Positions 1 through 64,000 of a DNA stretch of 64,000 nt are shown here, one piece after another. Both the position numbers and the translations under genes were made by a program. The stretch comes from Micromonospora ureilytica (GTDB lineage Bacteria; Actinomycetota; Actinomycetes; Mycobacteriales; Micromonosporaceae): contig NZ_JADOTX010000001.1 in assembly GCF_015751765.1 (NCBI RefSeq), positions 5,952,001-6,016,000 on the forward strand, given 5' to 3'. Positions within the stretch are counted from its first letter, which is position 1, and every line of letters begins with the position of its first letter. The notes beneath the pieces were generated by a model. That model had not been told where the DNA came from and ran no database searches. It saw only the letters and a program-made list of their open reading frames with translations.

Positions 1-1022
1 TCTCCGGTGTCGCCCCGAACGTCTCGCTGGTCGAGCTCAAGGGCGGCCAGGACTCCGGCTACTTCTTCCTCGACCCGGTCGTCAACGCCCTGGTCTACGC
101 CGGCCGGTCCGGGATCGACGTGGTCAACATGTCGTTCTACGTCGACCCGTGGCTCTACAACTGCACAGCCAACCCGGCCGACTCGCCCGAGGACCAGGCC
201 GAGCAGCGGGCCATCATCAAGGCGATGAAGCGGGCGCTGATCTTCGCGCACAACAAGGGCGTGACCCTCGTCGGCGCGCTCGGCAACAACAACGAGGACC
301 TCGGCGCACCGCGCACCGACACCACGAGCCCCGACTACGGCGCCGACCCGTACGACCGGCCGATCGACAACGAGAGCTGCTGGGACCTGCCCACCGAGGG
401 CCCGCACGTGATCGGGGTGTCGTCGGTCGGTCCGTCCGGCAAGAAGTCGGACTTCTCCAACTACGGCACCGAGCAGATCTCGATCGCCGCGCCGGGTGGT
501 TGGTTCCGGGACGGCTTCGGCACCGACACCCACCGGACCCCGGCCAACATGATCCTCTCCACGTACCCGCTGAAGGTGCTGCAGGAGGAGCCGATCTCGG
601 CGACCATCCCGGACCCCCGGGTGGACGCGGACGGCAACATCGACCCCCGGATCGCCAGCGAGGTCTTCAAACAGTGCAAGGCCAATGGTGAGTGCGGCTA
701 CTACACCTACCTCCAGGGCACCTCGATGGCGTCCCCGCACGCCGCCGGCGTCGCCGCGCTGATCGTCAGCCGGTATGGCAAGGCGCAGGGTCGGACCGGC
801 TTCGGGATGTCGCCGGACCAGGTCGAGCAGCACCTCTACCGTACGGCCGCCGAGCACGCCTGCCCGGAGCCGCGTCTCCAGCAGTACCGCAACGAGGGCC
901 GGGACGAGACCTATGACGCGTACTGCGCCGGTGGAGTCAACTTCAACGGCTTCTACGGCTACGGGATCGTCGACGCCTACGCGGCGGTGAAGACCCCGCT
1001 CAAGCCGAACGCCCGCCCGTAG
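1..1022 (+). CDS. Secreted subtilisin-like (S8) serine protease, C-terminal part
   Basis: The frame is open from the left edge, so the 5' end lies outside the window. The visible 340 residues are the second half of a subtilisin catalytic domain. The segment GALGNNNED carries the oxyanion-hole Asn, and GTSMASPHAAGVAAL, near bases 718-762, carries the catalytic Ser. The Asp and His of the triad should lie upstream. A long insert with paired Cys (ESCW, KQCKANGECGYY) separates the two motifs, which is common in secreted actinobacterial S8 enzymes. The protein ends soon after the domain with no cell-wall anchor. It probably degrades extracellular protein; the substrate is unknown. Confidence 0.9.
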   Translation, partial: SGVAPNVSLVELKGGQDSGYFFLDPVVNALVYAGRSGIDVVNMSFYVDPWLYNCTANPADSPEDQAEQRAIIKAMKRALIFAHNKGVTLVGALGNNNEDLGAPRTDTTSPDYGADPYDRPIDNESCWDLPTEGPHVIGVSSVGPSGKKSDFSNYGTEQISIAAPGGWFRDGFGTDTHRTPANMILSTYPLKVLQEEPISATIPDPRVDADGNIDPRIASEVFKQCKANGECGYYTYLQGTSMASPHAAGVAALIVSRYGKAQGRTGFGMSPDQVEQHLYRTAAEHACPEPRLQQYRNEGRDETYDAYCAGGVNFNGFYGYGIVDAYAAVKTPLKPNARP

Positions 1023-1066
1023 CGCACATCGCACTGCGGAGGTGGCCCAACCGCCACCACCCTCCG

Positions 1067-1096
1067 GGGCCCGGTCGACGCTCGTCGACCGGGCCC
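1067..1096 (+). terminator. Stem-loop terminator after the S8 protease
   Basis: A perfect 13-bp inverted repeat with a 4-nt loop (arms 1067-1079 and 1084-1096) lies 45 bp after the protease stop. It has no T-tract, as is usual for actinomycete terminators. It may also serve the convergent gene ending at 1148. Confidence 0.7.
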
Positions 1097-1147
1097 TGCG
1101 CTCGTCCGGGCCTGCTGCTCCGGGCCGCCACCCCGCGCCGCTCATGA

Positions 1148-2257
1148 TCATGTGAAAGACCCCCGTCGCCAGCCGCGGCTGACCAGCGCGTCGCGCACCT
1201 CGCGAAACACCGCCGGAAACTCGCCGTGCAGCCGTTGGCTGGTCACGTGCAGGACCAGCCAACCCGCGGCGACCAGCTGATTCAGCCGACGGCGGTCGCG
1301 GTGCAGCTGCTCCGCGTCGGAGTGCCACTTCCCGTCGTACTCCACCGCCACCCGATATTGCGGCCAGGCCAGATCGGGGTGCAGAACAACGCCGATCGGC
1401 AGGCGTACCGGATGTTGAACCGCTGGGCGCGGCAGCCCACCCAGTACCAACCGCACGCGTAGCTGTGACTCCGGTGGAGACTCAGCTCTGTCGTCGGCCA
1501 GGTCGAAGACCCAGCGCGCTCGTCGCCCACCGGGCCGGTCAGCATTGCGGGCAGCCATGGCGGCCAGGGTGTCGCTATCGGTCAGCCCCTGCCCGAGCAG
1601 CGAGTCGACGATGGCGACCGCCCGGACCGGGTCGAGCCAGACGGCCGTCTCCCAGGCGGCCCGCCCGGGATCGGACCGGGGGATCGGAAGCTCCGGCTCC
1701 CGGGACTTCAGCGGGCTGGCCGCCGCCCACCCGTCGCCCCGGCTGGCCGCCACCATGCCCCCTGCTCCGACGGACACGGCGGCCGGGCGGGACAGTTGCC
1801 GTGCTGGGCGTGGTGACATACCGCCGGCGGGTGGGCGCCCTGCTCCCGTAGGTCGGGCCGCATCACGTGGACGTCCAGCGCTCGACGGACGCCCGGCATC
1901 CGGCATTGGGGCGATGGCATTGACGTGTACGCGGAGGCCGCGCTGTGGGCCGATCCGCAGCGATCGGGGCACGAGGACGTGCACATCGTCGGTGAAGCTC
2001 GCGGCGTGTTGGACGCCGTGCAGGTAGGCGGCCGACGGGCCGCCGACCACCACTCCGGGCGGTAGCCGGAGGAGGGCGGCGCGACACGCGAGGGCGTGGT
2101 CGCGGTCCAGTCGTGAATCGGCGTAGATGTCGTGGCGCAACCGCACCCAGGCGGAGTTGCGCAGCTGATGTTCGGTGAGCAGGCCGTCCCGGACAGCGTC
2201 GGAGCCACGGAAGACCTGCCAGGCCAGGGCATCGGGGCGATGCGGACGTGGTGGCAT
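1148..2257 (-). CDS. DUF559-type protein with AbiEi-like N-terminal part
   Basis: The product is about 369 aa from the ATG at 2257; the frame opens further upstream, but family resemblance starts near MPPRPHRPDALAWQVF. The N-terminal half (HQLRNSAWVRLRHDIYAD, then VVVGGPSAAYLHGV) resembles the winged-helix AbiEi-type region found in many actinobacterial proteins. The C-terminal half (YRVAVEYDGKWH, RRRLNQLVAAGWLVLHVT) matches the DUF559/Vsr-like endonuclease fold. The Gly/Pro/Arg-rich middle (about residues 125-190) looks like a linker. Many paralogues occur per actinomycete genome and their function is unproven. It stands alone and converges on the S8 gene. Confidence 0.7.
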   Translation of the reverse strand: MPPRPHRPDALAWQVFRGSDAVRDGLLTEHQLRNSAWVRLRHDIYADSRLDRDHALACRAALLRLPPGVVVGGPSAAYLHGVQHAASFTDDVHVLVPRSLRIGPQRGLRVHVNAIAPMPDAGRPSSAGRPRDAARPTGAGRPPAGGMSPRPARQLSRPAAVSVGAGGMVAASRGDGWAAASPLKSREPELPIPRSDPGRAAWETAVWLDPVRAVAIVDSLLGQGLTDSDTLAAMAARNADRPGGRRARWVFDLADDRAESPPESQLRVRLVLGGLPRPAVQHPVRLPIGVVLHPDLAWPQYRVAVEYDGKWHSDAEQLHRDRRRLNQLVAAGWLVLHVTSQRLHGEFPAVFREVRDALVSRGWRRGSFT

Positions 2258-2533
2258 GCTGAGCAGCCTGCCGACCACCGATCGGCCACCGAAACCCCTG
2301 TGGACAACCCGGCCCGCGCGTGCCGCCACACCTGTGGACAACCACGAATCCGCCTGCTGATCTTGCTATGCGCCGGCCGGATCGACAGGGCATTCGGGCT
2401 GCCGCCGAGCGGTGATCCACTCGCGTTCCTGAAAAGCCGGGCGGTTGTTGGCCTTGGGATACCGCGACTTCCGTAAAGCCGAGTTGATCAAGCCGCCCGG
2501 GCGCGCGACGGCGAGGTGGGGCGTGGGGCCGGG

Positions 2534-3301
2534 TCAGCTGAGGGCGGCGGTGATGGCTCGGGCGGCGGCCAGCACGTGGGGGCCGATCGTGTCGACGTCC
2601 AGCGGGGCGAGCGCGACCACGCCGACGCTGGCCTCCAAGCCTGGTACGTCGAGCACCGGTGCTGCCAACCCGTACGCCCCGGCCTGCAACTCTCCGCTGC
2701 TACTCACCGGCTCTGCCACCCCGGCTCGACCGGCCAGGATCGCCCGGCCCGCCGCTCCCCGGTCCAGTGGGTGTCGTGCCCCGGCCCGGTACGCGACGTG
2801 GAACGACGTCGAGCTCGGCTCGACCACGGCCAAGGCGACGCCCTCGCCACCTTCGACCACGGTCAGATGTGCTGTCGCGCCGGCCTGCTCGGCGAGGCGG
2901 CGTAGCGCGGGCAGCGCACCCTCGGCGAGCAGCGGCTGGGCCCGTCGGGCCAGGTGCAGCAACCCAGCCCCGAGGCGCAACCGACCGTCTCCGTCGCGGC
3001 GCAGCATGCCGTGCCCGGTCAGCGCACTGACCAGCCGGTAGACGGCGGCCCGGCCGATGCCGAGCCGATTCGCGGCCTCGGTGACGGTCAGGCCGCCAGG
3101 GGCGTCGGCGACCAGGTGCAGCAGCCGCAAACCCCGGTCCAGCGTCTGCGATGTCTCCCCGGCGCGCCCCACGCCAGGGTCGGCCGAACCGGAGACCGGC
3201 CCGGAGGTCGGGTCGGCGGGGGCGGTGGGGTTGGCTGGCGTGTCACCGGAGCCACCGGAGCGTGCGGTCGCATCCACGCCTGGCAGCGTACGACCCGGCA
3301 C
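2534..3301 (-). CDS. IclR-family transcriptional regulator
   Basis: A 255-aa protein with an N-terminal winged helix (LDRGLRLLHLVADAPGGLTVTEAANRLGIGRAAVYRLV, about residues 54-88) and a C-terminal IclR effector domain (HLTVVEGGEGVALAVVEP, HPLDRGAAGRAILAG). The first 50 residues are Gly/Pro/Ala-rich and low-complexity, so the GTG at 3301 may be upstream of the true start. It is divergent from cysS with only 39 bp between the starts. IclR proteins usually respond to small aromatic or organic acids; the effector and targets cannot be told from the sequence. Confidence 0.85.
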   Translation of the reverse strand: MPGRTLPGVDATARSGGSGDTPANPTAPADPTSGPVSGSADPGVGRAGETSQTLDRGLRLLHLVADAPGGLTVTEAANRLGIGRAAVYRLVSALTGHGMLRRDGDGRLRLGAGLLHLARRAQPLLAEGALPALRRLAEQAGATAHLTVVEGGEGVALAVVEPSSTSFHVAYRAGARHPLDRGAAGRAILAGRAGVAEPVSSSGELQAGAYGLAAPVLDVPGLEASVGVVALAPLDVDTIGPHVLAAARAITAALS

Positions 3302-3340
3302 CGGCGGACCCGGACAGGCACGGACAGCTACCCTTGTACG

Positions 3341-4756
3341 GTGACGCTACGCCTGTATGACACTGCCACCCGATCGGTGCGGGACTTCGTCCCGCGGGAA
3401 GCCGGCAAGGTGGGGGTCTACCTGTGTGGTCTCACCCTCCAGGCCCCGCCGCACATCGGTCATCTTCGCTCCGGCGTCAACTATGACGTCCTGCGTCGTT
3501 GGCTGTTGGCCGCCGGCTACGAGGTCACCTTCATTCGCAATCTGACCGACATCGACGACAAGATCCTGGTCAAGGCGGGCGAGCAGGGTCGTCCGTTCTG
3601 GTCGATCGCGTACGCCAACGAGTTGCTGCTCGCCCAGTCGTACCGGTCGTTGAACGTGTTGGCACCCACCTATGAGCCGCGCGCCACTGGGCACATCCCC
3701 GAGATGCATGAGCTGATCACGAAGTTGATCGCCGATGGGCACGCGTACCCGGCGAGTGACGGCTCGGGCGACGTCTACTTCGACGTGGCGTCCTGGCCGG
3801 CGTACGGGTCGCTGTCGGGTCAGTCGCCGGACGCCATGCAGTCCGCCGGGGACGCCCCGGATCGGGGCAAGCGGGATCCGCGCGACTTCGCGCTCTGGAA
3901 GGGTGCCAAACCGGACGAGCCGGCGGACGCCTACTGGCCCTCACCGTGGGGGCTGGGCCGTCCGGGCTGGCACATCGAGTGCTCGGCGATGTGCTGGCGA
4001 TATCTCGGCCCGGAGTTCGACATTCACGGCGGTGGCCTGGATCTGACGTTCCCGCACCACGAGAACGAGATCGCCCAGTCCAAGGCGGCCGGGTTGCCGT
4101 TCGCCCGCTACTGGGTGCACCACGGGTTGTTGAGCATCGGCGGGGCCAAGATGGGCAAGTCCGCCGGCAACGCGCTGGACCTGGCGTACGTGGATTCGCT
4201 CGGTGTGCGGCCGGTGGAGCTGCGCTACTACTACGCCGCCGCGCACTACCGCTCGCTGATCGACTACTCGGAGGATTCGCTGCGCGACGCGGCCACCGCG
4301 TACCGGCGGATCGAGGGTTTCGTGCAGCGGGCCGTCGAGCGGGTCGGCGCCGGGCAGCTCGGTGAGCTGCCCGCTGGCTTCGTCGCGGCGATGAACGACG
4401 ACCTCAACACGTCCGCCGCGCTGGCTGTGCTGCAACAGCACATTCGGGACGGCAACACCGCGCTGAGCGTCGGCGACGATGTGACCGTCCGCACCACGCT
4501 GGCCGTGGTGCGGGCAATGCTGGATATTCTCGGGGTCGACCCCCTCGACCCGGCCTGGACCGGTGGCGGCGGATCGGACGATCTTCGTGCCGTGGTTGAC
4601 TCCCTGATCGCGCTGGCCCTGGAGCAGCGTGCGCAGGCGCGTGGCCGCAAGGACTGGGCCGCCGCGGACGCGGTGCGTGACCAGCTCAAGCTGGCCGGCG
4701 TGGTGGTCGAGGACACCCCCCAGGGCCCCCGTTGGACTATTGGAGAGCAGGACTGA
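3341..4756 (+). CDS. cysS: Cysteinyl-tRNA synthetase
   Basis: A 471-aa class I aminoacyl-tRNA synthetase that charges tRNA-Cys in the cytoplasm. The HIGH motif is in [16 protein letters not shown], with the zinc-ligand Cys just before it (VYLCG). The KMSKS loop is [17 protein letters not shown] and [11 protein letters not shown] carry the other zinc and active-site residues. The sequence is close in pattern to Mycobacterium CysS, not to MshC of mycothiol synthesis. The GTG at 3341 was chosen because conserved sequence ([23 protein letters not shown]) begins there; the longer upstream frame is not protein-like. A -10-like TACCCT (3329-3334) lies 6 bp upstream, suggesting a leaderless mRNA. It overlaps rlmB. 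Confidence 0.95.
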
Positions 4757-5889
4757 TGGCCGGCAACTCGCAGCGCCGTGGCCGGCGACTGACGTCGAAG
4801 GCAAGCGCCCCCAAGGGCACCGGCGGCAAGAACAAGGACTCGTTGGCCGGGCGGGGCCGCACCCTGCCCGCGGACGAGCGGCCGTGGCACAAGGGTTACT
4901 CGGGCACCGAGAAGCTGCCCCAGCGCACCGCCTGGAAGCAGGACAAGGAGCGCCGCGCGGCGGCCGAGGAGGGGCGCGCCCCCAAGATCGGTCAGCCGGG
5001 CAGCAAGGACACCACCTGGGGTCGGGGCGGCGGTCGGGGCGTACCGGTCGGTCGGGGTGCTGCCACTGGCGGACGGGGCGGCAAGCCCACCGGGCGGTCC
5101 GGTCCGCGGGTCACGCCGGGGCGCAAGTCCAACCCCTCGAAGGACACTCCGGAGCTGCTGGTCGGGCGTAACCCGGTGCTGGAGGCGTTGCGCGCCAACG
5201 TGCCGGCGACGGCGCTCTACACCGCCCAGGGCATCGACATGGACGACCGGATCAACGAGATCATCCGGACCGCCGCCGACCGGGGCATCGCCAACCTGGA
5301 GATCAGCCGCGCCGAGTTGGACCGGATGACCGGCGGGGTGCTGCACCAGGGTGTCGGCTTGCAGGTGCCGCCCTTCGCGTACCAGCCGTTCGAGGACATG
5401 GTCGCCGCTGCCCTGGAGCAGCAGGCTCCGCTGCTGGTCGCACTGGACGGTGTCACCGACCCGCGCAACCTGGGTGCCGTCATCCGGTCGGCTGCCGCGT
5501 TCGGCGCGCAGGGTGTCTTCGTACCCGAGCGTCGTGCCGCCGGGATCACCGCGACCGCCTGGCGGACCAGTGCCGGCGCGGCCGCGCGGGTGCCCGTGGC
5601 GCAGGTGACCAACCTGACCCGGTCGCTGAAGGCGTGCCGGGACGCCGGCTTCATGGTCGTCGGCCTGGATGCCGACGGCGACACCGACCTCTACAACCTG
5701 GAGGCCGCGGTCGGTCCGCTGGTGGTGGTGGTCGGTTCCGAGGGGCGTGGTCTTTCCCGCCTGGTCGGGGAGACCTGCGACCTGACCGTCAGCATTCCGA
5801 TGATCTCCGAGGTCGAGTCGCTCAACGCCAGCGTGGCCGCGGCGGTCGCCCTGGCCGAGGTCGCCCGTCGGCGCTCCGTCGAGCTGTAG
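4756..5889 (+). CDS. rlmB: 23S rRNA (guanosine-2'-O-)-methyltransferase RlmB (SpoU/TrmH family)
   Basis: A 377-aa protein whose start overlaps the cysS stop by one base (TGATG), so the two are co-translated. The first 130 residues are a basic, Gly-rich disordered extension typical of actinobacterial RlmB. It is followed by a substrate-binding domain ([22 protein letters not shown]) and the SpoU knot with its three motifs: [28 protein letters not shown] and [21 protein letters not shown]. It methylates the ribose of a guanosine in the 23S rRNA peptidyl-transferase region using SAM. Pairing with cysS is conserved across actinobacteria. Confidence 0.93.
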
Positions 5890-5897
5890 CACGTCGA

Positions 5898-5936
5898 CGA
5901 AGGCCCCCTCCCGCCGAGCGCGGGAGGGGACCTTCG
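5898..5936 (+). terminator. Terminator of cysS-rlmB
   Basis: Inverted repeat of about 16 bp with one central mismatch (arms CGAAGG plus a C/G-rich inner stem), placed 8 bp after the rlmB stop. It is GC-rich without a T-tract. Confidence 0.75.
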
Positions 5937-5977
5937 TGGTGAGCTCTGCCGGGTCAAGAGCCGCTTCGGTACGACGG

Positions 5978-6009
5978 AAGGGGCGGCCCGCCGAAGCGGA
6001 CCGCCCCTT
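5978..6009 (-). terminator. Terminator of msiK
   Basis: Near-perfect 14-bp inverted repeat with a 4-base loop, 16 bp beyond the msiK stop. It is read from the minus strand and forms a back-to-back pair with the rlmB terminator. Confidence 0.75.
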
Positions 6010-6025
6010 TCGGTACGGCGTTACG

Positions 6026-7117
<1,092 letters not shown>

Positions 7118-7251
7118 GGTGAAGCGCTTCCTTTCACCGGCAGGAACGTGCCGGACGATCCGAGTGAAGGAGCAACCGGCACGAGTCCGTGCCGGTCAGC
7201 GGACGGCGGCCCGGCCGCGGGGGCCCGGTCGTCCGTCCGTGTGAGTGAACC

Positions 7252-7265
7252 GTAAACGCGTTTAC
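7252..7265 (-). promoter_or_regulatory. LacI-family operator palindrome upstream of msiK
   Basis: GTAAACGCGTTTAC is a perfect 14-bp palindrome with the central CG typical of LacI/GalR operators, 135 bp upstream of the msiK start. Between it and the gene, arms 7175-7182 and 7189-7196 form a perfect 8-bp hairpin in the predicted leader. No LacI regulator gene is in the window. Confidence 0.65.
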
Positions 7266-7456
7266 CCGTGCTGCCAAGGCGGGGGGCCGCCCAGCCCACC
7301 AGGCGGGCTACGCATTCCGGTCACTTAGGCACGGTCAGACATCAATCGACGCCACGTCTGATGGCCGCGCGTCGGGTTGTTGACGATTCCCGTGGTCGGG
7401 AGGCATCTCGATCGGGATAACCGGACGTCAGTCGCTATGCTGACCTCGACGCACGC

Positions 7457-7533
7457 GCCCCTGTAGCTCAGCTGGCCAGAGCACTCGCCTTGTAAGCGAG
7501 ATGTCGCCGGTTCGATCCCGGCCGGGGGCTCCA
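7457..7533 (+). tRNA. tRNA-Thr (anticodon UGU)
   Basis: A full cloverleaf can be drawn. The acceptor stem pairs 7457-7463 with 7523-7529. The D stem is GCTC/GAGC and the anticodon stem CTCGC/GCGAG with loop CTTGTAA (anticodon TGT). The T arm is GCCGG-TTCGATC-CCGGC. The discriminator is T and CCA is encoded (7531-7533). From 7489 onward the gene is supplied by the inserted element's att repeat, so integration left the tRNA intact. Confidence 0.95.
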
Positions 7534-7545
7534 ATTCCATCAGGC
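7489..7545 (+). repeat. attL: left copy of the 57-bp attachment repeat
   Basis: Exact 57-bp match to 23630-23686. It runs from the anticodon loop of tRNA-Thr through the T arm, acceptor 3' strand and CCA, and 12 bp beyond. Integration into the 3' half of a tRNA with restoration of the gene is the hallmark of AICE tyrosine recombinases. Confidence 0.95.
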
Positions 7546-7579
7546 ATTTCCCGATGGGCACTGCCACGAGTCGACCGGT

Positions 7580-7601
7580 TGACAGCAACGCTGACAGCAA
7601 C
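7580..7601. repeat. Tandem TGACAGCAAC repeats, likely integrase arm sites
   Basis: Two direct copies of TGACAGCAAC (7580-7589 and 7592-7601, 12-bp spacing) lie between attL and the int stop. Further copies are at 23527-23536 (inside the element, left of attR) and 23721-23730 (outside it). Position on both sides of the core suggests arm-type integrase or Xis binding sites. Confidence 0.55.
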
Positions 7602-7606
7602 GGCAC

Positions 7607-8848
7607 TCACGAGAGCTTCCCGTCGAGCTTGCCGAGAGCCTGACGCATCGCGTCGAGGTTGGCGTGAGCGTAGACCTTGAGCGTGATCTTCACGTCGGCG
7701 TGCCGAGCGATGGCCTGAACGACGTGCGGCGGTACGCCTAACTCCATCAGCAGCGATACGACGGTGTGCCGCAGGTCGTGTAGGCGGACACCAGGTAGAC
7801 CGGCGGTTTCCCGGAGCCGGGCGAAGGAGCGGCTAAGGTTGGTGGGCTCCATCGGAGTGCCCCGCTCCGAGGGAAACACGAGATCGTGGTCTTCCCACAC
7901 CTCGGCGAGGGCGGCTCGCTCTGCCTGCTGCCGTTCCTGGTGTTCGAGAAGAGTGAGCCAGGTGACCTCGGGCAGGGGCAACACCGCCTCCGAATCTTCG
8001 GTCTTGGCGTCCTGGACGTGGAGCTGCCCGGCAACCCGCTGGACGGTCTGCTGCACCCGTAGCGTGCCCTCGTCCAGGTCGAGATCCGACCACCGGAGGC
8101 CGACCAACTCACCTCGACGCAGACCCATGGTCGCCGCTACGACATAGAGCGCGTGGAGCCGGTGACCGGCTGCGGCGGCCAGGATCTTTCGTACCTGATC
8201 GACGGAGAGCCCTTTGCCGACCTTGTAGCGAGGCGACGGGATACGAACCAGCTTGGCGACGTTGCGCGAGACCAGCTCTTCCCGCATGGCGTGCTGTAGC
8301 GCGTTGCGGAGCACCGCGTGCACGAACTGGATCTGACGGGCGCTGGGATAGTGCTGACAGCAGCGACCGACAGAGCAGCAGCGGCGTTCAGCCGGTCGAA
8401 TCTTGTCCAAGCCGTTGGTGCAGCAGAGGCACTTACGGCGGAACTCGTCCATGAACGCCTTGACGTGCTGGACCTGCAACCCGTCGAGACGCTTAGTGCC
8501 GAGTGCCGGAACGAGGTGCAGCCGTACCGCGCTTTCGTAACCCCGGGCGGTGGTGGGCTTGAGGTCGCTGACGTAGGCGGCCAGCCAGTACGGCAGATAG
8601 TCGGCCAGCTTCCAGGCCCGGTCGGGAACCGGGATGCCCCGCTGCGAGCGGGATTTCAGGTCGACGAGCTTGGTGTGAGCTTCTTCCCAGGTCGCGCCGT
8701 AGACGAACTTGCGCTTACGGGTGCCCTCGGTGGTAAGTACGTATGCCTGCCCGACCCAGCGACCGTCGCTGGACCGCTGATAGATCGAGCCTTCGCCGTT
8801 GGGATTGCGACGAGCGGCGGACTGGCGTTGCTTGGGCTCTTTGGGCAT
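7607..8848 (-). CDS. int: AICE site-specific tyrosine recombinase (integrase)
   Basis: A 413-aa tyrosine recombinase. The N-terminal arm-binding part (NPNGEGSIYQRSSDGRWVGQAY) is followed by a SAM-like core-binding domain (LADYLPYWLAAYVSDLKPTTARGYESAV) with a Cys-rich insert (KCLCCTNGLD, RRCCSVGRCC) that could bind zinc. The catalytic domain shows TMGLRRGELVGLRWSDLD (first Arg), LHDLRHT (HxxR), ARHAD (second His) and the nucleophile Tyr in LKVYAH. The ATG at 8848 overlaps the xis stop by one base. The stop is 61 bp from attL, as expected for an int acting on that site. It should integrate and, with Xis, excise the element. Confidence 0.93.
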   Translation of the reverse strand: MPKEPKQRQSAARRNPNGEGSIYQRSSDGRWVGQAYVLTTEGTRKRKFVYGATWEEAHTKLVDLKSRSQRGIPVPDRAWKLADYLPYWLAAYVSDLKPTTARGYESAVRLHLVPALGTKRLDGLQVQHVKAFMDEFRRKCLCCTNGLDKIRPAERRCCSVGRCCQHYPSARQIQFVHAVLRNALQHAMREELVSRNVAKLVRIPSPRYKVGKGLSVDQVRKILAAAAGHRLHALYVVAATMGLRRGELVGLRWSDLDLDEGTLRVQQTVQRVAGQLHVQDAKTEDSEAVLPLPEVTWLTLLEHQERQQAERAALAEVWEDHDLVFPSERGTPMEPTNLSRSFARLRETAGLPGVRLHDLRHTVVSLLMELGVPPHVVQAIARHADVKITLKVYAHANLDAMRQALGKLDGKLS

Positions 8849-9045
8849 CAGGCAGCTTCTTCCGTGAGCGTGGTGATGACTTCGTCGATGGCGGCGGCGG
8901 GGATCAGCCGGCGGCTTCCGACCTTGAAGGAGCGGAGGCGACCGGAACGGATCAGGTCGTAGACGAGCGAGCGACCGATGCCGAGCGCTCGGGCGGCTTC
9001 CTCCACGCGCAGCACGCGAGGAGTGATCGAAGTGGGGGCGTCCAT
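8848..9045 (-). CDS. xis: Excisionase (helix-turn-helix, MerR-like fold)
   Basis: A 65-aa protein from the ATG at 9045, which has a good ribosome site (GAGGAAGG) upstream; a TTG 36 bp earlier is less likely. The core VLRVEEAARALGIGRSLVYDLIRSGRLRSFKVGSRRLIP is the excisionase/MerR-like DNA-binding helix set. It overlaps int by one base and follows rep by 32 bp. It should direct the integrase toward excision by binding beside the att core. Confidence 0.9.
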   Translation of the reverse strand: MDAPTSITPRVLRVEEAARALGIGRSLVYDLIRSGRLRSFKVGSRRLIPAAAIDEVITTLTEEAA

Positions 9046-9077
9046 CGGTTGGCCTTCCTCGTGCGGCGCGGCGGGGG

Positions 9078-10877
9078 TCAAGCGGCGGCCGGCGCGGTGC
9101 CGGCCGGGGTGGTGGCGAGTTCGTGGGCGAGTTCTTCGCGGCCGGTGGTTCGTCGTTCGCGGGCGAGGGCGGCGGCGGTGTTGGCGAGGAGTGCGTCTCC
9201 GGTGGTGTGCCAGCCGACGCCGGCGAAGGTGAGGGTGCCGACGATGAGCGTCGTGTCGTCGTCGAGGTGGTCGACGGTCCGGAGGGTGCCGGGTTGCTCG
9301 TCGGCCTGGTCCTGGTGCTCGTGGCGTCGGAAGGTGACGCGGGTCTCGCGCAGGAGTTGGAAGGTGACGGAGTAGCGGCGGGCTTTGGTGAGGAAGTGGC
9401 CGCCGAAGCCGAGCATGTGCGCCCAGCGCCGCAGCCGGGCGTAAGGGTTGCCGGTCGCTGGTTTCGTCGGTTCGGTGTCAAGGGTGGCTTGACGGTGGGC
9501 GACGCAGACGGGGCAGGCGGCGTAGCGGGTGTGGGTGCCGCAGTCGGGGCACTCCCAGCGCTTCACGAAGCCAGGTACGGGCCGGTGGTCCCGGGGCCGT
9601 TCCGAGAGCGGCACGGATGTGCCGGTGGGTCGGCCGGTGTGCCAGCAGGCGTCGATGAGGCGGGCGGTGTGGTCGCCATCGGGGTCGGCGTAGTCGCCGA
9701 TGCTGTCGGCGTCGAGCCTGACGGAGCGGTGCCCGGTTACCTCGGTGCTTTTGGTGGCGTACTTGGCAAGGTAGCCCGCGACCATGCTGTCAGTGACCTC
9801 ACCGTCTCCGGTGAGGCTGATGGGTCGGATGTCGAGGCCCTTGCCCGGGTCACCCCACGCGATCGACCAGCCGGCGGGCTGATCGGGATGACTCGGGGTG
9901 GTGAAGGCGACCTGTTCGACGGCGGCCCGGATCGCGTCGTCCAGGTCCGCGACGGTGAACCCGGCCGGTGGTGGAATGACGGCGGTCGAGTCGTCGGGGT
10001 GGACGCCGTCGAGGCGCACCAGGGCGTGGAAGTGCACTGCCCCGCGTGCCTGGAACTCGGCCACTTTCCCGTGTGACAGCCGGACCGGTGGGACTTTGCG
10101 GATGTTGCCGGAGGCGGTGACGACGTGGACGCGGGGGATTCCCCGGCGGCGGGCGAGTTTGGCGAGCCATCGTTCCGCGGCTTGCTTGGTGCGGTGCCAC
10201 AGTTCGCCGGAGAAGAGGTTCCACACGACTTGGTGGCTGTGGTCGTAGCAGTCCAGGCACAACGGCTGCCCGAGCACCTGGTCCCCGGCCTCGTGGCGTG
10301 CCCAGCAGACGGCCGGTCGGCCGTGCTCGCAGAGTCCAGTGTCGCGGCGGGCGTGGCACGGGTCGGCCCGGCAGTCGCAACGTTTGCGGTTGCCGCAGGT
10401 GTGCCGCTTGACCGCCCGGGTGTGCACGGTCCCGAAGGACGGGGCGGTGAACGTGGCGAACACCGCCGGATGCTGGGTGACCGTGTCGGGGACGCCTTTG
10501 CCGCCGATAAGGCCGGCGCGTAGAAGTTGGTAGGCGTCGCGTTGGTAGGTGTGGGCGCAGGCGGGGCAGACGGTGGCGCGTCGGTTGCCGCACGCGGTGT
10601 AGATCGCCGCATCCGGCAGGGCGTCGGTGTGCCGCTGGTCCAGAACGCGGCCGGTGCCCTGCTCGACGGTGAGGAGTTGCCCGGCGAGTCGGATCGGGCG
10701 GGTGCAGCCGGCGGCGGCCCGGACGTGCTCCAGCCAGCCGAAGTAATCCGGCTTAGTGGCGCGGGTGAACGCGGAGCCTTCGGCGGTGTAGTCGTAGACG
10801 GGGGTGATGGTGCCGGCGTTCGAGCCCACACCCCGGGCCAAGGCGGATCGGGGTGTGAGGTCCAGCGTCGAGGCCAT
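9078..10877 (-). CDS. RepSA-type rolling-circle replication initiator
   Basis: A 599-aa protein from the ATG at 10877, which overlaps the preceding stop (TGATG). Cys-rich zinc-binding clusters lie at about residues 95-110 (CGNRRATVCPACAH), 165-215 and 455-475 (CPDCGTHTRYAACPVC). A metal-binding HUH motif is in GAVHFHALVRLDG, and the likely nicking Tyr is in GYLAKYATKSTE. These are the marks of the replication initiator of pSAM2 and other AICEs, which nicks a double-strand origin to start rolling-circle copying after excision. The origin itself was not found, but such origins usually lie within or next to rep. Confidence 0.88.
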   Translation of the reverse strand: MASTLDLTPRSALARGVGSNAGTITPVYDYTAEGSAFTRATKPDYFGWLEHVRAAAGCTRPIRLAGQLLTVEQGTGRVLDQRHTDALPDAAIYTACGNRRATVCPACAHTYQRDAYQLLRAGLIGGKGVPDTVTQHPAVFATFTAPSFGTVHTRAVKRHTCGNRKRCDCRADPCHARRDTGLCEHGRPAVCWARHEAGDQVLGQPLCLDCYDHSHQVVWNLFSGELWHRTKQAAERWLAKLARRRGIPRVHVVTASGNIRKVPPVRLSHGKVAEFQARGAVHFHALVRLDGVHPDDSTAVIPPPAGFTVADLDDAIRAAVEQVAFTTPSHPDQPAGWSIAWGDPGKGLDIRPISLTGDGEVTDSMVAGYLAKYATKSTEVTGHRSVRLDADSIGDYADPDGDHTARLIDACWHTGRPTGTSVPLSERPRDHRPVPGFVKRWECPDCGTHTRYAACPVCVAHRQATLDTEPTKPATGNPYARLRRWAHMLGFGGHFLTKARRYSVTFQLLRETRVTFRRHEHQDQADEQPGTLRTVDHLDDDTTLIVGTLTFAGVGWHTTGDALLANTAAALARERRTTGREELAHELATTPAGTAPAAA

Positions 10878-11143
10878 CAGCCGCGTACCTCGGTGAGGTG
10901 GCGGGTGGTGATGGTGCGTTCGGTGACGATGACCCGGCAGGCGCCACACTGGCGCTTCGTGGGTTCGTGCCTGCGGCACGGAATCAGGGCGGTCGTGTCA
11001 CCGCAGCGGACGGTGACCGGTGCCCGGCAGGGACCACCGGGGATGACGTCGACCAGGGTTCGGCGGATGTCGAACGGGTGCGCGTCGGGAAAGGCTGGGC
11101 AGGTGTGGGTGACCTGCTCGATGTCGACCAGGTGAATGGTCAT
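10877..11143 (-). CDS. Small Cys-containing AICE protein upstream of rep
   Basis: An 88-aa product. Cysteines at CPAF, GGPCRAPVTVRCG, IPCRRH and RQCGACRV could form a small zinc-binding fold. The start overlaps the upstream gene by 4 bp (ATGA) and the stop overlaps the rep start, so it is translated in a coupled chain. Function is unknown; position directly before the initiator suggests a role in replication or its control. Confidence 0.7.
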   Translation of the reverse strand: MTIHLVDIEQVTHTCPAFPDAHPFDIRRTLVDVIPGGPCRAPVTVRCGDTTALIPCRRHEPTKRQCGACRVIVTERTITTRHLTEVRG

Positions 11144-11856
11144 CGGGCACCCCGTGGGATGGTGGCGAGGAGCTTCCCGGCGACGGCCGGGCTGATGTCG
11201 AGCCGGTCGGCCAGCTCGGCCGGGGTGATGGGTGCTCCGGTGGCCTGTTCGTGCTGCACGGCAGCGAAACGGGCAGTGGGCAGCAGGTAGGTGGGGACGT
11301 CGACCGGCTCCGAGGCCGGTGCGGTGACAGGTTCCGGCTCGGCGGCCGGGGCTGGGGTGATGGCGGCTGGTGGTGCCGGCTCGGTGGTGACCTGCTCGGC
11401 TACCTGAACGCGGATCGGTTGCGACGGCTCAGTGGCCGGTGGCATGGGCTGCGGGACCGGTGCCGGGGCGAGGACGAGTTTGACCAGGGCCATGAACGCC
11501 AGTGCGGGAACAGCCGACAGGAGCCACCCGGACGGGCCGGGCTTGGCAACGGCCAACTGTGCGGCGAGGGAGAGGCCGGCGGCGGCGATGAGCAGGACCA
11601 TCGGGTAGCCGATGGGTGCGCCAACCCGGCGGCGTCGGCGGATGGTGAGTAGGGCGGCGATGGGGACGAGTTCGGAGATGACGGCGTTGGCCCAGCCGAA
11701 CCAGCCCGGTGTGTTGGCGGGGCTGTTGGCCATGGTCCAGTCGTGAACGTGGGTGAAGGACGCGGCCCCGGCGGAGCCGCCGACGACGATGAGGATGAGG
11801 ACCAGGACCAGGCCCTCCAAGCGGGTGCCGGCGCTGGCCGGAGTGGTCGCGGGCAT
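11140..11856 (-). CDS. DUF2637-like membrane/DNA-binding AICE protein (Spd-like)
   Basis: A 238-aa protein from the ATG at 11856, whose start overlaps the upstream stop. The N-terminal half has four likely membrane helices (GLVLVLILIVVGGSAGAA, WANAVISELVPIAALL, YPMVLLIAAAGLSLAAQL, LLSAVPALAFMALVKLVL). A Pro/Ala linker leads to a C-terminal helix-turn-helix-like end (ITPAELADRLDISPAVAGKLLATIP). This layout matches DUF2637 proteins of AICEs and conjugative plasmids, often named SpdB, which are linked to intramycelial spread. Function is inferred from family and context. Confidence 0.75.
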   Translation of the reverse strand: MPATTPASAGTRLEGLVLVLILIVVGGSAGAASFTHVHDWTMANSPANTPGWFGWANAVISELVPIAALLTIRRRRRVGAPIGYPMVLLIAAAGLSLAAQLAVAKPGPSGWLLSAVPALAFMALVKLVLAPAPVPQPMPPATEPSQPIRVQVAEQVTTEPAPPAAITPAPAAEPEPVTAPASEPVDVPTYLLPTARFAAVQHEQATGAPITPAELADRLDISPAVAGKLLATIPRGAR

Positions 11857-12266
11857 CACTCGCTCCGCTCGATGGTGTCGTTGTCCGACAGGTGGAAAGC
11901 GGTCGGGCGACATGCGGGACAGGGCTTGGTGATATCGAGGTAGGCATCAAGCCCTGGGGAGTCGTCGAAGCCGCCGTGCTGCGCCTCGTAGGTGAGGTCC
12001 ACCCGGACGTCGATGGTGCCGGCGTTGTGGCAGAGAGGGCAGGGACCGTCGCTGGGTGCCAGGCAGCGTGTTGTGGTCTTGTGGCCGTCCTGTCGGAGCG
12101 TGACGTAGATGGTGACGGTGGCGCTGGTCAGCGGGTCGGTGAAGGTCACGAAGTCGTCGGTGAGGGTCGGTCGCCAATTCGGGACCGGGTGCAGGCAGTA
12201 GACGCTCCCGCCTGTCAGCGGTGACAGGACGAAGATCGAGGCACCGGTGTCGAAGGGGTCGGTCAT
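11856..12266 (-). CDS. AICE protein with two CxxC pairs
   Basis: A 136-aa product. The N-terminal beta-rich part (SIFVLSPLTGGSVYCLHPVPNW) is followed by CPLCHNAG and CPACRP, four cysteines spaced as a zinc ribbon. It overlaps the upstream gene by 4 bp and the downstream gene by one base. I do not recognise a named function; it is a typical accessory gene of the AICE replication operon. Confidence 0.7.
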   Translation of the reverse strand: MTDPFDTGASIFVLSPLTGGSVYCLHPVPNWRPTLTDDFVTFTDPLTSATVTIYVTLRQDGHKTTTRCLAPSDGPCPLCHNAGTIDVRVDLTYEAQHGGFDDSPGLDAYLDITKPCPACRPTAFHLSDNDTIERSE

Positions 12267-12670
12267 GACAGACCTCCGTGGCAGTCAAGGCAGCAGCCGT
12301 AGCGGCGGGGGATGTAGTAGGGCTTCACCTGGCCGCAGTGCCGGCAGGTCCGGCGAGCGAGCAGCGCTTTGGCGATGGCCTCCCGCTGGGCGGGGGTGGC
12401 GGTGCGCTTCGCTTTGGCGAGGTCGGTGCGGTAGAGGTAGGCGACCCGGCGGTTGGTGCGGTGTCGCCAATAGATCTGGGCGACCGGGTCGTGTCCTCCG
12501 GGGCGGAGGCCGGCGGCGCGGAGTTGCCGCAGGGTGGCCAGGCCGGTGGGGGCGCAGTGGTAGGGGAAGGTGGGGAACCCGTAGCGGGTGCCGAGCGGGT
12601 CGTAGAATTCGACCCGGATGCTGGTGCGCTCGGCCAGGTTGTCGAGGTCGACGCTGCGTAGGTCGGTCAT
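12263..12670 (-). CDS. RRQRL-type zinc-binding AICE protein
   Basis: A 135-aa protein resembling the actinobacterial RRQRL-motif zinc-binding family common in AICEs. It has RYGFPTFPYHCAPTGLATLRQLRAAGLRPGG, then YLYRTDLAKAKRTATPAQREAIAKALLARRTC, and a C-terminal C-x2-C...C-x2-C cluster (CRHCGQ, CCLDCHG). The role is unknown. Both ends overlap neighbours by 4 bp, so it is translationally coupled. Confidence 0.75.
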   Translation of the reverse strand: MTDLRSVDLDNLAERTSIRVEFYDPLGTRYGFPTFPYHCAPTGLATLRQLRAAGLRPGGHDPVAQIYWRHRTNRRVAYLYRTDLAKAKRTATPAQREAIAKALLARRTCRHCGQVKPYYIPRRYGCCLDCHGGLS

Positions 12671-12966
12671 GGCTTGTCACCGGCCCAGCGCTGTTGGGCG
12701 GCTTGGCGGGTGATGCCGAGGCGGGAGCCGATTTCGGCCCAGGAGTAGCCGAAGGCCCGCAGGCCGATCACGGCTTCCCCGATGGCGTCGTCGATGACGG
12801 ATGACAGGGCGATGAGGTCGCGGAGGGCTTCGACGTCTCCGGTGGCGACGCGGCGGCCGTGGGCGCGGATGATGCGCCGTGCGAACGAGGCGAAGGCGTC
12901 GTTCTCGACGACGTCCCGACGCCGTTGGCGCGGAACGGATGTCAAGGGCTTCTTGACGGTGTTCAT
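12667..12966 (-). CDS. Small helix-turn-helix protein
   Basis: A 99-aa basic protein. Its C-terminal FGYSWAEIGSRLGITRQAAQQRW is a clear sigma-70 region 4-like helix-turn-helix, preceded by a helical segment (ALRDLIALSSVIDDAIGEAVIGLRAFG). It has ATGA overlaps with both neighbours. It is probably a DNA-binding regulator of the element; the target site is unknown. Confidence 0.75.
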   Translation of the reverse strand: MNTVKKPLTSVPRQRRRDVVENDAFASFARRIIRAHGRRVATGDVEALRDLIALSSVIDDAIGEAVIGLRAFGYSWAEIGSRLGITRQAAQQRWAGDKP

Positions 12967-13403
12967 CGGATCTCACCTCCGGTGGTGCGGAGGGAGTCCC
13001 ATTCGGTGGCAGCCGCTTGGAGGGCGGTGATGACCTGCTCGGCGGTGCGGGCGGGGTCGTCGTTCCAGGAGTAGGGGGAGTCCCACTCGTCGAGGAGGTA
13101 GCCGTCTTCGTCGATGTGGAAGATCGGGGCGGTGGTGTCGAGGTAGTCGACGAACACGCCGAGGGTGGCGAGGTAGTCGGCGAGGGCGTCGGGGTCGAGC
13201 TGGGAGAAGTGCTCGACGGTGTGTCCGGCGCAGGCGATGCCGATGGCCCCGGCGGCGCAGGCCGGCGGGGTGAGGGTGTCGGTGTTGTGGGCGTAGTAGG
13301 TGCCCTGGTGCCAGCCGTGCCGGCGGAGGTAGAGGGCAGCCATCCGCAGCAGGTCAGCAGGTGTCACCTGGATCTGTGTGGGTGGGTTTTGGGTAGCCTT
13401 CAT
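12963..13403 (-). CDS. DUF6197-like AICE protein
   Basis: A 146-aa protein from the ATG at 13403, with AAGGACG upstream; a GTG three codons earlier sits on that ribosome site and is unlikely. LLRMAALYLRRHGWHQGTYY, then PPACAAGAIGIACAG, then a helical end (WNDDPARTAEQVITALQAA), follow the DUF6197 pattern. Members occur widely in actinobacterial elements and phages without known function. This is the first gene of the overlapping chain that runs down to int. Confidence 0.65.
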   Translation of the reverse strand: MKATQNPPTQIQVTPADLLRMAALYLRRHGWHQGTYYAHNTDTLTPPACAAGAIGIACAGHTVEHFSQLDPDALADYLATLGVFVDYLDTTAPIFHIDEDGYLLDEWDSPYSWNDDPARTAEQVITALQAAATEWDSLRTTGGEIR

Positions 13404-13487
13404 GGCAACCACGTCCTTTCGAGGTTGTTGGTGGAGGTCGGCAGGACCAGCGGTTGCTGCCAGGCGTTGACTGGTCCTGTCGGCCGA

Positions 13488-13697
13488 TCAGTGAGTGCGC
13501 AGCCGCAGGTAGCGGCGTTGCCGGTTGTCGTCGCCGCCCATCGGGCTCGGCGAGGACACGTAGACGAGTCGGCCGCTGGCAGACGCGGCACGGACCATGA
13601 CGGCGATGTCCTCGGGACGGCCGACGATCCACAGCTCGGTGAACTGGGCGGCGCGTTGGTTGTTGGCCTTGGCGTAGGCGCGCTCGCGGGTGGTCAT
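13488..13697 (-). CDS. Small hypothetical protein coupled to the FtsK-like gene
   Basis: A 69-aa product whose ATG overlaps the stop of the FtsK-like gene by 4 bp (ATGA). The sequence (TTRERAYAKANNQRAAQFTELWIVGRPEDIAVMV, then SGRLVYVSSPSPMGGDD) looks like a single alpha/beta unit. It is part of a longer spurious frame. Not recognised; probably a transfer-operon accessory gene. Confidence 0.65.
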   Translation of the reverse strand: MTTRERAYAKANNQRAAQFTELWIVGRPEDIAVMVRAASASGRLVYVSSPSPMGGDDNRQRRYLRLRTH

Positions 13698-14563
13698 GCC
13701 GCCATCTCCCACTCGGTGGGGTTGACCGCCGGGGTGCTGGTGCCGGTGGGGCGGCGGGTCCAGGCGGCGTAGTCGGCGATGTTGTAGATGTCGGTGTCGG
13801 TGAGGTACGCCGCTTTGATGCGGCGGGGGACGCCACCTTCGGCCAGGAGGTAGGCCGCGCCCTGGTTGGTGGGTGAGATGTCGGAGGCGGTGTAGCCCTG
13901 CTCGGCCCAGCCCTGACCGAGGATGATGTTTGAGCTGTTCAAGCTGGTGCACCGAAACGCGGCCCGGTAGCCGAACAGGTCCCGCAGGCTGGCGGGGATG
14001 ATGTCCCAACTTGGGCGTTGGGTGGCCGCGACGACGGGCATACCGCAGGCGCGGCCGAGGGAGACGAGCCCTCGCAGGAGGGTGGAGAACTCTTCCTGTT
14101 GCTGCTTTGTGCCGAGGACGGTGGAGAACATGGCGAGTTCGTCGATGATGGTGACGATGACGGACATGCCGTCGCCGTCGGCGAGCTTGCGGCGCCGGTT
14201 CGCTAGGAGCCAGGCGTAGCGGTTGGTGGCGACGACCAGGAGGCGACGCAGCACCTCAATGGCTTGGTCGATGTCGGGGCCGATGAAGGCGTCGGCGAGG
14301 TCGCGCCAGGGGCCGAGTTCGACGAGTTTGGCGTCGAAGAGCACGAGGCGGGTGTTGTCGCACAGCGCGGCGTGGCCGCAGATGTTGTTGATGAGGCCGG
14401 ACTTACCGCCGCCGGGTTCGCCTGCGGTGAGCAGGTTGCGGTAGATGACGTCCAGGTAGACGGGTTGGCCGAACTCATCGATCCCGATGAAGATCGGGTC
14501 GAACATCGACAGGCCAGGACCCACCGGAACCGCCTCAGCAGTGGTGGGAATCGTGGTGGTCAT
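13694..14563 (-). CDS. FtsK/SpoIIIE-type DNA translocase (AICE transfer protein)
   Basis: A 289-aa ATPase from the ATG at 14563, which has a strong ribosome site (CAGGAGGG). Walker A is LLTAGEPGGGKSGLINNI and Walker B SVIVTIIDELAMF; VVAATQRPSWDIIPASLRDLF is the conserved FtsK ATQRP motif. It lacks membrane segments, so it may be anchored by the membrane protein encoded just upstream. In AICEs and Streptomyces plasmids one such protein (TraB/TraSA) pumps double-stranded DNA between hyphae. Its short length is usual for AICE versions. Confidence 0.88.
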   Translation of the reverse strand: MTTTIPTTAEAVPVGPGLSMFDPIFIGIDEFGQPVYLDVIYRNLLTAGEPGGGKSGLINNICGHAALCDNTRLVLFDAKLVELGPWRDLADAFIGPDIDQAIEVLRRLLVVATNRYAWLLANRRRKLADGDGMSVIVTIIDELAMFSTVLGTKQQQEEFSTLLRGLVSLGRACGMPVVAATQRPSWDIIPASLRDLFGYRAAFRCTSLNSSNIILGQGWAEQGYTASDISPTNQGAAYLLAEGGVPRRIKAAYLTDTDIYNIADYAAWTRRPTGTSTPAVNPTEWEMAA

Positions 14564-14646
14564 GAGGTGCCCTCCTGGGCGTTGTGGGCGCGAGGAGCCA
14601 CACGATCGAGCCGCCATGGCTCCTCGCGTCCCGGGTTGGGTTGAGG

Positions 14647-15579
14647 TCAGATCCAGTCGGAGGTGTCGTCGTCCGGGACGGATGACGAGGAAGCCGCGGG
14701 CTTACTGCCGTTGGCTGTGGTGGCCGGCGTCTTCGCCGGCTTGCCCTGGGTTGGGAGGGTGATCGTCGGAGCGGCGACGTCCGGCAGGTCCAGGGCGGTG
14801 GGGACCGTCAGCGGTGATGCCGAGACGGGGGCGGTCGGGTCGATCACGTCGACCAGTGGGGAACCGACGTGGGCGGTCAGCACCTCGCGGCGTTTGATGT
14901 CGAACCGCAGGTAGGCGGCGTTGTTCTCCGAAGCGCGCTCGATGAGCACGGTGGAGGCGTGGCAGGTGACCGCGATCTTGTCGAGGCGGCCTTCCAGGTC
15001 CTTGGCGGACAGGCCGGGGCGCAGGTAGACCCAGACCCGCTCACCAACCGGGGTGGGCCTGGCCCAGAGGATCAGCGGCAGGCTGCCGGACTGGTTGGCG
15101 ATGATGAACTGCGCGAAGCACACACGCAGCCGATGCCTCACCACGAGGCACCATGTCCAGGCGATGACCTGGCGGCGAACCGGGCGGATGGCGGCGGGGA
15201 CGCCGACGACCAGGGCGACCACAAGCAGAGTCACCAGGGTCGGGGTGTGGTTGGCCAGCTGCACCCACGCGGTAAGCAGCAGGACCGCCAAGGCGGTTTC
15301 GAGGCTCCACCACCACAGCAGCCGAATCACCGGCCAGATCCGCACGAGCAGCCACACGGCGGCACCGGTGGGAACGCCGATCAGCGCACCGACGAACAGG
15401 GACACAATGGGGTGCCAGTAAGAAGCGGCCACCACGGCCGACAGAAGGCCGACGATGACCGCCGTGAGGATGAACGCCATCTTGGCGTTGCGTGCGGAGG
15501 AGCGGTGGACTTTGGCCTCGATGACCGTCACCGTTCCGGTTGACCTGCCGCCGAAGCGGCGGGGGCTAGACTTGGACAT
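14647..15579 (-). CDS. Membrane protein of the AICE transfer operon
   Basis: A 310-aa protein from the ATG at 15579, which has GGAGGACT upstream; the longer frame is not protein-like. Four hydrophobic segments occupy about residues 30-150 (AFILTAVIVGLLSAVVAAS, IVSLFVGALIGVPTGAAVWL, LETALAVLLLTAWVQLA, LVTLLVVALVVGVPAA). A soluble domain follows (ERVWVYLRPGLSAKDLEGRLDKIAVTCHA), then a Pro/Thr/Ser tail. It lies 83 bp upstream of the FtsK-like gene and probably forms its membrane platform. Function is inferred from context. Confidence 0.7.
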   Translation of the reverse strand: MSKSSPRRFGGRSTGTVTVIEAKVHRSSARNAKMAFILTAVIVGLLSAVVAASYWHPIVSLFVGALIGVPTGAAVWLLVRIWPVIRLLWWWSLETALAVLLLTAWVQLANHTPTLVTLLVVALVVGVPAAIRPVRRQVIAWTWCLVVRHRLRVCFAQFIIANQSGSLPLILWARPTPVGERVWVYLRPGLSAKDLEGRLDKIAVTCHASTVLIERASENNAAYLRFDIKRREVLTAHVGSPLVDVIDPTAPVSASPLTVPTALDLPDVAAPTITLPTQGKPAKTPATTANGSKPAASSSSVPDDDTSDWI

Positions 15580-15624
15580 GACGAGTCCTCCCAAGCACAT
15601 TGGGTTGGATGAGTTGGAGGGCAC

Positions 15625-15732
15625 GGGGTCGGCAGATGTAGGAGTCGGACCGACCCCGCGCCAGCTCTTGCGGGGTTGCCACCACCGTTCGTGGTGACGG
15701 GCCGGGAATGTAGGAGTCGGAACCACTCCCGG
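15625..15732 (-). ncRNA. Paired hairpins sharing a 14-nt loop, leader of the transfer operon
   Basis: Stem 1 pairs 15625-15632 with 15650-15657; stem 2 pairs 15702-15707 with 15727-15732. The stems differ in sequence but both loops contain the same 14 nt, ATGTAGGAGTCGGA (15636-15649, 15708-15721). On the operon strand the loops read TCCGACTCCTACAT, with an anti-Shine-Dalgarno-like CUCCU. A third stem (about 15681-15695) lies between. It may be a structured 5' leader, a protein-binding RNA or a DNA origin; the class is not known. Confidence 0.45.
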
Positions 15733-15815
15733 ACCTTGGATCTCAGATCAGCGGACCGTCAGGCCGCTTTCGTTCGTCAGACACCAGGGCTCACACAGTG
15801 CGGTGAGCGAGGGAC

Positions 15816-16136
15816 CTACTTAGCCGCCGAGTTACCAGCCTTCGGCTTCAGCGTGATCGCACGGAACGCGACGCCGTTGCGCCCGTTGGTCGCCCACGGA
15901 ATAGCCTCCAACTGCTCGACAGCGACGAGCTGTCCCACCGTCACGCCCGGCTTCTCACCCGCCGTGGTGATGGTGATGATCTCGCCGCCAGTCTCGTCGA
16001 GCACGAAGACCTGGGTCGACCACATGAGCCGGCCAGTGTTCTTCTCCGACCGCTGATTGCCGTTCTGGTCGTTCTTCGGCTCCGGGTCCTTCGTCACCTG
16101 GACCTGCTTGCTCTGGGTGTCCACGTACAGCTTCAC
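15816..16136 (-). CDS. Pra-like replication/excision activator
   Basis: A 106-aa product from the GTG at 16136 with a strong AGGAGG upstream. It is small, hydrophilic and beta-rich (TGRLMWSTQVFVLDETGGEIITITTAG, VTVGQLVAVEQLEAIPW). Size and position, between the transfer genes and divergent from the reg-nud-mdp module, match Pra of pSAM2, which activates rep-xis-int. Identity rests mainly on context and length. It shares a 176-bp divergent control region with reg. Confidence 0.65.
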   Translation of the reverse strand: MKLYVDTQSKQVQVTKDPEPKNDQNGNQRSEKNTGRLMWSTQVFVLDETGGEIITITTAGEKPGVTVGQLVAVEQLEAIPWATNGRNGVAFRAITLKPKAGNSAAK

Positions 16137-16248
16137 AACAAACCTCCTGGGTCTCGGGCCAGGTAATGAGCTAGTCCCCGGTGGACTGTTGCTCGTGGCC
16201 TCTGCGGATAAGGCTCCCGAAAAGCCAGGGACAACCCATCCGATGGGC

Positions 16249-16278
16249 TGGACGACTATGGGACGTCTTGGTTACGAT
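16249..16278 (+). promoter_or_regulatory. Promoter of the reg-nud operon
   Basis: TGGACG (16249-16254) and TACGAT (16273-16278) are spaced 18 bp, upstream of the reg ATG at 16313. GTCCC-containing repeats surround the start point (GGGACG at 16260-16265; GCGTCCCTAGTCGTCCC at 16283-16299), which could be a repressor operator. AGGAGG precedes the ATG. Confidence 0.5.
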
Positions 16279-16312
16279 GAATGCGTCCCTAGTCGTCCCT
16301 TGAGGAGGAACG

Positions 16313-17071
16313 ATGCCTAACGACCGGCTCCGCGATGCCATCCTGCGCAACGGCCTGACGCCGGTCACTGTGGCCGAAAAAATCGGGGTTGACGCGAAGA
16401 CCGTAGAACGGTGGATCACGCAAGACCGGACGCCGTACCCGCGTCACCGACACGCAATCGCGGCAATGGTGCGGGAGGACGTGCCGTACCTGTGGCCAGA
16501 CGCGGTGACCCCCGAGAAGGCGTCGAGGATTGGGCAGAGCGAGTTGGTGCAGCTCTACACCCGGCGCTCTGCCGTGCCGTACGACCTATGGCGTCGACTG
16601 ATCGAACGCGCGGAGAAGCGAATAGACGTGCTGGCCTACGCCGGCTTGTTCCTCGTAGAGCAGGACCGCAGGCTGATCGAAACCCTGCGTCAAAAGGCTG
16701 TTGACGGCGTCACGGTGACAATCCTGCTCGGGGACCCGAGTAGCGAGGCGATCGAGCGCAAAAGCATCGAGGAAGGTTCGCCGGGTGTGATGGCGGCGAA
16801 GATCCGCCAAGTTCAGCAGTACTACAACCGGCTTGACGATGCGCCCGGGGTGAAGGTCCGTTACCACGACACGACGTTGTACAACTCGATCTATCGCTTC
16901 GATGACGAGATGTTGGTGAACATGCACGTGCTCGGGTTTCCGGCGCCACATGCGCCTGTGATGCATCTGCGCAGGCTCAGCGGCGGCGATCTGTTCGGCA
17001 CGTACGCCGACAGCTTCGACCGGGTCCTAGCTGCCTCGACGACTCAGCCACGCGGCGAGATGGCAGCCTAA
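16313..17071 (+). CDS. AICE regulator: helix-turn-helix plus PLD-like domain (Reg)
   Basis: A 252-aa protein. The N-terminal helix-turn-helix (LRDAILRNGLTPVTVAEKIGVDAKTVERWI, residues 5-35) is followed by a C-terminal phospholipase-D-like domain (RIDVLAYAGLFLVEQDRRLIETLR, then VTVTILLGDP, and VNMHVLGF...APVMHLRRLSG) that lacks an obvious HKD catalytic motif and may sense a ligand. It is the first gene of the reg-nud pair and divergent from pra. In AICEs such regulators keep pra and hence replication silent. The same C-terminal domain recurs in the protein at 24192-24962. Confidence 0.8.
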   Translation: MPNDRLRDAILRNGLTPVTVAEKIGVDAKTVERWITQDRTPYPRHRHAIAAMVREDVPYLWPDAVTPEKASRIGQSELVQLYTRRSAVPYDLWRRLIERAEKRIDVLAYAGLFLVEQDRRLIETLRQKAVDGVTVTILLGDPSSEAIERKSIEEGSPGVMAAKIRQVQQYYNRLDDAPGVKVRYHDTTLYNSIYRFDDEMLVNMHVLGFPAPHAPVMHLRRLSGGDLFGTYADSFDRVLAASTTQPRGEMAA

Positions 17072-17075
17072 GAGC

Positions 17076-17546
17076 ATGGCAAGAACCGAGCACTACCACG
17101 ACCCGAGCGCGCCGAAGGCCAACAGCATCGTCGTCGCCGTCTCCGTCTTCGCACGAGACGATCGCGGACGGGTGCTGCTCATCCAGCGGACCGACAACGG
17201 CCTGTGGTCCCTGCCCGGCGGCGGACAGGAAGTTGGCGAGTCGGTCGCAGAGACGGCAGTCCGGGAAACCCACGAGGAAACCGGCATCCGCGTCGAAGTG
17301 TTCGGGATGGTCGGCGTCTACTCCGACCCCGGTCACGTCATTGAGTACTCAGACGGCGAGGTACGACAGCAGTTCTCGCTCTGCTTCCGCGCAGTACCGG
17401 TCAGCGGCACACCGACGCCGAGCGAAGAGTCACATGACGTCCGGTGGGTGGCCCGCGACGAGCTGGCCGCGCTCGACATCCACCCGTCGACCCTGCTTCG
17501 CATCACCCACGGCTACGAGGAACGCCCCGAGCCCTACATCCGCTGA
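17076..17546 (+). CDS. NUDIX hydrolase (AICE nud)
   Basis: A 156-aa protein starting 4 bp after reg. The Nudix box runs from GGGQEVGESVAETAVRETHEE into TGIRVE, with the expected G-x5-E-x7-RE-x2-EE-x-G spacing. The family cleaves nucleoside diphosphates linked to another moiety; the substrate here is unknown. A NUDIX gene next to pra/reg is a recurring AICE feature (nud), proposed to sense or clear a nucleotide signal. Its 3' end overlaps the convergent mdp gene by 13 bp. Confidence 0.88.
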   Translation: MARTEHYHDPSAPKANSIVVAVSVFARDDRGRVLLIQRTDNGLWSLPGGGQEVGESVAETAVRETHEETGIRVEVFGMVGVYSDPGHVIEYSDGEVRQQFSLCFRAVPVSGTPTPSEESHDVRWVARDELAALDIHPSTLLRITHGYEERPEPYIR

Positions 17547-18097
17547 TGGACGCCGGCGAGCCGGCGCTGAGTCCGCTGCACGGCAGCGACCATCTCCGGT
17601 TCCGCCCGACCGATGAACCGGGTAACCAGGTGCTCCGGCCCGTACCGCGACCGAATCTCCGCTAGCCGGTCCAACACCTCGAAATCCTGGCCATCCGGTC
17701 CAGTCGTCATGTCTGCGCAGCAGATGGCGTCGGTAACCGCGGTTTCCTCCCGAGGGAACTCGGCGGCCAGGGCCTCACCGAGCCCACGCTCGTCGGCTTC
17801 CAGCCAGGCGCAGGAGTGATGAGCGACCAAGGCGGCAATCCGCTCATTGAAGTGCTCACGGCGTAGCCAGCGGCCACCGTCAAGCGAGTGGAAGCCGGTG
17901 TCGACCAGGTCAGGGCTGTAACCGACGTCGTGTAGCCAAGCCGACGCTACGAGCACCTCACGATCCTCGCTCGGGACTGCTCCGCTAATCCGGTCCGCCT
18001 TGGCAGCGACCGCCTGGACGTGACTCCATCGACGGGGCAACGGTGTCTCCAGCAGGCGTCGTGCAACTTCCCGAGCGGTGTCGACGAGGTCGGCCAT
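17534..18097 (-). CDS. HD-domain metal-dependent phosphohydrolase (AICE mdp)
   Basis: A 187-aa protein from the ATG at 18097. The HD motif is SAWLHDVGYSP; an upstream His (RWSHVQAVA), AALVAHHSCA and AICCADMTTG supply the other metal ligands. The family hydrolyses phosphate esters such as nucleotides or (p)ppGpp; the substrate is unknown. With pra, reg and nud it forms the four-gene cluster described for AICEs. It converges on and overlaps nud. Confidence 0.85.
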   Translation of the reverse strand: MADLVDTAREVARRLLETPLPRRWSHVQAVAAKADRISGAVPSEDREVLVASAWLHDVGYSPDLVDTGFHSLDGGRWLRREHFNERIAALVAHHSCAWLEADERGLGEALAAEFPREETAVTDAICCADMTTGPDGQDFEVLDRLAEIRSRYGPEHLVTRFIGRAEPEMVAAVQRTQRRLAGVHQRM

Positions 18098-18844
18098 ATC
18101 GCCAGGGTACGGAGGCACCCGGTCCGCTCGCCATCCCGTGTTCGGGTGCCGGCCGAGCTGCCGGCGAAGTGGTTCAAAGTTTCTGTACGTCTTCAAGGCG
18201 GCCCTGAACGGGCCGCACGCGCCGCCGCCTGGGCGCGCGTCCGTCGCTCCGCTGGCGCTCCGACTCCGGCCACGCAACACGCCCGGCGGCTGGCGCGGAA
18301 GCGGGAAGCCCAAGGGGCCGCCGCAGAACGACAGGCGGCTGGCCGGGTGGTGGTGGGCCGGCAGCCGGCCGGGCCGCGCGGCAAGCACCGCGCGGCGCAG
18401 GAGAGTGCACGCGGTCGCGTCGGCGAGCTGGCGACGATCGCAGGGTCGCGGCTACTGCGCCTCCGGCGGGGGCGCTCCGGCTCCAGGATGGCCGCGGCTG
18501 CGTCGGCGGCTTGCGGTCCGTGGGTGGTTGCGGTGGGGAGCCATCCCGTCGCCGTCGACCCGGGCGAGCCGAGCAGACCGCCGCCCGACCCGCCAACCTC
18601 CGTTCGGGTGTCAAGGTCCGCTTGACGTGGCGGGCCGGGCGGCGGCCCGCTCCCAGGAGGGCGGGTCGACGGCGACGGGATGGCACGTCGGCGTGTGCGA
18701 GGCGGATACTGCCCCCGCCGTCGGCTTGGGACGGGCGGTCAACAACCAGCTCAGCCCGCCGTCTGTACGAGCCGCCAAGATCCGTTTTTAGTGGCGGGCT
18801 GAGCAACAGCCCACCAGCCGAGGAGATTGATTCACAGCCTACGG
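18098..18844. other. Long gene-free GC-rich stretch of the AICE
   Basis: About 750 bp between mdp and the cargo with no protein-like frame. It is very G/C-rich up to about 18770, then drops sharply in GC. It holds short imperfect palindromes (for example around 18350-18400). A motif near 18243-18260 (GCTCCGCTGGCGCTCC) is repeated with one mismatch right of attR near 23759. It could hold a transfer locus (clt) or decayed DNA; no known repeat set was recognised. Confidence 0.4.
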
Positions 18845-19459
18845 TCACTTGCGCTTGAGCTTTAAGAGCACGGGCTCCAGGGTCTCGAGACCTAATAGGA
18901 TGTCAGCAATCGTCTGTCGCATCTGTTGAGGGTCGGGGGGCGTCTGTACCTTGATAACCGAGTTGTGGGCAACAGCACCGCGTTGCCCTCCGAACGAGTT
19001 CATCGTTGCAAGCCAAACCGGATCGAGGTCTGCTTCAAGGACACCGACGGGCAGTAACACGCTAAGGAGGTTCTTCTCCTTGATCCCGTGATTGTCATGT
19101 GAGACATAACGTTCATGCTCGCTCAGCAGCCTAACTACATGTGCTTCAAATGTATCGTTGTTGGTCTGCCTTACGACAGCTTTTGGCGGCTGGACACTTC
19201 GTGCGCCATACAGCATTAGGGCGGCGATGCATCTGCCGGTACGCTGGGAGTTTTGCCACCTCGTCTTTGCTGCGAGAAGAATATCCTGAGCCACGTCTTC
19301 GACGTAAGACTCGACTTCGGCATGCGTTAGTACGACGTAAGCGCGCACCCCATCGTACTGCCGTTGCGAGTAGAGGCCAGTCGGATTTACCTTGGGAAGA
19401 AATCGGCTTTCGAGTTGGCGAACCCGGCGCTGCAGGGTCTTAAGCCTCCGCGTAGGCAA
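18845..19459 (-). CDS. HEPN-domain protein (candidate RNase toxin)
   Basis: A 204-aa helical protein from a TTG at 19459 with GGAGGGG just upstream, overlapping the DUF262 gene by 20 bp. The N-terminal coil (LKTLQRRVRQLE) precedes ...HAEVESYVEDVAQDILLAAKTRWQ. The C-terminal GQRGAVAHNS holds an R-x4-H motif, the catalytic signature of HEPN ribonucleases. HEPN proteins of the RiboL-PSP and MAE_28990 types often sit beside DUF262 genes. Likely an RNA-cutting effector in a two-gene defence unit. Base composition is much less GC-rich than the core AICE. Confidence 0.7.
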   Translation of the reverse strand: MPTRRLKTLQRRVRQLESRFLPKVNPTGLYSQRQYDGVRAYVVLTHAEVESYVEDVAQDILLAAKTRWQNSQRTGRCIAALMLYGARSVQPPKAVVRQTNNDTFEAHVVRLLSEHERYVSHDNHGIKEKNLLSVLLPVGVLEADLDPVWLATMNSFGGQRGAVAHNSVIKVQTPPDPQQMRQTIADILLGLETLEPVLLKLKRK

Positions 19460-20621
19460 TTCGCCCCTCCGTCGAGGTGCGAGGAATCGGAAGGGTCAGT
19501 CCGATCGCCCTTTGTAGTGCCTCACCCCAAAGAACTAGCCTTACGAGGATGGCCTCTCGGCTTTTGGTGGTCGTCGTGATCGATTCCGAGAATTCAGGGT
19601 CATTGCAGACTTCCTTGAAGGCATCTATGACTGCTGCGCCGTTCGTGAGCATAGCTGCCCTCACCGCAGGATCCCGGCCGTAGAATACCATCACATCAAA
19701 TACCGCCCGGTTGAACGGACGTTCGTAGGCTGTCTGGTTCCATCGGCGGAAGGCGTTCGCGCCGAAGATATTGACGGTTATAGCTATTGCGAACCGGCAT
19801 GATTCGGCGTCAAACCTCAGTTGGTCCCCGTCAGAATCCCAGCGCTTGTTGAGTATCTCGCAAGTGCGGTCGAGCAGTGGCTTTAGGTTGCCGACGTAGC
19901 TCGGAAGGAAGTAACTGAACGCATAGAACCTGACTAGTAGCTCGACATCCCTCATTCGGAAGTCTGGAGCCTTCCTCTTGAAGAGGGTGTAGAAGTCCGG
20001 ATGCTCCGCCGTGTATTGGTTGACGAAAGACACAAAAGGCCCGGGGTGGAGGGCTTGACGTAGTTCCTGTGGACTGAGGGATACGCTTTCCGTGTTGAGT
20101 CGCAGGAAAACAAGATATAGAAACTCTTCACGCTGCCAGTTGCGCACCACGATCGTCCGGACCGTTTGGGTCTCGAAGGCTGTCCGGTCGCTTTCGGGCA
20201 AGGCCGCGTAGCTTTTCCCATTAAGGTCGGACCGAACGTCTAGCCCCGTCAGCTTGAAACCCGACTCAGGGTCCGTGAACTGCTGAAGCGTAAGGAGCCG
20301 CTGTTTTCCGTCGAGCACAACGAACTCGCCGCGGCGTCCCTTTCGCTCTGCTAGGACGATCTGAGGCACCGGAAGTCCGACGATCAGGGACTCGATGAAG
20401 CGGCTCTTCTTCCGACGGTCCCACGCGTCACGACGCTGAAATGAAGGGTTAACGTCGATCGTCTTTCGGGAGATTTGATTTAAGATCGTCTCGGCAGTCC
20501 AGTCGGTTGAAACCACTACCGCATCAAAGGTGGTATCGACCAACGGGCCGAGATCTTCTTCTGTCTCACCAAAAGCATCTGGTTCGTCGGAGAACGTCTC
20601 GTCCTCGAAGCTTCTTCTCAC
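19440..20621 (-). CDS. DUF262 protein (GmrSD/ParB-like nuclease family)
   Basis: About 393 aa from the GTG at 20621, which has GGAAGG 9 bp upstream; a TTG at 20693 lacks a ribosome site. The N-terminal DUF262 domain shows IDVNPSFQRRDAWDRRKKSRFIESLIVGLPVPQIVL, then EFVVLDGKQRLLTLQQF (the DGQQR-type motif) and FLRLNTESVSLSPQELRQAL. The DUF1524 HNH nuclease half of GmrSD is absent, so the partner HEPN protein could supply the nuclease. The domain is known from type IV restriction and other defence systems. It follows the restriction endonuclease gene by about 96 bp. Confidence 0.82.
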   Translation of the reverse strand: MRRSFEDETFSDEPDAFGETEEDLGPLVDTTFDAVVVSTDWTAETILNQISRKTIDVNPSFQRRDAWDRRKKSRFIESLIVGLPVPQIVLAERKGRRGEFVVLDGKQRLLTLQQFTDPESGFKLTGLDVRSDLNGKSYAALPESDRTAFETQTVRTIVVRNWQREEFLYLVFLRLNTESVSLSPQELRQALHPGPFVSFVNQYTAEHPDFYTLFKRKAPDFRMRDVELLVRFYAFSYFLPSYVGNLKPLLDRTCEILNKRWDSDGDQLRFDAESCRFAIAITVNIFGANAFRRWNQTAYERPFNRAVFDVMVFYGRDPAVRAAMLTNGAAVIDAFKEVCNDPEFSESITTTTKSREAILVRLVLWGEALQRAIGLTLPIPRTSTEGRIAYAEA

Positions 20622-20717
20622 TAGAGGCCACCTTCCAGCTTTCCGACCCGACTCGTCCTTACCGTACTGGCACGGCGTGGACCTGGGCGACAACCACGGC
20701 AGGTTACCGGATCCATG

Positions 20718-21725
20718 TCACGACCAGCCGGTCTCGGTCCGGCTTGGCAGCTGCTTCTGCCAGTGACTCCCTCCAACTTCCATGACCCATACGAAGGTGT
20801 TATCCGCGATGTTGTCGTGCTTTCGTTGACGCTGAGCAAATTTCGCAAGGGTCCGATAGGCGGTAGTGAAGCCCGCGATCGTCAGTCCTGCCTCTTCAAA
20901 GGAAGTTTCCATCTCATCACGCCGTACATAGTCGACTTCGCCATCACTTTCGACGCAGTCCACTACCCAAAAAACGTTTGATTCGGGGTTATGCAGCAAG
21001 ATGTCTGGCCAGCGGCCAGCGAGATTTAATGGAATACCTAGCCTGGTAATGGCATCCTGGTATATTGCGTCAATCCGGTCACCGTCTTTATCATCTACAT
21101 ATACCGGCGTGTAGCCAGGCAGGAAAGTTGCGCAATAAAGGGCGATGGTGGCGGGAACGAGTCTGCCTCCCTCGTGGGCCGCCCACGCGGCCGATTCGGC
21201 AGTCCTCATTCGGGCTTTTCGGGACTCTGTGTCGGAAAGCCAGATTTCTGCTCGAGGCTTGAACTCGGATGCTGAGCATTCCAGAAGAGACTTAAATTCC
21301 TCGTCTAGGCGGTAGACGCAATGATTGCTCTTCGGTTTCCAGTAATAGGGAATAAAGCGGGCTTCTTTGGGCTCTGCCGTCGCTTTAATGATAATTCCCA
21401 ATTCCCTTAGGGGTAGCTGGACGCTGTCTCTACTCTCGCGATCGATCGTGGGGAGACCCGTTCGTCGAGCCACCTCATCCAGTAGCTTCTTATTGGGAGC
21501 GCCGTCGGAAAACTTGAAGCCAAGCCGGGCCATCACGCTAATCGGACTTGGCGCTTCGTCGTCAGCCAGTGCCAAGATGGCCGCCTCTCGCCGTGGAGAG
21601 TGTTGTCCGAGCGCATCTAACAGGTACTGGACTCGCCGCTGCTTCTCGCCGCTACTGATCACCGCAAGAGTCTGGCCCACTTGGTTGGCAGTACAAGCGT
21701 TCGTGGCGGCGTGTCGTTGGGACAT
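20718..21725 (-). CDS. PstI/BsuBI-family type II restriction endonuclease
   Basis: A 335-aa protein from the ATG at 21725. The N-terminal helical part includes QRRVQYLLDALGQHSPRREAAILALAD. The C-terminal nuclease has RWPDILLHNPESNVFWVVDCVESDGEVD and TIAGFTTAYRTLAKFA, with the late Asp/Glu pattern of the BsuBI/PstI family, whose members cut CTGCAG. It lies 104 bp downstream of a matching adenine methyltransferase. The reading frame stays open and protein-like upstream of the ATG but with no standard start codon. Identification is by pattern; the recognition site is inferred. Confidence 0.75.
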   Translation of the reverse strand: MSQRHAATNACTANQVGQTLAVISSGEKQRRVQYLLDALGQHSPRREAAILALADDEAPSPISVMARLGFKFSDGAPNKKLLDEVARRTGLPTIDRESRDSVQLPLRELGIIIKATAEPKEARFIPYYWKPKSNHCVYRLDEEFKSLLECSASEFKPRAEIWLSDTESRKARMRTAESAAWAAHEGGRLVPATIALYCATFLPGYTPVYVDDKDGDRIDAIYQDAITRLGIPLNLAGRWPDILLHNPESNVFWVVDCVESDGEVDYVRRDEMETSFEEAGLTIAGFTTAYRTLAKFAQRQRKHDNIADNTFVWVMEVGGSHWQKQLPSRTETGWS

Positions 21726-21829
21726 CCGCGAGGACAGTGCCTCCGTTACAACACTCAGCGCGTAAACATCCTCGTTGGCGAGGTAGCTGATGTTTGGGAG
21801 ACTATGTCCGTTGCGCCTGTTCTGCCCGG

Positions 21830-23419
21830 CTAGTTCAGTCCCTCGACGGCATGTGTCGACACTAATGGGTGGACTAGTGCGTCGATTTTTTCTTGATCTG
21901 GCAGGGCAAGGGGTTGGCCGTGGCCGAGGTCGTTCAGTTCCGCGATCGTAGGGAAGCGCATTGACCGCAAGTCGGTAGCGTTCACTTGGGTGTGGCCAGA
22001 GAATGTACGGAAGGCGCGATCGACTACGCTGCTGTTTAGCCAGAGGCTAAGTCCGACCGCGAGTTGACGGTCGATCCCTTGGCCGTTGGCATGAATGATG
22101 TTGAGATGGTTCTCGAAGGCGATGGACGTTGGACCATTCACGGCAGGATCCCAGACGGCCGCGACTATCCTTCTCCTTTCCTCCTTGGCTGAAAAGCGCT
22201 TTATGGCGACGTAGCAGCCCGACGGGAGTAGTAGCTTTTGGGCAGCGACGTCGAGGGCTGCGAAGCCTTGAGCCTTGCGAATTTTCCGTGGCCACTCAAT
22301 CAGGCCGTTTCTAAGATTCCCTGGGTAAATGAGGGGTAGATCAGTTGCCTCGGGTTGCTCTCGGAGATACGGTCTGGACCGGAAATCAACGACTTTGCCA
22401 GTCGACACCTTCAGCCCAAGATCCTTCAGGGTCGAGGGTAGGCTAGATATCATCTGCGTGGACAGGGCGTCATCTTCGCCTGTTGCAATCCTGATAAAGC
22501 GCTCTGGATCTCCGGGACGCACGACATCTTCGTACGAGACCACTCGTCGGACGGCGTCGTCAGCGTCGCCTCTGCTGGACGAGATCGTAATCTCAGATGG
22601 TTGTCCTCCCCGGATTCCACTGATTACTACGTTCTCTTGTAGTACGCCTGTGTCCGAAAATACGCTCGACCGGGAGTCGAACAGATGAATTTTCTTGATG
22701 GTAATGCGGTCGAGCAGGAAGTCCCGGAATGAGGCAAAGTACGGCCCGTTTGCGAAGGACCGTGGAGTAATTGCCGCAAGCTGCCCCCCGGGTCTAAGAG
22801 CTTGGACACCAAGGGCAAGAAATGCTGCGTAAAGATTGGGGCAGTCGACTCCCAGGGCTGATAGTGCCACTCGGCCCTTGGAGCCTGATCCGAGTTTGCC
22901 ATACGGCGGGTTCATTACCACAAGGTCGAACGGTGTGCGTAGAGCAGGCTCGCTGCCACTGGTGGCCATATCGATGAAGTCCCCTAGTACGACCTTCGCT
23001 ACCAGCGAACCGCCGGCGGCTTCTGCCGTGCGTGCGGCATCGTCAAGGGTCGCCTCTAGCGAAGGCGCCAGCGAGGGGTCAATCTCGACAGCTACGACTT
23101 CGAGCTGGAGGCCGGGCGACTGGGTGAGGACCTGTCTGACGAGAGCGGCAGTGAGAGAGCCGGACCCGGCTCCAGGGTCGAGGACTCGCAGACGCCCGCC
23201 GACTGGTAGCTGTGGCATGGCAGCGATCAGGGAGGCGGCCCGAGCCGGGGTGAAGTACTGCCCAAGGCTCGCTTGGCGCGCAGGATCAAGCGACGCCAAG
23301 GCCCGGGTCCTCTGGGTCTCTGCCCGATCTGTGAGCTCGTTGAGAAGCACGGGTGTAAGGGTAGGCGCACTGGCTGGCCATGCCTGGCCTTGGTGGGTGC
23401 CTGCCGACGGGTTCGTCAC
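21830..23419 (-). CDS. Adenine-specific DNA methyltransferase (PstI/BsuBI type)
   Basis: A 529-aa N6-adenine methyltransferase from the GTG at 23419 (AGGGGG upstream). LGQYFTPARAASLIAAM precedes the SAM site LRVLDPGAGSGSLTAAL, the acidic EVVAVEIDPS, and catalytic FDLVVMNPPYGK. The C-terminal half (about residues 330-520) is a target-recognition region. The order and size fit the gamma-class methyltransferases of BsuBI/PstI systems. It protects host DNA from the adjacent endonuclease. It is the first gene of the defence cargo, starting about 210 bp from attR. Confidence 0.88.
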   Translation of the reverse strand: MTNPSAGTHQGQAWPASAPTLTPVLLNELTDRAETQRTRALASLDPARQASLGQYFTPARAASLIAAMPQLPVGGRLRVLDPGAGSGSLTAALVRQVLTQSPGLQLEVVAVEIDPSLAPSLEATLDDAARTAEAAGGSLVAKVVLGDFIDMATSGSEPALRTPFDLVVMNPPYGKLGSGSKGRVALSALGVDCPNLYAAFLALGVQALRPGGQLAAITPRSFANGPYFASFRDFLLDRITIKKIHLFDSRSSVFSDTGVLQENVVISGIRGGQPSEITISSSRGDADDAVRRVVSYEDVVRPGDPERFIRIATGEDDALSTQMISSLPSTLKDLGLKVSTGKVVDFRSRPYLREQPEATDLPLIYPGNLRNGLIEWPRKIRKAQGFAALDVAAQKLLLPSGCYVAIKRFSAKEERRRIVAAVWDPAVNGPTSIAFENHLNIIHANGQGIDRQLAVGLSLWLNSSVVDRAFRTFSGHTQVNATDLRSMRFPTIAELNDLGHGQPLALPDQEKIDALVHPLVSTHAVEGLN

Positions 23420-23526
23420 TTCGCTACCCCCTGCTCACACGCGTGCATGTTCTTTCTGGCATCGAGGGCAGGGTGCATACGCTGGCCATAGACGAGCAAG
23501 GGAGTGGAGGGCGACGACAGCAGCGC

Positions 23527-23536
23527 TGACAGCAAC
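23527..23536. repeat. Integrase arm-type repeat left of attR
   Basis: TGACAGCAAC, preceded by GC as at 7592-7601. It lies 94 bp inside the element from attR; see the tandem pair beside attL. Confidence 0.45.
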
Positions 23537-23629
23537 CGCGCCGGACGGCGGCACGCTGACGAGTCTGGGCATGGACGAAGCTCCGAGCGTGCGGCCGTTC
23601 CTGGACGAGCCTGGACGACCTGCACAGAG

Positions 23630-23686
23630 CTTGTAAGCGAGATGTCGCCGGTTCGATCCCGGCCGGGGGCTCCAATTCCATCAGGC
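23630..23686 (+). repeat. attR: right copy of the 57-bp attachment repeat
   Basis: Exact duplicate of 7489-7545 (tRNA-Thr 3' segment, CCA and 12 bp of flank). The upstream tRNA half is missing, so this is not a second tRNA gene. Confidence 0.95.
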
Positions 23687-23760
23687 TTCTCTCGATGGGC
23701 ACGGCCGCGAGTCGACCGGTTGACAGCAACGGGCGCTGACGAGAGCTTCCGGTCGACGCT
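23687..23760 (-). pseudogene. Fossil of a related element's att flank and int 3' end
   Basis: Similarity to the sequence inside attL continues past the exact repeat. CGATGGGCAC, CGAGTCGACCGG and TGACAGCAAC recur in order, followed by ACGAGAGCTTCC and GTCGA, which match the last codons of int (7610-7627). A 12-bp arm repeat present at attL is missing here. The simplest reading is that the same tRNA once held a related element whose int-proximal end survives as about 70 bp, followed by its remaining cargo. Confidence 0.6.
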
Positions 23761-24191
23761 CCGCTGCCGCTCCACGCCGGTGATGCAGGGCGCCTGGCGG
23801 CAGGCGTGGGGCGCGGTAAGCCCGGGGGCGCCGTAGACGGCGGGCCGCCATCTGGCCGGGCGGCGGCAGTGGCACCGCCGCGCCGTCAGTGAGTCGGGCC
23901 GGCGTTGCCGGCGGGCGGGGGTTGCCCGTGATGCCCACGCCGCATCCCCACCACGGTCTTCTGCTGTGGAACCTTGATTGCGGTCCCGACCCCCTTGTTG
24001 CTGATGCTTTGGCCGCCGCCCGTATGGCGGCCCGAGATGCCTCCCCGACCACGCAGGCGGCAGCACACTTTTGCCATTGGCGGGATGTGTCGATTCACGG
24101 ACACTTTCCGCGAACGGTATTCGGCAAGATTCTGTGCGCAGGACCACGGAGGGTCCATCTCTGGGCTGTCCGGAGTGGAGAGGGCTGGCTT

Positions 24192-24962
24192 GTGCGGCTA
24201 CGCAGCACTGGGCGCGCGATTTTGAAGGACCTCCGGCTGCGCCGGAACATCGACCTCTACGCGATGGCGTTCGTCGCACTGGTTTTCGCCGTACTGTCGG
24301 CAGTCGGCGACGTTTTGTCCACGAACCTTCGCTGGACTGTGACCCTCGGGGGCATCGGGCTATTGATATTGCGGGCGGCTCTGCCGGCAAGGGCTGATTT
24401 TGACGCAGTGGGCCGAATTCTTGGTAACCGATCCGCCTTTGACGCCGACCCGCTGACGGACCGTCTAAGGGACGCCCAGGAAGTCTGGGTGTATGCACCT
24501 TCGGCCGTGAACCTGCTCTCGCCTGAGCGGTGCGAAGTTCTCAGACATCAGGTGCTGGGAAGTGCCGCAGGTCGAGTCCGGATCGTGGTCCTCGATCCGG
24601 AGGAGGAAGAGGCGGTTACCGAAGCACGCCGACAACTGGATGACTCTCTCGACTATCCACTCCAGGAGTTCGGCCCATCTCTCGCGTCGGTCGTACAGCA
24701 GTTGCGAAGGATGGCGGCCTGGCAGGTTGCGGGGAAGTTGGAGTGCGGGTTCTTGCCCTACAACCCGGGATTTAGCCTGGTTGCAGTGGATCCAAAATCG
24801 CATCGGGGCGTGGTGATTGTGGAGATGCATGCCTTCCACAACACGTCGACCGCGTCACGCATGCATCTACGTCTGACTCGGGTGGAGAGTGAGGAATGGT
24901 ATTTATACTGGACTTCTCAATTTGAGCAGATATGGGATGCGGCGAGAAAGCCAGGCGAGTGA
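24192..24962 (+). CDS. Two-helix membrane protein with Reg-like PLD domain
   Basis: About 256 aa from the GTG at 24192 (GGAGAGGG upstream); the open frame reaches 23889 but its first part is not protein-like. Two membrane helices (MAFVALVFAVLSAVGDVL, WTVTLGGIGLLILRAAL) are followed by a soluble domain: VWVYAPSAVNLLSPE, VRIVVLDPEEEEAVTEAR, then VVIVEMHAFHNT...SRMHLRLTRVE. This soluble part lines up with the C-terminal PLD-like domain of the AICE regulator at 16313-17071. No HKD motif is visible. It converges on the SIR2 operon. Possibly a membrane-bound sensor or effector; function unknown. Confidence 0.65.
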   Translation: MRLRSTGRAILKDLRLRRNIDLYAMAFVALVFAVLSAVGDVLSTNLRWTVTLGGIGLLILRAALPARADFDAVGRILGNRSAFDADPLTDRLRDAQEVWVYAPSAVNLLSPERCEVLRHQVLGSAAGRVRIVVLDPEEEEAVTEARRQLDDSLDYPLQEFGPSLASVVQQLRRMAAWQVAGKLECGFLPYNPGFSLVAVDPKSHRGVVIVEMHAFHNTSTASRMHLRLTRVESEEWYLYWTSQFEQIWDAARKPGE

Positions 24963-25066
24963 CAGGGTGGGTGCAACGTCAGTGGTCCTGGAGGAAGTGG
25001 TGCGGGGCATCGAACAGCGGCGCTCTGCTGCCCGACGCATGTCGCGATGCCCCCTTCGCAAGTTTG

Positions 25067-25468
25067 TCAGCCCAGCGCGTTGAATTCTGAATCGGGAGCG
25101 AAGCGCTTCGCGTTCCTCGCGTAGATCTTGACGACCTCGACAACCACGTTGCAATGGCTGAGGTTGGCGAACTGGCTCGCGTGGAAGAGTAGCTCTGCCC
25201 CCAGATCCGATCTCTCCTGGAGTACGTTGTCGAAGGCTCGGGCTGCATCCGTGGGGTCGGTGCCATTGTGGAGCTCGTGCTCCACGTGCTCGACGATGAC
25301 GGCGACATCTGCAGTGATCTTCATCAGATGTAGGAGTATATGGCGGACCTGGGCATAAGACGGGTCCTTGATCTGCCAGCCCACAACGTCGTACCGATCC
25401 TGTAGTTCTTGAATGGCGGACGCCCCGTCGCGGGCCCTCGCGATCAAGTCGTTTAGTTCGTCGCTCAT
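25067..25468 (-). CDS. Helical partner protein of the SIR2-PRTase gene
   Basis: A 133-aa, mainly alpha-helical, acidic protein with GGAGAGGAAG upstream of its ATG. It starts 28 bp after the SIR2-PRTase stop, so both are in one operon. Segments such as YAQVRHILLHLMKITADVAVIV and FDNVLQERSDLGAELLFHASQFANL suggest a four-helix bundle, loosely like MazG-type nucleotide pyrophosphohydrolases, but no firm motif is seen. Not recognised. It could be an antitoxin, a regulator or a second enzyme. Confidence 0.7.
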   Translation of the reverse strand: MSDELNDLIARARDGASAIQELQDRYDVVGWQIKDPSYAQVRHILLHLMKITADVAVIVEHVEHELHNGTDPTDAARAFDNVLQERSDLGAELLFHASQFANLSHCNVVVEVVKIYARNAKRFAPDSEFNALG

Positions 25469-25496
25469 CTTGCTTCCTCTCCTCCAGATGTACCCA

Positions 25497-26876
25497 CTAC
25501 CGGACCGATCGACCTAACTTCCCACCCCAGGGGAAGTAGTACTCGCCTTCCAGGGCAAGCTCGTAGTAGTCCATTTCGTGCTCAACCTGAGGGTGAATTA
25601 TCAGCGCTGCGCGCTTGACCTCGAAGCCTTTTGAGGTCAGCAATAGCGCCATCCGGCGCTGTGCCTCTCCCGTAACGACTCGGTCATCGAACAGCAGGAT
25701 CTTGGTCCCTAGCGGCAGGTAGTTAATCACATTGGGTAGATAAATGTCCCACCTCGACGTCCGTTGGTGTATCCACCCTGCTGCTCCTGCCGCTGTCAGG
25801 AACTGTTGTTCGGAGATCGACTTGGGCATTCGACTGGGGAAGGTGACGGCACAAACTACGGGTGTGTCGTTCGTGTCGTGCTTCATGCAGTAAGCCGGGG
25901 CAAAGTTGCCCGGACCGGACATCGCCACCACGATGTCAGGCTGATAGTCCCGATAAAGCCGATTGAAAAGGCGTCCGAGATACCCGCACACCTCCTCCCA
26001 GGTCAACGATCGGGGCTCGCCGGGCTTGCTGGAAGACGCCTCCCGCGCGATGTCGCCCAAGTATGGAGCGAGGTCGTCGTGGCTGACGCCGTACGAGAGA
26101 GGCAACACTCCTCTTGCTGTGAAGTCGTCGTAGGAGCGCTTCACTTCCGATTCCGTCAGCAGGACGACTGGAGGACTGGTGTTGTCTGGCAGTGCCGACT
26201 TCAGCCATTTGGTGATGCCGGCGAAGTTGGGATCCTTGATGCCCTCGCCCATGCCAATAAAAATTACGGTGTGCAGGGCGCTCAGCGCTCGGACCAGCGC
26301 CTGGGAGTATCCATGGTGGATCGCGTCCCCGTAGGATCCGTAGCCGAATACGACGCTTTCGGGCTGAGACCAGACGCCATGCAGATGGGCTATCGCCTTA
26401 CTCTCGCCGCGCAATGCTACCTGGAGTTGGGCGCCGTCGCGCCAGGTAATGGGGCTTAGGTCGAGGTAATCGTCCAATACGGTGTCATAGTTCGTGGTGC
26501 AGATCGGCGCTTTGAGGTCTCGAATGGACTGGAGTAATGAGGTGTCCTGCAGTTTGAGCTTGCCGACAGTGTCCCGTAGCCATTTGTCGAACTGCCCGCC
26601 CGGAATTTCCTTGAGCAGGGCCGTCACTCGTTCCGCGGCGACTATGAGATTATCTGCGGTGGGATCACGCAGGAGTCGCTCGATGTCTTGCAATAGACGC
26701 TTGGGGACGGTAGGTCGGAGGTCTTGGATCCTTGCGACTCCATGCCTTATCAGTCCCGTCCAAGAAGCCAGTTCATGACTGCGCGTCGCGCTCAGCGTCA
26801 CGCCTGTCCCTAAGATAAGAAGCGCCGTCTTTTCACGGACGGCGGCCACAAGTTCGCTACGTAGAGTCACGCTCAC
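25497..26876 (-). CDS. SIR2-phosphoribosyltransferase fusion (candidate defence NADase)
   Basis: About 459 aa from the GTG at 26876, chosen because a consensus promoter lies just upstream; a longer frame to 27056 would start before that promoter. The N-terminal half is SIR2-like: LRSELVAAVREKTALLILGTGVTLSATR (NAD-binding glycine loop), ICTTNYDTVLDDYL, HLHGVWSQPESVVFGYGSYG, VIFIGMGEGIKDPNF. The C-terminal half (about residues 310-459) is a PRTase fold: PDIVVAMSGPGNFAPAYC, then LPLGTKILLFDDRVVTGEAQRRMALLL, which holds the DD-x-x-x-TG PRPP-binding loop. SIR2 domains in anti-phage systems destroy NAD+. The fused PRTase is unusual and may sense or process the products. Composition is less GC-rich than the chromosome. 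Confidence 0.8.
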   Translation of the reverse strand: MSVTLRSELVAAVREKTALLILGTGVTLSATRSHELASWTGLIRHGVARIQDLRPTVPKRLLQDIERLLRDPTADNLIVAAERVTALLKEIPGGQFDKWLRDTVGKLKLQDTSLLQSIRDLKAPICTTNYDTVLDDYLDLSPITWRDGAQLQVALRGESKAIAHLHGVWSQPESVVFGYGSYGDAIHHGYSQALVRALSALHTVIFIGMGEGIKDPNFAGITKWLKSALPDNTSPPVVLLTESEVKRSYDDFTARGVLPLSYGVSHDDLAPYLGDIAREASSSKPGEPRSLTWEEVCGYLGRLFNRLYRDYQPDIVVAMSGPGNFAPAYCMKHDTNDTPVVCAVTFPSRMPKSISEQQFLTAAGAAGWIHQRTSRWDIYLPNVINYLPLGTKILLFDDRVVTGEAQRRMALLLTSKGFEVKRAALIIHPQVEHEMDYYELALEGEYYFPWGGKLGRSVR

Positions 26877-26925
26877 GTTAAGATCGATTCTGTGGTCGAT
26901 AAGACGACGCGGAGCAGGGGATGCA

Positions 26926-26954
26926 AGCGTAGTTAAGCCAGTGCAGAGTGTCAA
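26926..26954 (-). promoter_or_regulatory. Sigma-70 consensus promoter of the SIR2-PRTase operon
   Basis: On the minus strand a perfect TTGACA (26949-26954) and TACGCT (26926-26931) are separated by 17 bp. This predicts a start near 26919 and a leader of about 43 nt before the GTG at 26876. A second TTGACA lies about 70 bp further upstream (around 27027). Confidence 0.7.
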
Positions 26955-27288
26955 TGGGTCTTGGTTTTTTCTTTTGCCTCCAAGTTTCTTAGCCCGTGCA
27001 AGCTTGTCTTCGGAGCGCATTGTCAATTGCAGGATGGTTGGCGTCGGCGACCGCACTCGTTACATCAGTCCAACAAATGGTCGGTGCCGACGGCCCGACT
27101 TGCTCGGCGGGCGACCTGAGGAACAACCACGCCCGCCTGGGGAGACAACTCCCACCGGCTACCTGGGTCCGGCGTGCGGACAGTGAGGTGGTGATGGGCG
27201 GGCCAAAGGGCCACCCGGCCCACATCGGCACCCGGGCGTCGACCGAGCTCGCTATCGTCCGTCCCGCCATCAGGCGGCGGTCCACGGG

Positions 27289-27620
27289 GGAATCACAATT
27301 GAACAGAGCACCACCCTGCTCGTACTGGGTCTGACCGGCGGTCCGCTCGTTGCTGCCGGCTGCACTCCGACGACTGAGCCCACACGTACCGACAAACCGG
27401 TTCGGGCCACCGCCACGGCCACTGCCGTGTCCCCAACGCCGCGGTAACCTGGTCGCGGCATTGCAGCAGTCGCAGAAGGCTGCCCACCGGTACGCAGTGC
27501 GCGGCAACCTGCCCGAAGGGCAGGACGTCAACGGTCAACCCGCATACCTACACCGGCCGTTTCGATCCCACCGGCAAGGACGCCACGTCGTTCCGGCCGA
27601 CGGAGCGCCCGGCGGTAGCC
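27289..27620 (+). pseudogene. Degraded lipoprotein gene remnant
   Basis: Three frames in sequence read like one secreted lipoprotein. First is a signal-peptide end with lipobox (LLVLGLTGGPLVAAGC, then TPTTEPTRTDKPV) from 27301 to a stop at 27445. Then comes NLVAALQQSQKAAHRYAVRG from 27446, and then YTGRFDPTGKDAT in a third frame. No good start codon is present. The rest of the stretch 26955-27655 has no gene. It probably marks the edge of chromosomal DNA damaged by island insertion. Confidence 0.35.
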
Positions 27621-27655
27621 TGGGGCCGGAGCAGCGCGGAGCGGGGCGAGGGCCG

Positions 27656-28057
27656 ATGAGTCGGGCGGTGGAGGAGTCGAACCGGGCGATGCTGCGTGCC
27701 CGGGACGCGATGGACCGGGCGTACGCCGAGCCTCTGGACATCCCCGCGTTGGCCCGGATCGCGCACGTCTCGGAGGCGCACTTCATCCGTACCTTCCGGG
27801 CCACCTTCGGTGAGACCCCGCACCGCTACCTGCAACGCCGCCGGGTGGAGCGGGCGATGGCGTTGCTGGTGGAGACCGACCGGGACGTGACGGACATATG
27901 CTACGCCGTCGGCTTCGGCAGCCTGGGCACGTTCAGCCGGACGTTCCGGCAGATCGTCGGGGATTCGCCCTCGGATTTCCGGCGTCGGCGCGTCGCGCCG
28001 GCGAACGTGCCGTCGTGCTTCACCAAAGCCTGGACCCGACCCAGCAGTTTTGGATAA
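27656..28057 (+). CDS. AraC-family transcriptional regulator (DNA-binding domain only)
   Basis: A 133-aa protein from the ATG at 27656; the longer open frame upstream is remnant DNA. It consists almost wholly of the double helix-turn-helix: AYAEPLDIPALARIAHVSEAHFIRTFRATFGETPHRYLQRRR and VTDICYAVGFGSLGTFSRTFRQIVGDSPSDFRRR. There is no ligand domain. It starts 35 bp before a VOC-family gene, a pairing common in actinomycetes, so it likely controls that gene. Confidence 0.88.
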   Translation: MSRAVEESNRAMLRARDAMDRAYAEPLDIPALARIAHVSEAHFIRTFRATFGETPHRYLQRRRVERAMALLVETDRDVTDICYAVGFGSLGTFSRTFRQIVGDSPSDFRRRRVAPANVPSCFTKAWTRPSSFG

Positions 28058-28092
28058 GCCGCAGGTCACGGTCTACCTCTAGCGTCGTGGGC

Positions 28093-28512
28093 ATGACGAT
28101 GAACGCGATCAGCCGCTCCCAGATCTACGTCCTCGACCAGGACGCCGCGCTTGACTTCTACGTCAACAAGCTCGGCATGGAGGTCAACACCGACCAGGAC
28201 CTCGGCTTCATGCGGTGGCTCACGGTCAACCTGCCCGGCGACCCGGAGCGCGAGATCCTGTTGGAGAAGCCGGGCCCGCCCGCGCTGGACCCGGCCACCG
28301 CCGAGCAGGTCCGGGACCTGCTCACCAAGGGTGCCCTCGGCGGGTACCTCTTCATGACCACTGACGATGCCCGCAAGACGCACGAGGATCTTGTCGCGAA
28401 GGGCGTCGAGATCACCGACGAGCCGACCGAGCGCCCGTACGGGATCGACTTCGGCATCCGGGACCCGTTCGGCAACCGGATCCGCATCGGCCAGATGTTC
28501 CCCCGGGCGTAG
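28093..28512 (+). CDS. VOC (glyoxalase/bleomycin-resistance fold) family protein
   Basis: A 139-aa protein from the ATG at 28093. It has two beta-alpha-beta-beta-beta units: ISRSQIYVLDQDAALDFYVNKLGMEVNTDQDLG, and a C-terminal GIDFGIRDPFGNRIRIGQ. The substrate (a small molecule or an antibiotic) cannot be told. It lies between an AraC regulator and a DUF998 gene, with gaps of 35 and 10 bp, so the three probably form an operon. Confidence 0.87.
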   Translation: MTMNAISRSQIYVLDQDAALDFYVNKLGMEVNTDQDLGFMRWLTVNLPGDPEREILLEKPGPPALDPATAEQVRDLLTKGALGGYLFMTTDDARKTHEDLVAKGVEITDEPTERPYGIDFGIRDPFGNRIRIGQMFPRA

Positions 28513-28522
28513 GGGGCAGGCG

Positions 28523-29194
28523 ATGAGCCAGGCCGCGACGTTTCCCGTGGTACGACCGACCGCCGTCGGTCGGGACCGCCTGCTGTTGCTCGGCGGGGTG
28601 CTCGCCGGCCCGATATTCGTCAGCTCGGCGATCCTGCAGGCGGCGACCCGGGACGGCTTCGACTTCCGTCGCCACCCGGTCAGCGTGTTGAGCACCGGCG
28701 AGCTGGGCTGGATCCAGATCGTCACGTTCCTGGTCACCGGGGTGCTCTGCGTGCTGGCCGCCCAGGCGCTGCGTCGCCGTACCAGCGAAGACGGCGCATC
28801 GGTGTGGCTGCCCCGACTGCTCGCGCTCTACGGCCTGGGCCTGGTCGGGGCGGCGATTTTCAGCGCCGACCCGGCCGATGGGTTCCCGGCCGGTACGCCT
28901 CGGGGTGCCGGTGAGATCAGTTGGCACGGAGCCCTGCACTTCCTGGTGGCGGCGGTCGCCTTCGTGTCGCTGATCGTGGCGACGGTGGTGGCCGCCCGTC
29001 GGGCCGCCCGGCTGGGGGAGCGCGGTCGAGCCGCGTACCACCTGGTTACCGGGATGTTCTTCGCGGTGGCCTGGGTGACGCTGATCGTCCGGCCGGTGCC
29101 GGCCGCGATGGTGGCGTTCGGCCTGGCGGTGACGGCCGGCTGGCTGTGGGTGTCGGTCACCTTCGCGCGGGCGGCGTCCGGTCGGGCCGACTGA
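28523..29194 (+). CDS. DUF998 integral membrane protein
   Basis: A 223-aa protein from the ATG at 28523, 10 bp after the VOC gene. It has six likely membrane helices, starting LLLLGGVLAGPIFVSSAIL. The DUF998 pattern HPVSVLSTGELGWIQIVTFLVTG follows the first helix. Several members are annotated as membrane proteins of unknown function. It is co-transcribed with the AraC/VOC pair. Confidence 0.85.
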   Translation: MSQAATFPVVRPTAVGRDRLLLLGGVLAGPIFVSSAILQAATRDGFDFRRHPVSVLSTGELGWIQIVTFLVTGVLCVLAAQALRRRTSEDGASVWLPRLLALYGLGLVGAAIFSADPADGFPAGTPRGAGEISWHGALHFLVAAVAFVSLIVATVVAARRAARLGERGRAAYHLVTGMFFAVAWVTLIVRPVPAAMVAFGLAVTAGWLWVSVTFARAASGRAD

Positions 29195-29261
29195 GCCGAC
29201 GGCCGCGGCACCGGGAGGTGCGGGTCCAGCCCGTGCCTCCCAGTGTGTTGAGCTGGGGGCC

Positions 29262-29900
29262 ATGGTGACCCGGTTGCTGTACCTGACCCGACACGCCGAG
29301 CAGGACCTGCCCGAGCCGAGTGGGCCGGATGCCGGCGAGCCGGATACCGGCCTGTCCGAGCGCGGCCGGCAGCAGGCCATCCTGCTGGGCGAACGTCTGC
29401 GGACCCGTCGGTTCGCCGCCGTCCACCACGGGCCGCTGCGCCGGGCCGCGCAGACCGCCGAGCTGATCGCCAAGTCGCTACCCGAGGTTCCGGTGTACGA
29501 GACGGAACTGGCCGGCGACCACCTCCCACACGACACGGATCCGGCTGGCCTGCCGCCCGCGTACGCCGAATTCCTGACGCAGTTCTCGGCGGCCGAGCGG
29601 GTCGACGGGCCGCGAGTGACGGCGGACGCGGTGCGGCGGTTCGCCGGCCCGGTCGGCGAGGGCCCGGCCGGCGGCGAGCCGGTTCGCGAGTTGGTCGTGA
29701 CGCACAGCTTCCTGATCGCCTGGCTGGTGCGGCATGCCCTGGACGCGCCGGAGCGGCGGTGGCTGGGCTTGAACTCGCACAACGCGGGCCTGACCGTCAT
29801 CCGGTACAGCGCGGCCGGCCCGCCGAGTCTGGTCGCCGTCAACGACGTGGCCCACCTCCCGCCGGAGCTGCGGGCACCGGCCTGCCCCCGGACTACCTGA
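29262..29900 (+). CDS. Histidine phosphatase family protein
   Basis: A 212-aa protein of the phosphoglycerate-mutase-like superfamily. It has LYLTRHAEQDLPEP (the RHG-type motif, here RHA, with the phosphorylated His), HHGPLRRAAQTAELIA (second Arg) and LVVTHSFLIAWLVRHAL (second His). The RHA replacement of RHG is common in distant members. The substrate is unknown. Its 3' end overlaps the convergent lipoprotein gene by 8 bp. Confidence 0.85.
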   Translation: MVTRLLYLTRHAEQDLPEPSGPDAGEPDTGLSERGRQQAILLGERLRTRRFAAVHHGPLRRAAQTAELIAKSLPEVPVYETELAGDHLPHDTDPAGLPPAYAEFLTQFSAAERVDGPRVTADAVRRFAGPVGEGPAGGEPVRELVVTHSFLIAWLVRHALDAPERRWLGLNSHNAGLTVIRYSAAGPPSLVAVNDVAHLPPELRAPACPRTT

Positions 29901-30444
29901 CGTAGGTGCCGGTGGCCCGCAGCAGCAGCTTGACCACCGCCTGGGTGGCCGGCGGTGGAGGCCCTTCGGCCGGGCAGTCGGCGTACCCGGTTTCGTTGCT
30001 GCCGACGGTGAGGCGGTAGTGCATGACGTCCGCGCAGGTGGTCGCGGTGGTCGGCTGTCGCGCCTCGGTGGCAAGCCGGGGGTCGGCGGCCAGTCCCGCC
30101 AGCAGGCCCTGATCGGCAGGGGTGAGCCGGCCGATGCGCCGGCTGCCGGCCCGGTCGGTCACGGTCCACTGGCCGTCCGGCTCGACGACGACGGAGTCAC
30201 CGCGCCCGGCGAAGCCGCCGGAGCCCCGCAACGTCACGCGGGGGGCCACACCGCTGGCCTCGGCGCTGACGGTGGGGGTGGTGGTCGGCTGCGCGGTGCC
30301 GGTGGCCGGGGCGGCCGGGCCGGTAGCGGTGGTGGCCGAGGGCTGCGTCGGGGTGGTGGTGGGGGCTCGGTCGACGCTTGTGCAACCGGTCAGGAGCGCG
30401 GCCAGGAGCGCGACCGTGACGGCGGTCGTCGATGCGGGTCTCAT
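29893..30444 (-). CDS. Secreted lipoprotein
   Basis: A 183-aa protein from the ATG at 30444. The signal peptide MRPASTTAVTVALLAALLTGCTS has a clear lipobox (LLTGC), followed by a Thr/Pro/Ala linker (about residues 25-65). A globular domain follows (VTLRGSGGFAGRGDSVVVEP, TCADVMHYRLTVGSNETGYADCPAEG) with two Cys likely in a disulfide. Similar proteins are common in Micromonosporaceae, with no known role. Confidence 0.8.
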   Translation of the reverse strand: MRPASTTAVTVALLAALLTGCTSVDRAPTTTPTQPSATTATGPAAPATGTAQPTTTPTVSAEASGVAPRVTLRGSGGFAGRGDSVVVEPDGQWTVTDRAGSRRIGRLTPADQGLLAGLAADPRLATEARQPTTATTCADVMHYRLTVGSNETGYADCPAEGPPPPATQAVVKLLLRATGTYVR

Positions 30445-30609
30445 CTCCGTCCGACGCGCGACCCCAACCGCTGGTTCCACCATCCGACCGGAAGCGGTCC
30501 GCGCCGTTGCGGGCCGCACCGCTCGTTTTGGCTATGGTCGCCGCACCGACGCGCGACGTCGGCGACCAGATTGGCGGCGTCGCCCCCGGGGGCGCGGGAA
30601 GGAGCGGAC

Positions 30610-31377
30610 GTGTCGGACGCGGAGTTGACGGTCGAGGTGGCCGGGCCGGTCGCCACGGTGGTGATGCACAACCCGGCTCGGCGTAACGCGATGACCGCAG
30701 CCATGTGGCGTCAGCTCCCCGAGCTGCTCGACCGGCTGGAGCCCGACCCCGCCGTACGGGCGTTGGTGCTCACCGGCGCCGGCGACACCTTCTGCGCGGG
30801 CGCCGACCTCGGTGACCTGGCCGAGCTGTTGGACGCCGGTGACACCAGCATCGCGGTGGCCGCCGAGGAACGGCTGGCTCGGTTCGCCAAGCCGACCGTC
30901 GCGGCCATCCGGGGCGCCTGCGTCGGAGGTGGGGCTCAGCTCGCTGTCGCCTGCGACCTGCGGATCGCAGCGGACGGCGCCCGGTTCGGCGTACCGCCGG
31001 CCCGGCTCGGGCTGGTCTATCCGGCACCGACGACGCGCCGGCTGGCCCGGTTGGTCGGCCCTTCCGCAGCCAAGCATCTGCTGTTCACCGCCGAGCTGAT
31101 CGACACCGAGCGCGCTCTGCGGATCGGCCTGGTCGACGAGGTGCTGCCGGCCGACCGGCTCGCCGCCCGGGTGGACGAGCTGACCGCAACCATCGCCCAG
31201 CAGTCGTCGCTGAGCATCGCCGCCGCGAAGGAGATCATCGACGAGCGGGCCGAGCCCGCGCGGATCGCCTGGTGGCACCGGAAGGTGACGACGACGGGCG
31301 AGGCCCGGGAGGGGGTCGCGGCGATGACCGAGCGGCGTACGCCCCGCTTCGCCTGGCGGCCACCGACCGACGACTGA
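30610..31377 (+). CDS. Enoyl-CoA hydratase/isomerase family protein
   Basis: A 255-aa crotonase-fold protein from the GTG at 30610, preceded by AAGGAG. VVMHNPARRNAMTAAMW, LTGAGDTFCAGADLGDL (oxyanion-hole region) and GACVGGGAQLAVACDLRIAADGARFGVP follow the family. The usual catalytic Glu pair cannot be assigned with confidence, so the exact reaction (hydration, isomerisation or hydrolysis of an acyl-CoA) is unknown. It is a single gene. Confidence 0.88.
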   Translation: MSDAELTVEVAGPVATVVMHNPARRNAMTAAMWRQLPELLDRLEPDPAVRALVLTGAGDTFCAGADLGDLAELLDAGDTSIAVAAEERLARFAKPTVAAIRGACVGGGAQLAVACDLRIAADGARFGVPPARLGLVYPAPTTRRLARLVGPSAAKHLLFTAELIDTERALRIGLVDEVLPADRLAARVDELTATIAQQSSLSIAAAKEIIDERAEPARIAWWHRKVTTTGEAREGVAAMTERRTPRFAWRPPTDD

Positions 31378-31508
31378 CCTGCTCCGGCTGCTCCCCGCGG
31401 CGGTTGCGGCCAACCCGCCACCGGCCCTCGGCAATCCCGACACCCAAGCGTTTTGGCAGCTGTCGTCGATGGGTAGTTCCCGCTCCACGCGGTGATCGGG
31501 GGACCACT

Positions 31509-32096
31509 ATGGACGCGGCAGCGACGAATCCGGACCAGACCGGACGGCAACAACGGCGACTCCGTCTGATCCTTGGTTTCGTGCTCCTGCCCGCCGTGGT
31601 CGGCGCGCTCGCCGTCGGTGTCGCGATGGGTGGTCAGAACACAGGCATCTTCGACGGTGAGCCGTCGCGCTGGGCCAGCAGCCTCGGGCGCGTCCTGGTG
31701 ATTCTCGGAGTCGTCGTCGAGGTGGCCGCGATCGTTTGGCTCGTACGCACCGGGCGCTACCGGGCGGCCCGCCGGTCCCCGTTGTTGACGTTGAGCTGGT
31801 CGCACCGTCGGCGGCTGGCGCGGCAGGTTCGGCGCGGCACACCCGAGGCCGACGAAGACCCCACCCTCCTCGTGGAGACCGCCCGACAGTTCGCCGGCCA
31901 GCGCTGGTTTGTGGTGCTGGTCGCCGGGTTGGCGATGACGAGCGTCGGTCAGGCGTTCCTGGGGTTCGCGCCGTTCTTCGCGGTGATCGGCGCGTTGCTG
32001 CTGGTGATCTGGGTGGTGCTGATCGTGTCGGTCCTCCGGAATGCCCGCCGGGGCGAGGCATTCCTGCGGGACCACCCGGATCTGAGCGGACGGTAG
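31509..32096 (+). CDS. Hypothetical membrane protein
   Basis: A 195-aa protein from the ATG at 31509 (GGGGGA upstream). Four hydrophobic segments (LILGFVLLPAVVGALAVGVAM, VLVILGVVVEVAAIVWLVRTG, WFVVLVAGLAMTSVGQAFLGF, FAVIGALLLVIWVVLIVSVL) flank a basic cytoplasmic loop. No family is recognised. It precedes the kinase gene by 78 bp on the same strand. Confidence 0.7.
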   Translation: MDAAATNPDQTGRQQRRLRLILGFVLLPAVVGALAVGVAMGGQNTGIFDGEPSRWASSLGRVLVILGVVVEVAAIVWLVRTGRYRAARRSPLLTLSWSHRRRLARQVRRGTPEADEDPTLLVETARQFAGQRWFVVLVAGLAMTSVGQAFLGFAPFFAVIGALLLVIWVVLIVSVLRNARRGEAFLRDHPDLSGR

Positions 32097-32174
32097 CCGC
32101 AAGCCGGTCCCACTCATCGCGATATTTCGATCCCGGGTACCCGATTCTCAGGCCGGTACGGCAGGCTGTCCGTC

Positions 32175-33764
32175 GTGCAGCGTGATCAGTTGCTTGCGGG
32201 CCGCTACCGGCTCCTGGAGCGCCTTGGCAGTGGCGGCATGTCGGCGGTGCACCGGGCGTACGACGAGGTGCTCGAACGGGACGTGGCGGTGAAGGTGTTG
32301 GTCGCCTCCGACACCAACGCCCGACAGCGGATCCGGGGCGAGGCCAAGGCCGCGGCCCGGTTGTCGCATCCACACGTCATGAGCGTCTACGACTACGGCG
32401 AGTCGGCGTTGGACGGTGCCCAGGTCCCGTTCGTGGTGATGGAGTTGCTCGGCGGTCACACCCTCGAACACCGGTTGGTGGCCGGGCCGTTGCCACCGCG
32501 CGCCGGTCTGCGGGTGTGCGCCGAGGTGGCCTCGGCGCTCGCCGCCGCGCATGATCAGGGGCTGGTGCACCGCGACATCAAGCCGGGCAACGTGATGCTC
32601 ACGCCGACCGGCGCGAAGGTGCTCGACTTCGGCATCGCGGCAGCCGCCGGCGCGCCGGAGATCGACTTCGAGGGGCGGCTGCTGGGCACACCTGCGTACC
32701 TGGCGCCGGAGCGGTTGCTGGCCGGCGAGGTGCTGCCGGCCAGCGACGTGTACGCCCTCGGCCTGCTGCTGTATCGAGTGCTCACCAGCCGGTTGCCGTG
32801 GCCCGCGGAGGCGCAGACCGGGATGCTCCGCGCGCATACGCACGTCGAGCCGGATCCGCTGCCCCCGCTCGACGGCGTACCGCCCGAGGTGCACCGGCTC
32901 TACCGCTGGTGCCTGGCCGACGACCCCGCCGACCGGCCGGCGGCCGCCGACGCGGCCCGCATCCTGCTCGCCGCCGCCAGCGGAGCCGCGCCCGAGGCCG
33001 CCGCCGTTGCCGCCGAACCGGCAGCAGACGTCGCCGGCCCGACCAGCGCCGGCCCGACCAGCGCCGGCCCGACCAGCGCCGGCCCGACCAGCGCCGGCCC
33101 GACCAGCGCCGGCCCGACCAGCGCCGGCCCGACCAGCGCCGGCCCGACCAGCGCCGGCCCGACAGACCGTTCGGCGGCGGCGATGAGGCGCCGGCCGTGG
33201 CGTCGGGGGCGGGCCATCCTGACGGTCGGTGGTGCCGTGATCGCCGCAGTGGCGCTGGCCGGGTCGCTCGGCGACTTCAGCAATCGTCGACAGGGAAAGA
33301 GTGCCGCGCCGACGGGCAGCGGCCCGGGTACCACCACGGTGGGGATGCCCCGCGCCGAGGAGCCGATCGACCCGGCCGACACCGGGCCGTCCGCCGTGCC
33401 GCCGACCAGGAACACGGCGACCGCTACCCGGACCGGCCCCCCGACCGGTCCGGGCGAAACAGCGTCTCCGGGCCCGACCACCACCACTGGAGGCCCGACC
33501 CCGACCACTGGCGCGCCGACACCCACCTCTGCCGCCGGTGTACCCGTGGACTCACGCGGCGGGACGGTCACCGCTCGCTGTGTGGGAAAGATGGTCGAGG
33601 TGCTCACGGTGACGCTCGCGCCCGATTTCCGGGCCGAGGCGTACGACCCGGGGCCGGCGAAGCAGATCGTGGTCGAGCTGACCTCCGTGGAGTACCGCAG
33701 CGAGATCCGAGTGCAGTGCCCTAACGGCGGACTGAAGTCGAAGGTCAAGGAACGCGCCGCCTGA
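32175..33764 (+). CDS. Membrane Ser/Thr protein kinase (PknB-like)
   Basis: A 529-aa protein. The Hanks kinase domain spans residues 8-265: RLGSGGMSAVHRAYD (P-loop), VAVKVL (Lys), LVHRDIKPGNVML (catalytic loop), VLDFGIA (DFG), LGTPAYLAPERL (activation loop end). A Pro/Ala/Thr/Ser linker with eight AGPTS repeats (residues 287-326) leads to one membrane helix (AILTVGGAVIAAVALAGSL). An extracellular Thr/Pro-rich stalk follows, with a C-terminal domain containing two Cys (TARCVGKMVEVLTV, IRVQCPNGGLK). No PASTA repeats are present. It probably signals from the envelope. Confidence 0.92.
   Translation: MQRDQLLAGRYRLLERLGSGGMSAVHRAYDEVLERDVAVKVLVASDTNARQRIRGEAKAAARLSHPHVMSVYDYGESALDGAQVPFVVMELLGGHTLEHRLVAGPLPPRAGLRVCAEVASALAAAHDQGLVHRDIKPGNVMLTPTGAKVLDFGIAAAAGAPEIDFEGRLLGTPAYLAPERLLAGEVLPASDVYALGLLLYRVLTSRLPWPAEAQTGMLRAHTHVEPDPLPPLDGVPPEVHRLYRWCLADDPADRPAAADAARILLAAASGAAPEAAAVAAEPAADVAGPTSAGPTSAGPTSAGPTSAGPTSAGPTSAGPTSAGPTSAGPTDRSAAAMRRRPWRRGRAILTVGGAVIAAVALAGSLGDFSNRRQGKSAAPTGSGPGTTTVGMPRAEEPIDPADTGPSAVPPTRNTATATRTGPPTGPGETASPGPTTTTGGPTPTTGAPTPTSAAGVPVDSRGGTVTARCVGKMVEVLTVTLAPDFRAEAYDPGPAKQIVVELTSVEYRSEIRVQCPNGGLKSKVKERAA
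33033..33164 (+). repeat. 15-bp minisatellite in the kinase linker
   Basis: Eight perfect tandem copies of a 15-bp unit coding for AGPTS (33033-33152) plus a 12-bp partial ninth. All copies are identical even at silent positions, which points to recent slippage, so copy number probably varies between strains and stays in frame. Confidence 0.95.
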
Positions 33765-33769
33765 TCGGG

Positions 33770-33828
33770 GGCCGGCGGGTGCCGCGCCCGGAATGTGCCC
33801 GGGACGCGGCCCCCCGTTCCCGCCGGCC
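33770..33828. terminator. Two-way terminator between the kinase and HNH genes
   Basis: A nested inverted repeat: outer 10-bp arms at 33770-33779 and 33819-33828, inner arms GCCGCG (33781-33786) and CGCGGC (33805-33810). It lies between convergent genes. Confidence 0.6.
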
Positions 33829-33834
33829 GGTCCG

Positions 33835-34278
33835 TCACCGCCCGGCCAGTGCCCCCCAGCCCGGGTTGACCGGCTCCCGGCGCAGCGGCATGCCCGCCTC
33901 CGTCGGCGTCCGGTCCCCCTTGCGCTGGTTGCAGGCGTAGCAGGCGGCGGTGGTGTTTCGCCAGGTGTTCCGGCCGCCGCGTGAGCGGGGCAGGATGTGG
34001 TCGATGGTGGAGGCCGGGCCGCCGCAGTACGCGCAGCACCTGTCGTCGCGGCGCAGCACACCGGCGCGCGACCAGGCCGGCCCGGAGTTGAACCTCCACC
34101 GGGTGACCACGAAGCGGACCAGCCGCACCACCCGGGGCATCGGGAAGACCCCGATCACCCGGTCCGGCTCGGCCTCGTGGATCTCGGCCACCCGACGGCA
34201 GAGCATCCGCACGGCGTGTTGGACGGTGACCCGGTGCAGCGGGCCGAGGTCGGCGTTGATGACGAGAACGGCGTCCAC
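33835..34278 (-). CDS. HNH endonuclease family protein
   Basis: A 147-aa protein from the GTG at 34278 (AAAGGAG upstream). The HNH fold is complete: CCAYCGGPASTIDHILPRSRGGRNTWRNTTAACYACNQRKGDRTP, with two CxxC zinc pairs and the catalytic His in DHI. The N-terminal VLVINADLGPLHRVTVQHAVRMLCRRVAEI is typical of the small, very conserved actinobacterial HNH proteins found as single genes. Their role is unknown. Confidence 0.88.
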   Translation of the reverse strand: MDAVLVINADLGPLHRVTVQHAVRMLCRRVAEIHEAEPDRVIGVFPMPRVVRLVRFVVTRWRFNSGPAWSRAGVLRRDDRCCAYCGGPASTIDHILPRSRGGRNTWRNTTAACYACNQRKGDRTPTEAGMPLRREPVNPGWGALAGR

Positions 34279-34365
34279 CGGGACTCCTTTCCAGATGGTG
34301 ACGGACAGCGAAAAGCCGCCCGGTCCGGCTGTCGGACGGGGCGGCTCAGCGCGTACGGGTACGCG

Positions 34366-34455
34366 TCAGTCGGGCCGGCCCGCCCGGGGACCTTCCGCTC
34401 GGTAACCGTCACCGGGCAGCGTCGACGGCACGGTGGTGACGTGCGACATCGTCAT
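34366..34455 (-). CDS. Small 29-aa protein upstream of the HNH gene
   Basis: A 29-codon frame starting MTMSHVTTVPSTLPG and ending AGRPD. The ATG at 34455 has a well-placed CAGGAG about 6 bp upstream. It sits alone between the HNH gene and the next gene, on the same strand. I cannot name it. It could be a leader peptide or a small independent protein. Confidence 0.5.
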   Translation of the reverse strand: MTMSHVTTVPSTLPGDGYRAEGPRAGRPD

Positions 34456-34490
34456 GAGTTGCTCCTGCGGTGGTGGTTGACCTTGCGCGC

Positions 34491-35699
34491 TCACGGTAGG
34501 TCGACACGGGAGACGCGAGCAACGTATTTCGATCGGCCGGCATCCTCGGGACGCCGCTGGCGGCGGGTGCGGGGAGGTGCTTTCGCCGAGACCCGGACGG
34601 CGATCAGTGGCCGGTTCAGCCGCAGGGCCATCCGTGCGGTGAGTTCGCTGTCCAGCAGGGGCCGGTTGACCTCACCGGCGACCGCCAGCGCCGGCCCGGA
34701 GACCGACCGCCAGATCGCGGCCAGCCCGGCGCCGAGGCCCACCAGGGCGACGGTGGCCCGGGTGGTCGGTGAGCCGGCGGCCGCGGCGGCGCTCACCCCG
34801 ACGACCGCGAAGAGCACTAACAGCAGGGGTACGAGCACCGGCCAGAAGATGCCGCGGGCCGCCTGCGCCACCAGCCGCCGGTCCCGGATGATCAGATTTC
34901 TGGCGATCACCGCGTAGTCCTCCTCGTCGAGCAGGTCGCGGGGGTGCAGGCCGCCGGTGAGCACGTCGCGCCAGAGGTCACCCTGACCGCGCAGCGCACG
35001 GCTCAGGGCGGCGGGCGTCGGCTCGGTCGGGTCGCCGTGGCTGGCGCGGTCGACCGCGCTCGCCCAGGCGGCCAGCGACCGGCGCACCACTGCGGCCGAG
35101 TACGGCGGCAGCACGCTGGCCAGTTCGTCCAGCCATCGGCTGATCTGGACCTGCCGGCCGCCGAACTGTCGCAGCAACTGCGCGACGTCGCCGGCTCGGA
35201 CGGTGTCGGCCACTGACCGGCCCAGCCGGTAGGCCAGCCCGACCCGGTGGTTGGCGGCCATCGCCCAGCGCAGCACCTCCACGTTGAGGTCGTCGAGGGC
35301 GAGCAGCAGCGGCACCGGGTCGGCGGGGTCGGGCCGGCCCGGGGCGGGGAGCAGGGCACGGGCGGCCGACGTGTCGGGTACCGGCCGGGTGTGCCGGGTG
35401 AGGTCGGCGATCTGGGCCAGGGCGACGTCCACCCCGTCGAGGTACATCCGCATCCGCCGGTGGGCGGACATCTCGGTGAGGTTGGAGAGTTTGGCCGGCG
35501 GTACGGCCGGGCGGGCCTCGACGAAGGCGCGGGGCTCCGCCTGCTGCCCGTGGTGGTAGGCGTCCGCCATCCACCAACCCAGCCGGAGCGCGGTGACGAT
35601 GCAGGCGCGCTCGTCGTGGATCAGCGGGTACGTGTCGTCGCGGCCGATCTCGTCGATCGACGAGGCGTTCTCCGCGCCGGCGCGGTGCAGTGGTGACAT
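34491..35699 (-). CDS. Hypothetical protein with C-terminal membrane helices
   Basis: A 402-aa protein of unrecognised family. The first 280 residues are soluble and helical (LIHDERACIVTALRLGWWMADAYHHGQQ, LDDLNVEVLRWAMAANHRVGLAYRLGRSVADTV, DEEDYAVIARNLIIRDRRLVAQA). Two hydrophobic stretches follow (FWPVLVPLLLVLFAVVGVSAAAAA, ATVALVGLGAGLAAIW), then a basic C-terminal tail. No catalytic motif was seen. Confidence 0.7.
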   Translation of the reverse strand: MSPLHRAGAENASSIDEIGRDDTYPLIHDERACIVTALRLGWWMADAYHHGQQAEPRAFVEARPAVPPAKLSNLTEMSAHRRMRMYLDGVDVALAQIADLTRHTRPVPDTSAARALLPAPGRPDPADPVPLLLALDDLNVEVLRWAMAANHRVGLAYRLGRSVADTVRAGDVAQLLRQFGGRQVQISRWLDELASVLPPYSAAVVRRSLAAWASAVDRASHGDPTEPTPAALSRALRGQGDLWRDVLTGGLHPRDLLDEEDYAVIARNLIIRDRRLVAQAARGIFWPVLVPLLLVLFAVVGVSAAAAAGSPTTRATVALVGLGAGLAAIWRSVSGPALAVAGEVNRPLLDSELTARMALRLNRPLIAVRVSAKAPPRTRRQRRPEDAGRSKYVARVSRVDLP

Positions 35700-35803
35700 C
35701 TCCCGCTGCCCTCCCGCCCGGCCGATCGACGGTTGATCATTCGAGCGTACGGCAGCAAATAGTCGCTTATCACGCCTTTGGTGGTTTTAGCAGCCGTAGT
35801 GGC

Positions 35804-35840
35804 GAAGGGCCGCGCCGGCTGTACCGGCGCGGCCCTTCGT
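35804..35840 (-). terminator. Terminator of the carboxypeptidase-like repeat protein gene
   Basis: A perfect 16-bp inverted repeat (35804-35819 with 35825-35840) with a 5-nt loop, 16 bp beyond the stop at 35857. Confidence 0.85.
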
Positions 35841-35856
35841 GTGGAACATGGCCAGG

Positions 35857-37410
35857 TCAGGACGGATCTGGCAACACGATCTTGATGTTCTTGTTGGCGC
35901 CGTCACGGAGGGCGACTCCACGCGCGGAGGCGAGGTCGGACCCCCCGTACCAGCCGCCGACCCACGGCGGATTCGGCACGTACCGGACCTTGACCGACTG
36001 GTCGGCCATTCCCTCGATGACCCGCTGGCCGTAGAACGAGTACTCCTTGACCAGGTCCCCGGTCCGGGCGTTGTAGACCTCACCCGCGAGCCAACCGTTG
36101 TACGGCTGGCCGTCCGCAGACGTCACGCCGATGCTCAACCGGGGGCCGGTCTTGGCGAGCGAGATGTCGGCGACGCCCGGGACGTCGATTCCGGCCCTGG
36201 TCGTCGCCGCGGTCTTGCGGTCCGACGCGTTGCCCGTCCACACCGCCGCGTACGGGTCGTTGTAGTCGTAGAAGTGCGAGAACTCCAGCGGCCAGTCGTA
36301 CGGGCCGAGGTTCGGCACCGTGTAGGTGCCGTCGGAGTCGGTGCAGAAAGCGCCGATCCCCGGCGCGCCGGAGCCCTGGCGTGTCGGCAGGACCGCCGCG
36401 CATCCATTGGTGAGGGGCTGCCCGGTTTCGGTGTCCCGAATCGTGCCGGTGATTCGGGCCGCCGGGTCCAGCTTGACGGTGGGCACGGTGCTGAGCAGAC
36501 CGCCCTGACCGTCGACCCGTAGCGCGTCGTACTGCCGGCCGACACCACCACGGCGTCCCACCCACTGCATGCCGTGCGCCTCGCCACGCGGTAGCGCCAG
36601 CAGGGTGTACTCACCCGGCTCCAGCTCCCCGATGGTGACCCGGCCCTGCTCGTCGGTGTAGTTGACGTCCCATTCGCACGTGTCGCCGTCTACCGCGCCG
36701 AAGGTCAGCGACAGTGCCGCGACACAGACGTTCGGGACCGGATCTCCACTGGCCCGGTCCACGACGGTGGTGGTGATCGCGGTGGTCGGGCGGAGGGCGA
36801 CCTCGACAGTGGTGGTCTGACCGAGGGTCACCTTGACGTTCTTGACCTCCTGCGCGGCATGCAGGCCGTCCGAGGGGCGCAGCTCCAGGGTGAACGTTCC
36901 CGACTCCAGGTTCGCCAGGCGGATCCGGCCGTCGGTGGCGCCGCACTGCTGGTCGTACGGGCGGACTCCCGCGCAGTACGCGTTGACCGGGTCGCCGCTT
37001 ACCGCGTCGGTCGCGACCACCTCGACGACGCCTGGCAGGAGCATCTGCTCCTCCGGCACCGTCGTGGTGACACCGGAGGCGACGGTTACCACGTCGGCCG
37101 TGGAGTAGCCGAGCTTCTGGTGCGACCACTGGAACCGGCCGAGGAAGCCATATTGGATCTTGTAGGTGCCAACCGGGACGGAGGCGAACCGGAAGGTGCC
37201 GTCAGCGTCGGACACGACCTGCCCACCGCTGGCACCGTCGGTGGTGAAGAGGTTGACAGTGACGTTGCCGGGCTTCTCGGTCACCACATGGCCGGTGATG
37301 GCGCCGCTGTCGGGCTCCACGGCCTGCGCCGGAGTTGCGGCCAGAGTGGCGGCGAGGGCGAGCGCGGTCGCCGAGGCGAGCACGGAGATTCTGCGGGCGG
37401 CTCTGTTCAT
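35857..37410 (-). CDS. Secreted multi-domain protein with carboxypeptidase-regulatory-like repeats
   Basis: A 517-aa protein from the ATG at 37410, which begins a normal signal peptide (RISVLASATALALAATLAATPAQA). At least four beta-sandwich repeats follow, each with the pattern G-x-V-T...G-T-Y-x-I-x (GAITGHVVTEKPGNVTVNLF, DGTFRFASVPVGTYKIQYG, GRIRLANLESGTFTLEL, ITGTIRDTETGQPLTNGCAAV). The repeats resemble the CarboxypepD_reg/SpaA class used for surface binding. There are no catalytic residues and no anchor. It is divergent from another secreted protein gene. Confidence 0.82.
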   Translation of the reverse strand: MNRAARRISVLASATALALAATLAATPAQAVEPDSGAITGHVVTEKPGNVTVNLFTTDGASGGQVVSDADGTFRFASVPVGTYKIQYGFLGRFQWSHQKLGYSTADVVTVASGVTTTVPEEQMLLPGVVEVVATDAVSGDPVNAYCAGVRPYDQQCGATDGRIRLANLESGTFTLELRPSDGLHAAQEVKNVKVTLGQTTTVEVALRPTTAITTTVVDRASGDPVPNVCVAALSLTFGAVDGDTCEWDVNYTDEQGRVTIGELEPGEYTLLALPRGEAHGMQWVGRRGGVGRQYDALRVDGQGGLLSTVPTVKLDPAARITGTIRDTETGQPLTNGCAAVLPTRQGSGAPGIGAFCTDSDGTYTVPNLGPYDWPLEFSHFYDYNDPYAAVWTGNASDRKTAATTRAGIDVPGVADISLAKTGPRLSIGVTSADGQPYNGWLAGEVYNARTGDLVKEYSFYGQRVIEGMADQSVKVRYVPNPPWVGGWYGGSDLASARGVALRDGANKNIKIVLPDPS

Positions 37411-37563
37411 CGTTCCCCGTTCAGGCGGAGGGTGTGGCGCAGCCGTCGGATTCTGGCTCATGCTTCGCGTCGCTCGAAAACGGGGCCGCCGCCGTCGGTG
37501 CGAGTCACTACGATCCGAGCGGTCGCCGCCGCTCTGCTGGCGACCGTACAGGAGGAACTCCAC

Positions 37564-39420
37564 TTGAGACTTGTAAGCCGAGGTGTCCGGCTGGGCGGGC
37601 GTCTGCCGGTGCTGGCCGCCGTCGCCACGCTGGCGCTGGGTGCCGTCGTCCTCTCACCCGGGCCGGCCACCGCCGCCGAACCCCACCACGTGTTCACACC
37701 TTCGCTCCTCGCCTACACCGACTCCACCACCCCGGACACCGCGGTCTTCTACCCCAGCGGGGGCGACATCCCGGTGGGGTCGTGGCGGGACGACGCCGGC
37801 ACCACGCACTCCTCCCGCATTTATGTCACGTTCGATGTCGGCGGGATCTACGCCGGTCGGCTGAGCCGGGCGACCCTCGTCGGGCGGGAGAGCCGAGCCA
37901 ACGACTGCGCACGCACGCGTGCCACAGTCGCCCAGGCAACCGCCGCCTTCACCGGTGAGAGCAGTTGGTCCCACCCGCCGGCCACTGTCGGCAAGGCGGT
38001 CACCGCGACCGCCGAGGGCAGTGACTGCAACTCCTGGCGCACCACCTGGGACTTGACCGCCGCGTTGACCAAGGCGCTGGGCCGGGGTGAACATCAACTC
38101 ACCACCGAGCTGCGGATCCCGAAGCGAAACGAGGGGGATGTCTCCTACGGCCGCTGGCTGGAGACCAACGAGTTCCGGTTCGAGGTGGAGCTGAACAACA
38201 CCGCCCCGCTCAAGCCGACCAGGCTCTTCAACGCGAACACCGACACCCCCTGCGGGCCGGCGTACTTCGCGGGATCTGAATTCAGCGCACACGCCAACAT
38301 GACGGACCGGGACCGGGACCCGTACGACGAGCTGACCGCCGAGATGCAGTTCTGGCCGCTCGCCGACCCGTCCGCGGTCACGCCTGTCGACCCCGGCACT
38401 TCCAGCGGCGCCGACGGTCTCAACGCTGTCGGTCAGATCCCGGTGGCCTCGCTGACGGATGGCGAGTACGCCTGGCACGCCCGGACGTACGACCAGCGGG
38501 CCTGGTCACCGTGGAGCGATCCGTGCCACTTCACTGTGGATCGCACCAAGCCTGCCGTCGCGCCGACAGTCGCCTCTCCGGAATATCCGGAGAACCCGGC
38601 GAATCCGACCGGCAGCACTGGGACCGAGGGCACCTTCCTGTTCACGTCGCACGGGGTCGCGGACGTGGTGAGCTTCCGGTACGGCGACAGCCAGTGGACT
38701 CTTTACAACCAGGTGGCAGCCGACCAGCTCGGCGGCGCGGCCACCATCCGCTGGCGGCCCCGCGACGCGGGCGAACAGACGCTGTACGTGGCGAGCGTGG
38801 ATCGCGCCGGCAACAGCTCTCCGGTGCGGGCCTACACGTTCAAGGTGCGCGACCTGACCGTCAACGCGTGGTCGACGGCCCAACAACCTGACCCGTCCGG
38901 CAGCGGAATGGCGGTCACGATGCGGTTCAGCACCCAGCCCGGCAACGGCATCACCACGATCGCCTATCGGGTGGACGGTGGGTCCGAGCAGCTGGCGACA
39001 GTGGGGGCCGACGGGGTCGCCGAGCAGGTCCTGACGCCCCTCAAGGGCGGCGAGCACCAGCTCAGCTACGTCGGCCGGAGCGCCTCCGGCGAGGCGGGGT
39101 ACCAGCAGGAGACGACCTTCTTCGTCGACGATGGGCCCACCATCACCTCGGACGGTGTCTATCCGATCGAGGGCTCCGGCGGTGGCGTCGCCGTCCCCGG
39201 GGTCTTCACGGTCTCGCCGGCGGTGACCCAGGGCGCCACCTCGGTGCGGTGGTTCGACAGCGTCGACAACAACCCCAGGGTGGTTCCGCTGGCCGCCGAC
39301 GGCAAGGCAAAGATCACCTGGACGCCCACGACGGCCGGCTGGACCTACTTCTGGTTCACCGTCGAGTACGCCGACGGCAGCCTGTCCAGTTACCGGTCGT
39401 TCTCGGTCACTGTCAACTGA
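37564..39420 (+). CDS. Large secreted protein, function unknown
   Basis: A 618-aa protein from a TTG at 37564 with a perfect AGGAGG 8 bp upstream; an in-frame GTG at 37498 is less likely. The signal peptide ends PVLAAVATLALGAVVLSPGPATAA. The first domain (residues about 45-200: VFYPSGGDIPVGSW, IYVTFDVGGIYAGRLSRATLVGRE) resembles beta-sandwich DNRLRE-like modules. Later parts (GEYAWHARTYDQRAWSPWSDPCHFTVDRTKP, GEQTLYVASVDRAGNSSPVRAYTFKV) look like fibronectin or Ig-like repeats. Probably an extracellular binding or structural protein. Confidence 0.8.
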   Translation: MRLVSRGVRLGGRLPVLAAVATLALGAVVLSPGPATAAEPHHVFTPSLLAYTDSTTPDTAVFYPSGGDIPVGSWRDDAGTTHSSRIYVTFDVGGIYAGRLSRATLVGRESRANDCARTRATVAQATAAFTGESSWSHPPATVGKAVTATAEGSDCNSWRTTWDLTAALTKALGRGEHQLTTELRIPKRNEGDVSYGRWLETNEFRFEVELNNTAPLKPTRLFNANTDTPCGPAYFAGSEFSAHANMTDRDRDPYDELTAEMQFWPLADPSAVTPVDPGTSSGADGLNAVGQIPVASLTDGEYAWHARTYDQRAWSPWSDPCHFTVDRTKPAVAPTVASPEYPENPANPTGSTGTEGTFLFTSHGVADVVSFRYGDSQWTLYNQVAADQLGGAATIRWRPRDAGEQTLYVASVDRAGNSSPVRAYTFKVRDLTVNAWSTAQQPDPSGSGMAVTMRFSTQPGNGITTIAYRVDGGSEQLATVGADGVAEQVLTPLKGGEHQLSYVGRSASGEAGYQQETTFFVDDGPTITSDGVYPIEGSGGGVAVPGVFTVSPAVTQGATSVRWFDSVDNNPRVVPLAADGKAKITWTPTTAGWTYFWFTVEYADGSLSSYRSFSVTVN

Positions 39421-39426
39421 TCCGAC

Positions 39427-39461
39427 GCGGGGGTGCGGGAACAACGCACCCGCACCCCCGC
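39427..39461. terminator. Two-way terminator
   Basis: A perfect 13-bp inverted repeat (39427-39439 with 39449-39461), between two convergent genes ending at 39420 and 39482. Confidence 0.8.
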
Positions 39462-39481
39462 GCCAGGTCCTCCAAACGGGG

Positions 39482-41011
39482 TCAGCGCCTCCCGGCCAGC
39501 AGGCCGCGCGGTCGGATCGAGCGCACCGGCTCGGCCGCGCCACCCTCGGCGCGCAGGATGTGGTTCGCGGCGATGATCCCGGTCGCGGCCGAGCGTTCCA
39601 TCAACGCGCTCGGGAAGTCCGTGGCGATGCCGTCGCCGGCCAGGTAGAGGCCGTCCGCGTCGGTGCGTACCCCCGGTCGCCAGGCGTGGCTGCCCGGCGT
39701 GAACGCCGGCGCCTGCGCCTCCACCCGGGCCCGCAGCTCCCGGACCCGCAGGTCGCCGGCCTCCGGCCAGAGCGCGACCAGCTCGCGGCGCATCCGCTCG
39801 GCCAGCTCCTCGGCCGGCACGCCGGGCTCGCAGGCGTACGCGTGCAACTCGATGACCGACCCGCCGGTCTGCTGCGCCCAGCGACGCGGCTCGTTCTCCA
39901 GCCGGTGATAGAGCGTCACCGAGTCCAGAGTGGGCTGGCGGGACACGCCGCTGAACACCGCCCGCTCGGCGGCCACATCCCCGGCACACCAGTACCGCGC
40001 CACCGCGTACGGCGGGCCTGGGTTGCCGAAGGCCGGCATCCGTGCCGCCAGTTCGGGTGCCTGCTCGGCCAGGTCCGGTGAGGCCGCGACCAGCGCGGCG
40101 AGCGCCGGCGGGTCGACGGCGAGCACCACGTGACCGGCCGGATGGCTGCCGCCGTCGGTGGTCGTCACCCGCCAGCCGTCGGCGTCGCGGTGCACCCCGG
40201 TCGCGGCGCAGTTGGTGAGGACCCGACCGCCGTGCTTCTCCACGTGCCGGGTCAGCGGCTCCCAGATCGCCGTGGCGTAGTCCTCGTCGGGGCAGTCGAA
40301 GGCCAAGCCTTCCGGGTTGCCGAGCAGGTAGAAGTGGAACTGGGCGACCATCTCGGCGGCCGACATCTCCGCCTCGTGGTTGAAGAACGAGTGCGAGAAG
40401 ACTTCGAACAGCATCGCCCGCGCCCGGTCCGGCAGTCGCAGCGACGCCAGCAGCTCGTCGGCGGTGGCGTCGTCCAGGTCGGCGTAGGTGCGCACCGGGT
40501 CGTAGCTGAGCAGCGGCAGCGCGGCGTCCCGATCCATGCGTCGCAGGTCGGCCAGGCGCAGGCTGGGGCTGCGCAACAGCAACGCGAGCAGGTTCGCCGG
40601 TGGCGCGGGCGGCAACTTGCCGAACTCCTCGGTCGGCCACTGACCGCTCAGAATCGGGTAGCCCGGAATGGGCTTGAGGAAGCCCAGGCCAGGGTCAACC
40701 CGGCGGAGGATCGACCGCCAGTTGTAGTACTGCCGGAAGAACGCGTGGAAGCCGTGCTCGTTGCGCTGGCTGCCGTCGGCGAGCGCCTCCGGCCAGGCGC
40801 CCAGTCGACCGCCCAGCGTCGGCGCCGCCTCCAGCACCGTGACCGCCACACCCCGTTCGGCCAGCACCACCGCCGCCGACATGCCGGCGATGCCGCCACC
40901 CACCACCAGCGCCGTGGTCGGTCGCGGCACGAGGTCGGCGCCACCACCGCCCGGGTCCACCTGGTGCTGCCGTACGCCGAGCAGCCGACCTACCAGTTGC
41001 GACAGCGCCAT
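39482..41011 (-). CDS. FAD-dependent carotenoid oxidoreductase (CrtU/phytoene desaturase-like)
   Basis: A 509-aa protein. The FAD-binding Rossmann motif is ALVVGGGIAGMSAAVVLAERGVAVTVLEA; GGRLGAW, HGFHAFFRQYYNWRSILRRVDP and a C-terminal GLYLAGDGIATDFPSALMERSAATG follow the amine-oxidase/phytoene-desaturase family. The EHGFH-FFRQYYN stretch resembles CrtU of isorenieratene synthesis, but other carotenoid genes are absent here, so a different substrate is possible. It is followed (upstream in sequence) by a convergent secreted-protein gene. Confidence 0.75.
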   Translation of the reverse strand: MALSQLVGRLLGVRQHQVDPGGGGADLVPRPTTALVVGGGIAGMSAAVVLAERGVAVTVLEAAPTLGGRLGAWPEALADGSQRNEHGFHAFFRQYYNWRSILRRVDPGLGFLKPIPGYPILSGQWPTEEFGKLPPAPPANLLALLLRSPSLRLADLRRMDRDAALPLLSYDPVRTYADLDDATADELLASLRLPDRARAMLFEVFSHSFFNHEAEMSAAEMVAQFHFYLLGNPEGLAFDCPDEDYATAIWEPLTRHVEKHGGRVLTNCAATGVHRDADGWRVTTTDGGSHPAGHVVLAVDPPALAALVAASPDLAEQAPELAARMPAFGNPGPPYAVARYWCAGDVAAERAVFSGVSRQPTLDSVTLYHRLENEPRRWAQQTGGSVIELHAYACEPGVPAEELAERMRRELVALWPEAGDLRVRELRARVEAQAPAFTPGSHAWRPGVRTDADGLYLAGDGIATDFPSALMERSAATGIIAANHILRAEGGAAEPVRSIRPRGLLAGRR

Positions 41012-41036
41012 GGAGCCCAGTCTGCCGCACCTTCGC

Positions 41037-41525
41037 TCAGTCGGCCGGCAAGCAACGGCGGGGGCGGTCCGAGGCGGGCCAGACGTACTCCAGATCCTCC
41101 GGCACGTCGTCGCCGAACAGCGGGCGGTAGTGCGCCGGGTCCTTCCGCAGCAGCGACGAGCGGTGACTCAGGTGCAGGTCGTCGCGGCCCAGCCACGGTG
41201 GCAGCTCACCGGCTCGGGCCAGCTCGTCCTGGGTCCGCACGACGCCGTCCCCGCAGGCGGCGGCGAGGTCGACGGTCATCGTGGCGGCGCAGGTGTCGGC
41301 CCGCCCCGGTTCGGTCCAGACCGCGCACATGTCCAGCCCGTAGCGGACCAGCGCCTCCTCGTACCCGGCCCACATCTTCACGGCCGGGTGGTTGCGCCAG
41401 CCGTACCCGGGTCGGGTGAGCCCACGCAGCACCTGGATGGCCTCCACCCGCTGCTTGCCCAGCCGCTTCTGGTCCAGCGTGCGGGCGCTGGCCAGAAAGC
41501 CCGGGTACGGGAGGAATGTCTGCAT
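41037..41525 (-). CDS. MSMEG_6728-family protein (pyrimidine-dimer glycosylase superfamily)
   Basis: A 162-aa protein. The N-terminal MQTFLPYPGFLASARTLDQKRLGKQRVEAIQVLRGL and HPAVKMWAGYEEALVRYGLDMCAVW are the hallmarks of this actinobacterial family, related to T4 endonuclease V-like proteins. Its true role (DNA repair or other) is not established. It lies 25 bp upstream of the CrtU-like gene on the same strand. Confidence 0.8.
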   Translation of the reverse strand: MQTFLPYPGFLASARTLDQKRLGKQRVEAIQVLRGLTRPGYGWRNHPAVKMWAGYEEALVRYGLDMCAVWTEPGRADTCAATMTVDLAAACGDGVVRTQDELARAGELPPWLGRDDLHLSHRSSLLRKDPAHYRPLFGDDVPEDLEYVWPASDRPRRCLPAD

Positions 41526-41620
41526 GTCGCTGCTCTACCCGTCGCCGTGGCGCGCATGCCTGGTCGCAGGATGATCCGGACGGGGTCGCCCACCAGGGCC
41601 GTGCTGATTACGATCCGGGC

Positions 41621-43591
41621 ATGGCGGAGCCGTGGCGGGACCGGGCGCGACGGGCGGTCGAGTGGAACTGGCGGCTGCGGTCCGTCGGTGACCCACGCCC
41701 GCACTACGTGATCTGCGGGAAGGACGCGCTCGCCTACTACGTGGCTCGGGCGACGCTCGAATCCGAGCTGCCGGCGGGCGGGGCCCGGGTGACAGTCGTG
41801 GTGCCGGAGCGTTATCGCAGCAACGGGCCGGACGTGGCCGGGCTGCGCGGGGTCCGGGTGGTCCGCTCGGACCGGCTGGACGTGGCCACCTTCGAGGCTG
41901 CCGGGCTGGCCGGAGCGACCGGACTGGCCCTGCTGCACCAGGACGACGTCGGCAACCTGCACGCCGCGCTCTGCGCCCAGGCCGTCGACCACCGGGTCCG
42001 CCAGGTGCTGCGGATGTTCAACGGCACCCTCGCCGACGGCGTACGCAAGCTGCTCAAGGCTCCGGTCGAGGTGCTCTCCGACGCCGAGATGGCCGCGCCG
42101 GCCTTCGTGGCCGCCGCGCTCAACGAGGTCGACCCCAGTTCCTTCCAACATCGGGACAAGACACTGCGGGTGGCACGGCGGGCTGACGTCCGACCGCAGG
42201 ACGTGGTCTGCGCGTTGGCGCACCTCACCGAGGCGCAGGGGGTGGAGTTGCTGCCGGCCGACCAGGCCGGCGCCGACCTGGTACTCGCCGAGGCGACAGG
42301 TCAACCACCGGGCACCGAGGTCGCCGCCCGCCGGCTGGTCCGGGCGCGTCGGCGGCGTCGCCCGGTCGCGGTGGTGATGGGAGCGGTACGCGGTTTCGCC
42401 ACCCGCAAGATCGGCATCGCGGTGATGGTGGTGCTCGCGCTGATTGCGGTGCTGGGGGCGCTGATCTCCCGTGCGGAGGATGTCTCTCCGCTGGAGGCGC
42501 TGTACCTGACGCTGGTCACGACCCTCAGCGGCGCCGACCCGGACACCAACAAGGCGGCCGACGCGCAGATCATGCAGGTGGTGCTCAACCTGGCCGGCTT
42601 GGCGCTGATTCCGCTGATCACCGCAGTCGTGGTGGACGGCATCGTCAACGCCCGGCTGGCTCTGCACACCGGCCGGTTGCAACCCCCACGGGTCGGGCAC
42701 GTGGTGGTGATCGGCCTGGGCAACGTCGGCACGCGGGTGATGGCGCAACTGCGCGAGTACGGCGTCGAGGTGGTGGCCATCGACAAGGCCGCGGAGCCGC
42801 GCGGCGCAGCCCTGGCCCGCCAACTGGAGGTGCCGCTGATCGTCGGCGACGCCGCGTTGCCCGAGACGCTGGCCGCCGCCTCGGTGGCCGACTGTCAGGC
42901 GCTGGTGGTGGCGTCCACAGACGACGTGGCCAACCTGGAGGCTGCGCTCGCCGCCCGCGACCTCCGTGCCGACCTGCGTGTGGTGCTTCGGCTCTTCGAC
43001 GGTGACTTCGCCGAGCGGGTGGAGGAGACCTTCGCGCTCGGGGTGTCCCGGTCAGTCTCCTACCTGGCCGCCCCGGCCTTCATCGGGGCGCTCACCGAAC
43101 GCGCCGTGATCAGCACCATTCCGGTCGACCGGCACGCGCTGCCGGTCGCCGAGGTGCCGGTAGCCCCCGGCTGCGAGCTGGACGGCCGACCGCTTGACGT
43201 GGTCAACCGGGACGGGCAGGTCCGGCTGATCGCCCGTACTCCGGCGGGCGGTGCCAAGACGATCTGGTGGAAGGACCTGGATCCCCGGCAGGTGATCTTC
43301 GCCGGTGACCGGCTGACAGTGGTCGCCCGACGGCGCGGGTTGGACTGGCTGACGCGGCAGTGCGCCCCGCCCGCCCACCCGGGGTCGGACCCTCGGCCGA
43401 CCGGGCCGGTCCACGGCGGGGTGCACACCCCAGTGGCGGCGTCTCCTCCGGTGCCGGGGCAGACGGACTCCGGGGTCGGCGCGACACATCCCGTTCCCCC
43501 CGCCGGGAACGCGCCCTCGACGACCAACGGCGGCCCGGCGGACGAATTCGAGCTGACCCGCCGGCATGACGGGACCGGCGAGGGGAGCTAA
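41621..43591 (+). CDS. TrkA-N/RCK-gated ion channel protein (CASTOR/POLLUX-like)
   Basis: A 656-aa protein from the ATG at 41621. The N-terminal TrkA-N-like domain (HYVICGKDALAYYVARATLESEL, LHQDDVGNLHAALCAQAV) is followed by two membrane helices (IGIAVMVVLALIAVLGALI, MQVVLNLAGLALIPLITAVVV). A pore-like loop (ALYLTLVTTLSGADPD) lies between them. A second, complete NAD-binding TrkA-N domain (HVVVIGLGNVGTRVMAQLREYGVEVVAIDKA) and TrkA-C region follow, then a Pro-rich tail. The layout suits a ligand-gated cation channel. The pore motif is not the potassium GYG. Confidence 0.82.
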   Translation: MAEPWRDRARRAVEWNWRLRSVGDPRPHYVICGKDALAYYVARATLESELPAGGARVTVVVPERYRSNGPDVAGLRGVRVVRSDRLDVATFEAAGLAGATGLALLHQDDVGNLHAALCAQAVDHRVRQVLRMFNGTLADGVRKLLKAPVEVLSDAEMAAPAFVAAALNEVDPSSFQHRDKTLRVARRADVRPQDVVCALAHLTEAQGVELLPADQAGADLVLAEATGQPPGTEVAARRLVRARRRRRPVAVVMGAVRGFATRKIGIAVMVVLALIAVLGALISRAEDVSPLEALYLTLVTTLSGADPDTNKAADAQIMQVVLNLAGLALIPLITAVVVDGIVNARLALHTGRLQPPRVGHVVVIGLGNVGTRVMAQLREYGVEVVAIDKAAEPRGAALARQLEVPLIVGDAALPETLAAASVADCQALVVASTDDVANLEAALAARDLRADLRVVLRLFDGDFAERVEETFALGVSRSVSYLAAPAFIGALTERAVISTIPVDRHALPVAEVPVAPGCELDGRPLDVVNRDGQVRLIARTPAGGAKTIWWKDLDPRQVIFAGDRLTVVARRRGLDWLTRQCAPPAHPGSDPRPTGPVHGGVHTPVAASPPVPGQTDSGVGATHPVPPAGNAPSTTNGGPADEFELTRRHDGTGEGS

Positions 43592-43682
43592 CGCCGTCTG
43601 GCGCGGTCGGTGCGGCCGGTGCGGATCCTCTGATAAACAGCATCGACTTGTGGTGGCGTACTTTGTGCGTACACTTGGGGTC

Positions 43683-43973
43683 GTGAGTGCCAAGGCGGAG
43701 CGACTGCACCTGCGGGTAGACGAGCAGCAGAAGGCGCTGCTGGAGGCGGCCAGTCAAGCGGCCGGGGACAGCGTGTCGACGTTCGTGTTGAAGGCGGCGA
43801 CCGAAGCCGCTGCGGATGTGCTCGCCGACCGGCGGGCGTTCCTGCTGGACGAGGACGCCTGGCAGGTCTTCGATGAGGCGTTGCAGGGCCCGGCGCAGGA
43901 CGTCGCCGGGCTGCGGGAACTGTTGACCGGTCCGACAGTGCTCGACCTGCCGACTGATGGTGCGCCCCGGTGA
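43683..43973 (+). CDS. DUF1778 (TacA-type) antitoxin
   Basis: A 96-aa protein from the GTG at 43683. The ribbon-helix-helix start (KAERLHLRVDEQQKALLEAASQAAGDSVSTFVLKAATEAA) and acidic toxin-wrapping tail follow the DUF1778 family. A -10-like TACACT at 43670-43675 lies 7 bp before the start, so the mRNA is probably leaderless. The stop overlaps the toxin start by 4 bp (GTGA). It should neutralise the GNAT toxin and repress the operon. Confidence 0.88.
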   Translation: MSAKAERLHLRVDEQQKALLEAASQAAGDSVSTFVLKAATEAAADVLADRRAFLLDEDAWQVFDEALQGPAQDVAGLRELLTGPTVLDLPTDGAPR

Positions 43974-44491
43974 GTTCCCGCTTCTCGGCGGTCGAGCCGC
44001 TGTCGGCCGAGTTCGCGGTCACCGGGTTCGACTGCGGCTCCCGCGCACAGTCGGTATGGCTGATCGAGCATGCCCTGCAAGCGCACCGGGCGGGCTTGTC
44101 CCGGGTGTACGTGGTGCGGGACAACGACCATCCAGATCAGCGAGTGGCCGGCTACTACGCTCTGGCTGCCGGTAGCGTCGCCCCCGCCGATGCCTCGCCT
44201 CGCCTGCAGCAGGGGGCCGGCCGCTACCACCAACCGGTGGTGATCCTGACTCGGCTGGGGGTCGACCGCGGTGCCCAAGGCGTCGGGCTGGGTCGAGCCT
44301 TGGTAGTCGACGCACTACGGCGGATAGCCGCCGCCTCCGAGGTCATTGGCGTACGCGCGGTGCTCATTCACTGTGAGACAGAAGCTGCCCGCGACTTCTA
44401 CCAGCGGCTGGCTAAGTTCGAGGCGAGCCCCACCGACCCCATGCACCTGTTGCTGTTGATGAAGGATCTTCGCCGCGCGCTCAGCGGCTGA
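43970..44491 (+). CDS. GNAT-family toxin (TacT-like tRNA acetyltransferase)
   Basis: A 173-aa N-acetyltransferase. VYVVRDNDHPDQRVAGYYALAAGSV and LTRLGVDRGAQGVGLGRALVVDAL carry the acetyl-CoA loop (here GAQGVGLG, pattern Q/R-x-x-G-x-G/A). AARDFYQRLAKFEASP matches the C-terminal motif of TacT/AtaT toxins, which acetylate aminoacyl-tRNAs and stop translation. It is coupled to the antitoxin by a 4-bp overlap. Confidence 0.88.
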   Translation: MSSRFSAVEPLSAEFAVTGFDCGSRAQSVWLIEHALQAHRAGLSRVYVVRDNDHPDQRVAGYYALAAGSVAPADASPRLQQGAGRYHQPVVILTRLGVDRGAQGVGLGRALVVDALRRIAAASEVIGVRAVLIHCETEAARDFYQRLAKFEASPTDPMHLLLLMKDLRRALSG

Positions 44492-44559
44492 CCCTCCCGA
44501 ACGCAAGGCTGGCGGATCGGGCGGTAGGAACCGCCCGGCACTGAGCGACAATCCATGGC

Positions 44560-47412
44560 ATGCGTTTCCGCATCCTGGGGCCGACCCAGGTGGTGCTGGC
44601 CGACGGGCGAGAGGTCCCCGTGGGCGGTCCGCGGCTGCGCACTCTGCTGGTGCTCCTCCTGCTCGACGCGGGTCGGGTGGTCTCCGCCGAGCGCCTGATC
44701 GACGGCCTGTACGGGGAGCATCCGCCCCGGGGCGCGGCCAACGCGCTCCAGTCCCAGGTGTCGCGCCTGCGCCAGGCTCTGAGCGCCGAGCACGACCCGG
44801 TCGAGTTCCACCCGGCCGGTTACCGCCTGGCCGTGGATCCCGGCGACGTCGACGCGTACCGGTTCGAACGGCTCGCCGAGGCGGGACGCCGCGCGCTCGC
44901 CGACGGCGACTGGTCCCGGGCGGCGGCCGTGTTGCGCGAGGCACTGGAGTTGTGGCGTGGTCCCGCTCTGGCCGATGCCGTCGGCGCAGCCGGCGCGCCC
45001 GCCCAGGCGGCCCGGCTGGACGAGCTGCGGCTGGCCGCCACCGAGGATCGGATCGAGGCGGACCTGGCGTTGGGCGCACCCGGCGCGCTGATCGCGGAGC
45101 TACGGGAGTTGGTCGTCGCGCATCCGTTGCGGGAGCGCTTGCGGGGCCAGCTCATGCGCGCCCTGACCGCTCTGGGTCGGTCGGCGGAGGCGCTGGCCGA
45201 GTTCGAGGACGCCCGGCACACGTTGGCCGAGCAGCTTGGCGTCGACCCATCGGCGGAGCTGGCCGCGGTGCACCTGGCGGTGCTGCGTGGTGAGGAACGC
45301 CTGTCGGCCGAACCCGCGCTGCCGAGTCAGCTCACCACGTTCGTCGGGCGGGAGGAGGAACTCAAGCGCGTCGGCGAGTTGCTTGGCGAGCGCCGGCTCG
45401 TCACCCTCACCGGCCCCGGGGGCGCCGGCAAGACGCGCCTGGCGATCGAGGCTGCCGGCCGGGTCGACGGGGAGGTCCGTCTCGTCGAGCTGGCGGGGCT
45501 GGCCGACGGGTCGGACGTACCGCAGGCGGTGCTGAGCGCGCTCGGCCTGCGCGATGCGGGCCTGCGCGCCCCGGCCGAGCCGGGCCGGCAGACCATCGAT
45601 CGGCTGGTCGAGGCGCTCGCCGAGCGGCGACTGCTGCTGGTGCTCGACAACTGTGAGCACGTCCTCGTCGACGCGGCCCGGCTGGCCGCCCGGTTGCTGA
45701 GCGCGTGCCCGGCGTTGCGCGTCCTGGCCACGAGTCGGGAGCCGCTCGGGCTGGCCGGTGAGGCGCTGTGCCCGCTGTCCGGGCTCACCCTGCCGCCGCT
45801 CGGCGCGTCCGCGCTGGACGCCGACGACTACGCGGCTGTCGGCCTCTTCGCCCAGCGGGCCGTCGACGTCGCGCCCGACTTCACCGTCACGCCGGCCAAC
45901 GTCGAGATGGTGCTGCGGATCTGCCGCAGCCTGGACGGTCTGCCGCTGGCGATCGAGTTGGCGGCCGCGCGGCTGCGGGCGCTGTCCGTCGCCGAGGTGG
46001 CCGCCCGTCTCGACGATCGGTTCCGGTTGCTGTCGACGGGCAGCCGGGCCGTGTCGCCGCGGCACCGCACCCTCCGGGCGGTGGTCGGGTGGAGTTGGGA
46101 TCTGCTCGACGACGCCGAACGGGAAGTGGCCCGCCGGCTGACCGTCTTCGCCGGTGGGGCCACGCTGGAGGCGGCTGGGCGGGTCTGCGGCCTGCCCACC
46201 TCCGAGTTTGTCGACGCGCTCACCGGTCTGGTCGACAAGTCCTTCGTGGAGATGACCGGCGGCCGATACCGGATGCTCGAAACGGTGCGGGCCTTCTGCG
46301 CCGAGCGCCTCGCCGAGGCCGGCGAGGCCGACCAGCTACGTCGTGCCCATACCGCGTACTTCCTGGAGTTCGCCTGGACGGCGAGTGACCACCTCCGGTG
46401 CGCGGAACAACTGCACTGGCTGCGCCGGCTCGACGCGGAACGGGACAACCTGCACGCGGCGTTGCGTCGCGCCACGGCCGCCGGTGACGCGTCCGACGCG
46501 GCCGGGATGGTCGCGGCCCTGTCGTTCTACTGGTGGTTGCGCGGCATGCGCGGGGAAGGGGCGCGGCTGGCCACCGACGTCCTCGAACTGCTCGGTACCG
46601 AGGCGCCTCCGGGGCTGAACGAGGAGTTCGCCCTGTGCGTCTACAACGCCTCGCTCGCCGGCTCCGGCCCTCTCCCGTCCCTCGGAACGCAGCGGTCCGT
46701 GATCCGTAGTCTCGACCGGCCGCCCCGACAGCCGTTCCTGCTGTACCTGTCGGGGATCTCGACCGGACCGCCGTCCGGCGGCGCCGAGAATGTCGACGAG
46801 CTGATGGCGGAGCTGCGACGGCTCGTCGGCCCGGACGCGTGGATCAACGCGCTCGGCGCGATGGGCAGCGGCTCGGCGCTGATGTGGAGTGGCCAGTGGG
46901 ACCGGGCCAGGACCGCGTTGGCCACCGCGCTCGACGGCTTCCGGAGCACCGGGGACCGGTGGGGCACCATGATCACGCTCGGTGCGCTCGGTGAACTGGC
47001 CGCCTGGCAGGGCGATCCGGAGATGGCGGGCGCCCACATGGATGAGGCCATGGGATTGGTCGAGGCGCTCGGGTCGGCCGTCGACCAGGCCGACATGCTG
47101 CGTACCCGGGGCGAGATAAGGCTGCGCGCCGGTGACCTCGCGGCGGCGCACGACGACTTCGCCGGTGCGCTGCTGCTCGCGCAGCGCAGCGGCGCGCCCG
47201 AGTTCGTGGCCAGCGCCCGGCTCGGCCTCGCCCAGGTGGCCCGCGTGCGTGGGGACCTGGCGGCCGCCAGACGATTCTGCGAGGAAGCGTTGGTCGGCGG
47301 CCTCACCGGCTGGTACGTCGGCGACGCCGCCCGCGCGGAGATCATCCTCGCCCTGAAGGAGATCACCGGGGCGGAGGAGGCCGGTGCGCGGCCGTCAGCG
47401 GACGGTGCGTGA
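44560..47412 (+). CDS. AfsR/SARP-type regulator with BTAD and NB-ARC domains
   Basis: A 950-aa protein. The N-terminal OmpR-like winged helix (MRFRILGPTQVVLADGREVPVGGPRLRTLLVLLLLDAGRVVS) leads into a BTAD domain (DAYRFERLAEAGRRAL...LAEFEDARHTLAEQLGVDPSAEL). The NB-ARC ATPase starts LTTFVGREEELKRV, Walker A LTGPGGAGKTRLA, Walker B LLLVLDNCEHV, then VLATSREPL and GLPLAIELAAARLRALS. The C-terminal third is TPR-like helices. It acts as a transcription activator and probably controls the ABC exporter that starts 30 bp downstream. Confidence 0.9.
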   Translation: MRFRILGPTQVVLADGREVPVGGPRLRTLLVLLLLDAGRVVSAERLIDGLYGEHPPRGAANALQSQVSRLRQALSAEHDPVEFHPAGYRLAVDPGDVDAYRFERLAEAGRRALADGDWSRAAAVLREALELWRGPALADAVGAAGAPAQAARLDELRLAATEDRIEADLALGAPGALIAELRELVVAHPLRERLRGQLMRALTALGRSAEALAEFEDARHTLAEQLGVDPSAELAAVHLAVLRGEERLSAEPALPSQLTTFVGREEELKRVGELLGERRLVTLTGPGGAGKTRLAIEAAGRVDGEVRLVELAGLADGSDVPQAVLSALGLRDAGLRAPAEPGRQTIDRLVEALAERRLLLVLDNCEHVLVDAARLAARLLSACPALRVLATSREPLGLAGEALCPLSGLTLPPLGASALDADDYAAVGLFAQRAVDVAPDFTVTPANVEMVLRICRSLDGLPLAIELAAARLRALSVAEVAARLDDRFRLLSTGSRAVSPRHRTLRAVVGWSWDLLDDAEREVARRLTVFAGGATLEAAGRVCGLPTSEFVDALTGLVDKSFVEMTGGRYRMLETVRAFCAERLAEAGEADQLRRAHTAYFLEFAWTASDHLRCAEQLHWLRRLDAERDNLHAALRRATAAGDASDAAGMVAALSFYWWLRGMRGEGARLATDVLELLGTEAPPGLNEEFALCVYNASLAGSGPLPSLGTQRSVIRSLDRPPRQPFLLYLSGISTGPPSGGAENVDELMAELRRLVGPDAWINALGAMGSGSALMWSGQWDRARTALATALDGFRSTGDRWGTMITLGALGELAAWQGDPEMAGAHMDEAMGLVEALGSAVDQADMLRTRGEIRLRAGDLAAAHDDFAGALLLAQRSGAPEFVASARLGLAQVARVRGDLAAARRFCEEALVGGLTGWYVGDAARAEIILALKEITGAEEAGARPSADGA

Positions 47413-47442
47413 TCCGTCAGCGCCCCACCGCACCGTGGGGGC

Positions 47443-48432
47443 ATGACGACATTCGAGGTGGTCGCCGAGGGTCTGGGCAAGCGGTACGGCCCGACCCGCG
47501 CGCTCGACACGTTCGACCTGACCGTGCCGCCCGGCACGGTCCACGGACTGCTGGGACCGAACGGCGCGGGCAAGACGACGGCCGTGCGGATCCTCACCAC
47601 GCTGCTGCGCTTCGACACCGGAAGGGCCACCGTGGCCGGGTACGACGTGCTGCGTCGGCCGGACGAGGTGCGCGCCCGGATCGGGCTGACCGGGCAGTAC
47701 GCGGCGGTCGACGAGATCCTCAGCGGCCGGCAGAACCTGGAGCTGTTCGGCCGGCTGTTCCGGCTCGGCCGACGGGAGGCCCGTCGACGCGCCGGCGAAC
47801 TGCTGGAACGGTTCGGGCTCGACGAGGCGGCGGGCCGGTCCGCCGGTGAGTACTCGGGTGGGATGCGCCGTCGACTGGATCTCGCCGCCAGCCTGATCCG
47901 TACGCCGCGCGTGCTCTTTCTGGACGAGCCGACGACCGGCCTGGATCCGCGCAGTCGCAACCAGGTGTGGGATCTGGTTCGTGGTCTCGTGGCGGACGGG
48001 ACCACTGTGCTGCTCACCACGCAGTACCTGGAGGAGGCCGATCAGCTCGCCGACCGGATCTCGGTGATCGACGCCGGTCGGGTGGTGGCCGAGGGCTCGC
48101 CGGACCAGCTGAAGTCGATGACCGGTGGTGACCGGGTCGAGGTGGTGGTACGCGACGCGGCCGAGCTGGGCCGCGCCGCCCGCCTCGTCGCGCGGATCTG
48201 CGGCGCGGAGCCCGAACTGGATCCGGAGGTCCGACGGCTCAGCGTGCCGGTGGTCGATCGCGTCGCCGGCCTGGTCGACGTGGTCCGCGCACTGGACGAC
48301 GCCGGGATCGCTGTCGAGGACATCGGCCTGCGGCGCGCGACGTTGGACGAGGCGTTTCTGCACCTGACCGGGCACCGGCCGGACGAGGTCCGCGAGCCGG
48401 TGGCCGCCGGACGAAAGGCGGACGTGGCATGA
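47443..48432 (+). CDS. DrrA-type ABC exporter ATP-binding protein
   Basis: A 329-aa ABC ATPase. Walker A is GLLGPNGAGKTTAVRIL; the signature is EYSGGMRRRLDLAASLI; Walker B is VLFLDEPTTGLDPRSRNQVW, with a switch His replaced by Gln (LLTTQYLEEAD), as usual in the daunorubicin-resistance DrrA group. GQYAAVDEILSGRQNLELFGRL also fits DrrA. It overlaps the permease by 4 bp. Likely exports a natural product or drug. Confidence 0.9.
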   Translation: MTTFEVVAEGLGKRYGPTRALDTFDLTVPPGTVHGLLGPNGAGKTTAVRILTTLLRFDTGRATVAGYDVLRRPDEVRARIGLTGQYAAVDEILSGRQNLELFGRLFRLGRREARRRAGELLERFGLDEAAGRSAGEYSGGMRRRLDLAASLIRTPRVLFLDEPTTGLDPRSRNQVWDLVRGLVADGTTVLLTTQYLEEADQLADRISVIDAGRVVAEGSPDQLKSMTGGDRVEVVVRDAAELGRAARLVARICGAEPELDPEVRRLSVPVVDRVAGLVDVVRALDDAGIAVEDIGLRRATLDEAFLHLTGHRPDEVREPVAAGRKADVA

Positions 48433-49214
48433 CCACTGTGATCGCCGATGGCTGGACGATGACCAGGCGGAACATGACCCACGTGATCCGCGCGCCGGAG
48501 GAGTTGATCCTCTACTTCTCGCTGCCGATCATGTTCGTCCTGGTCTTCGGGTACGTGTTCGGCAGCGGCATGCAGGTGGCCGGTGGTGGCAGCTACCGCG
48601 AGTTCCTGCTGCCCGGGGTGTTCGTGATGACGATGCTGTACGGGCTGGGGGCGACCGCGACGGGCGTGGCGCTGGATCTCAGCCGGGGCGTGGTCGACCG
48701 GTTCCGGTCGATGCCGATGGCGCGGTCCGCCCTGATGACCGGTCGCAGCGCCGCCGACCTGCTGCGCGCTCTGCTGGAGATGTCCACCCTCCTGGTGTGT
48801 GGCCTGCTCGTCGGGTGGCAGTGGCGACAGGGTGTCGGCAAGGCGTTGCTCGCCGTCGGCCTCCTCCTGCTGCTGCGAATCGCGATCACCTGGGTCGGGA
48901 TCTACCTGGCGTTGCTGGTCCGCAACCCGGACACGGTCGGTGTGATCGTCTTTCCGGCGGCGTTCCCGTTGAGCGCGATCTCCAATGTCTTCGTGTCGCC
49001 CGAGCTGATGCCGCCGGTCATCGGGACGATCTCGGAGTGGAATCCGCTGTCGGCCACCGTCGCGGCGATCCGCGAACTGTTCGGCAACCCGGGCCTCGGT
49101 GGTGACTCCTGGCCGGCGGAGCACGCGATGCTGTTGGCGGTGCTGTGGCCGGTGTTGCTGATCGCGACGTTCGCCCCGCTGGCCGTGCGCCGCTACCAGC
49201 GGTTGAGCCGCTGA
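48429..49214 (+). CDS. DrrB-type ABC-2 permease
   Basis: A 261-aa ABC-2 membrane subunit, coupled to the ATPase gene by an ATGA overlap. It has six hydrophobic segments, and the DrrB family features WTMTRRNMTHVIRAPEELI, then YREFLLPGVFVMTMLYG, RFRSMPMARSALMTGRSAADLLR and NPLSATVAAIRELFGNP. It forms an exporter with the preceding protein. The substrate is unknown. Confidence 0.9.
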   Translation: MTTVIADGWTMTRRNMTHVIRAPEELILYFSLPIMFVLVFGYVFGSGMQVAGGGSYREFLLPGVFVMTMLYGLGATATGVALDLSRGVVDRFRSMPMARSALMTGRSAADLLRALLEMSTLLVCGLLVGWQWRQGVGKALLAVGLLLLLRIAITWVGIYLALLVRNPDTVGVIVFPAAFPLSAISNVFVSPELMPPVIGTISEWNPLSATVAAIRELFGNPGLGGDSWPAEHAMLLAVLWPVLLIATFAPLAVRRYQRLSR

Positions 49215-49233
49215 CTCCGGCCGTCTGGCGGGG

Positions 49234-50469
49234 TCAGCGGCGGGCCCGCAGAGCGTAGGAGGCGGCACCCACGGCGAGCACACCGAAGCCGGCGAGGACG
49301 CTGCCCAGCGGCAGGTTGACCGCCAGCAACAGACAACCGAAGAGCCCGAGGCCGGCGAGCACCCGGACCGGCAACCGCCGGTCCGGGTCCCGGCCCAGTG
49401 TGAGTGCCGCCGCGTTGGTGATCGCGTAGTAGACGAGCACCGTGCAGCTGGAGAAGCCGATCGCGGCGCGTACGTCGCCGAGCAGCACCACCACGATCAC
49501 CACGACTGCGACCGCCAGCTCGGCGCGGTGCGGCACCTGGCGCACCGGGTGCACGGCGGCCAGCGCGCCGGGCAGGTCACGGCGGCGGGCCATGGCGAGG
49601 GTGGTCCGCCCGACCCCGGCGACCAGGGACAGCAGCACCCCGACGACCGCGATGGTGGCACCGGCGCGGACCACCCACGCCAGGCCGGGCAGCCCGGCGG
49701 CGGTCACCACGTCGACCAGTGGCGCGGCGGAACCGGCGAGCCGGTCGGCGCCGAGCACGCCGAGCGCGACCACGGCCAGCACCAGGTAGATCACGAGCAC
49801 CACCCCGAGCGCCAGCGGCACCGCGCGTGGAATGGTCCGCTGCGGGTCGCGTACCTCCTCGCCGAGCGTGGCGATCCGGGCGTACCCGGCGAAGGCGAAG
49901 AACAGCAACCCGGCGGCGGCGAGCACGCCCCGCGCCGAACCGTCGGCCTCGGTGAGCCGGTCCAGGTGCACCGGCCCGCCGACCACACCGACGACAGTGA
50001 CGAGGACCAGCACCGCAAGCACCAGCGCGACCAACGCCCTGGTCACGGCCGCGGTCTTGGCGATGCCGCGCAGGTTGACCGCGGTCACCGCGAGCACCGC
50101 GCCGGCGGCGACCAACCGGGCCTGACCCGGCCAGAGGTACGCCCCGACGGTCAACGCCATCGCCGCGCAACTCGCCGTCTTGCCGACCACGAAGCCCCAA
50201 CCGGCCAGGAACCCGGCGAACGGCCCGAGACGCTCCCGGCCGTACACGTAGGTGCCGCCGGACTCCGGGTAACGGGCCGCCAGCCGCGCCGAGCTGGTCG
50301 CGTTGCAGAAGGCGACGAAGCCGGCCAGCACCAGCGCGGGCAGCAGGCCGGCGCCGCCGGCCGCCGCCACGGCCGGGCCGAAGACCACGAAGACGCCCGC
50401 GCCGAGCATCGAGCCCAACCCGATGACAACCGCATCGGGTACGCCCAGCCGCCGCGCCAGTTGATCCAC
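49234..50469 (-). CDS. APC-family amino-acid permease
   Basis: A 411-aa protein of about twelve membrane helices from the GTG at 50469; the long upstream frame is a shadow of the PAP2 gene. The family start IGLGSMLGAGVFVVFGPAVAAAG (consensus GxGxxIGxGIF) is present, as are ARYPESGGTYVYGRERLGPFAGFLAGW and FFAFAGYARIATLGEEVRDPQRTIPRAV. It probably imports amino acids or polyamines by cation symport. It starts 11 bp after the PAP2 stop, so the two are likely co-transcribed. Confidence 0.88.
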   Translation of the reverse strand: MDQLARRLGVPDAVVIGLGSMLGAGVFVVFGPAVAAAGGAGLLPALVLAGFVAFCNATSSARLAARYPESGGTYVYGRERLGPFAGFLAGWGFVVGKTASCAAMALTVGAYLWPGQARLVAAGAVLAVTAVNLRGIAKTAAVTRALVALVLAVLVLVTVVGVVGGPVHLDRLTEADGSARGVLAAAGLLFFAFAGYARIATLGEEVRDPQRTIPRAVPLALGVVLVIYLVLAVVALGVLGADRLAGSAAPLVDVVTAAGLPGLAWVVRAGATIAVVGVLLSLVAGVGRTTLAMARRRDLPGALAAVHPVRQVPHRAELAVAVVVIVVVLLGDVRAAIGFSSCTVLVYYAITNAAALTLGRDPDRRLPVRVLAGLGLFGCLLLAVNLPLGSVLAGFGVLAVGAASYALRARR

Positions 50470-50480
50470 GAAATAGAACC

Positions 50481-51248
50481 CTAGGGGTACGAGGTGAACG
50501 GCCGATCCCACGCGCGTAGCCGGCCGGGGAGCGGCACGCCGTCCCAGGGTGCCCGGTGCAGCAGCCGGTCCAGGAGCAGGCCCAGCAGCAGCCCGGCCAC
50601 CGAGTCGGTCAGCCAGTGCCAGCCGAGGTAGGTGGTGGTGGTGAGGACGACCAGCGGCGGCACGACGCGGATCACTGTGACGAGCCGGGCCGGCAGTTGG
50701 CGGCCGAAGCTGCGGGCCAGCGGGGCGAGCAGCAGCGCGATGACCCCGTACCAGACGATCGCGTTGGCGACGTGCCCCGACGGGTAGGACTGGGCGAACC
50801 GCACCGGCAGGTCGTCGTGGAACAGCGGCAGGGTCTGCTCGGGCGTCAGGAACGGCTCCTTGACGCTGGCGCTCGGCGCCGCCCGTGCGGTCCAGATCTT
50901 GAGTGGGCCGATCGTCAGGTTGGTCAGCGCGAACGCGACCACCGGAGGCAGGATCGGCCGCACCGACCGCAGCCGGACGGCCAGCAGCACGCCCAGCCCG
51001 GCGGCGATCAACGTCAGCGGAGTGCCCTGGCCGAGGAAGTTCAGCACCCGGGCGACCCAGTACGCGGCGGCCGGCCGGTGCCCGTCGGCCCAGTCGGCGA
51101 CCGCCCGGTCCACTCCGAAGAGCTGGTCGGCGGCGAGCGCCACCGTCAACCCGACCAGACCGACAAGCAGGAGCGCGTCGAACCACCAGCCGGCCGGGCG
51201 GACGGGCCGTAGCCGCAGGTCACGTCGTACCGCTGTGGGTTTGAGCAC
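50481..51248 (-). CDS. PAP2-family phosphatase
   Basis: A 255-aa membrane protein with a GTG start at 51248 and six likely membrane helices. The three PAP2 motifs are KIWTARAAPS (K-x6-RP variant), SYPSGHVANAIVWYG (PSGH) and YLGWHWLTDSVAGLLLG (S/G-R-x5-H-x3-D variant). It dephosphorylates lipid phosphates such as undecaprenyl or phosphatidate phosphates at the membrane. It lies directly upstream of the APC permease gene. Confidence 0.85.
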   Translation of the reverse strand: MLKPTAVRRDLRLRPVRPAGWWFDALLLVGLVGLTVALAADQLFGVDRAVADWADGHRPAAAYWVARVLNFLGQGTPLTLIAAGLGVLLAVRLRSVRPILPPVVAFALTNLTIGPLKIWTARAAPSASVKEPFLTPEQTLPLFHDDLPVRFAQSYPSGHVANAIVWYGVIALLLAPLARSFGRQLPARLVTVIRVVPPLVVLTTTTYLGWHWLTDSVAGLLLGLLLDRLLHRAPWDGVPLPGRLRAWDRPFTSYP

Positions 51249-51337
51249 GCGACCACGCTACCGGCCCGGCGCGAGGCCGGGGTGTGCGGCGCTGTGGGCC
51301 GAACCACGATCAGGGGCGGATGCGGGGGCGACCAGTC

Positions 51338-52561
51338 ATGCTTGTGCCCGTGCGGATCACGTCTGCCCTCGTGGACCCGGCGCTGCTCGACCTGCCCTGG
51401 TCGACACCGCTGGAGGAGTGGCCTGCCCAACACCTGGTCGCGCTGCCGCAGGGCATCTCCCGGCACATCGTCCGGTTCGTCCGGTTGGGCGAGTACGTGT
51501 ACGCGTTCAAGGAGACCCGCGAGCGGATCGCCGAGCGGGAGTACGACCTGCTCCGGGCCCTGGAGCGGATCGACTTCCCCTCGGTCGAGGCGGTGGCGGT
51601 CGTCGCCGACCGGCAGACCGCGGACGGGGAACCCCTCGAATCGGTGCTGATCACGCGGCACCTGCAGTTCTCGCTGCCGTACCGGGCGCTCTTCTCGCAC
51701 ACCCTCCGGCCGGAGACGATGAGCCGGCTGCTCGACGCGCTCGCCGCCCTGATCGTGCGGATGCACCTGACCGGCTTCTTCTGGGGCGACTGTTCACTGT
51801 CGAACACGCTGTTCCGGCGGGACGCGGGCGCCTTCGCCGCCTACCTGGTGGACGCGGAGACGGGTGCCCTGCACAACACGCTCTCCAACGGTCAGCGCGG
51901 CGAGGACCTGGAGATCGCCCGGGTGAACATCTTCGGTGAGGCGTTGGACCTGCAGGCCGCCGGCCTGCTGCACGAGTCCATCGACCCGGAGGTGGTCTGC
52001 GAGGAGGTCGTGCAGCGCTACGAGCGGCTCTGGCACGAGATCACCTACGAGCAGGCGGTCGAGCGGGAGGCCCGACACGACATCGAGGGCCGGATCCGCC
52101 GCCTCAACGAGCTGGGCTTCGACGTCGCCGAGGTGGCCATGTCGTCCATCGACGACGGGCGTTTCCTGGTCCGGCCGAAGGTCGTCGACGCCGGCTACCA
52201 CACCCGGCGGCTGCTGCGGCTGACCGGTTTGGACGCCGAGGAGAACCAGGCACGCAAGCTGCTCAACGACCTGGACGCCTACCGCGCGGAGAGCGACCTG
52301 ATCGACGAGCAGCAGGCCGCCCACCGCTGGCTCACCGAGGTCTTCGAGCCGGTGGTCCGGGCCGTCCCCGCGCACCTGCGCCGCAAGCTGGAGCCGCAGG
52401 AGCTGTTCGCCCAGATCATCGAGCACAAGTGGTTGCTCTCCGAGCAGGCCGGCCGGGACGTCGGGATGCGCCACGCGGTCCAGTCGTACCTGTCCGACGT
52501 GCTGGTGCACCGCCCCGACGAGCAGGCCGTCCTCGGCGTCGAGGTCCCCGCCGTCGGCTGA
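51338..52561 (+). CDS. DUF4032 protein with kinase-like N-terminal fold
   Basis: A 407-aa protein from the ATG at 51338; an ATG at 51320 with AGGGGCGG upstream is an alternative start. The N-terminal half has kinase-like features: YVYAFKETRERIAEREYDLLRALE (ATP-binding Lys), MHLTGFFWGDCSLSNTLF (catalytic loop, GD-x-x-x-x-N), AYLVDAETG (metal-binding D). The C-terminal part (QARKLLNDLDAYRAESD, LSEQAGRDVGMRHAVQSYL) is the DUF4032 domain of actinobacteria. The substrate is unknown. Confidence 0.82.
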   Translation: MLVPVRITSALVDPALLDLPWSTPLEEWPAQHLVALPQGISRHIVRFVRLGEYVYAFKETRERIAEREYDLLRALERIDFPSVEAVAVVADRQTADGEPLESVLITRHLQFSLPYRALFSHTLRPETMSRLLDALAALIVRMHLTGFFWGDCSLSNTLFRRDAGAFAAYLVDAETGALHNTLSNGQRGEDLEIARVNIFGEALDLQAAGLLHESIDPEVVCEEVVQRYERLWHEITYEQAVEREARHDIEGRIRRLNELGFDVAEVAMSSIDDGRFLVRPKVVDAGYHTRRLLRLTGLDAEENQARKLLNDLDAYRAESDLIDEQQAAHRWLTEVFEPVVRAVPAHLRRKLEPQELFAQIIEHKWLLSEQAGRDVGMRHAVQSYLSDVLVHRPDEQAVLGVEVPAVG

Positions 52562-52648
52562 GTCGGGGCCTCCGCCTGCTCCTGCGGCGTACACATCGGG
52601 CCGGCCGAGACGACCCGGCGGATGCGAGCGGCGACCGGGGCGCCCCCG

Positions 52649-53758
52649 TTACTCCACCCAGGAGCCTCCGCGCAGCACCCGCACCACGTTGAGGTCGTCG
52701 TCGAGCACCACCAGGTCGGCGCGGAGGCCCACCTGGAGGGACCCGACCCGGTCACCCAGACCGATGGCCCGCGCCGGGGTGGTGGCCACCATCCGCGCGG
52801 CGTCGGCGATCGGGATTCCGGCGTTCACGGCATGCCGCAGCGCCGCGTCCATGGTCAGGGTGCTGCCGGCGATCGCGCCGTCGCGGGCGAGCCGGGCCAC
52901 CCCGTCGGCGACGGTGACGGCCTGGCCGCCCAGCTCGTACTCGCCGTCGGGCATTCCGGCGGCGGCCATCGCGTCGGTGATCAGCGCGGCGCGGTCCGGA
53001 CCGGCGGTCGCCGTGACGAAGGTCAGCATGCCGTCGTGCAGGTGCACACCGTCGGCGACCAGCTCGCAGATGACTGTGGGCGCGTCGAGCAGGGCCACCA
53101 CCGGCCCCGGCTCGCGGTGATGCACCGGTCGCATCCCGTTGAACAGGTGGGTGCCGACACTGGCGCCGGCGGCGACCGCGGCGCGGGTCTGCTCGTACGT
53201 GGCGTCGGTGTGGCCCACCGCCGCCACCACCCGCTGCGCGGTGAGCAGCTTGATCGCCTCCAGCGCGCCGTCGCGCTCCGGGGCGAGGGTGACCATCCGG
53301 ATCGCGCCCCGGCCCAGCTCGATCAGCTCGGTCAGCTCGTCGGTCGACGGGTCGCGCAGGAACTCCGGGTTCTGCGCGCCGCAGCGGGCGGCCGACAGGT
53401 ACGGCCCCTCGAAGTGGACCCCCGCCAACACTCCCTCGTCGACAAGCGGGGCGAACGCCTCGGTGGCCTTACGCATCAGCGGAAAGGGTGCGCTGACGAG
53501 GCTGGCCAGCAGTGTGGTGGTGCCGTGCGAGAGGTGGAAGTCGGCCGCCGCGCGAGCCTCGTCGGCGTCACCGGTGGTGAAGGTGTGCCCGCCACCGCCG
53601 TGCGTGTGCATGTCGACGAAGCCGGGCACGATCCAGTGCCCGTCGCGCACCGACGGATACTCGGCCACCGCTGTGATCCGATCACCGTCCCACTCGACGC
53701 AGCCCTGTCGGACGACTCCGGTCGGGGTCACCACTCGGCCGTTCACCCGTACGGTCAT
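52649..53758 (-). CDS. nagA: N-acetylglucosamine-6-phosphate deacetylase
   Basis: A 369-aa amidohydrolase. VPGFVDMHTHGGGGHTF holds the metal-binding H-x-H, with GVHFEGPYLS (Glu ligand), AVGHTDAT and GTHLFNGMRP (His ligands), and LITDAMAAAGMPDG (catalytic Asp). It removes acetate from GlcNAc-6-phosphate, committing it to glucosamine-6-phosphate. Its start overlaps the ROK kinase stop by 4 bp, so it is the third gene of the amino-sugar operon. Confidence 0.92.
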   Translation of the reverse strand: MTVRVNGRVVTPTGVVRQGCVEWDGDRITAVAEYPSVRDGHWIVPGFVDMHTHGGGGHTFTTGDADEARAAADFHLSHGTTTLLASLVSAPFPLMRKATEAFAPLVDEGVLAGVHFEGPYLSAARCGAQNPEFLRDPSTDELTELIELGRGAIRMVTLAPERDGALEAIKLLTAQRVVAAVGHTDATYEQTRAAVAAGASVGTHLFNGMRPVHHREPGPVVALLDAPTVICELVADGVHLHDGMLTFVTATAGPDRAALITDAMAAAGMPDGEYELGGQAVTVADGVARLARDGAIAGSTLTMDAALRHAVNAGIPIADAARMVATTPARAIGLGDRVGSLQVGLRADLVVLDDDLNVVRVLRGGSWVE

Positions 53759-54705
53759 CGCTTCTCCTGATGGTCACGGACACCCACGGCGTCCAGGGCG
53801 AGCAGAGCGGCACCGAGGCAACCGGCCTCGTCGCCGAGGGCTGCCGCGACCAGCTGCGGCTCCCGGTGGAAGGTCATTCGTTCGTGCAGCGCCGCCCGCA
53901 GCGGGGTCAACAGCCGGTCCCCGGCCTGCGCGAGGCCACCGCCGAGCACGATCGTCGCCACGTCGAACAGCGCCTGCCCGCTGGCGAGGCCATCGGCGAG
54001 CGCCTCGACCGCCTCCTGCCAGACCTGGCCGGCGAGCGGTTCGCCTGCCGCGGCCCGCTCGGCCACCTCGGCCGCCGTCACCGGCGCGTCTGTGGTCTTC
54101 CCGCCGAGTTCGGCGTAGCGGCGGCCGATCGCGGCGGCCGACGCGACCGCCTCCAGGCAGCCGGGGCGGCCGCAGCCGCAGCGCGGACCGTCGGGCCGGA
54201 CCAGGATGTGGCCGATCTCCCCGGCGGCGCCGTGGGCTCCCACGGCGGCCTTGCCGTCCACGACGTGAGCGGCGGCGATGCCGGTGCCGATGGCCACGAA
54301 CAGCACGTGCCCGGTGCCGCGTCCGGCGCCGAGCCGGGCCTCGGCGAGACCACCGACACGCACGTCGTGGCCGAGCGCCGTCGGCAGGCCGAGCCGCTTC
54401 ACCGTCAGGTCCCGCAGGGGTACGTCCCGGAAGCCTACGTTCGCCGACCAGACCGCGACGCCGCGCGCCTCGTCCACCACCCCGGGCACGGCGATGCCGA
54501 CCGCGATCGGGGCGAGCCCGTCGGCGCGGGCCTTGTCGGCCAGCCCGCCTGCCACCTCCAGGATGGTGCCGACCACGGCGGCTGGGCCGCGGGCAGCGTC
54601 GGTGGGGTGCCGCTCGCTGCGTACCACGACGCCGTCCGGTCGGACCAGGGCGCACTTCATGCCGGTGCCGCCGACGTCCAGCGCAACGACCACGCGGTCG
54701 CTCAT
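53755..54705 (-). CDS. ROK-family sugar kinase
   Basis: A 316-aa kinase. VVALDVGGTGMKCALVRPDG is the phosphate-1 loop, GIAVPGVVDEARGVAV and FVAIGTGIAAAHVVDGK follow the family, and GAAGEIGHILVRPDGPRCGCGRPGCLEAVAS is the ROK zinc signature (H...C-x-C-x4-C). By operon position between a SIS isomerase and nagA it probably phosphorylates N-acetylglucosamine or a related amino sugar. It overlaps both neighbours by 4 bp. Confidence 0.9.
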   Translation of the reverse strand: MSDRVVVALDVGGTGMKCALVRPDGVVVRSERHPTDAARGPAAVVGTILEVAGGLADKARADGLAPIAVGIAVPGVVDEARGVAVWSANVGFRDVPLRDLTVKRLGLPTALGHDVRVGGLAEARLGAGRGTGHVLFVAIGTGIAAAHVVDGKAAVGAHGAAGEIGHILVRPDGPRCGCGRPGCLEAVASAAAIGRRYAELGGKTTDAPVTAAEVAERAAAGEPLAGQVWQEAVEALADGLASGQALFDVATIVLGGGLAQAGDRLLTPLRAALHERMTFHREPQLVAAALGDEAGCLGAALLALDAVGVRDHQEKR

Positions 54706-55631
54706 GCAAGCACCACGGACCGGGTCAGGTGTCGGGGCGCGTCCGGGTCCAGGCCCCGGCTGGTGGCCAGGGCGACCGCGAAACGTTGGGCCAGGATCAG
54801 GTCGGCCATCGGGTCGACCGGGGTCCGGCCGGCGGACCAGCTGCCCAGCACCGTGCGCCAGCCGTGCGTGCGGCTGTGCACGAAGGCCGCGCCGGTGGCG
54901 GCCACATCCTCCGGCAGCCCGTCGGGCAGCTCACCGAACGCCCAGACCAGCCGGCCCGGAGCGGCGACCGAGATGGGGCCGTGCCGGTAGTCCATCGCCG
55001 GGTACGCCTCGGCCCAGAAGGTGGCCGCCTCGCGGCACTTCAGCGCCGCTTCCTGAGCCAGCCCGATCGTCCACCCCCGGCCAAGGAAGGTGACCTGTTC
55101 GATGGTGGCCGGGTCGATCGGCAGCGGTGATCGCACCGCCACCTCGGCGTCGGCGGCGAGCGCGGTCACCGGGTCGCCGAGTTGGGCCCGGAGCACTGCC
55201 AACGCGGTGGTTGCGAAGCGGGTCTGCACCACCGACCGTTCGTCGGCGAAGGGCAGGGCCACGGTGGCGGCGGCCAGGTCGACCGCCGGGGACGCGGGGT
55301 CACCGACGATGACGGTGGTGGGTGTCCGTCCGCGTAGCGCGGCGAGCAGCTCCAGCACCTCGGTGGTGGTGCCGGAACGGGTGATCGCGATCAGCCGGTC
55401 GTAGCGGCGGCCGGCGGGGAACTCGGACGCCTGAAACGCGTCGGTCTCACCCTGGCCGGCCTGCTCGCGGCGGGCCGCGTACGCCATCGCCATGAACCAC
55501 GATGTGCCGCAACCGACGACGGCGACCCGCTCACCGGGGCGCGGCAGATCACCGCGTACGACCTCGGCCAGCCTGGCCGCCTCCCGCCAGCAGTCGGGTT
55601 GGCTCGCGATCTCCGCGTCCACGTGCGCCAT
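54702..55631 (-). CDS. SIS-domain sugar isomerase/deaminase (AgaS or NagB-II-like)
   Basis: A 309-aa protein with two SIS domains. The first holds VAVVGCGTSWFMAMAYAARRE and LIAITRSGTTTEVLELLAAL; the second VTFLGRGWTIGLAQEAALKCREAATFWAEAYPAMDYRHGPI, the GlmS-like stretch with the catalytic Glu. It lacks the glutaminase domain, so it probably acts as a glucosamine-6-phosphate deaminase/isomerase downstream of NagA. It is first in the operon (GCGAGGAG upstream) and divergent from the DeoR regulator. Confidence 0.87.
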   Translation of the reverse strand: MAHVDAEIASQPDCWREAARLAEVVRGDLPRPGERVAVVGCGTSWFMAMAYAARREQAGQGETDAFQASEFPAGRRYDRLIAITRSGTTTEVLELLAALRGRTPTTVIVGDPASPAVDLAAATVALPFADERSVVQTRFATTALAVLRAQLGDPVTALAADAEVAVRSPLPIDPATIEQVTFLGRGWTIGLAQEAALKCREAATFWAEAYPAMDYRHGPISVAAPGRLVWAFGELPDGLPEDVAATGAAFVHSRTHGWRTVLGSWSAGRTPVDPMADLILAQRFAVALATSRGLDPDAPRHLTRSVVLA

Positions 55632-55683
55632 GGGAACTCCTCGCAGGCCGATCGGTGCGCAATACGGCTCGTTAGACCCGCAT

Positions 55684-55790
55684 TTCGCGCGTTATTCTGC
55701 GCGAACGCGGGTGACCATGGCAACCGACCATCCGATCGCGCAGGTCAGTCTTTTGCGCAAGCCTAGTTTCGCGCACTAGTGTGCACGCAA
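55684..55790. promoter_or_regulatory. Operator cluster in the amino-sugar/DeoR divergent promoter
   Basis: Three related palindromic sites: TTCGCGC-N8-GCGCGAA (55684-55705), TTGCGCAA (55753-55760) and TTTCGCGCACTAGTG (55767-55781, extending to TGCACGCAA at 55790). They lie between the divergent sugar operon and the DeoR gene and probably bind that regulator to control both. Confidence 0.6.
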
Positions 55791-55829
55791 TCAATCACCG
55801 TCCGTGCAGTTGCTGGGAGGGCCCCCGCA

Positions 55830-56615
55830 GTGGACCGGTACGCCAGATGGAACGCCCTGCTCGAAATGCTGACCGACAACGGCCGGGTCAGCGTCGAGGC
55901 GGCGGCCGAGCGGCTGGACGTCTCCCAGGCCACCATCCGGCGTGACTTCGACCAGCTCGCCCAGCAGCAGATGATCACGAGGACCCGGGGCGGCGCGGTC
56001 GCCAACGGTGTGTCGTACGACCTGCCACTGCGCTACAAGACGGCCAAGCACTCGGCCGAGAAACAGCGGATCGGGGCGGCCGCCGCGGCGCTCGTCACGC
56101 CGGGCACAGTGGTCGGCCTGAACGGCGGCACCACCAGCACCGAGGTGGCGAGGGCGCTCGCCGTGCGACCGGATCTGAACACCAGTGCCGAGGGCGCGCA
56201 GCTCACAGTGGTGACGAACGCGCTGAACATCGCCAACGAGCTGCTGGTCCGATCCCGGATGAAGGTCGTGGTGGCCGGCGGAGTGGTGCGCCCGAAGTCG
56301 TTCGAGCTGGTCGGCCCGCTGGGCGGGGCGCTGCTGCGCGAGGTCACCCTGGACGTCGCCCTGCTCGGTGTGGACGCGATCGACCCACAGCTCGGCGCCG
56401 CCGCCCACCACGAGGGGGAGGCGGCGATGAACAACCTGATGGTGGCCCGCGCCAAGCGCGTGGTGATCATCGCGGACTCGTCCAAGCTGGGGGGTCACGC
56501 CTTCGCCCGGATCTGCCCGGTCGAGCGGGTGGAGACGCTGGTGACCGACTCCGGTGCCGCGCCGGAGGTGGTGGACGCGTTCCGCGCTGCCGGCGTACAG
56601 GTCATCTGCGCCTGA
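55830..56615 (+). CDS. DeoR/GlpR-family transcriptional regulator
   Basis: A 261-aa protein from the GTG at 55830 (GGGAGG 9 bp upstream). The frame extends to 55779 but that would remove the ribosome site. The N-terminal DeoR helix-turn-helix (RWNALLEMLTDNGRVSVEAAAERLDVSQATIRRDFDQLAQQ) and C-terminal sugar-phosphate sensor (GLNGGTTSTEVARAL, MKVVVAGGVVRPKSFELVGP, DVALLGVDAID, VVIIADSSKLG) are complete. It is divergent from the amino-sugar operon, so the effector is probably an amino-sugar phosphate. Confidence 0.9.
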   Translation: MDRYARWNALLEMLTDNGRVSVEAAAERLDVSQATIRRDFDQLAQQQMITRTRGGAVANGVSYDLPLRYKTAKHSAEKQRIGAAAAALVTPGTVVGLNGGTTSTEVARALAVRPDLNTSAEGAQLTVVTNALNIANELLVRSRMKVVVAGGVVRPKSFELVGPLGGALLREVTLDVALLGVDAIDPQLGAAAHHEGEAAMNNLMVARAKRVVIIADSSKLGGHAFARICPVERVETLVTDSGAAPEVVDAFRAAGVQVICA

Positions 56616-56658
56616 ACGGTCACGCTCCGTCGATGAACTAGCCTGTTCGGCGCGTCGG

Positions 56659-56696
56659 TGCATACCGCGTATTGCATGCTCCTGCATACCGCGTAT
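56659..56696 (+). promoter_or_regulatory. Tandem operator-like repeats before the ABC exporter
   Basis: Two direct copies of TGCATACCGCGTAT (56659-56672 and 56683-56696), period 24 bp, each with an internal ATAC-N3-GTAT palindrome. They lie 40 bp upstream of the TTG start of the ABC ATPase, where they could overlap the promoter. The period of 24 bp is not a whole number of helical turns. Confidence 0.55.
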
Positions 56697-56736
56697 GGTG
56701 TCGGCTGTCACGCCCACCCATCGGGGGAGGTGCAGC

Positions 56737-57747
56737 TTGCCAGCTGTCCTGGAGATCGAAGGTCTACGTAAGACGTACAAGAGTCGTCGACGCGGCACCC
56801 GCAACGCGCTCGACGGCTTCGACATGCAGGTCAACGCGGGGCAGGTGCACGGCTTCCTGGGTCCCAACGGGTCCGGCAAGACCACCACGCTGCGTACCCT
56901 GCTCGGCCTGATCCGACCCGACGGCGGCCGGATGGCGCTGCTCGGGCACGAGGTCCCCGACGCACTGCCCACGGTCGCCGGCCAGGTCGGTGCGATCGTG
57001 GAGAGCCCGCAGTTCTTCCCGCACTTCACGGCACGGGACACGCTGTCCCTGCTCGCGGGGGCGGGCGAGGTGCCGGCCGTCCGGGTCGACGAGGTGCTGG
57101 AACTCGTCGGGCTCCGCGACCGGTCCGGCGAGCGGGTCAAGACGTACTCGTTGGGCATGAAGCAGCGGCTCGCCGTGGCCTCGGCCCTGCTGAAGAACCC
57201 GAAGCTGCTCATCCTCGACGAGCCGGCCAACGGCCTCGACCCGGGCGGCATCCGGGAGATGCGCACGCTGATGCGGACGCTCGCCGAGTCCGGAATGACT
57301 GTGGTGCTGTCCAGCCACATCCTCGGTGAGATCCAACTGATCTGCGACTCGGTCACCATCATCTCGCTGGGCCGGCGGGTCGCGTTCGGCCCGGTCGACG
57401 AGGTGCTCGCGCAGCACTCGTCCGGTGCGGTCCGGATTCGCCTGGAGGCGGTCAGCGACCTGCCGGTGGCAACCGAGACGCTCACCCAGGCGGGGATCCG
57501 GGTCACCGGTCACCCGGACCACCTGATGCTGGCCGGTGTCGACAAGCCGGCGTCGGTGACCCGGCTGCTCGCCGAGAAGAACCTCTACGTCAGTGAGCTG
57601 GCGCCGATCGCCGTCGATCTGGAGAGCGTCTTCCTCGAACTGACCGCCACCGCGCCGGTACCCGGTCAGCACCGGCAGGTCGACGAGTCCATGAAGGTCG
57701 GCGGGACGGGTCAGCCCGGTCCCGCCGGAGGAGGGTGGGGCGCGTGA
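56737..57747 (+). CDS. ABC exporter ATP-binding protein (ABC-2 type)
   Basis: A 336-aa ATPase from a TTG at 56737 with GGGGGAGG 6 bp upstream. It has Walker A GFLGPNGSGKTTTLRTLLGL, signature TYSLGMKQRLAVASALL, and Walker B LLILDEPANGLDPGGIREM with LSSHILGEI. VESPQFFPHFTARDTLSLLAG resembles BcrA/CcmA-type ATPases. It is coupled to the permease by a 4-bp overlap (GTGA). Substrate unknown; BcrAB-like drug export is possible. Confidence 0.9.
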   Translation: MPAVLEIEGLRKTYKSRRRGTRNALDGFDMQVNAGQVHGFLGPNGSGKTTTLRTLLGLIRPDGGRMALLGHEVPDALPTVAGQVGAIVESPQFFPHFTARDTLSLLAGAGEVPAVRVDEVLELVGLRDRSGERVKTYSLGMKQRLAVASALLKNPKLLILDEPANGLDPGGIREMRTLMRTLAESGMTVVLSSHILGEIQLICDSVTIISLGRRVAFGPVDEVLAQHSSGAVRIRLEAVSDLPVATETLTQAGIRVTGHPDHLMLAGVDKPASVTRLLAEKNLYVSELAPIAVDLESVFLELTATAPVPGQHRQVDESMKVGGTGQPGPAGGGWGA

Positions 57748-58760
57748 GCCTCTTTCGTACCGAGCTGCGCCGGCTCAGCAAGCGGCGCTTCACCCGCTAC
57801 ATGACACTGCTCGGCCTGCTGGTGCTGGCCGCGGTGGTGGTGGGGGTGTTCTTCACCAACCAGAAGATCGACGCCGGCCAGTACGCCAAGGCCGAGCGTA
57901 AGGCCGACCAGCAGTACCAGGAGCAGGTGCGCTGGAGCGAGCAGGCGCGCGCCGAGTGCGAGCAGGCCAAGACCGCCGGCACGGCGAACAATGATCGCTA
58001 CCCCGACGACTGCTCGATGATCACGCCGCCGTCGCGGGACCAGATCGAGGCACAGTGGTTCCTGCCCTCGACGTTCAACTTCAAGGAGACGTTCGACGAG
58101 ACCCTGATCCCGTTCGCGGCGATCCTCGCCCTGGTCGGGTTCGTCATCGGCGCGTCCTTCGTCGGCGCCGAGTGGAGCACCGGCGGCATGATGAACCTGC
58201 TGCTCTGGCGGCCGAAGCGGCTCACCGTACTGCTCACCAAGCTGGCCGCGCTGCTCACCGGCATCCTGGCGGTGACGCTTCCGGCCGCGGTGCTGTGGTT
58301 TGCCGGGTTCTGGGCGGTCGCCAACTTCCGGGGCAGCACCGAGAAGATGACCTCGGGGGTCTGGCAGTCGTTCATGCTGACCGGTGTACGCGGCGTGGTG
58401 CTGGTGTTGGTGCTCACCACAATCGGCTTCGCCCTCGCCTCGCTCGGTCGGCACACCGCGATGGCCCTCGGTGGCGTGGTGGCGGTGATGGTGGTCGGCC
58501 AGTTCGGCCTGGGCATCCTGCTGTCCATGGCCGGCGTGCGGTTCGCCGAGGCATGGCTGCTGCCCACGTACGCGCTGGCCTGGATGACGAAGACTGTCAC
58601 GTTGCAGGACTGGAACTCCTGCAACGCGACCTTCAGCGGGGAGTGCAAGCCGGCCACGATGGACATCAGCTGGCAGCAGTCCTCCGTCCTGCTCTCGGTC
58701 GGGGTGGTGGTGATCCTCGGGGCGGCGCTTTGGGCGATGCGTCGCCGCGACATCACCTGA
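57744..58760 (+). CDS. ABC-2 family permease
   Basis: A 338-aa membrane protein from the GTG at 57744; an upstream in-frame GTG at 57735 is also possible. It starts with ELRRLSKRRFTRYMTLLGLLVLAAVVVGVFF, followed by a large hydrophilic loop (residues 45-120) with two Cys, then about five helices (IPFAAILALVGFVIGASFVGAEWSTGGM is the family core). Partner of the preceding ATPase. Confidence 0.87.
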   Translation: MSLFRTELRRLSKRRFTRYMTLLGLLVLAAVVVGVFFTNQKIDAGQYAKAERKADQQYQEQVRWSEQARAECEQAKTAGTANNDRYPDDCSMITPPSRDQIEAQWFLPSTFNFKETFDETLIPFAAILALVGFVIGASFVGAEWSTGGMMNLLLWRPKRLTVLLTKLAALLTGILAVTLPAAVLWFAGFWAVANFRGSTEKMTSGVWQSFMLTGVRGVVLVLVLTTIGFALASLGRHTAMALGGVVAVMVVGQFGLGILLSMAGVRFAEAWLLPTYALAWMTKTVTLQDWNSCNATFSGECKPATMDISWQQSSVLLSVGVVVILGAALWAMRRRDIT

Positions 58761-58775
58761 CCCGACCGGAGTGAC

Positions 58776-58831
58776 GCGGCGCGGCCGGCCCGGCCGTCGG
58801 GGTTCCCGGCGGTGCGGACCGGCCGCGCCGC
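58776..58831 (+). terminator. Terminator of the ABC exporter operon
   Basis: Arms 58776-58788 and 58819-58831 form a perfect 13-bp GC-rich stem with a 30-nt loop, 15 bp after the permease stop. Confidence 0.6.
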
Positions 58832-58870
58832 TTGCTGCGTCCCTGGTCGCCGCTGGCTAGGCTGAGCGAC

Positions 58871-59272
58871 ATGTCCGCCGACACCACCCCGGCCGCCCCC
58901 GAGCCGTCCATCGACGCTCGTCCGGGTGAGGGCGCGGGTGCCGCCGGGCCGACAGTCCCGAATCCCCGACCGGCGCCGCCCATCGAGACCGACGACTCGG
59001 CGTCGCCGGCGGACGAGTCGACGCAGCCCGCTGATCCCGCGCCGGGGCTGACCGAGCGGGAGCGGGCCATCCTCGCCTTCGAGCAGCAGTGGTGGCGGCA
59101 CGCCGGCGCCAAGGAGCAGGCCGTCCGGGACACTTTCGGGATCTCGTCGACCCGGTACTACCAGTTGCTCAACGGTCTGCTGGACAATCCGGCCGCACTC
59201 GCCGCCGACCCCGTGCTGATCAGCCGACTCCGCCGGTTGCGCTCGTCGCGCGCCCGCAACCGCCGCCGCTGA
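58871..59272 (+). CDS. DUF3263 protein
   Basis: A 133-aa protein from the ATG at 58871. A Pro/Ala-rich acidic N-terminal half precedes the DUF3263 domain (LTERERAILAFEQQWWRHAGAKEQAVRDTFGISSTRYYQLLNGLLDNPAAL), a small helix-turn-helix-like fold conserved in actinobacteria. Several relatives are thought to bind DNA. The C-terminal end is basic (RRLRSSRARNRRR). Confidence 0.88.
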   Translation: MSADTTPAAPEPSIDARPGEGAGAAGPTVPNPRPAPPIETDDSASPADESTQPADPAPGLTERERAILAFEQQWWRHAGAKEQAVRDTFGISSTRYYQLLNGLLDNPAALAADPVLISRLRRLRSSRARNRRR

Positions 59273-59390
59273 CCGCCACCGTCCGGGGCAGGAATGTAGC
59301 CGAACCCAAGGGGTACGCGGGGAGCGCGCCTCGCCGGAGGCGACGGAGGAGGCAGGCTATGACGGGCAGCAATCCGACGGGGGAACGCCC

Positions 59391-60218
59391 GTGATGCGGG
59401 TACGCTCCGCGTCCGCGCCGGCCCCGGGCCGGCCGGTCAACGAGGATCTGGTCTTCCGGTTCGGCCCGTTGGTCGGTGTCCTGGACGGCGCGACGGTGCC
59501 GGACGGCTTCGACACCGGCTGCGTGCACGGGCCCGAGTGGTACGTCCGGCACCTGGCCGCCCGTATCGGCGTCGCCGAGGCGGTACGCCCGGCCGCCCGG
59601 CTGACCAGCAACCTGGCCGCGGCCATCCTCGCGGTGCGCGCCGACCACGGCGGGCAGTGCGACCTCGACCATCCGGGCACCCCGTCCAGCACGGTCTGCC
59701 TCCTGCGGGACTGCGGCGACCAGGTGGACTACCTGGTGCTCTGCGACAGCCCACTGGTCCTCGACGCCGGCGGGCAGGTCAGCGTGGTCACCGACAACCG
59801 GCTGGACGCGGCGATGGCCGAGCTGCGGGAGACGGTGGCCATCGTGCCGGGCGGCGCGGCGGACCCGGTCACCCGGTTCCGGCACGCCGTGAGCGTCCAG
59901 CGGGAGCGGATGAACCGCACCCACGGCTACTGGGTGGCGGCTTCCGACCCGGACGCGGCCTTCCACGCGGTGACCGGGACCGCGCCCCGGCACGGGCCGG
60001 GGGCGCTCCGGCGGGCGGCGTTGCTCAGTGACGGCGCGTCCAGCGCGGTGGAGCAGTTCGCGCTGACCGACTGGGCCGGTCTGCTGGACCTGCTGGGCGC
60101 CGACGGTCCGGGTGCGTTGATCGACCGGGTGCGGGACGCCGAGCGCGACCACCCCGACCGACTGCGCCGACACAAGTCCACCGACGACGCGTCGGTGGTG
60201 TTCTGCGAGTTCGGGTAG
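59391..60218 (+). CDS. PP2C-like (PPM) protein phosphatase-related protein
   Basis: A 275-aa protein with a GTG at 59391 or ATG at 59394 as start. NEDLVFRFGPLVGVLDGATVP corresponds to the PP2C DG metal motif; SSTVCLLRD, LLSDGASSAVE and STDDASVVFCEFG to the later PPM motifs. The first motif is weaker than in active PP2C, so activity is uncertain. Possible role in Ser/Thr phosphorylation control. Confidence 0.75.
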   Translation: MMRVRSASAPAPGRPVNEDLVFRFGPLVGVLDGATVPDGFDTGCVHGPEWYVRHLAARIGVAEAVRPAARLTSNLAAAILAVRADHGGQCDLDHPGTPSSTVCLLRDCGDQVDYLVLCDSPLVLDAGGQVSVVTDNRLDAAMAELRETVAIVPGGAADPVTRFRHAVSVQRERMNRTHGYWVAASDPDAAFHAVTGTAPRHGPGALRRAALLSDGASSAVEQFALTDWAGLLDLLGADGPGALIDRVRDAERDHPDRLRRHKSTDDASVVFCEFG

Positions 60219-60259
60219 GCGTTTTGGGCCGGTGACACCCGGTCGGGTGACAACAGAGC

Positions 60260-60877
60260 GTGATGCAGAACACCCGAGCCGCCCGACCGGCCGGTACCGC
60301 TGTCCGGACCGCCAGTGGATGGCCAATGGGGTGGACTTCGGCCGATGAGGGCGGCAGACTGCGGCACGTGGCGGGTGCGGTCCGGCTGGAGCCGGTGGAC
60401 GAGCGGAACCTGGAGCCGTTGCTCTCCGTAGCGGCTGCGGAGGCGGAACCGGGTGATGTCATGCCCCCGGTCGAGGCGCCCGCCGGCTGGTCGCTCGCCC
60501 GCCGCGAGGCGTTCCGCGAGTTCCACCGGGCGAGCTTCGGTGGGCTGCACGGCCGGACCGGTTCGCAGATGTACGCCATCCTCGTCGGTGGCGAGGTGAT
60601 GGGCATGGTGCGGATGACGCGCTGCGACGAGCCCCGCACGGTGGAGACCGGAATGTGGCTCGGCCGATCGGCACGGGGGCAGGGGATCGGCGCGGCCGCC
60701 CTGCGGGAGCTGCTGAACGCCGCAGCTCGGGCGGGTATGCGGGCGGTGGTCGCCGAGACGACCCCGGACAACATCGGCGCGGTATCGGTCCTGCGCAAGT
60801 GCGGCGCGAAGCTGCGCGAGGACGACGGCAAGGTACGCGCCGAGATCTGCCTCGATTCGACGCCGCCCGCCTTCTGA
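60260..60877 (+). CDS. GNAT-family N-acetyltransferase
   Basis: Up to 205 aa; in-frame starts at 60260 (GTG), 60263 (ATG) or 60329 (ATG) are possible. The conserved region begins AGAVRLEPVDERNLEPLL. The acetyl-CoA loop is GMWLGRSARGQGIGAAALRELL, and ETTPDNIGAVSVLRKCGAKL is the C-terminal GNAT motif. It resembles RimJ/RimL-type enzymes; the substrate is unknown. Confidence 0.85.
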   Translation: MMQNTRAARPAGTAVRTASGWPMGWTSADEGGRLRHVAGAVRLEPVDERNLEPLLSVAAAEAEPGDVMPPVEAPAGWSLARREAFREFHRASFGGLHGRTGSQMYAILVGGEVMGMVRMTRCDEPRTVETGMWLGRSARGQGIGAAALRELLNAAARAGMRAVVAETTPDNIGAVSVLRKCGAKLREDDGKVRAEICLDSTPPAF

Positions 60878-60929
60878 GGTGCCCGTCGGGGCCGGCGGCG
60901 ACCGTGGGGGCCGCCGCCGACCGCCTGGG

Positions 60930-61862
60930 TCAGGCCGGTAGCCGGACGATGTCGTAGTCGGTGCTCGGCGTCGACTCCACGTCGAACCGGCCGTTCACCA
61001 CGTACAACGCCGAGCCGAGCAGGTCGCCGGTGGCCGGCGACCGCAGCTGCGGGCCGGTGATCTCCCGCTGCACCACCCCGGCGGTGTACCCGGCGTTCAA
61101 CCGGACCACAGCGACGACGTTTGTCAGGTTCCGGATCACGTGCAGCATGCGTCCGCGCAGCACCAGCCCGTCGGCCCGGTCCACCGAGTAGCCGCCCAGG
61201 TCGAAGAGACGGCTGCCGCCGGTACGCGGGTCGACGCGCACCAGTTGACCGGTCAGCATCTGCGCGACCAGCAGATCACCGTTCGGCAGCGCCACGATCC
61301 CGTTGTTGAACGCGTCCGGCGTCGCGCCCGGACCGGTGAGCGGCAGCACCCGGAACGCGTTCGGGGCCGGCAGTCGACCACCCGGGCCCAGCGGCACCAC
61401 GTACAGCTCCGGCCGGGTGGAGTCGGTGAAGTAGATCGCCCGCTTGGTGATCACCAGGTCGTTGACCAGGCTGTTGGGGTCGGTGGTGAACTGGTAGTGG
61501 GCCAGCCGGGCACCGGTGCGCGGGTCGTACACGCTGGCCCCGCCGCCGGTGAAGTCGGCGGTCCAGAGCCGGCCCTGCGTGTCGATTTTGATGCCCGCCT
61601 TGGCGGTGCCCGGTGTGCCGGGGATCAGCACCGAGCCGCGTCCGGTGCGTAAGTCACCTCGCCACACCGCACCATCCAGGACGGAACCCACGTAGACGGT
61701 GGTGCCCCGGCCGATCGTCAACCCTTCCGGGGTGAACCCGTTCGGCAGCGCGATCCGGGCGGGGAACGGCTTCGCCGGATGAGCCGTCGCCGGTGCGCCG
61801 ACCGAGACCAGGGTCGCCGCCGCCATGAGGGGGACGAGGAGGAGGGAGAGCAGCTTACGCAA
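60930..61862 (-). CDS. Secreted SMP-30/NHL-like beta-propeller protein
   Basis: A 310-aa protein from a TTG at 61862 (CAGGTGG upstream). The signal peptide is KLLSLLLVPLMAAATLVSVGAPATAHP. Repeated blades follow (LPNGFTPEGLTIGRGTTVYVGSVLDGAVWRGDLRTG, IKIDTQGRLWTADFTGGGASVYDPRTG, IVALPNGDLLVAQMLTGQLVRVDPRTGG), giving a six-blade propeller as in gluconolactonases. Activity is unknown. Confidence 0.83.
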   Translation of the reverse strand: MRKLLSLLLVPLMAAATLVSVGAPATAHPAKPFPARIALPNGFTPEGLTIGRGTTVYVGSVLDGAVWRGDLRTGRGSVLIPGTPGTAKAGIKIDTQGRLWTADFTGGGASVYDPRTGARLAHYQFTTDPNSLVNDLVITKRAIYFTDSTRPELYVVPLGPGGRLPAPNAFRVLPLTGPGATPDAFNNGIVALPNGDLLVAQMLTGQLVRVDPRTGGSRLFDLGGYSVDRADGLVLRGRMLHVIRNLTNVVAVVRLNAGYTAGVVQREITGPQLRSPATGDLLGSALYVVNGRFDVESTPSTDYDIVRLPA

Positions 61863-61955
61863 GGAACACCACCTGACGTCGCAGTGGATGACTCCACTGA
61901 GGAATGTGACGTACTAGGAACGTCCCGCGCTCGACAAAAGGTTGTGCTGGTCTGA

Positions 61956-64000
61956 TCACTCCCGGTTGGCGGCGTACGCGGCCAGGGCCGCGACCTGGGC
62001 CGGGTCCAGCGACGGGCGTACCCGGGCCCGTGCGGTCGACACGTGCTCGGCGGTGACCGTGGCGGCGGCGAGCGACTCCCGCATCGCGGCCAGCGCCGCC
62101 TCGCGGACCAGCGCCGCGCAGTCTGCGGCGGAGAAGCCGGTCAGCTCGTCGCCGAGGGCGGACAGGTCGACGTCCGGCGCCAACGGCACCTGTCGGGACG
62201 AGGCCCGCAGGATCTCCGCGCGGGCGGGCCCGTCCGGCGGTGGCACGTAGACCAGCCGCTCCAACCGGCCCGGTCGCAGCAGTGCCGGGTCGACCAGGTC
62301 CGGCCGGTTCGTCGCGCCGACCACCACCACGTTGCGCAGCGTCTCGATCCCGTCCAGTTCGGTGAGCAGGGCGGCGACCACCCGGTCCGTGGTGCCACCG
62401 TCGGTGGCCTGGCCGCGTACCGGTGCCAGCGCGTCCACCTCGTCCAGGAAGATCAGGGTGGGGGACGCCTCCCGGGCCCGACGGAACAGCTCACGGACCG
62501 CGCGTTCGCTCTCACCCACCCACTTGGAGAGCAGTTCGGCGCCCTTGACCGACAGCACGTTGGCCCGCCCCGATCCGGCCAGCGCGGTGACCAGGTAGGT
62601 CTTGCCGCAGCCCGGTGGCCCGTAGAGCAGAACGCCGCGCGGCGGCTGCACGCCGAGCCGGGCGAAGGTGTCCGGGTAGGTCAGCGGCCACAACACCGAC
62701 TCGGTGAGCGTCTGCTTGACCTCGTCCAGGCCGCCCACGTCGTCCAGCGTGACCGAGGCCAGATCCAGTGTGGACGACGCCATCGTGGTGGGCCGGACCA
62801 CCTCCCGCGCGGCGGTGAAGTCGGCCATCGACACCGTCGGTGTCTCCGCGGACTTCTGTCGCAGTGCCGCGCGTACCCCGGCCTCCCGGACCAGTGCGGC
62901 CAGGTCCGCCGCGACGAACCCGGGGGTACGCGCGGCAACGTCGTCCAGCCGGACGTCGTCGGCCAACGGCACCTGCCGGGTCAGTACGGTGAGCTGTTCG
63001 CGGCGCAACGCCTGATCCGGAAGCGAGACGCTGATCCGCAGCGACAGCAGGTCGGGCGCGCGCAGTGCGGGGTCGACCGCCTCGGACCGACCGGTGGTGC
63101 AGACCACCGCGACGCCGGCGCGGATGCTCTCCGCGAGCACCTGACGGAACACCGTCGCCACCGGGCCGGGATCGTCCGCGGGTGCGAGCGCCTCGACGTC
63201 GGTGACCAGCAGCACCGCCGGCCCGCCGGCTCGGGCCGCCGTCGCGGCGACGCGCAACCGCTCGGCGGCGGCCTGACTGGTCAGCGCGGCCACCTCCGGC
63301 GCCCAGAGCGGGTGAACGCGGGCACCGACCCGGGCGGCCACCGCCCGGACCAGCGCCGACTTCCCGGAACCCGCCGGGCCGACGAGCAACACTCCCAACG
63401 AGATGGTGGTGCCGAGCCGGCCCAACACCTCCCGGTGGTGGAAGCCGAGGTCCAGCAGTTCGGTCAGCTCCTCGGCCTGGGCCCGCAGCCCGGGCAGCTC
63501 GTCCACGTCGGGCGCGTCCTCGACCCGAACCGGGTCGGCGCTCGTACCCGGCGCGGTGCCGACCGGGGCGGGCCCGCCGTGGGTGGTCCCGCCGTGCTCC
63601 CAACCGATCACCGTGCCCATGGTGACCAGCGCGCCGGCCGCCGGCTCGACAGTGACCACTGTGAGCAGGGTGCTGGTCCAGGCGAAACCGACGGTGTTGG
63701 CGAGGCTACGTCGCGCCGCCTCGACCAGGCTGCGGACCGAGGCGTCCGGCAGCACGTCCTGCGGCAGCAGCGACACGTCGTCACCGGCGGTGAGCACCTT
63801 GCCCAGCAGGGCGAGCCGCAGCATCTCCGGGCTGACCGCCGCGACGACCCCCGCCGGCCCGGCCAGGACGACGCGGCTCGCCGGCACCAACGGCACCGGA
63901 CTCACCCGCACCTGACCGCCGTCCCGCAGACCCAGGTTGCCCAACGTCAGGTCGTCGGCGTACAGCAGGGCGCTGCTCGCACCCGGCCCGGCCGCCGCCG
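61956..64000 (-). CDS. Cdc48/VCP-like AAA+ ATPase, 5' end beyond the window
   Basis: The frame runs open through the right edge; 681 residues are visible. Two AAA+ domains are present. In D1, Walker A is VGPAGSGKSALVRAV and Walker B-like AVLLVTDVEAL. In D2, Walker A is LYGPPGCGKTYLVTAL, Walker B TLIFLDEVDAL, and VVVGATNRPDLVDPALLRPGRLERLVYVPPPDGPAR is the second region of homology. The N-terminal double-psi barrel region (VRVSPVPLVPASRVVLAGP) starts here. Actinobacterial Cdc48-like proteins form hexameric unfoldases. Confidence 0.9.
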   Translation of the reverse strand, partial: AAAGPGASSALLYADDLTLGNLGLRDGGQVRVSPVPLVPASRVVLAGPAGVVAAVSPEMLRLALLGKVLTAGDDVSLLPQDVLPDASVRSLVEAARRSLANTVGFAWTSTLLTVVTVEPAAGALVTMGTVIGWEHGGTTHGGPAPVGTAPGTSADPVRVEDAPDVDELPGLRAQAEELTELLDLGFHHREVLGRLGTTISLGVLLVGPAGSGKSALVRAVAARVGARVHPLWAPEVAALTSQAAAERLRVAATAARAGGPAVLLVTDVEALAPADDPGPVATVFRQVLAESIRAGVAVVCTTGRSEAVDPALRAPDLLSLRISVSLPDQALRREQLTVLTRQVPLADDVRLDDVAARTPGFVAADLAALVREAGVRAALRQKSAETPTVSMADFTAAREVVRPTTMASSTLDLASVTLDDVGGLDEVKQTLTESVLWPLTYPDTFARLGVQPPRGVLLYGPPGCGKTYLVTALAGSGRANVLSVKGAELLSKWVGESERAVRELFRRAREASPTLIFLDEVDALAPVRGQATDGGTTDRVVAALLTELDGIETLRNVVVVGATNRPDLVDPALLRPGRLERLVYVPPPDGPARAEILRASSRQVPLAPDVDLSALGDELTGFSAADCAALVREAALAAMRESLAAATVTAEHVSTARARVRPSLDPAQVAALAAYAANRE

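Follow-up and report, generated by a model that had tools for sequence, protein, structure and literature searches.

SIR2 NADases are known effectors, and the open part is how infection is sensed. A two-gene operon of interest in this respect lies in a 64,000-nucleotide stretch of Micromonospora ureilytica DNA (here called the window), part of a single contig of 7,096,270 bases; in it, a SIR2 domain is fused to a phosphoribosyltransferase (PRTase)-like domain and the fusion gene is followed by a gene for a small helical protein. The cassette is a defined two-protein unit of recognisable, apparently degenerate nucleotide enzymes, and its ligand should therefore be directly screenable.

Both genes are located on the minus strand. 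The longest ORF in the frame of the fusion spans 25497 to 27056 (519 amino acids [aa]). However, alignment with 12 homologues showed a conserved block that begins only at residue 61/62 of this frame, and nine of the 12 proteins start exactly there, while the remaining three have longer, dissimilar N-termini. Consequently, the true start is most likely the GTG codon at 26876, which would yield a protein of 459 aa (25497 to 26876) with a SIR2 domain (residues 1 to 283) and a PRTase domain (residues ~284 to 459). Since 12 proteins, in addition to a near-identical copy, matched 88 to 89% of the 519-aa query with identities of 39 to 58%, the joining of the two domains is, as judged from the sequences, far above chance. 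The partner gene (25067 to 25468; 133 aa) lies downstream, separated by 28 bp (25469 to 25496), as described in the earlier note. The promoter upstream of the operon had been called a consensus one, which is an overstatement: the possible promoter (26926 to 26954, minus strand) has an exact -35 element, TTGACA (26954 to 26949), and a spacer of 17 bp, but its weak -10 element, TACGCT (26931 to 26926), matches TATAAT at only three of six positions, and a consensus promoter scan recovered no promoter upstream of the operon. TACGCT would fit the loose actinobacterial -10 sequence TAnnnT.

Six different loci have the full-length SIR2-PRTase gene and DNA that can be read beyond its end: those of the window, Lentzea fradiae (L002), Micromonospora orduensis (L003), a Nocardioidaceae MAG (L004), Paractinoplanes deccanensis (L005), and genome G872 (L086). 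In all six, a relative of the partner is encoded directly downstream, which supports a fixed linkage of the two genes. In the five loci other than the window, the partner start, as read, overlaps the SIR2-PRTase stop. Circumstantially, the longest contigs of seven of the 12 SIR2-PRTase homologues are equal in size to those of partner proteins (2316, 9545, 4937, 17643, 15801, 4057, and 6141; near-copy P0003 was left out). Across the 13 pairs obtained from the six loci and these seven matches, the identity matrices of the two proteins correlate (r, 0.66; 1 of 20,000 permutations was as high), although shared ancestry alone also yields such a correlation. For the partner, the correlation is stronger when the PRTase half is compared (0.71) than when the SIR2 half is (0.58).

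The distribution of the system is patchy. Counting only full-length matches, with PRTase-only and SIR2-only matches excluded, the SIR2-PRTase protein was found in three of 250 genomes of the family, one of 394 of the class (G000), and four of 397 of the order; any match was found in five, 17, and eight genomes, respectively. Strong partner matches were seen in three family genomes (any match in five), and these are the same three that carry the full-length fusion (G000, G564, and G543). Judged by its identical match statistics, G564, which is of the same genus as the window, appears to be M. orduensis. At the class level, G000 was again the only genome with a strong partner match, and any partner match was found in four. 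Nothing was found in 15 genomes of the genus around G016, for which there was no prior record of the system, and the phages and plasmids searched contained no full system, three plasmids having partial matches to the SIR2 part. Taken with its mobility (see below), the two-gene cassette is real, conserved, mobile, and sporadic in soil actinobacteria.

Structure and profile comparisons supported both folds proposed for the fusion protein. The SIR2 half (26028 to 26876, minus strand) has the profile and fold of the SIR2 family (defence-type SIR2_2 NADases) and resembles FAM118B, DSR2, ThsA, and KomC. The solved SIR2 proteins that match best are immune or NAD-processing ones. The motifs noticed earlier (GTGVT, TTNYD, and HLHG) are present, and G23, G25, TTNYD (residues 127 to 131), and HLHG (164 to 167) are invariant in all 17 rows of the SIR2-PRTase alignment. 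Thus, the residues of the NAD site (GxG, N of TTNYD, and H of LHG), whose role is known from ThsA and DSR2, are kept in 17/17 rows, and the domain is predicted to be an NAD+ hydrolase.

The C-terminal domain (residues 284 to 459; 25497 to 26027, minus strand) matched purine PRTases of the Gpt type in the fold search. It had been described as a complete PRTase-type domain, and this holds for the fold, the DD pair, and most of the hood, but not for the usual catalytic features, which are replaced. The catalytic motifs of type I purine PRTases are a basic-Gly loop I, the DDxxxTG sequence with the Thr/Ser that binds the 5'-phosphate, and a Lys that contacts the base. DD397-398 is conserved in 17/17 rows, the PRPP-loop Gly in 16/17, and the hood PW in 17/17 (FPW, residues 448 to 450, with F in 16/17). 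However, loop I reads SGPG or SGAG from S320 onward and lacks the basic residue, the 5'-phosphate Thr/Ser is replaced in 14/17 rows (Thr/Ser at position 402 in three only), and the base-contacting Lys is replaced in 17/17 (His, Asp, or Gly at position 428). The window copy, with the sequence LLFDDRVVTGE, retains TG. As the motifs are incomplete, we class the domain as a relative with the PRTase fold and not as an active PRTase, and the three replacements favour ligand sensing rather than catalysis; PRPP is a possible ligand. A related PRTase domain without SIR2 was seen at L024:1372-2022, where the domain ends with the sequence FYFPWG and belongs to a 216-aa frame that, by eye, is hydrophobic near its N terminus.

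The partner, previously noted only as helical, indeed gave an all-helical model, and both its fold and its profile match those of the dCTPase-like/MazG all-alpha NTP pyrophosphatases. A single-sequence search found nine relatives and a profile search found 104, of which 67 were aligned with the window partner. In these 68 rows, the ExxE/ExxD metal ligands of dCTPase (DCTPP1) and MazG are missing throughout, no row retaining at least three of the four acids. Instead, an invariant set rich in His (R42, H43, H47, H64, and H96) is present in 68/68 rows. The partner is therefore probably a degenerate relative of the dCTPase/MazG-type enzymes. No family was found for it in Pfam, NCBIfam, or PDB sequence searches. 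Canonical MazG (PF03819) was not favoured as its closest relative, with an hhalign value of 1.2% versus 90.6% for PF12643. The PF12643 comparison set comprised eight of 12 loci (L037, L044, and L045, which were cut stretches or in the wrong frame, and the divergent L047 were left out), and for the PF03819 set 17 of 30 loci were taken, of which 15 were kept after L055 and L061 were dropped. A PADLOC match of the partner to DrmB (E value, 0.026) was dropped as chance.

The operon is located next to a mobile element. An AICE-like element (7489 to 23686) extends from the 3' end of a tRNA-Thr gene (7457 to 7533, plus strand), which is an insertion hotspot, to the second copy of an exact 57-bp attachment repeat (left copy, 7489 to 7545; right copy, 23630 to 23686; both plus strand). 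Among its genes are those for an integrase and RepSA, an FtsK-like gene, NUDIX, HEPN, and GmrSD genes, and a BsuBI/PstI-type restriction gene with a methyltransferase. The operon lies just outside this element, between the right repeat and the point at about 27613 to 27656 where the backbone resumes. A search of 41 genomes of the same genus gave some match in 39, and in all seven stretches fetched from them the window-like sequence continues up to the tRNA gene and is then followed by sequence matching 27613-27656 onward. The DNA between these flanks is 230, 362, 924, and 1,310 bp long in four relatives and consists of 3,618, 4,070, and 4,546 bp of other DNA in three; a tblastn search of the seven stretches found no match to the two operon proteins or to the gene at 24210 to 24962. 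Because all seven relatives have both flanks without the operon or this gene, the operon segment is an insertion at the tRNA-Thr hotspot. The GC content is 0.58 over 25 to 27 kb of the window versus 0.69 to 0.76 over 27 to 36 kb. In L. fradiae (L002), the operon is located between an AICE-type set (integrase, RepSA, and FtsK; the integrase match is subthreshold, with an E value of 1.4e-5) and a tRNA-Arg gene. The suggestion of a defence-island context was thus borne out in the form of a mobile hotspot adjoining a restriction system. At the tRNA-Thr site of a relative (L097:13726-16128), other DNA is present with pieces like 18541 to 18685 and 23516 to 23685 of the window, indicating repeated use of the hotspot.

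The SIR2 site is intact, the PRTase and the NTP pyrophosphatase are degenerate, and the two genes are constantly paired and mobile, all of which is consistent with an effector under the control of a ligand sensor. We therefore propose, giving this reading an even chance of being right, that the operon is a two-gene abortive-infection cassette in which a SIR2 NADase with a PRTase domain and its partner sense a nucleotide. The SIR2 domain would hydrolyse NAD+ but be off by default, and the PRTase-like domain and the dCTPase/MazG-like partner would be former nucleotide enzymes that now bind, but do not turn over, a nucleotide or phosphoribosyl ligand. Phage infection would alter the level of this ligand or create an unusual one, whereupon the PRTase-partner unit would shift its shape or oligomer state and the SIR2 domains would assemble and cut NAD+ to nicotinamide and ADP-ribose, so that the infected cell would halt before phage release. 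A bolder form, which we consider possible rather than probable, is that the two dead enzymes, the PRTase in cis and the His-remodelled dCTPase/MazG fold in trans, together form a single pocket in which a nucleotide or phosphoribosyl metabolite induced by phage is sensed, and thereby set off the SIR2 NADase; such a composite pocket would be a new immune sensing principle.

The tight operon, the small size of the partner, the linkage in 6/6 loci with co-variation, and the patchy occurrence (full length in 3/250 family genomes) would also suit a toxin-antitoxin pair, in which the SIR2-PRTase NADase would act as a toxin and be held in check by the bound MazG-like partner, a protein antitoxin, until phage or stress sets it free. 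We consider this unlikely, as the partner is encoded second and, with invariant polar residues in a fold like that of an enzyme, does not resemble a disordered or DNA-binding antitoxin; nevertheless, the two readings overlap, since a sensor can double as an inhibitor. The conserved DD, PRPP-loop Gly, and hood PW, together with the TG of the window copy, could instead point to an active PRTase that acts on NAD-derived products (nicotinamide or ADP-ribose) or on purines and makes the depletion irreversible or produces a second messenger, and for Ter systems the available part of PMC7824862 has PRTases as the proposed source of nucleotide signals. This seems quite improbable when loop I lacks its basic residue, Thr/Ser at 402 is found in only 3/17 rows, and the base-contact Lys is replaced in all; processing of nicotinamide or ADP-ribose, as put forward in the earlier note, is in addition disfavoured by the purine (Gpt) type of the fold-search matches.

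A role outside defence, in nucleotide salvage or protein modification with the SIR2 domain as an ADP-ribosyltransferase or deacylase, could be argued because relatives of the PRTase and NTP pyrophosphatase parts are nucleotide enzymes, as are the products of the operon's neighbours in L005. We give it little credence in view of the rare, patchy occurrence (full length in 1/394 class genomes), the integrative-element sites close to HEPN, GmrSD, and BsuBI/PstI-type restriction genes, and the immune or NAD-processing nature of the best-matching solved SIR2 proteins. Finally, as the available part of PMC10419184 describes the phage MazG-like protein Atd1 as an anti-defence protein that blocks bacterial suicide defences, the dead MazG-like partner might be a decoy or guard that mimics the target or form of such phage pyrophosphatases, whose action would release the NADase; we regard this as very improbable.

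For the preferred reading, a sensor-gated NADase, the nearest working example of a SIR2 NADase gated by a nucleotide sensor is Kongming (KomABC). KomB is HAM1/ITPA-like, the HAM1 fold being alpha/beta, and a PDB entry among the fold-search matches is titled "HAM-SIR2". In the cassette, by contrast, the domain fused in cis is purine-PRTase-like and the added partner is all-helical with a dCTPase/MazG match, so that the Kongming pair of a SIR2 protein and a HAM1-like protein is not found. No KomA-like deaminase was seen among the operon neighbours scanned, which were a part of all neighbours. In Kongming, the SIR2 NADase KomC becomes active once KomB has bound dITP, according to the parts of PMC12948488 and PMC12774641 available, and the cassette would most likely work like Kongming in principle without being a member of it. 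If the composite-pocket reading is true, this would be a second nucleotide-alarm system, built independently of Kongming. If the cassette works as proposed, house-cleaning and salvage enzymes would have been repeatedly converted into nucleotide alarms. Thoeris ThsA, DSR1/DSR2, SIR2-HerA, SPARSA, and Avs5 share the SIR2 NADase effector domain with the cassette, but none of their sensors (a SLOG or macro domain, a tail-tube-binding part, a helicase, an Argonaute, and a STAND protein, respectively) combines a PRTase and a MazG-like protein. For the SIR2 half, the human SIR2 proteins FAM118A/B gave the best match in sequence and, jointly, the best in fold. The cassette also adds a bacterial system in which the SIR2 domain is, among solved proteins, most closely related to vertebrate FAM118B. 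Their aligned chains lack a PRTase part, and we know of no partner of this MazG-like kind for them. According to the part of PMC12700824 available, FAM118B assembles into filaments, and NAD is processed by FAM118A/B.

A PRTase-family protein occurs in a tested antiphage system, the DprA-PRTase pair that protects Escherichia coli (PMC9122126, in the part available). There, and in PRTase retron effectors, the PRTase is the proposed effector, and neither SIR2 nor a MazG-like partner is present. MazG is, among other nucleotide domains, an unvalidated predicted defence domain in the available part of PMC13092281. The accessible portions of PMC9122126, PMC9503650, PMC13092281, PMC7824862, and PMC10419184 describe no SIR2-PRTase or SIR2-MazG pair. 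In agreement with the earlier note, no named system was found in the literature searched; a search by name, which gave no papers, is a weak test, as it also missed the DprA-PRTase pair.

Some further genes were seen around the operon and its relatives. The gene facing the operon (24210 to 24962, plus strand; 250 aa as read) has hydrophobic N-terminal stretches (by eye) and no Pfam family above its cut-off, and one of the five other loci has a relative of it (44% over 246 aa), located 2 kb upstream of the operon (L003:7237-8034). Nucleotide-enzyme neighbours occur in one of the six loci, L005 (7707-12725), where the operon is flanked by a DUF84 gene of the triphosphatase family (PF01931; E value, 3e-49) and a deoxynucleoside kinase gene (PF01712; 5.7e-20) that overlaps the SIR2-PRTase start by 4 bp. 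This locus also has a gene with a subthreshold NDK match and a thymidylate-synthase-like gene on the opposite strand. Related SIR2 domains with 30 to 39% identity were found elsewhere (L087, L088, and L089): (i) a 1,379-aa SIR2-DEAD-box helicase fusion (L089:6094-10233) in G872, with about 35 kb between it and the SIR2-PRTase locus of that genome; (ii) a SIR2 gene that is followed, 3.3 kb on, by an nSTAND gene (L088); and (iii) a 425-aa SIR2 protein (L087:6850-10475) whose C terminus has no Pfam family and whose gene shares its first 4 bp with the end of a subtilase gene, possibly forming a protease-NADase pair. In addition, GAGIS, NFD, and VHG motifs were noted by eye in the product of L003:7965-9872, upstream of the operon; this product also matches SIR2_2 weakly (E value, 0.015, below the cut-off) and is perhaps a second SIR2 protein.
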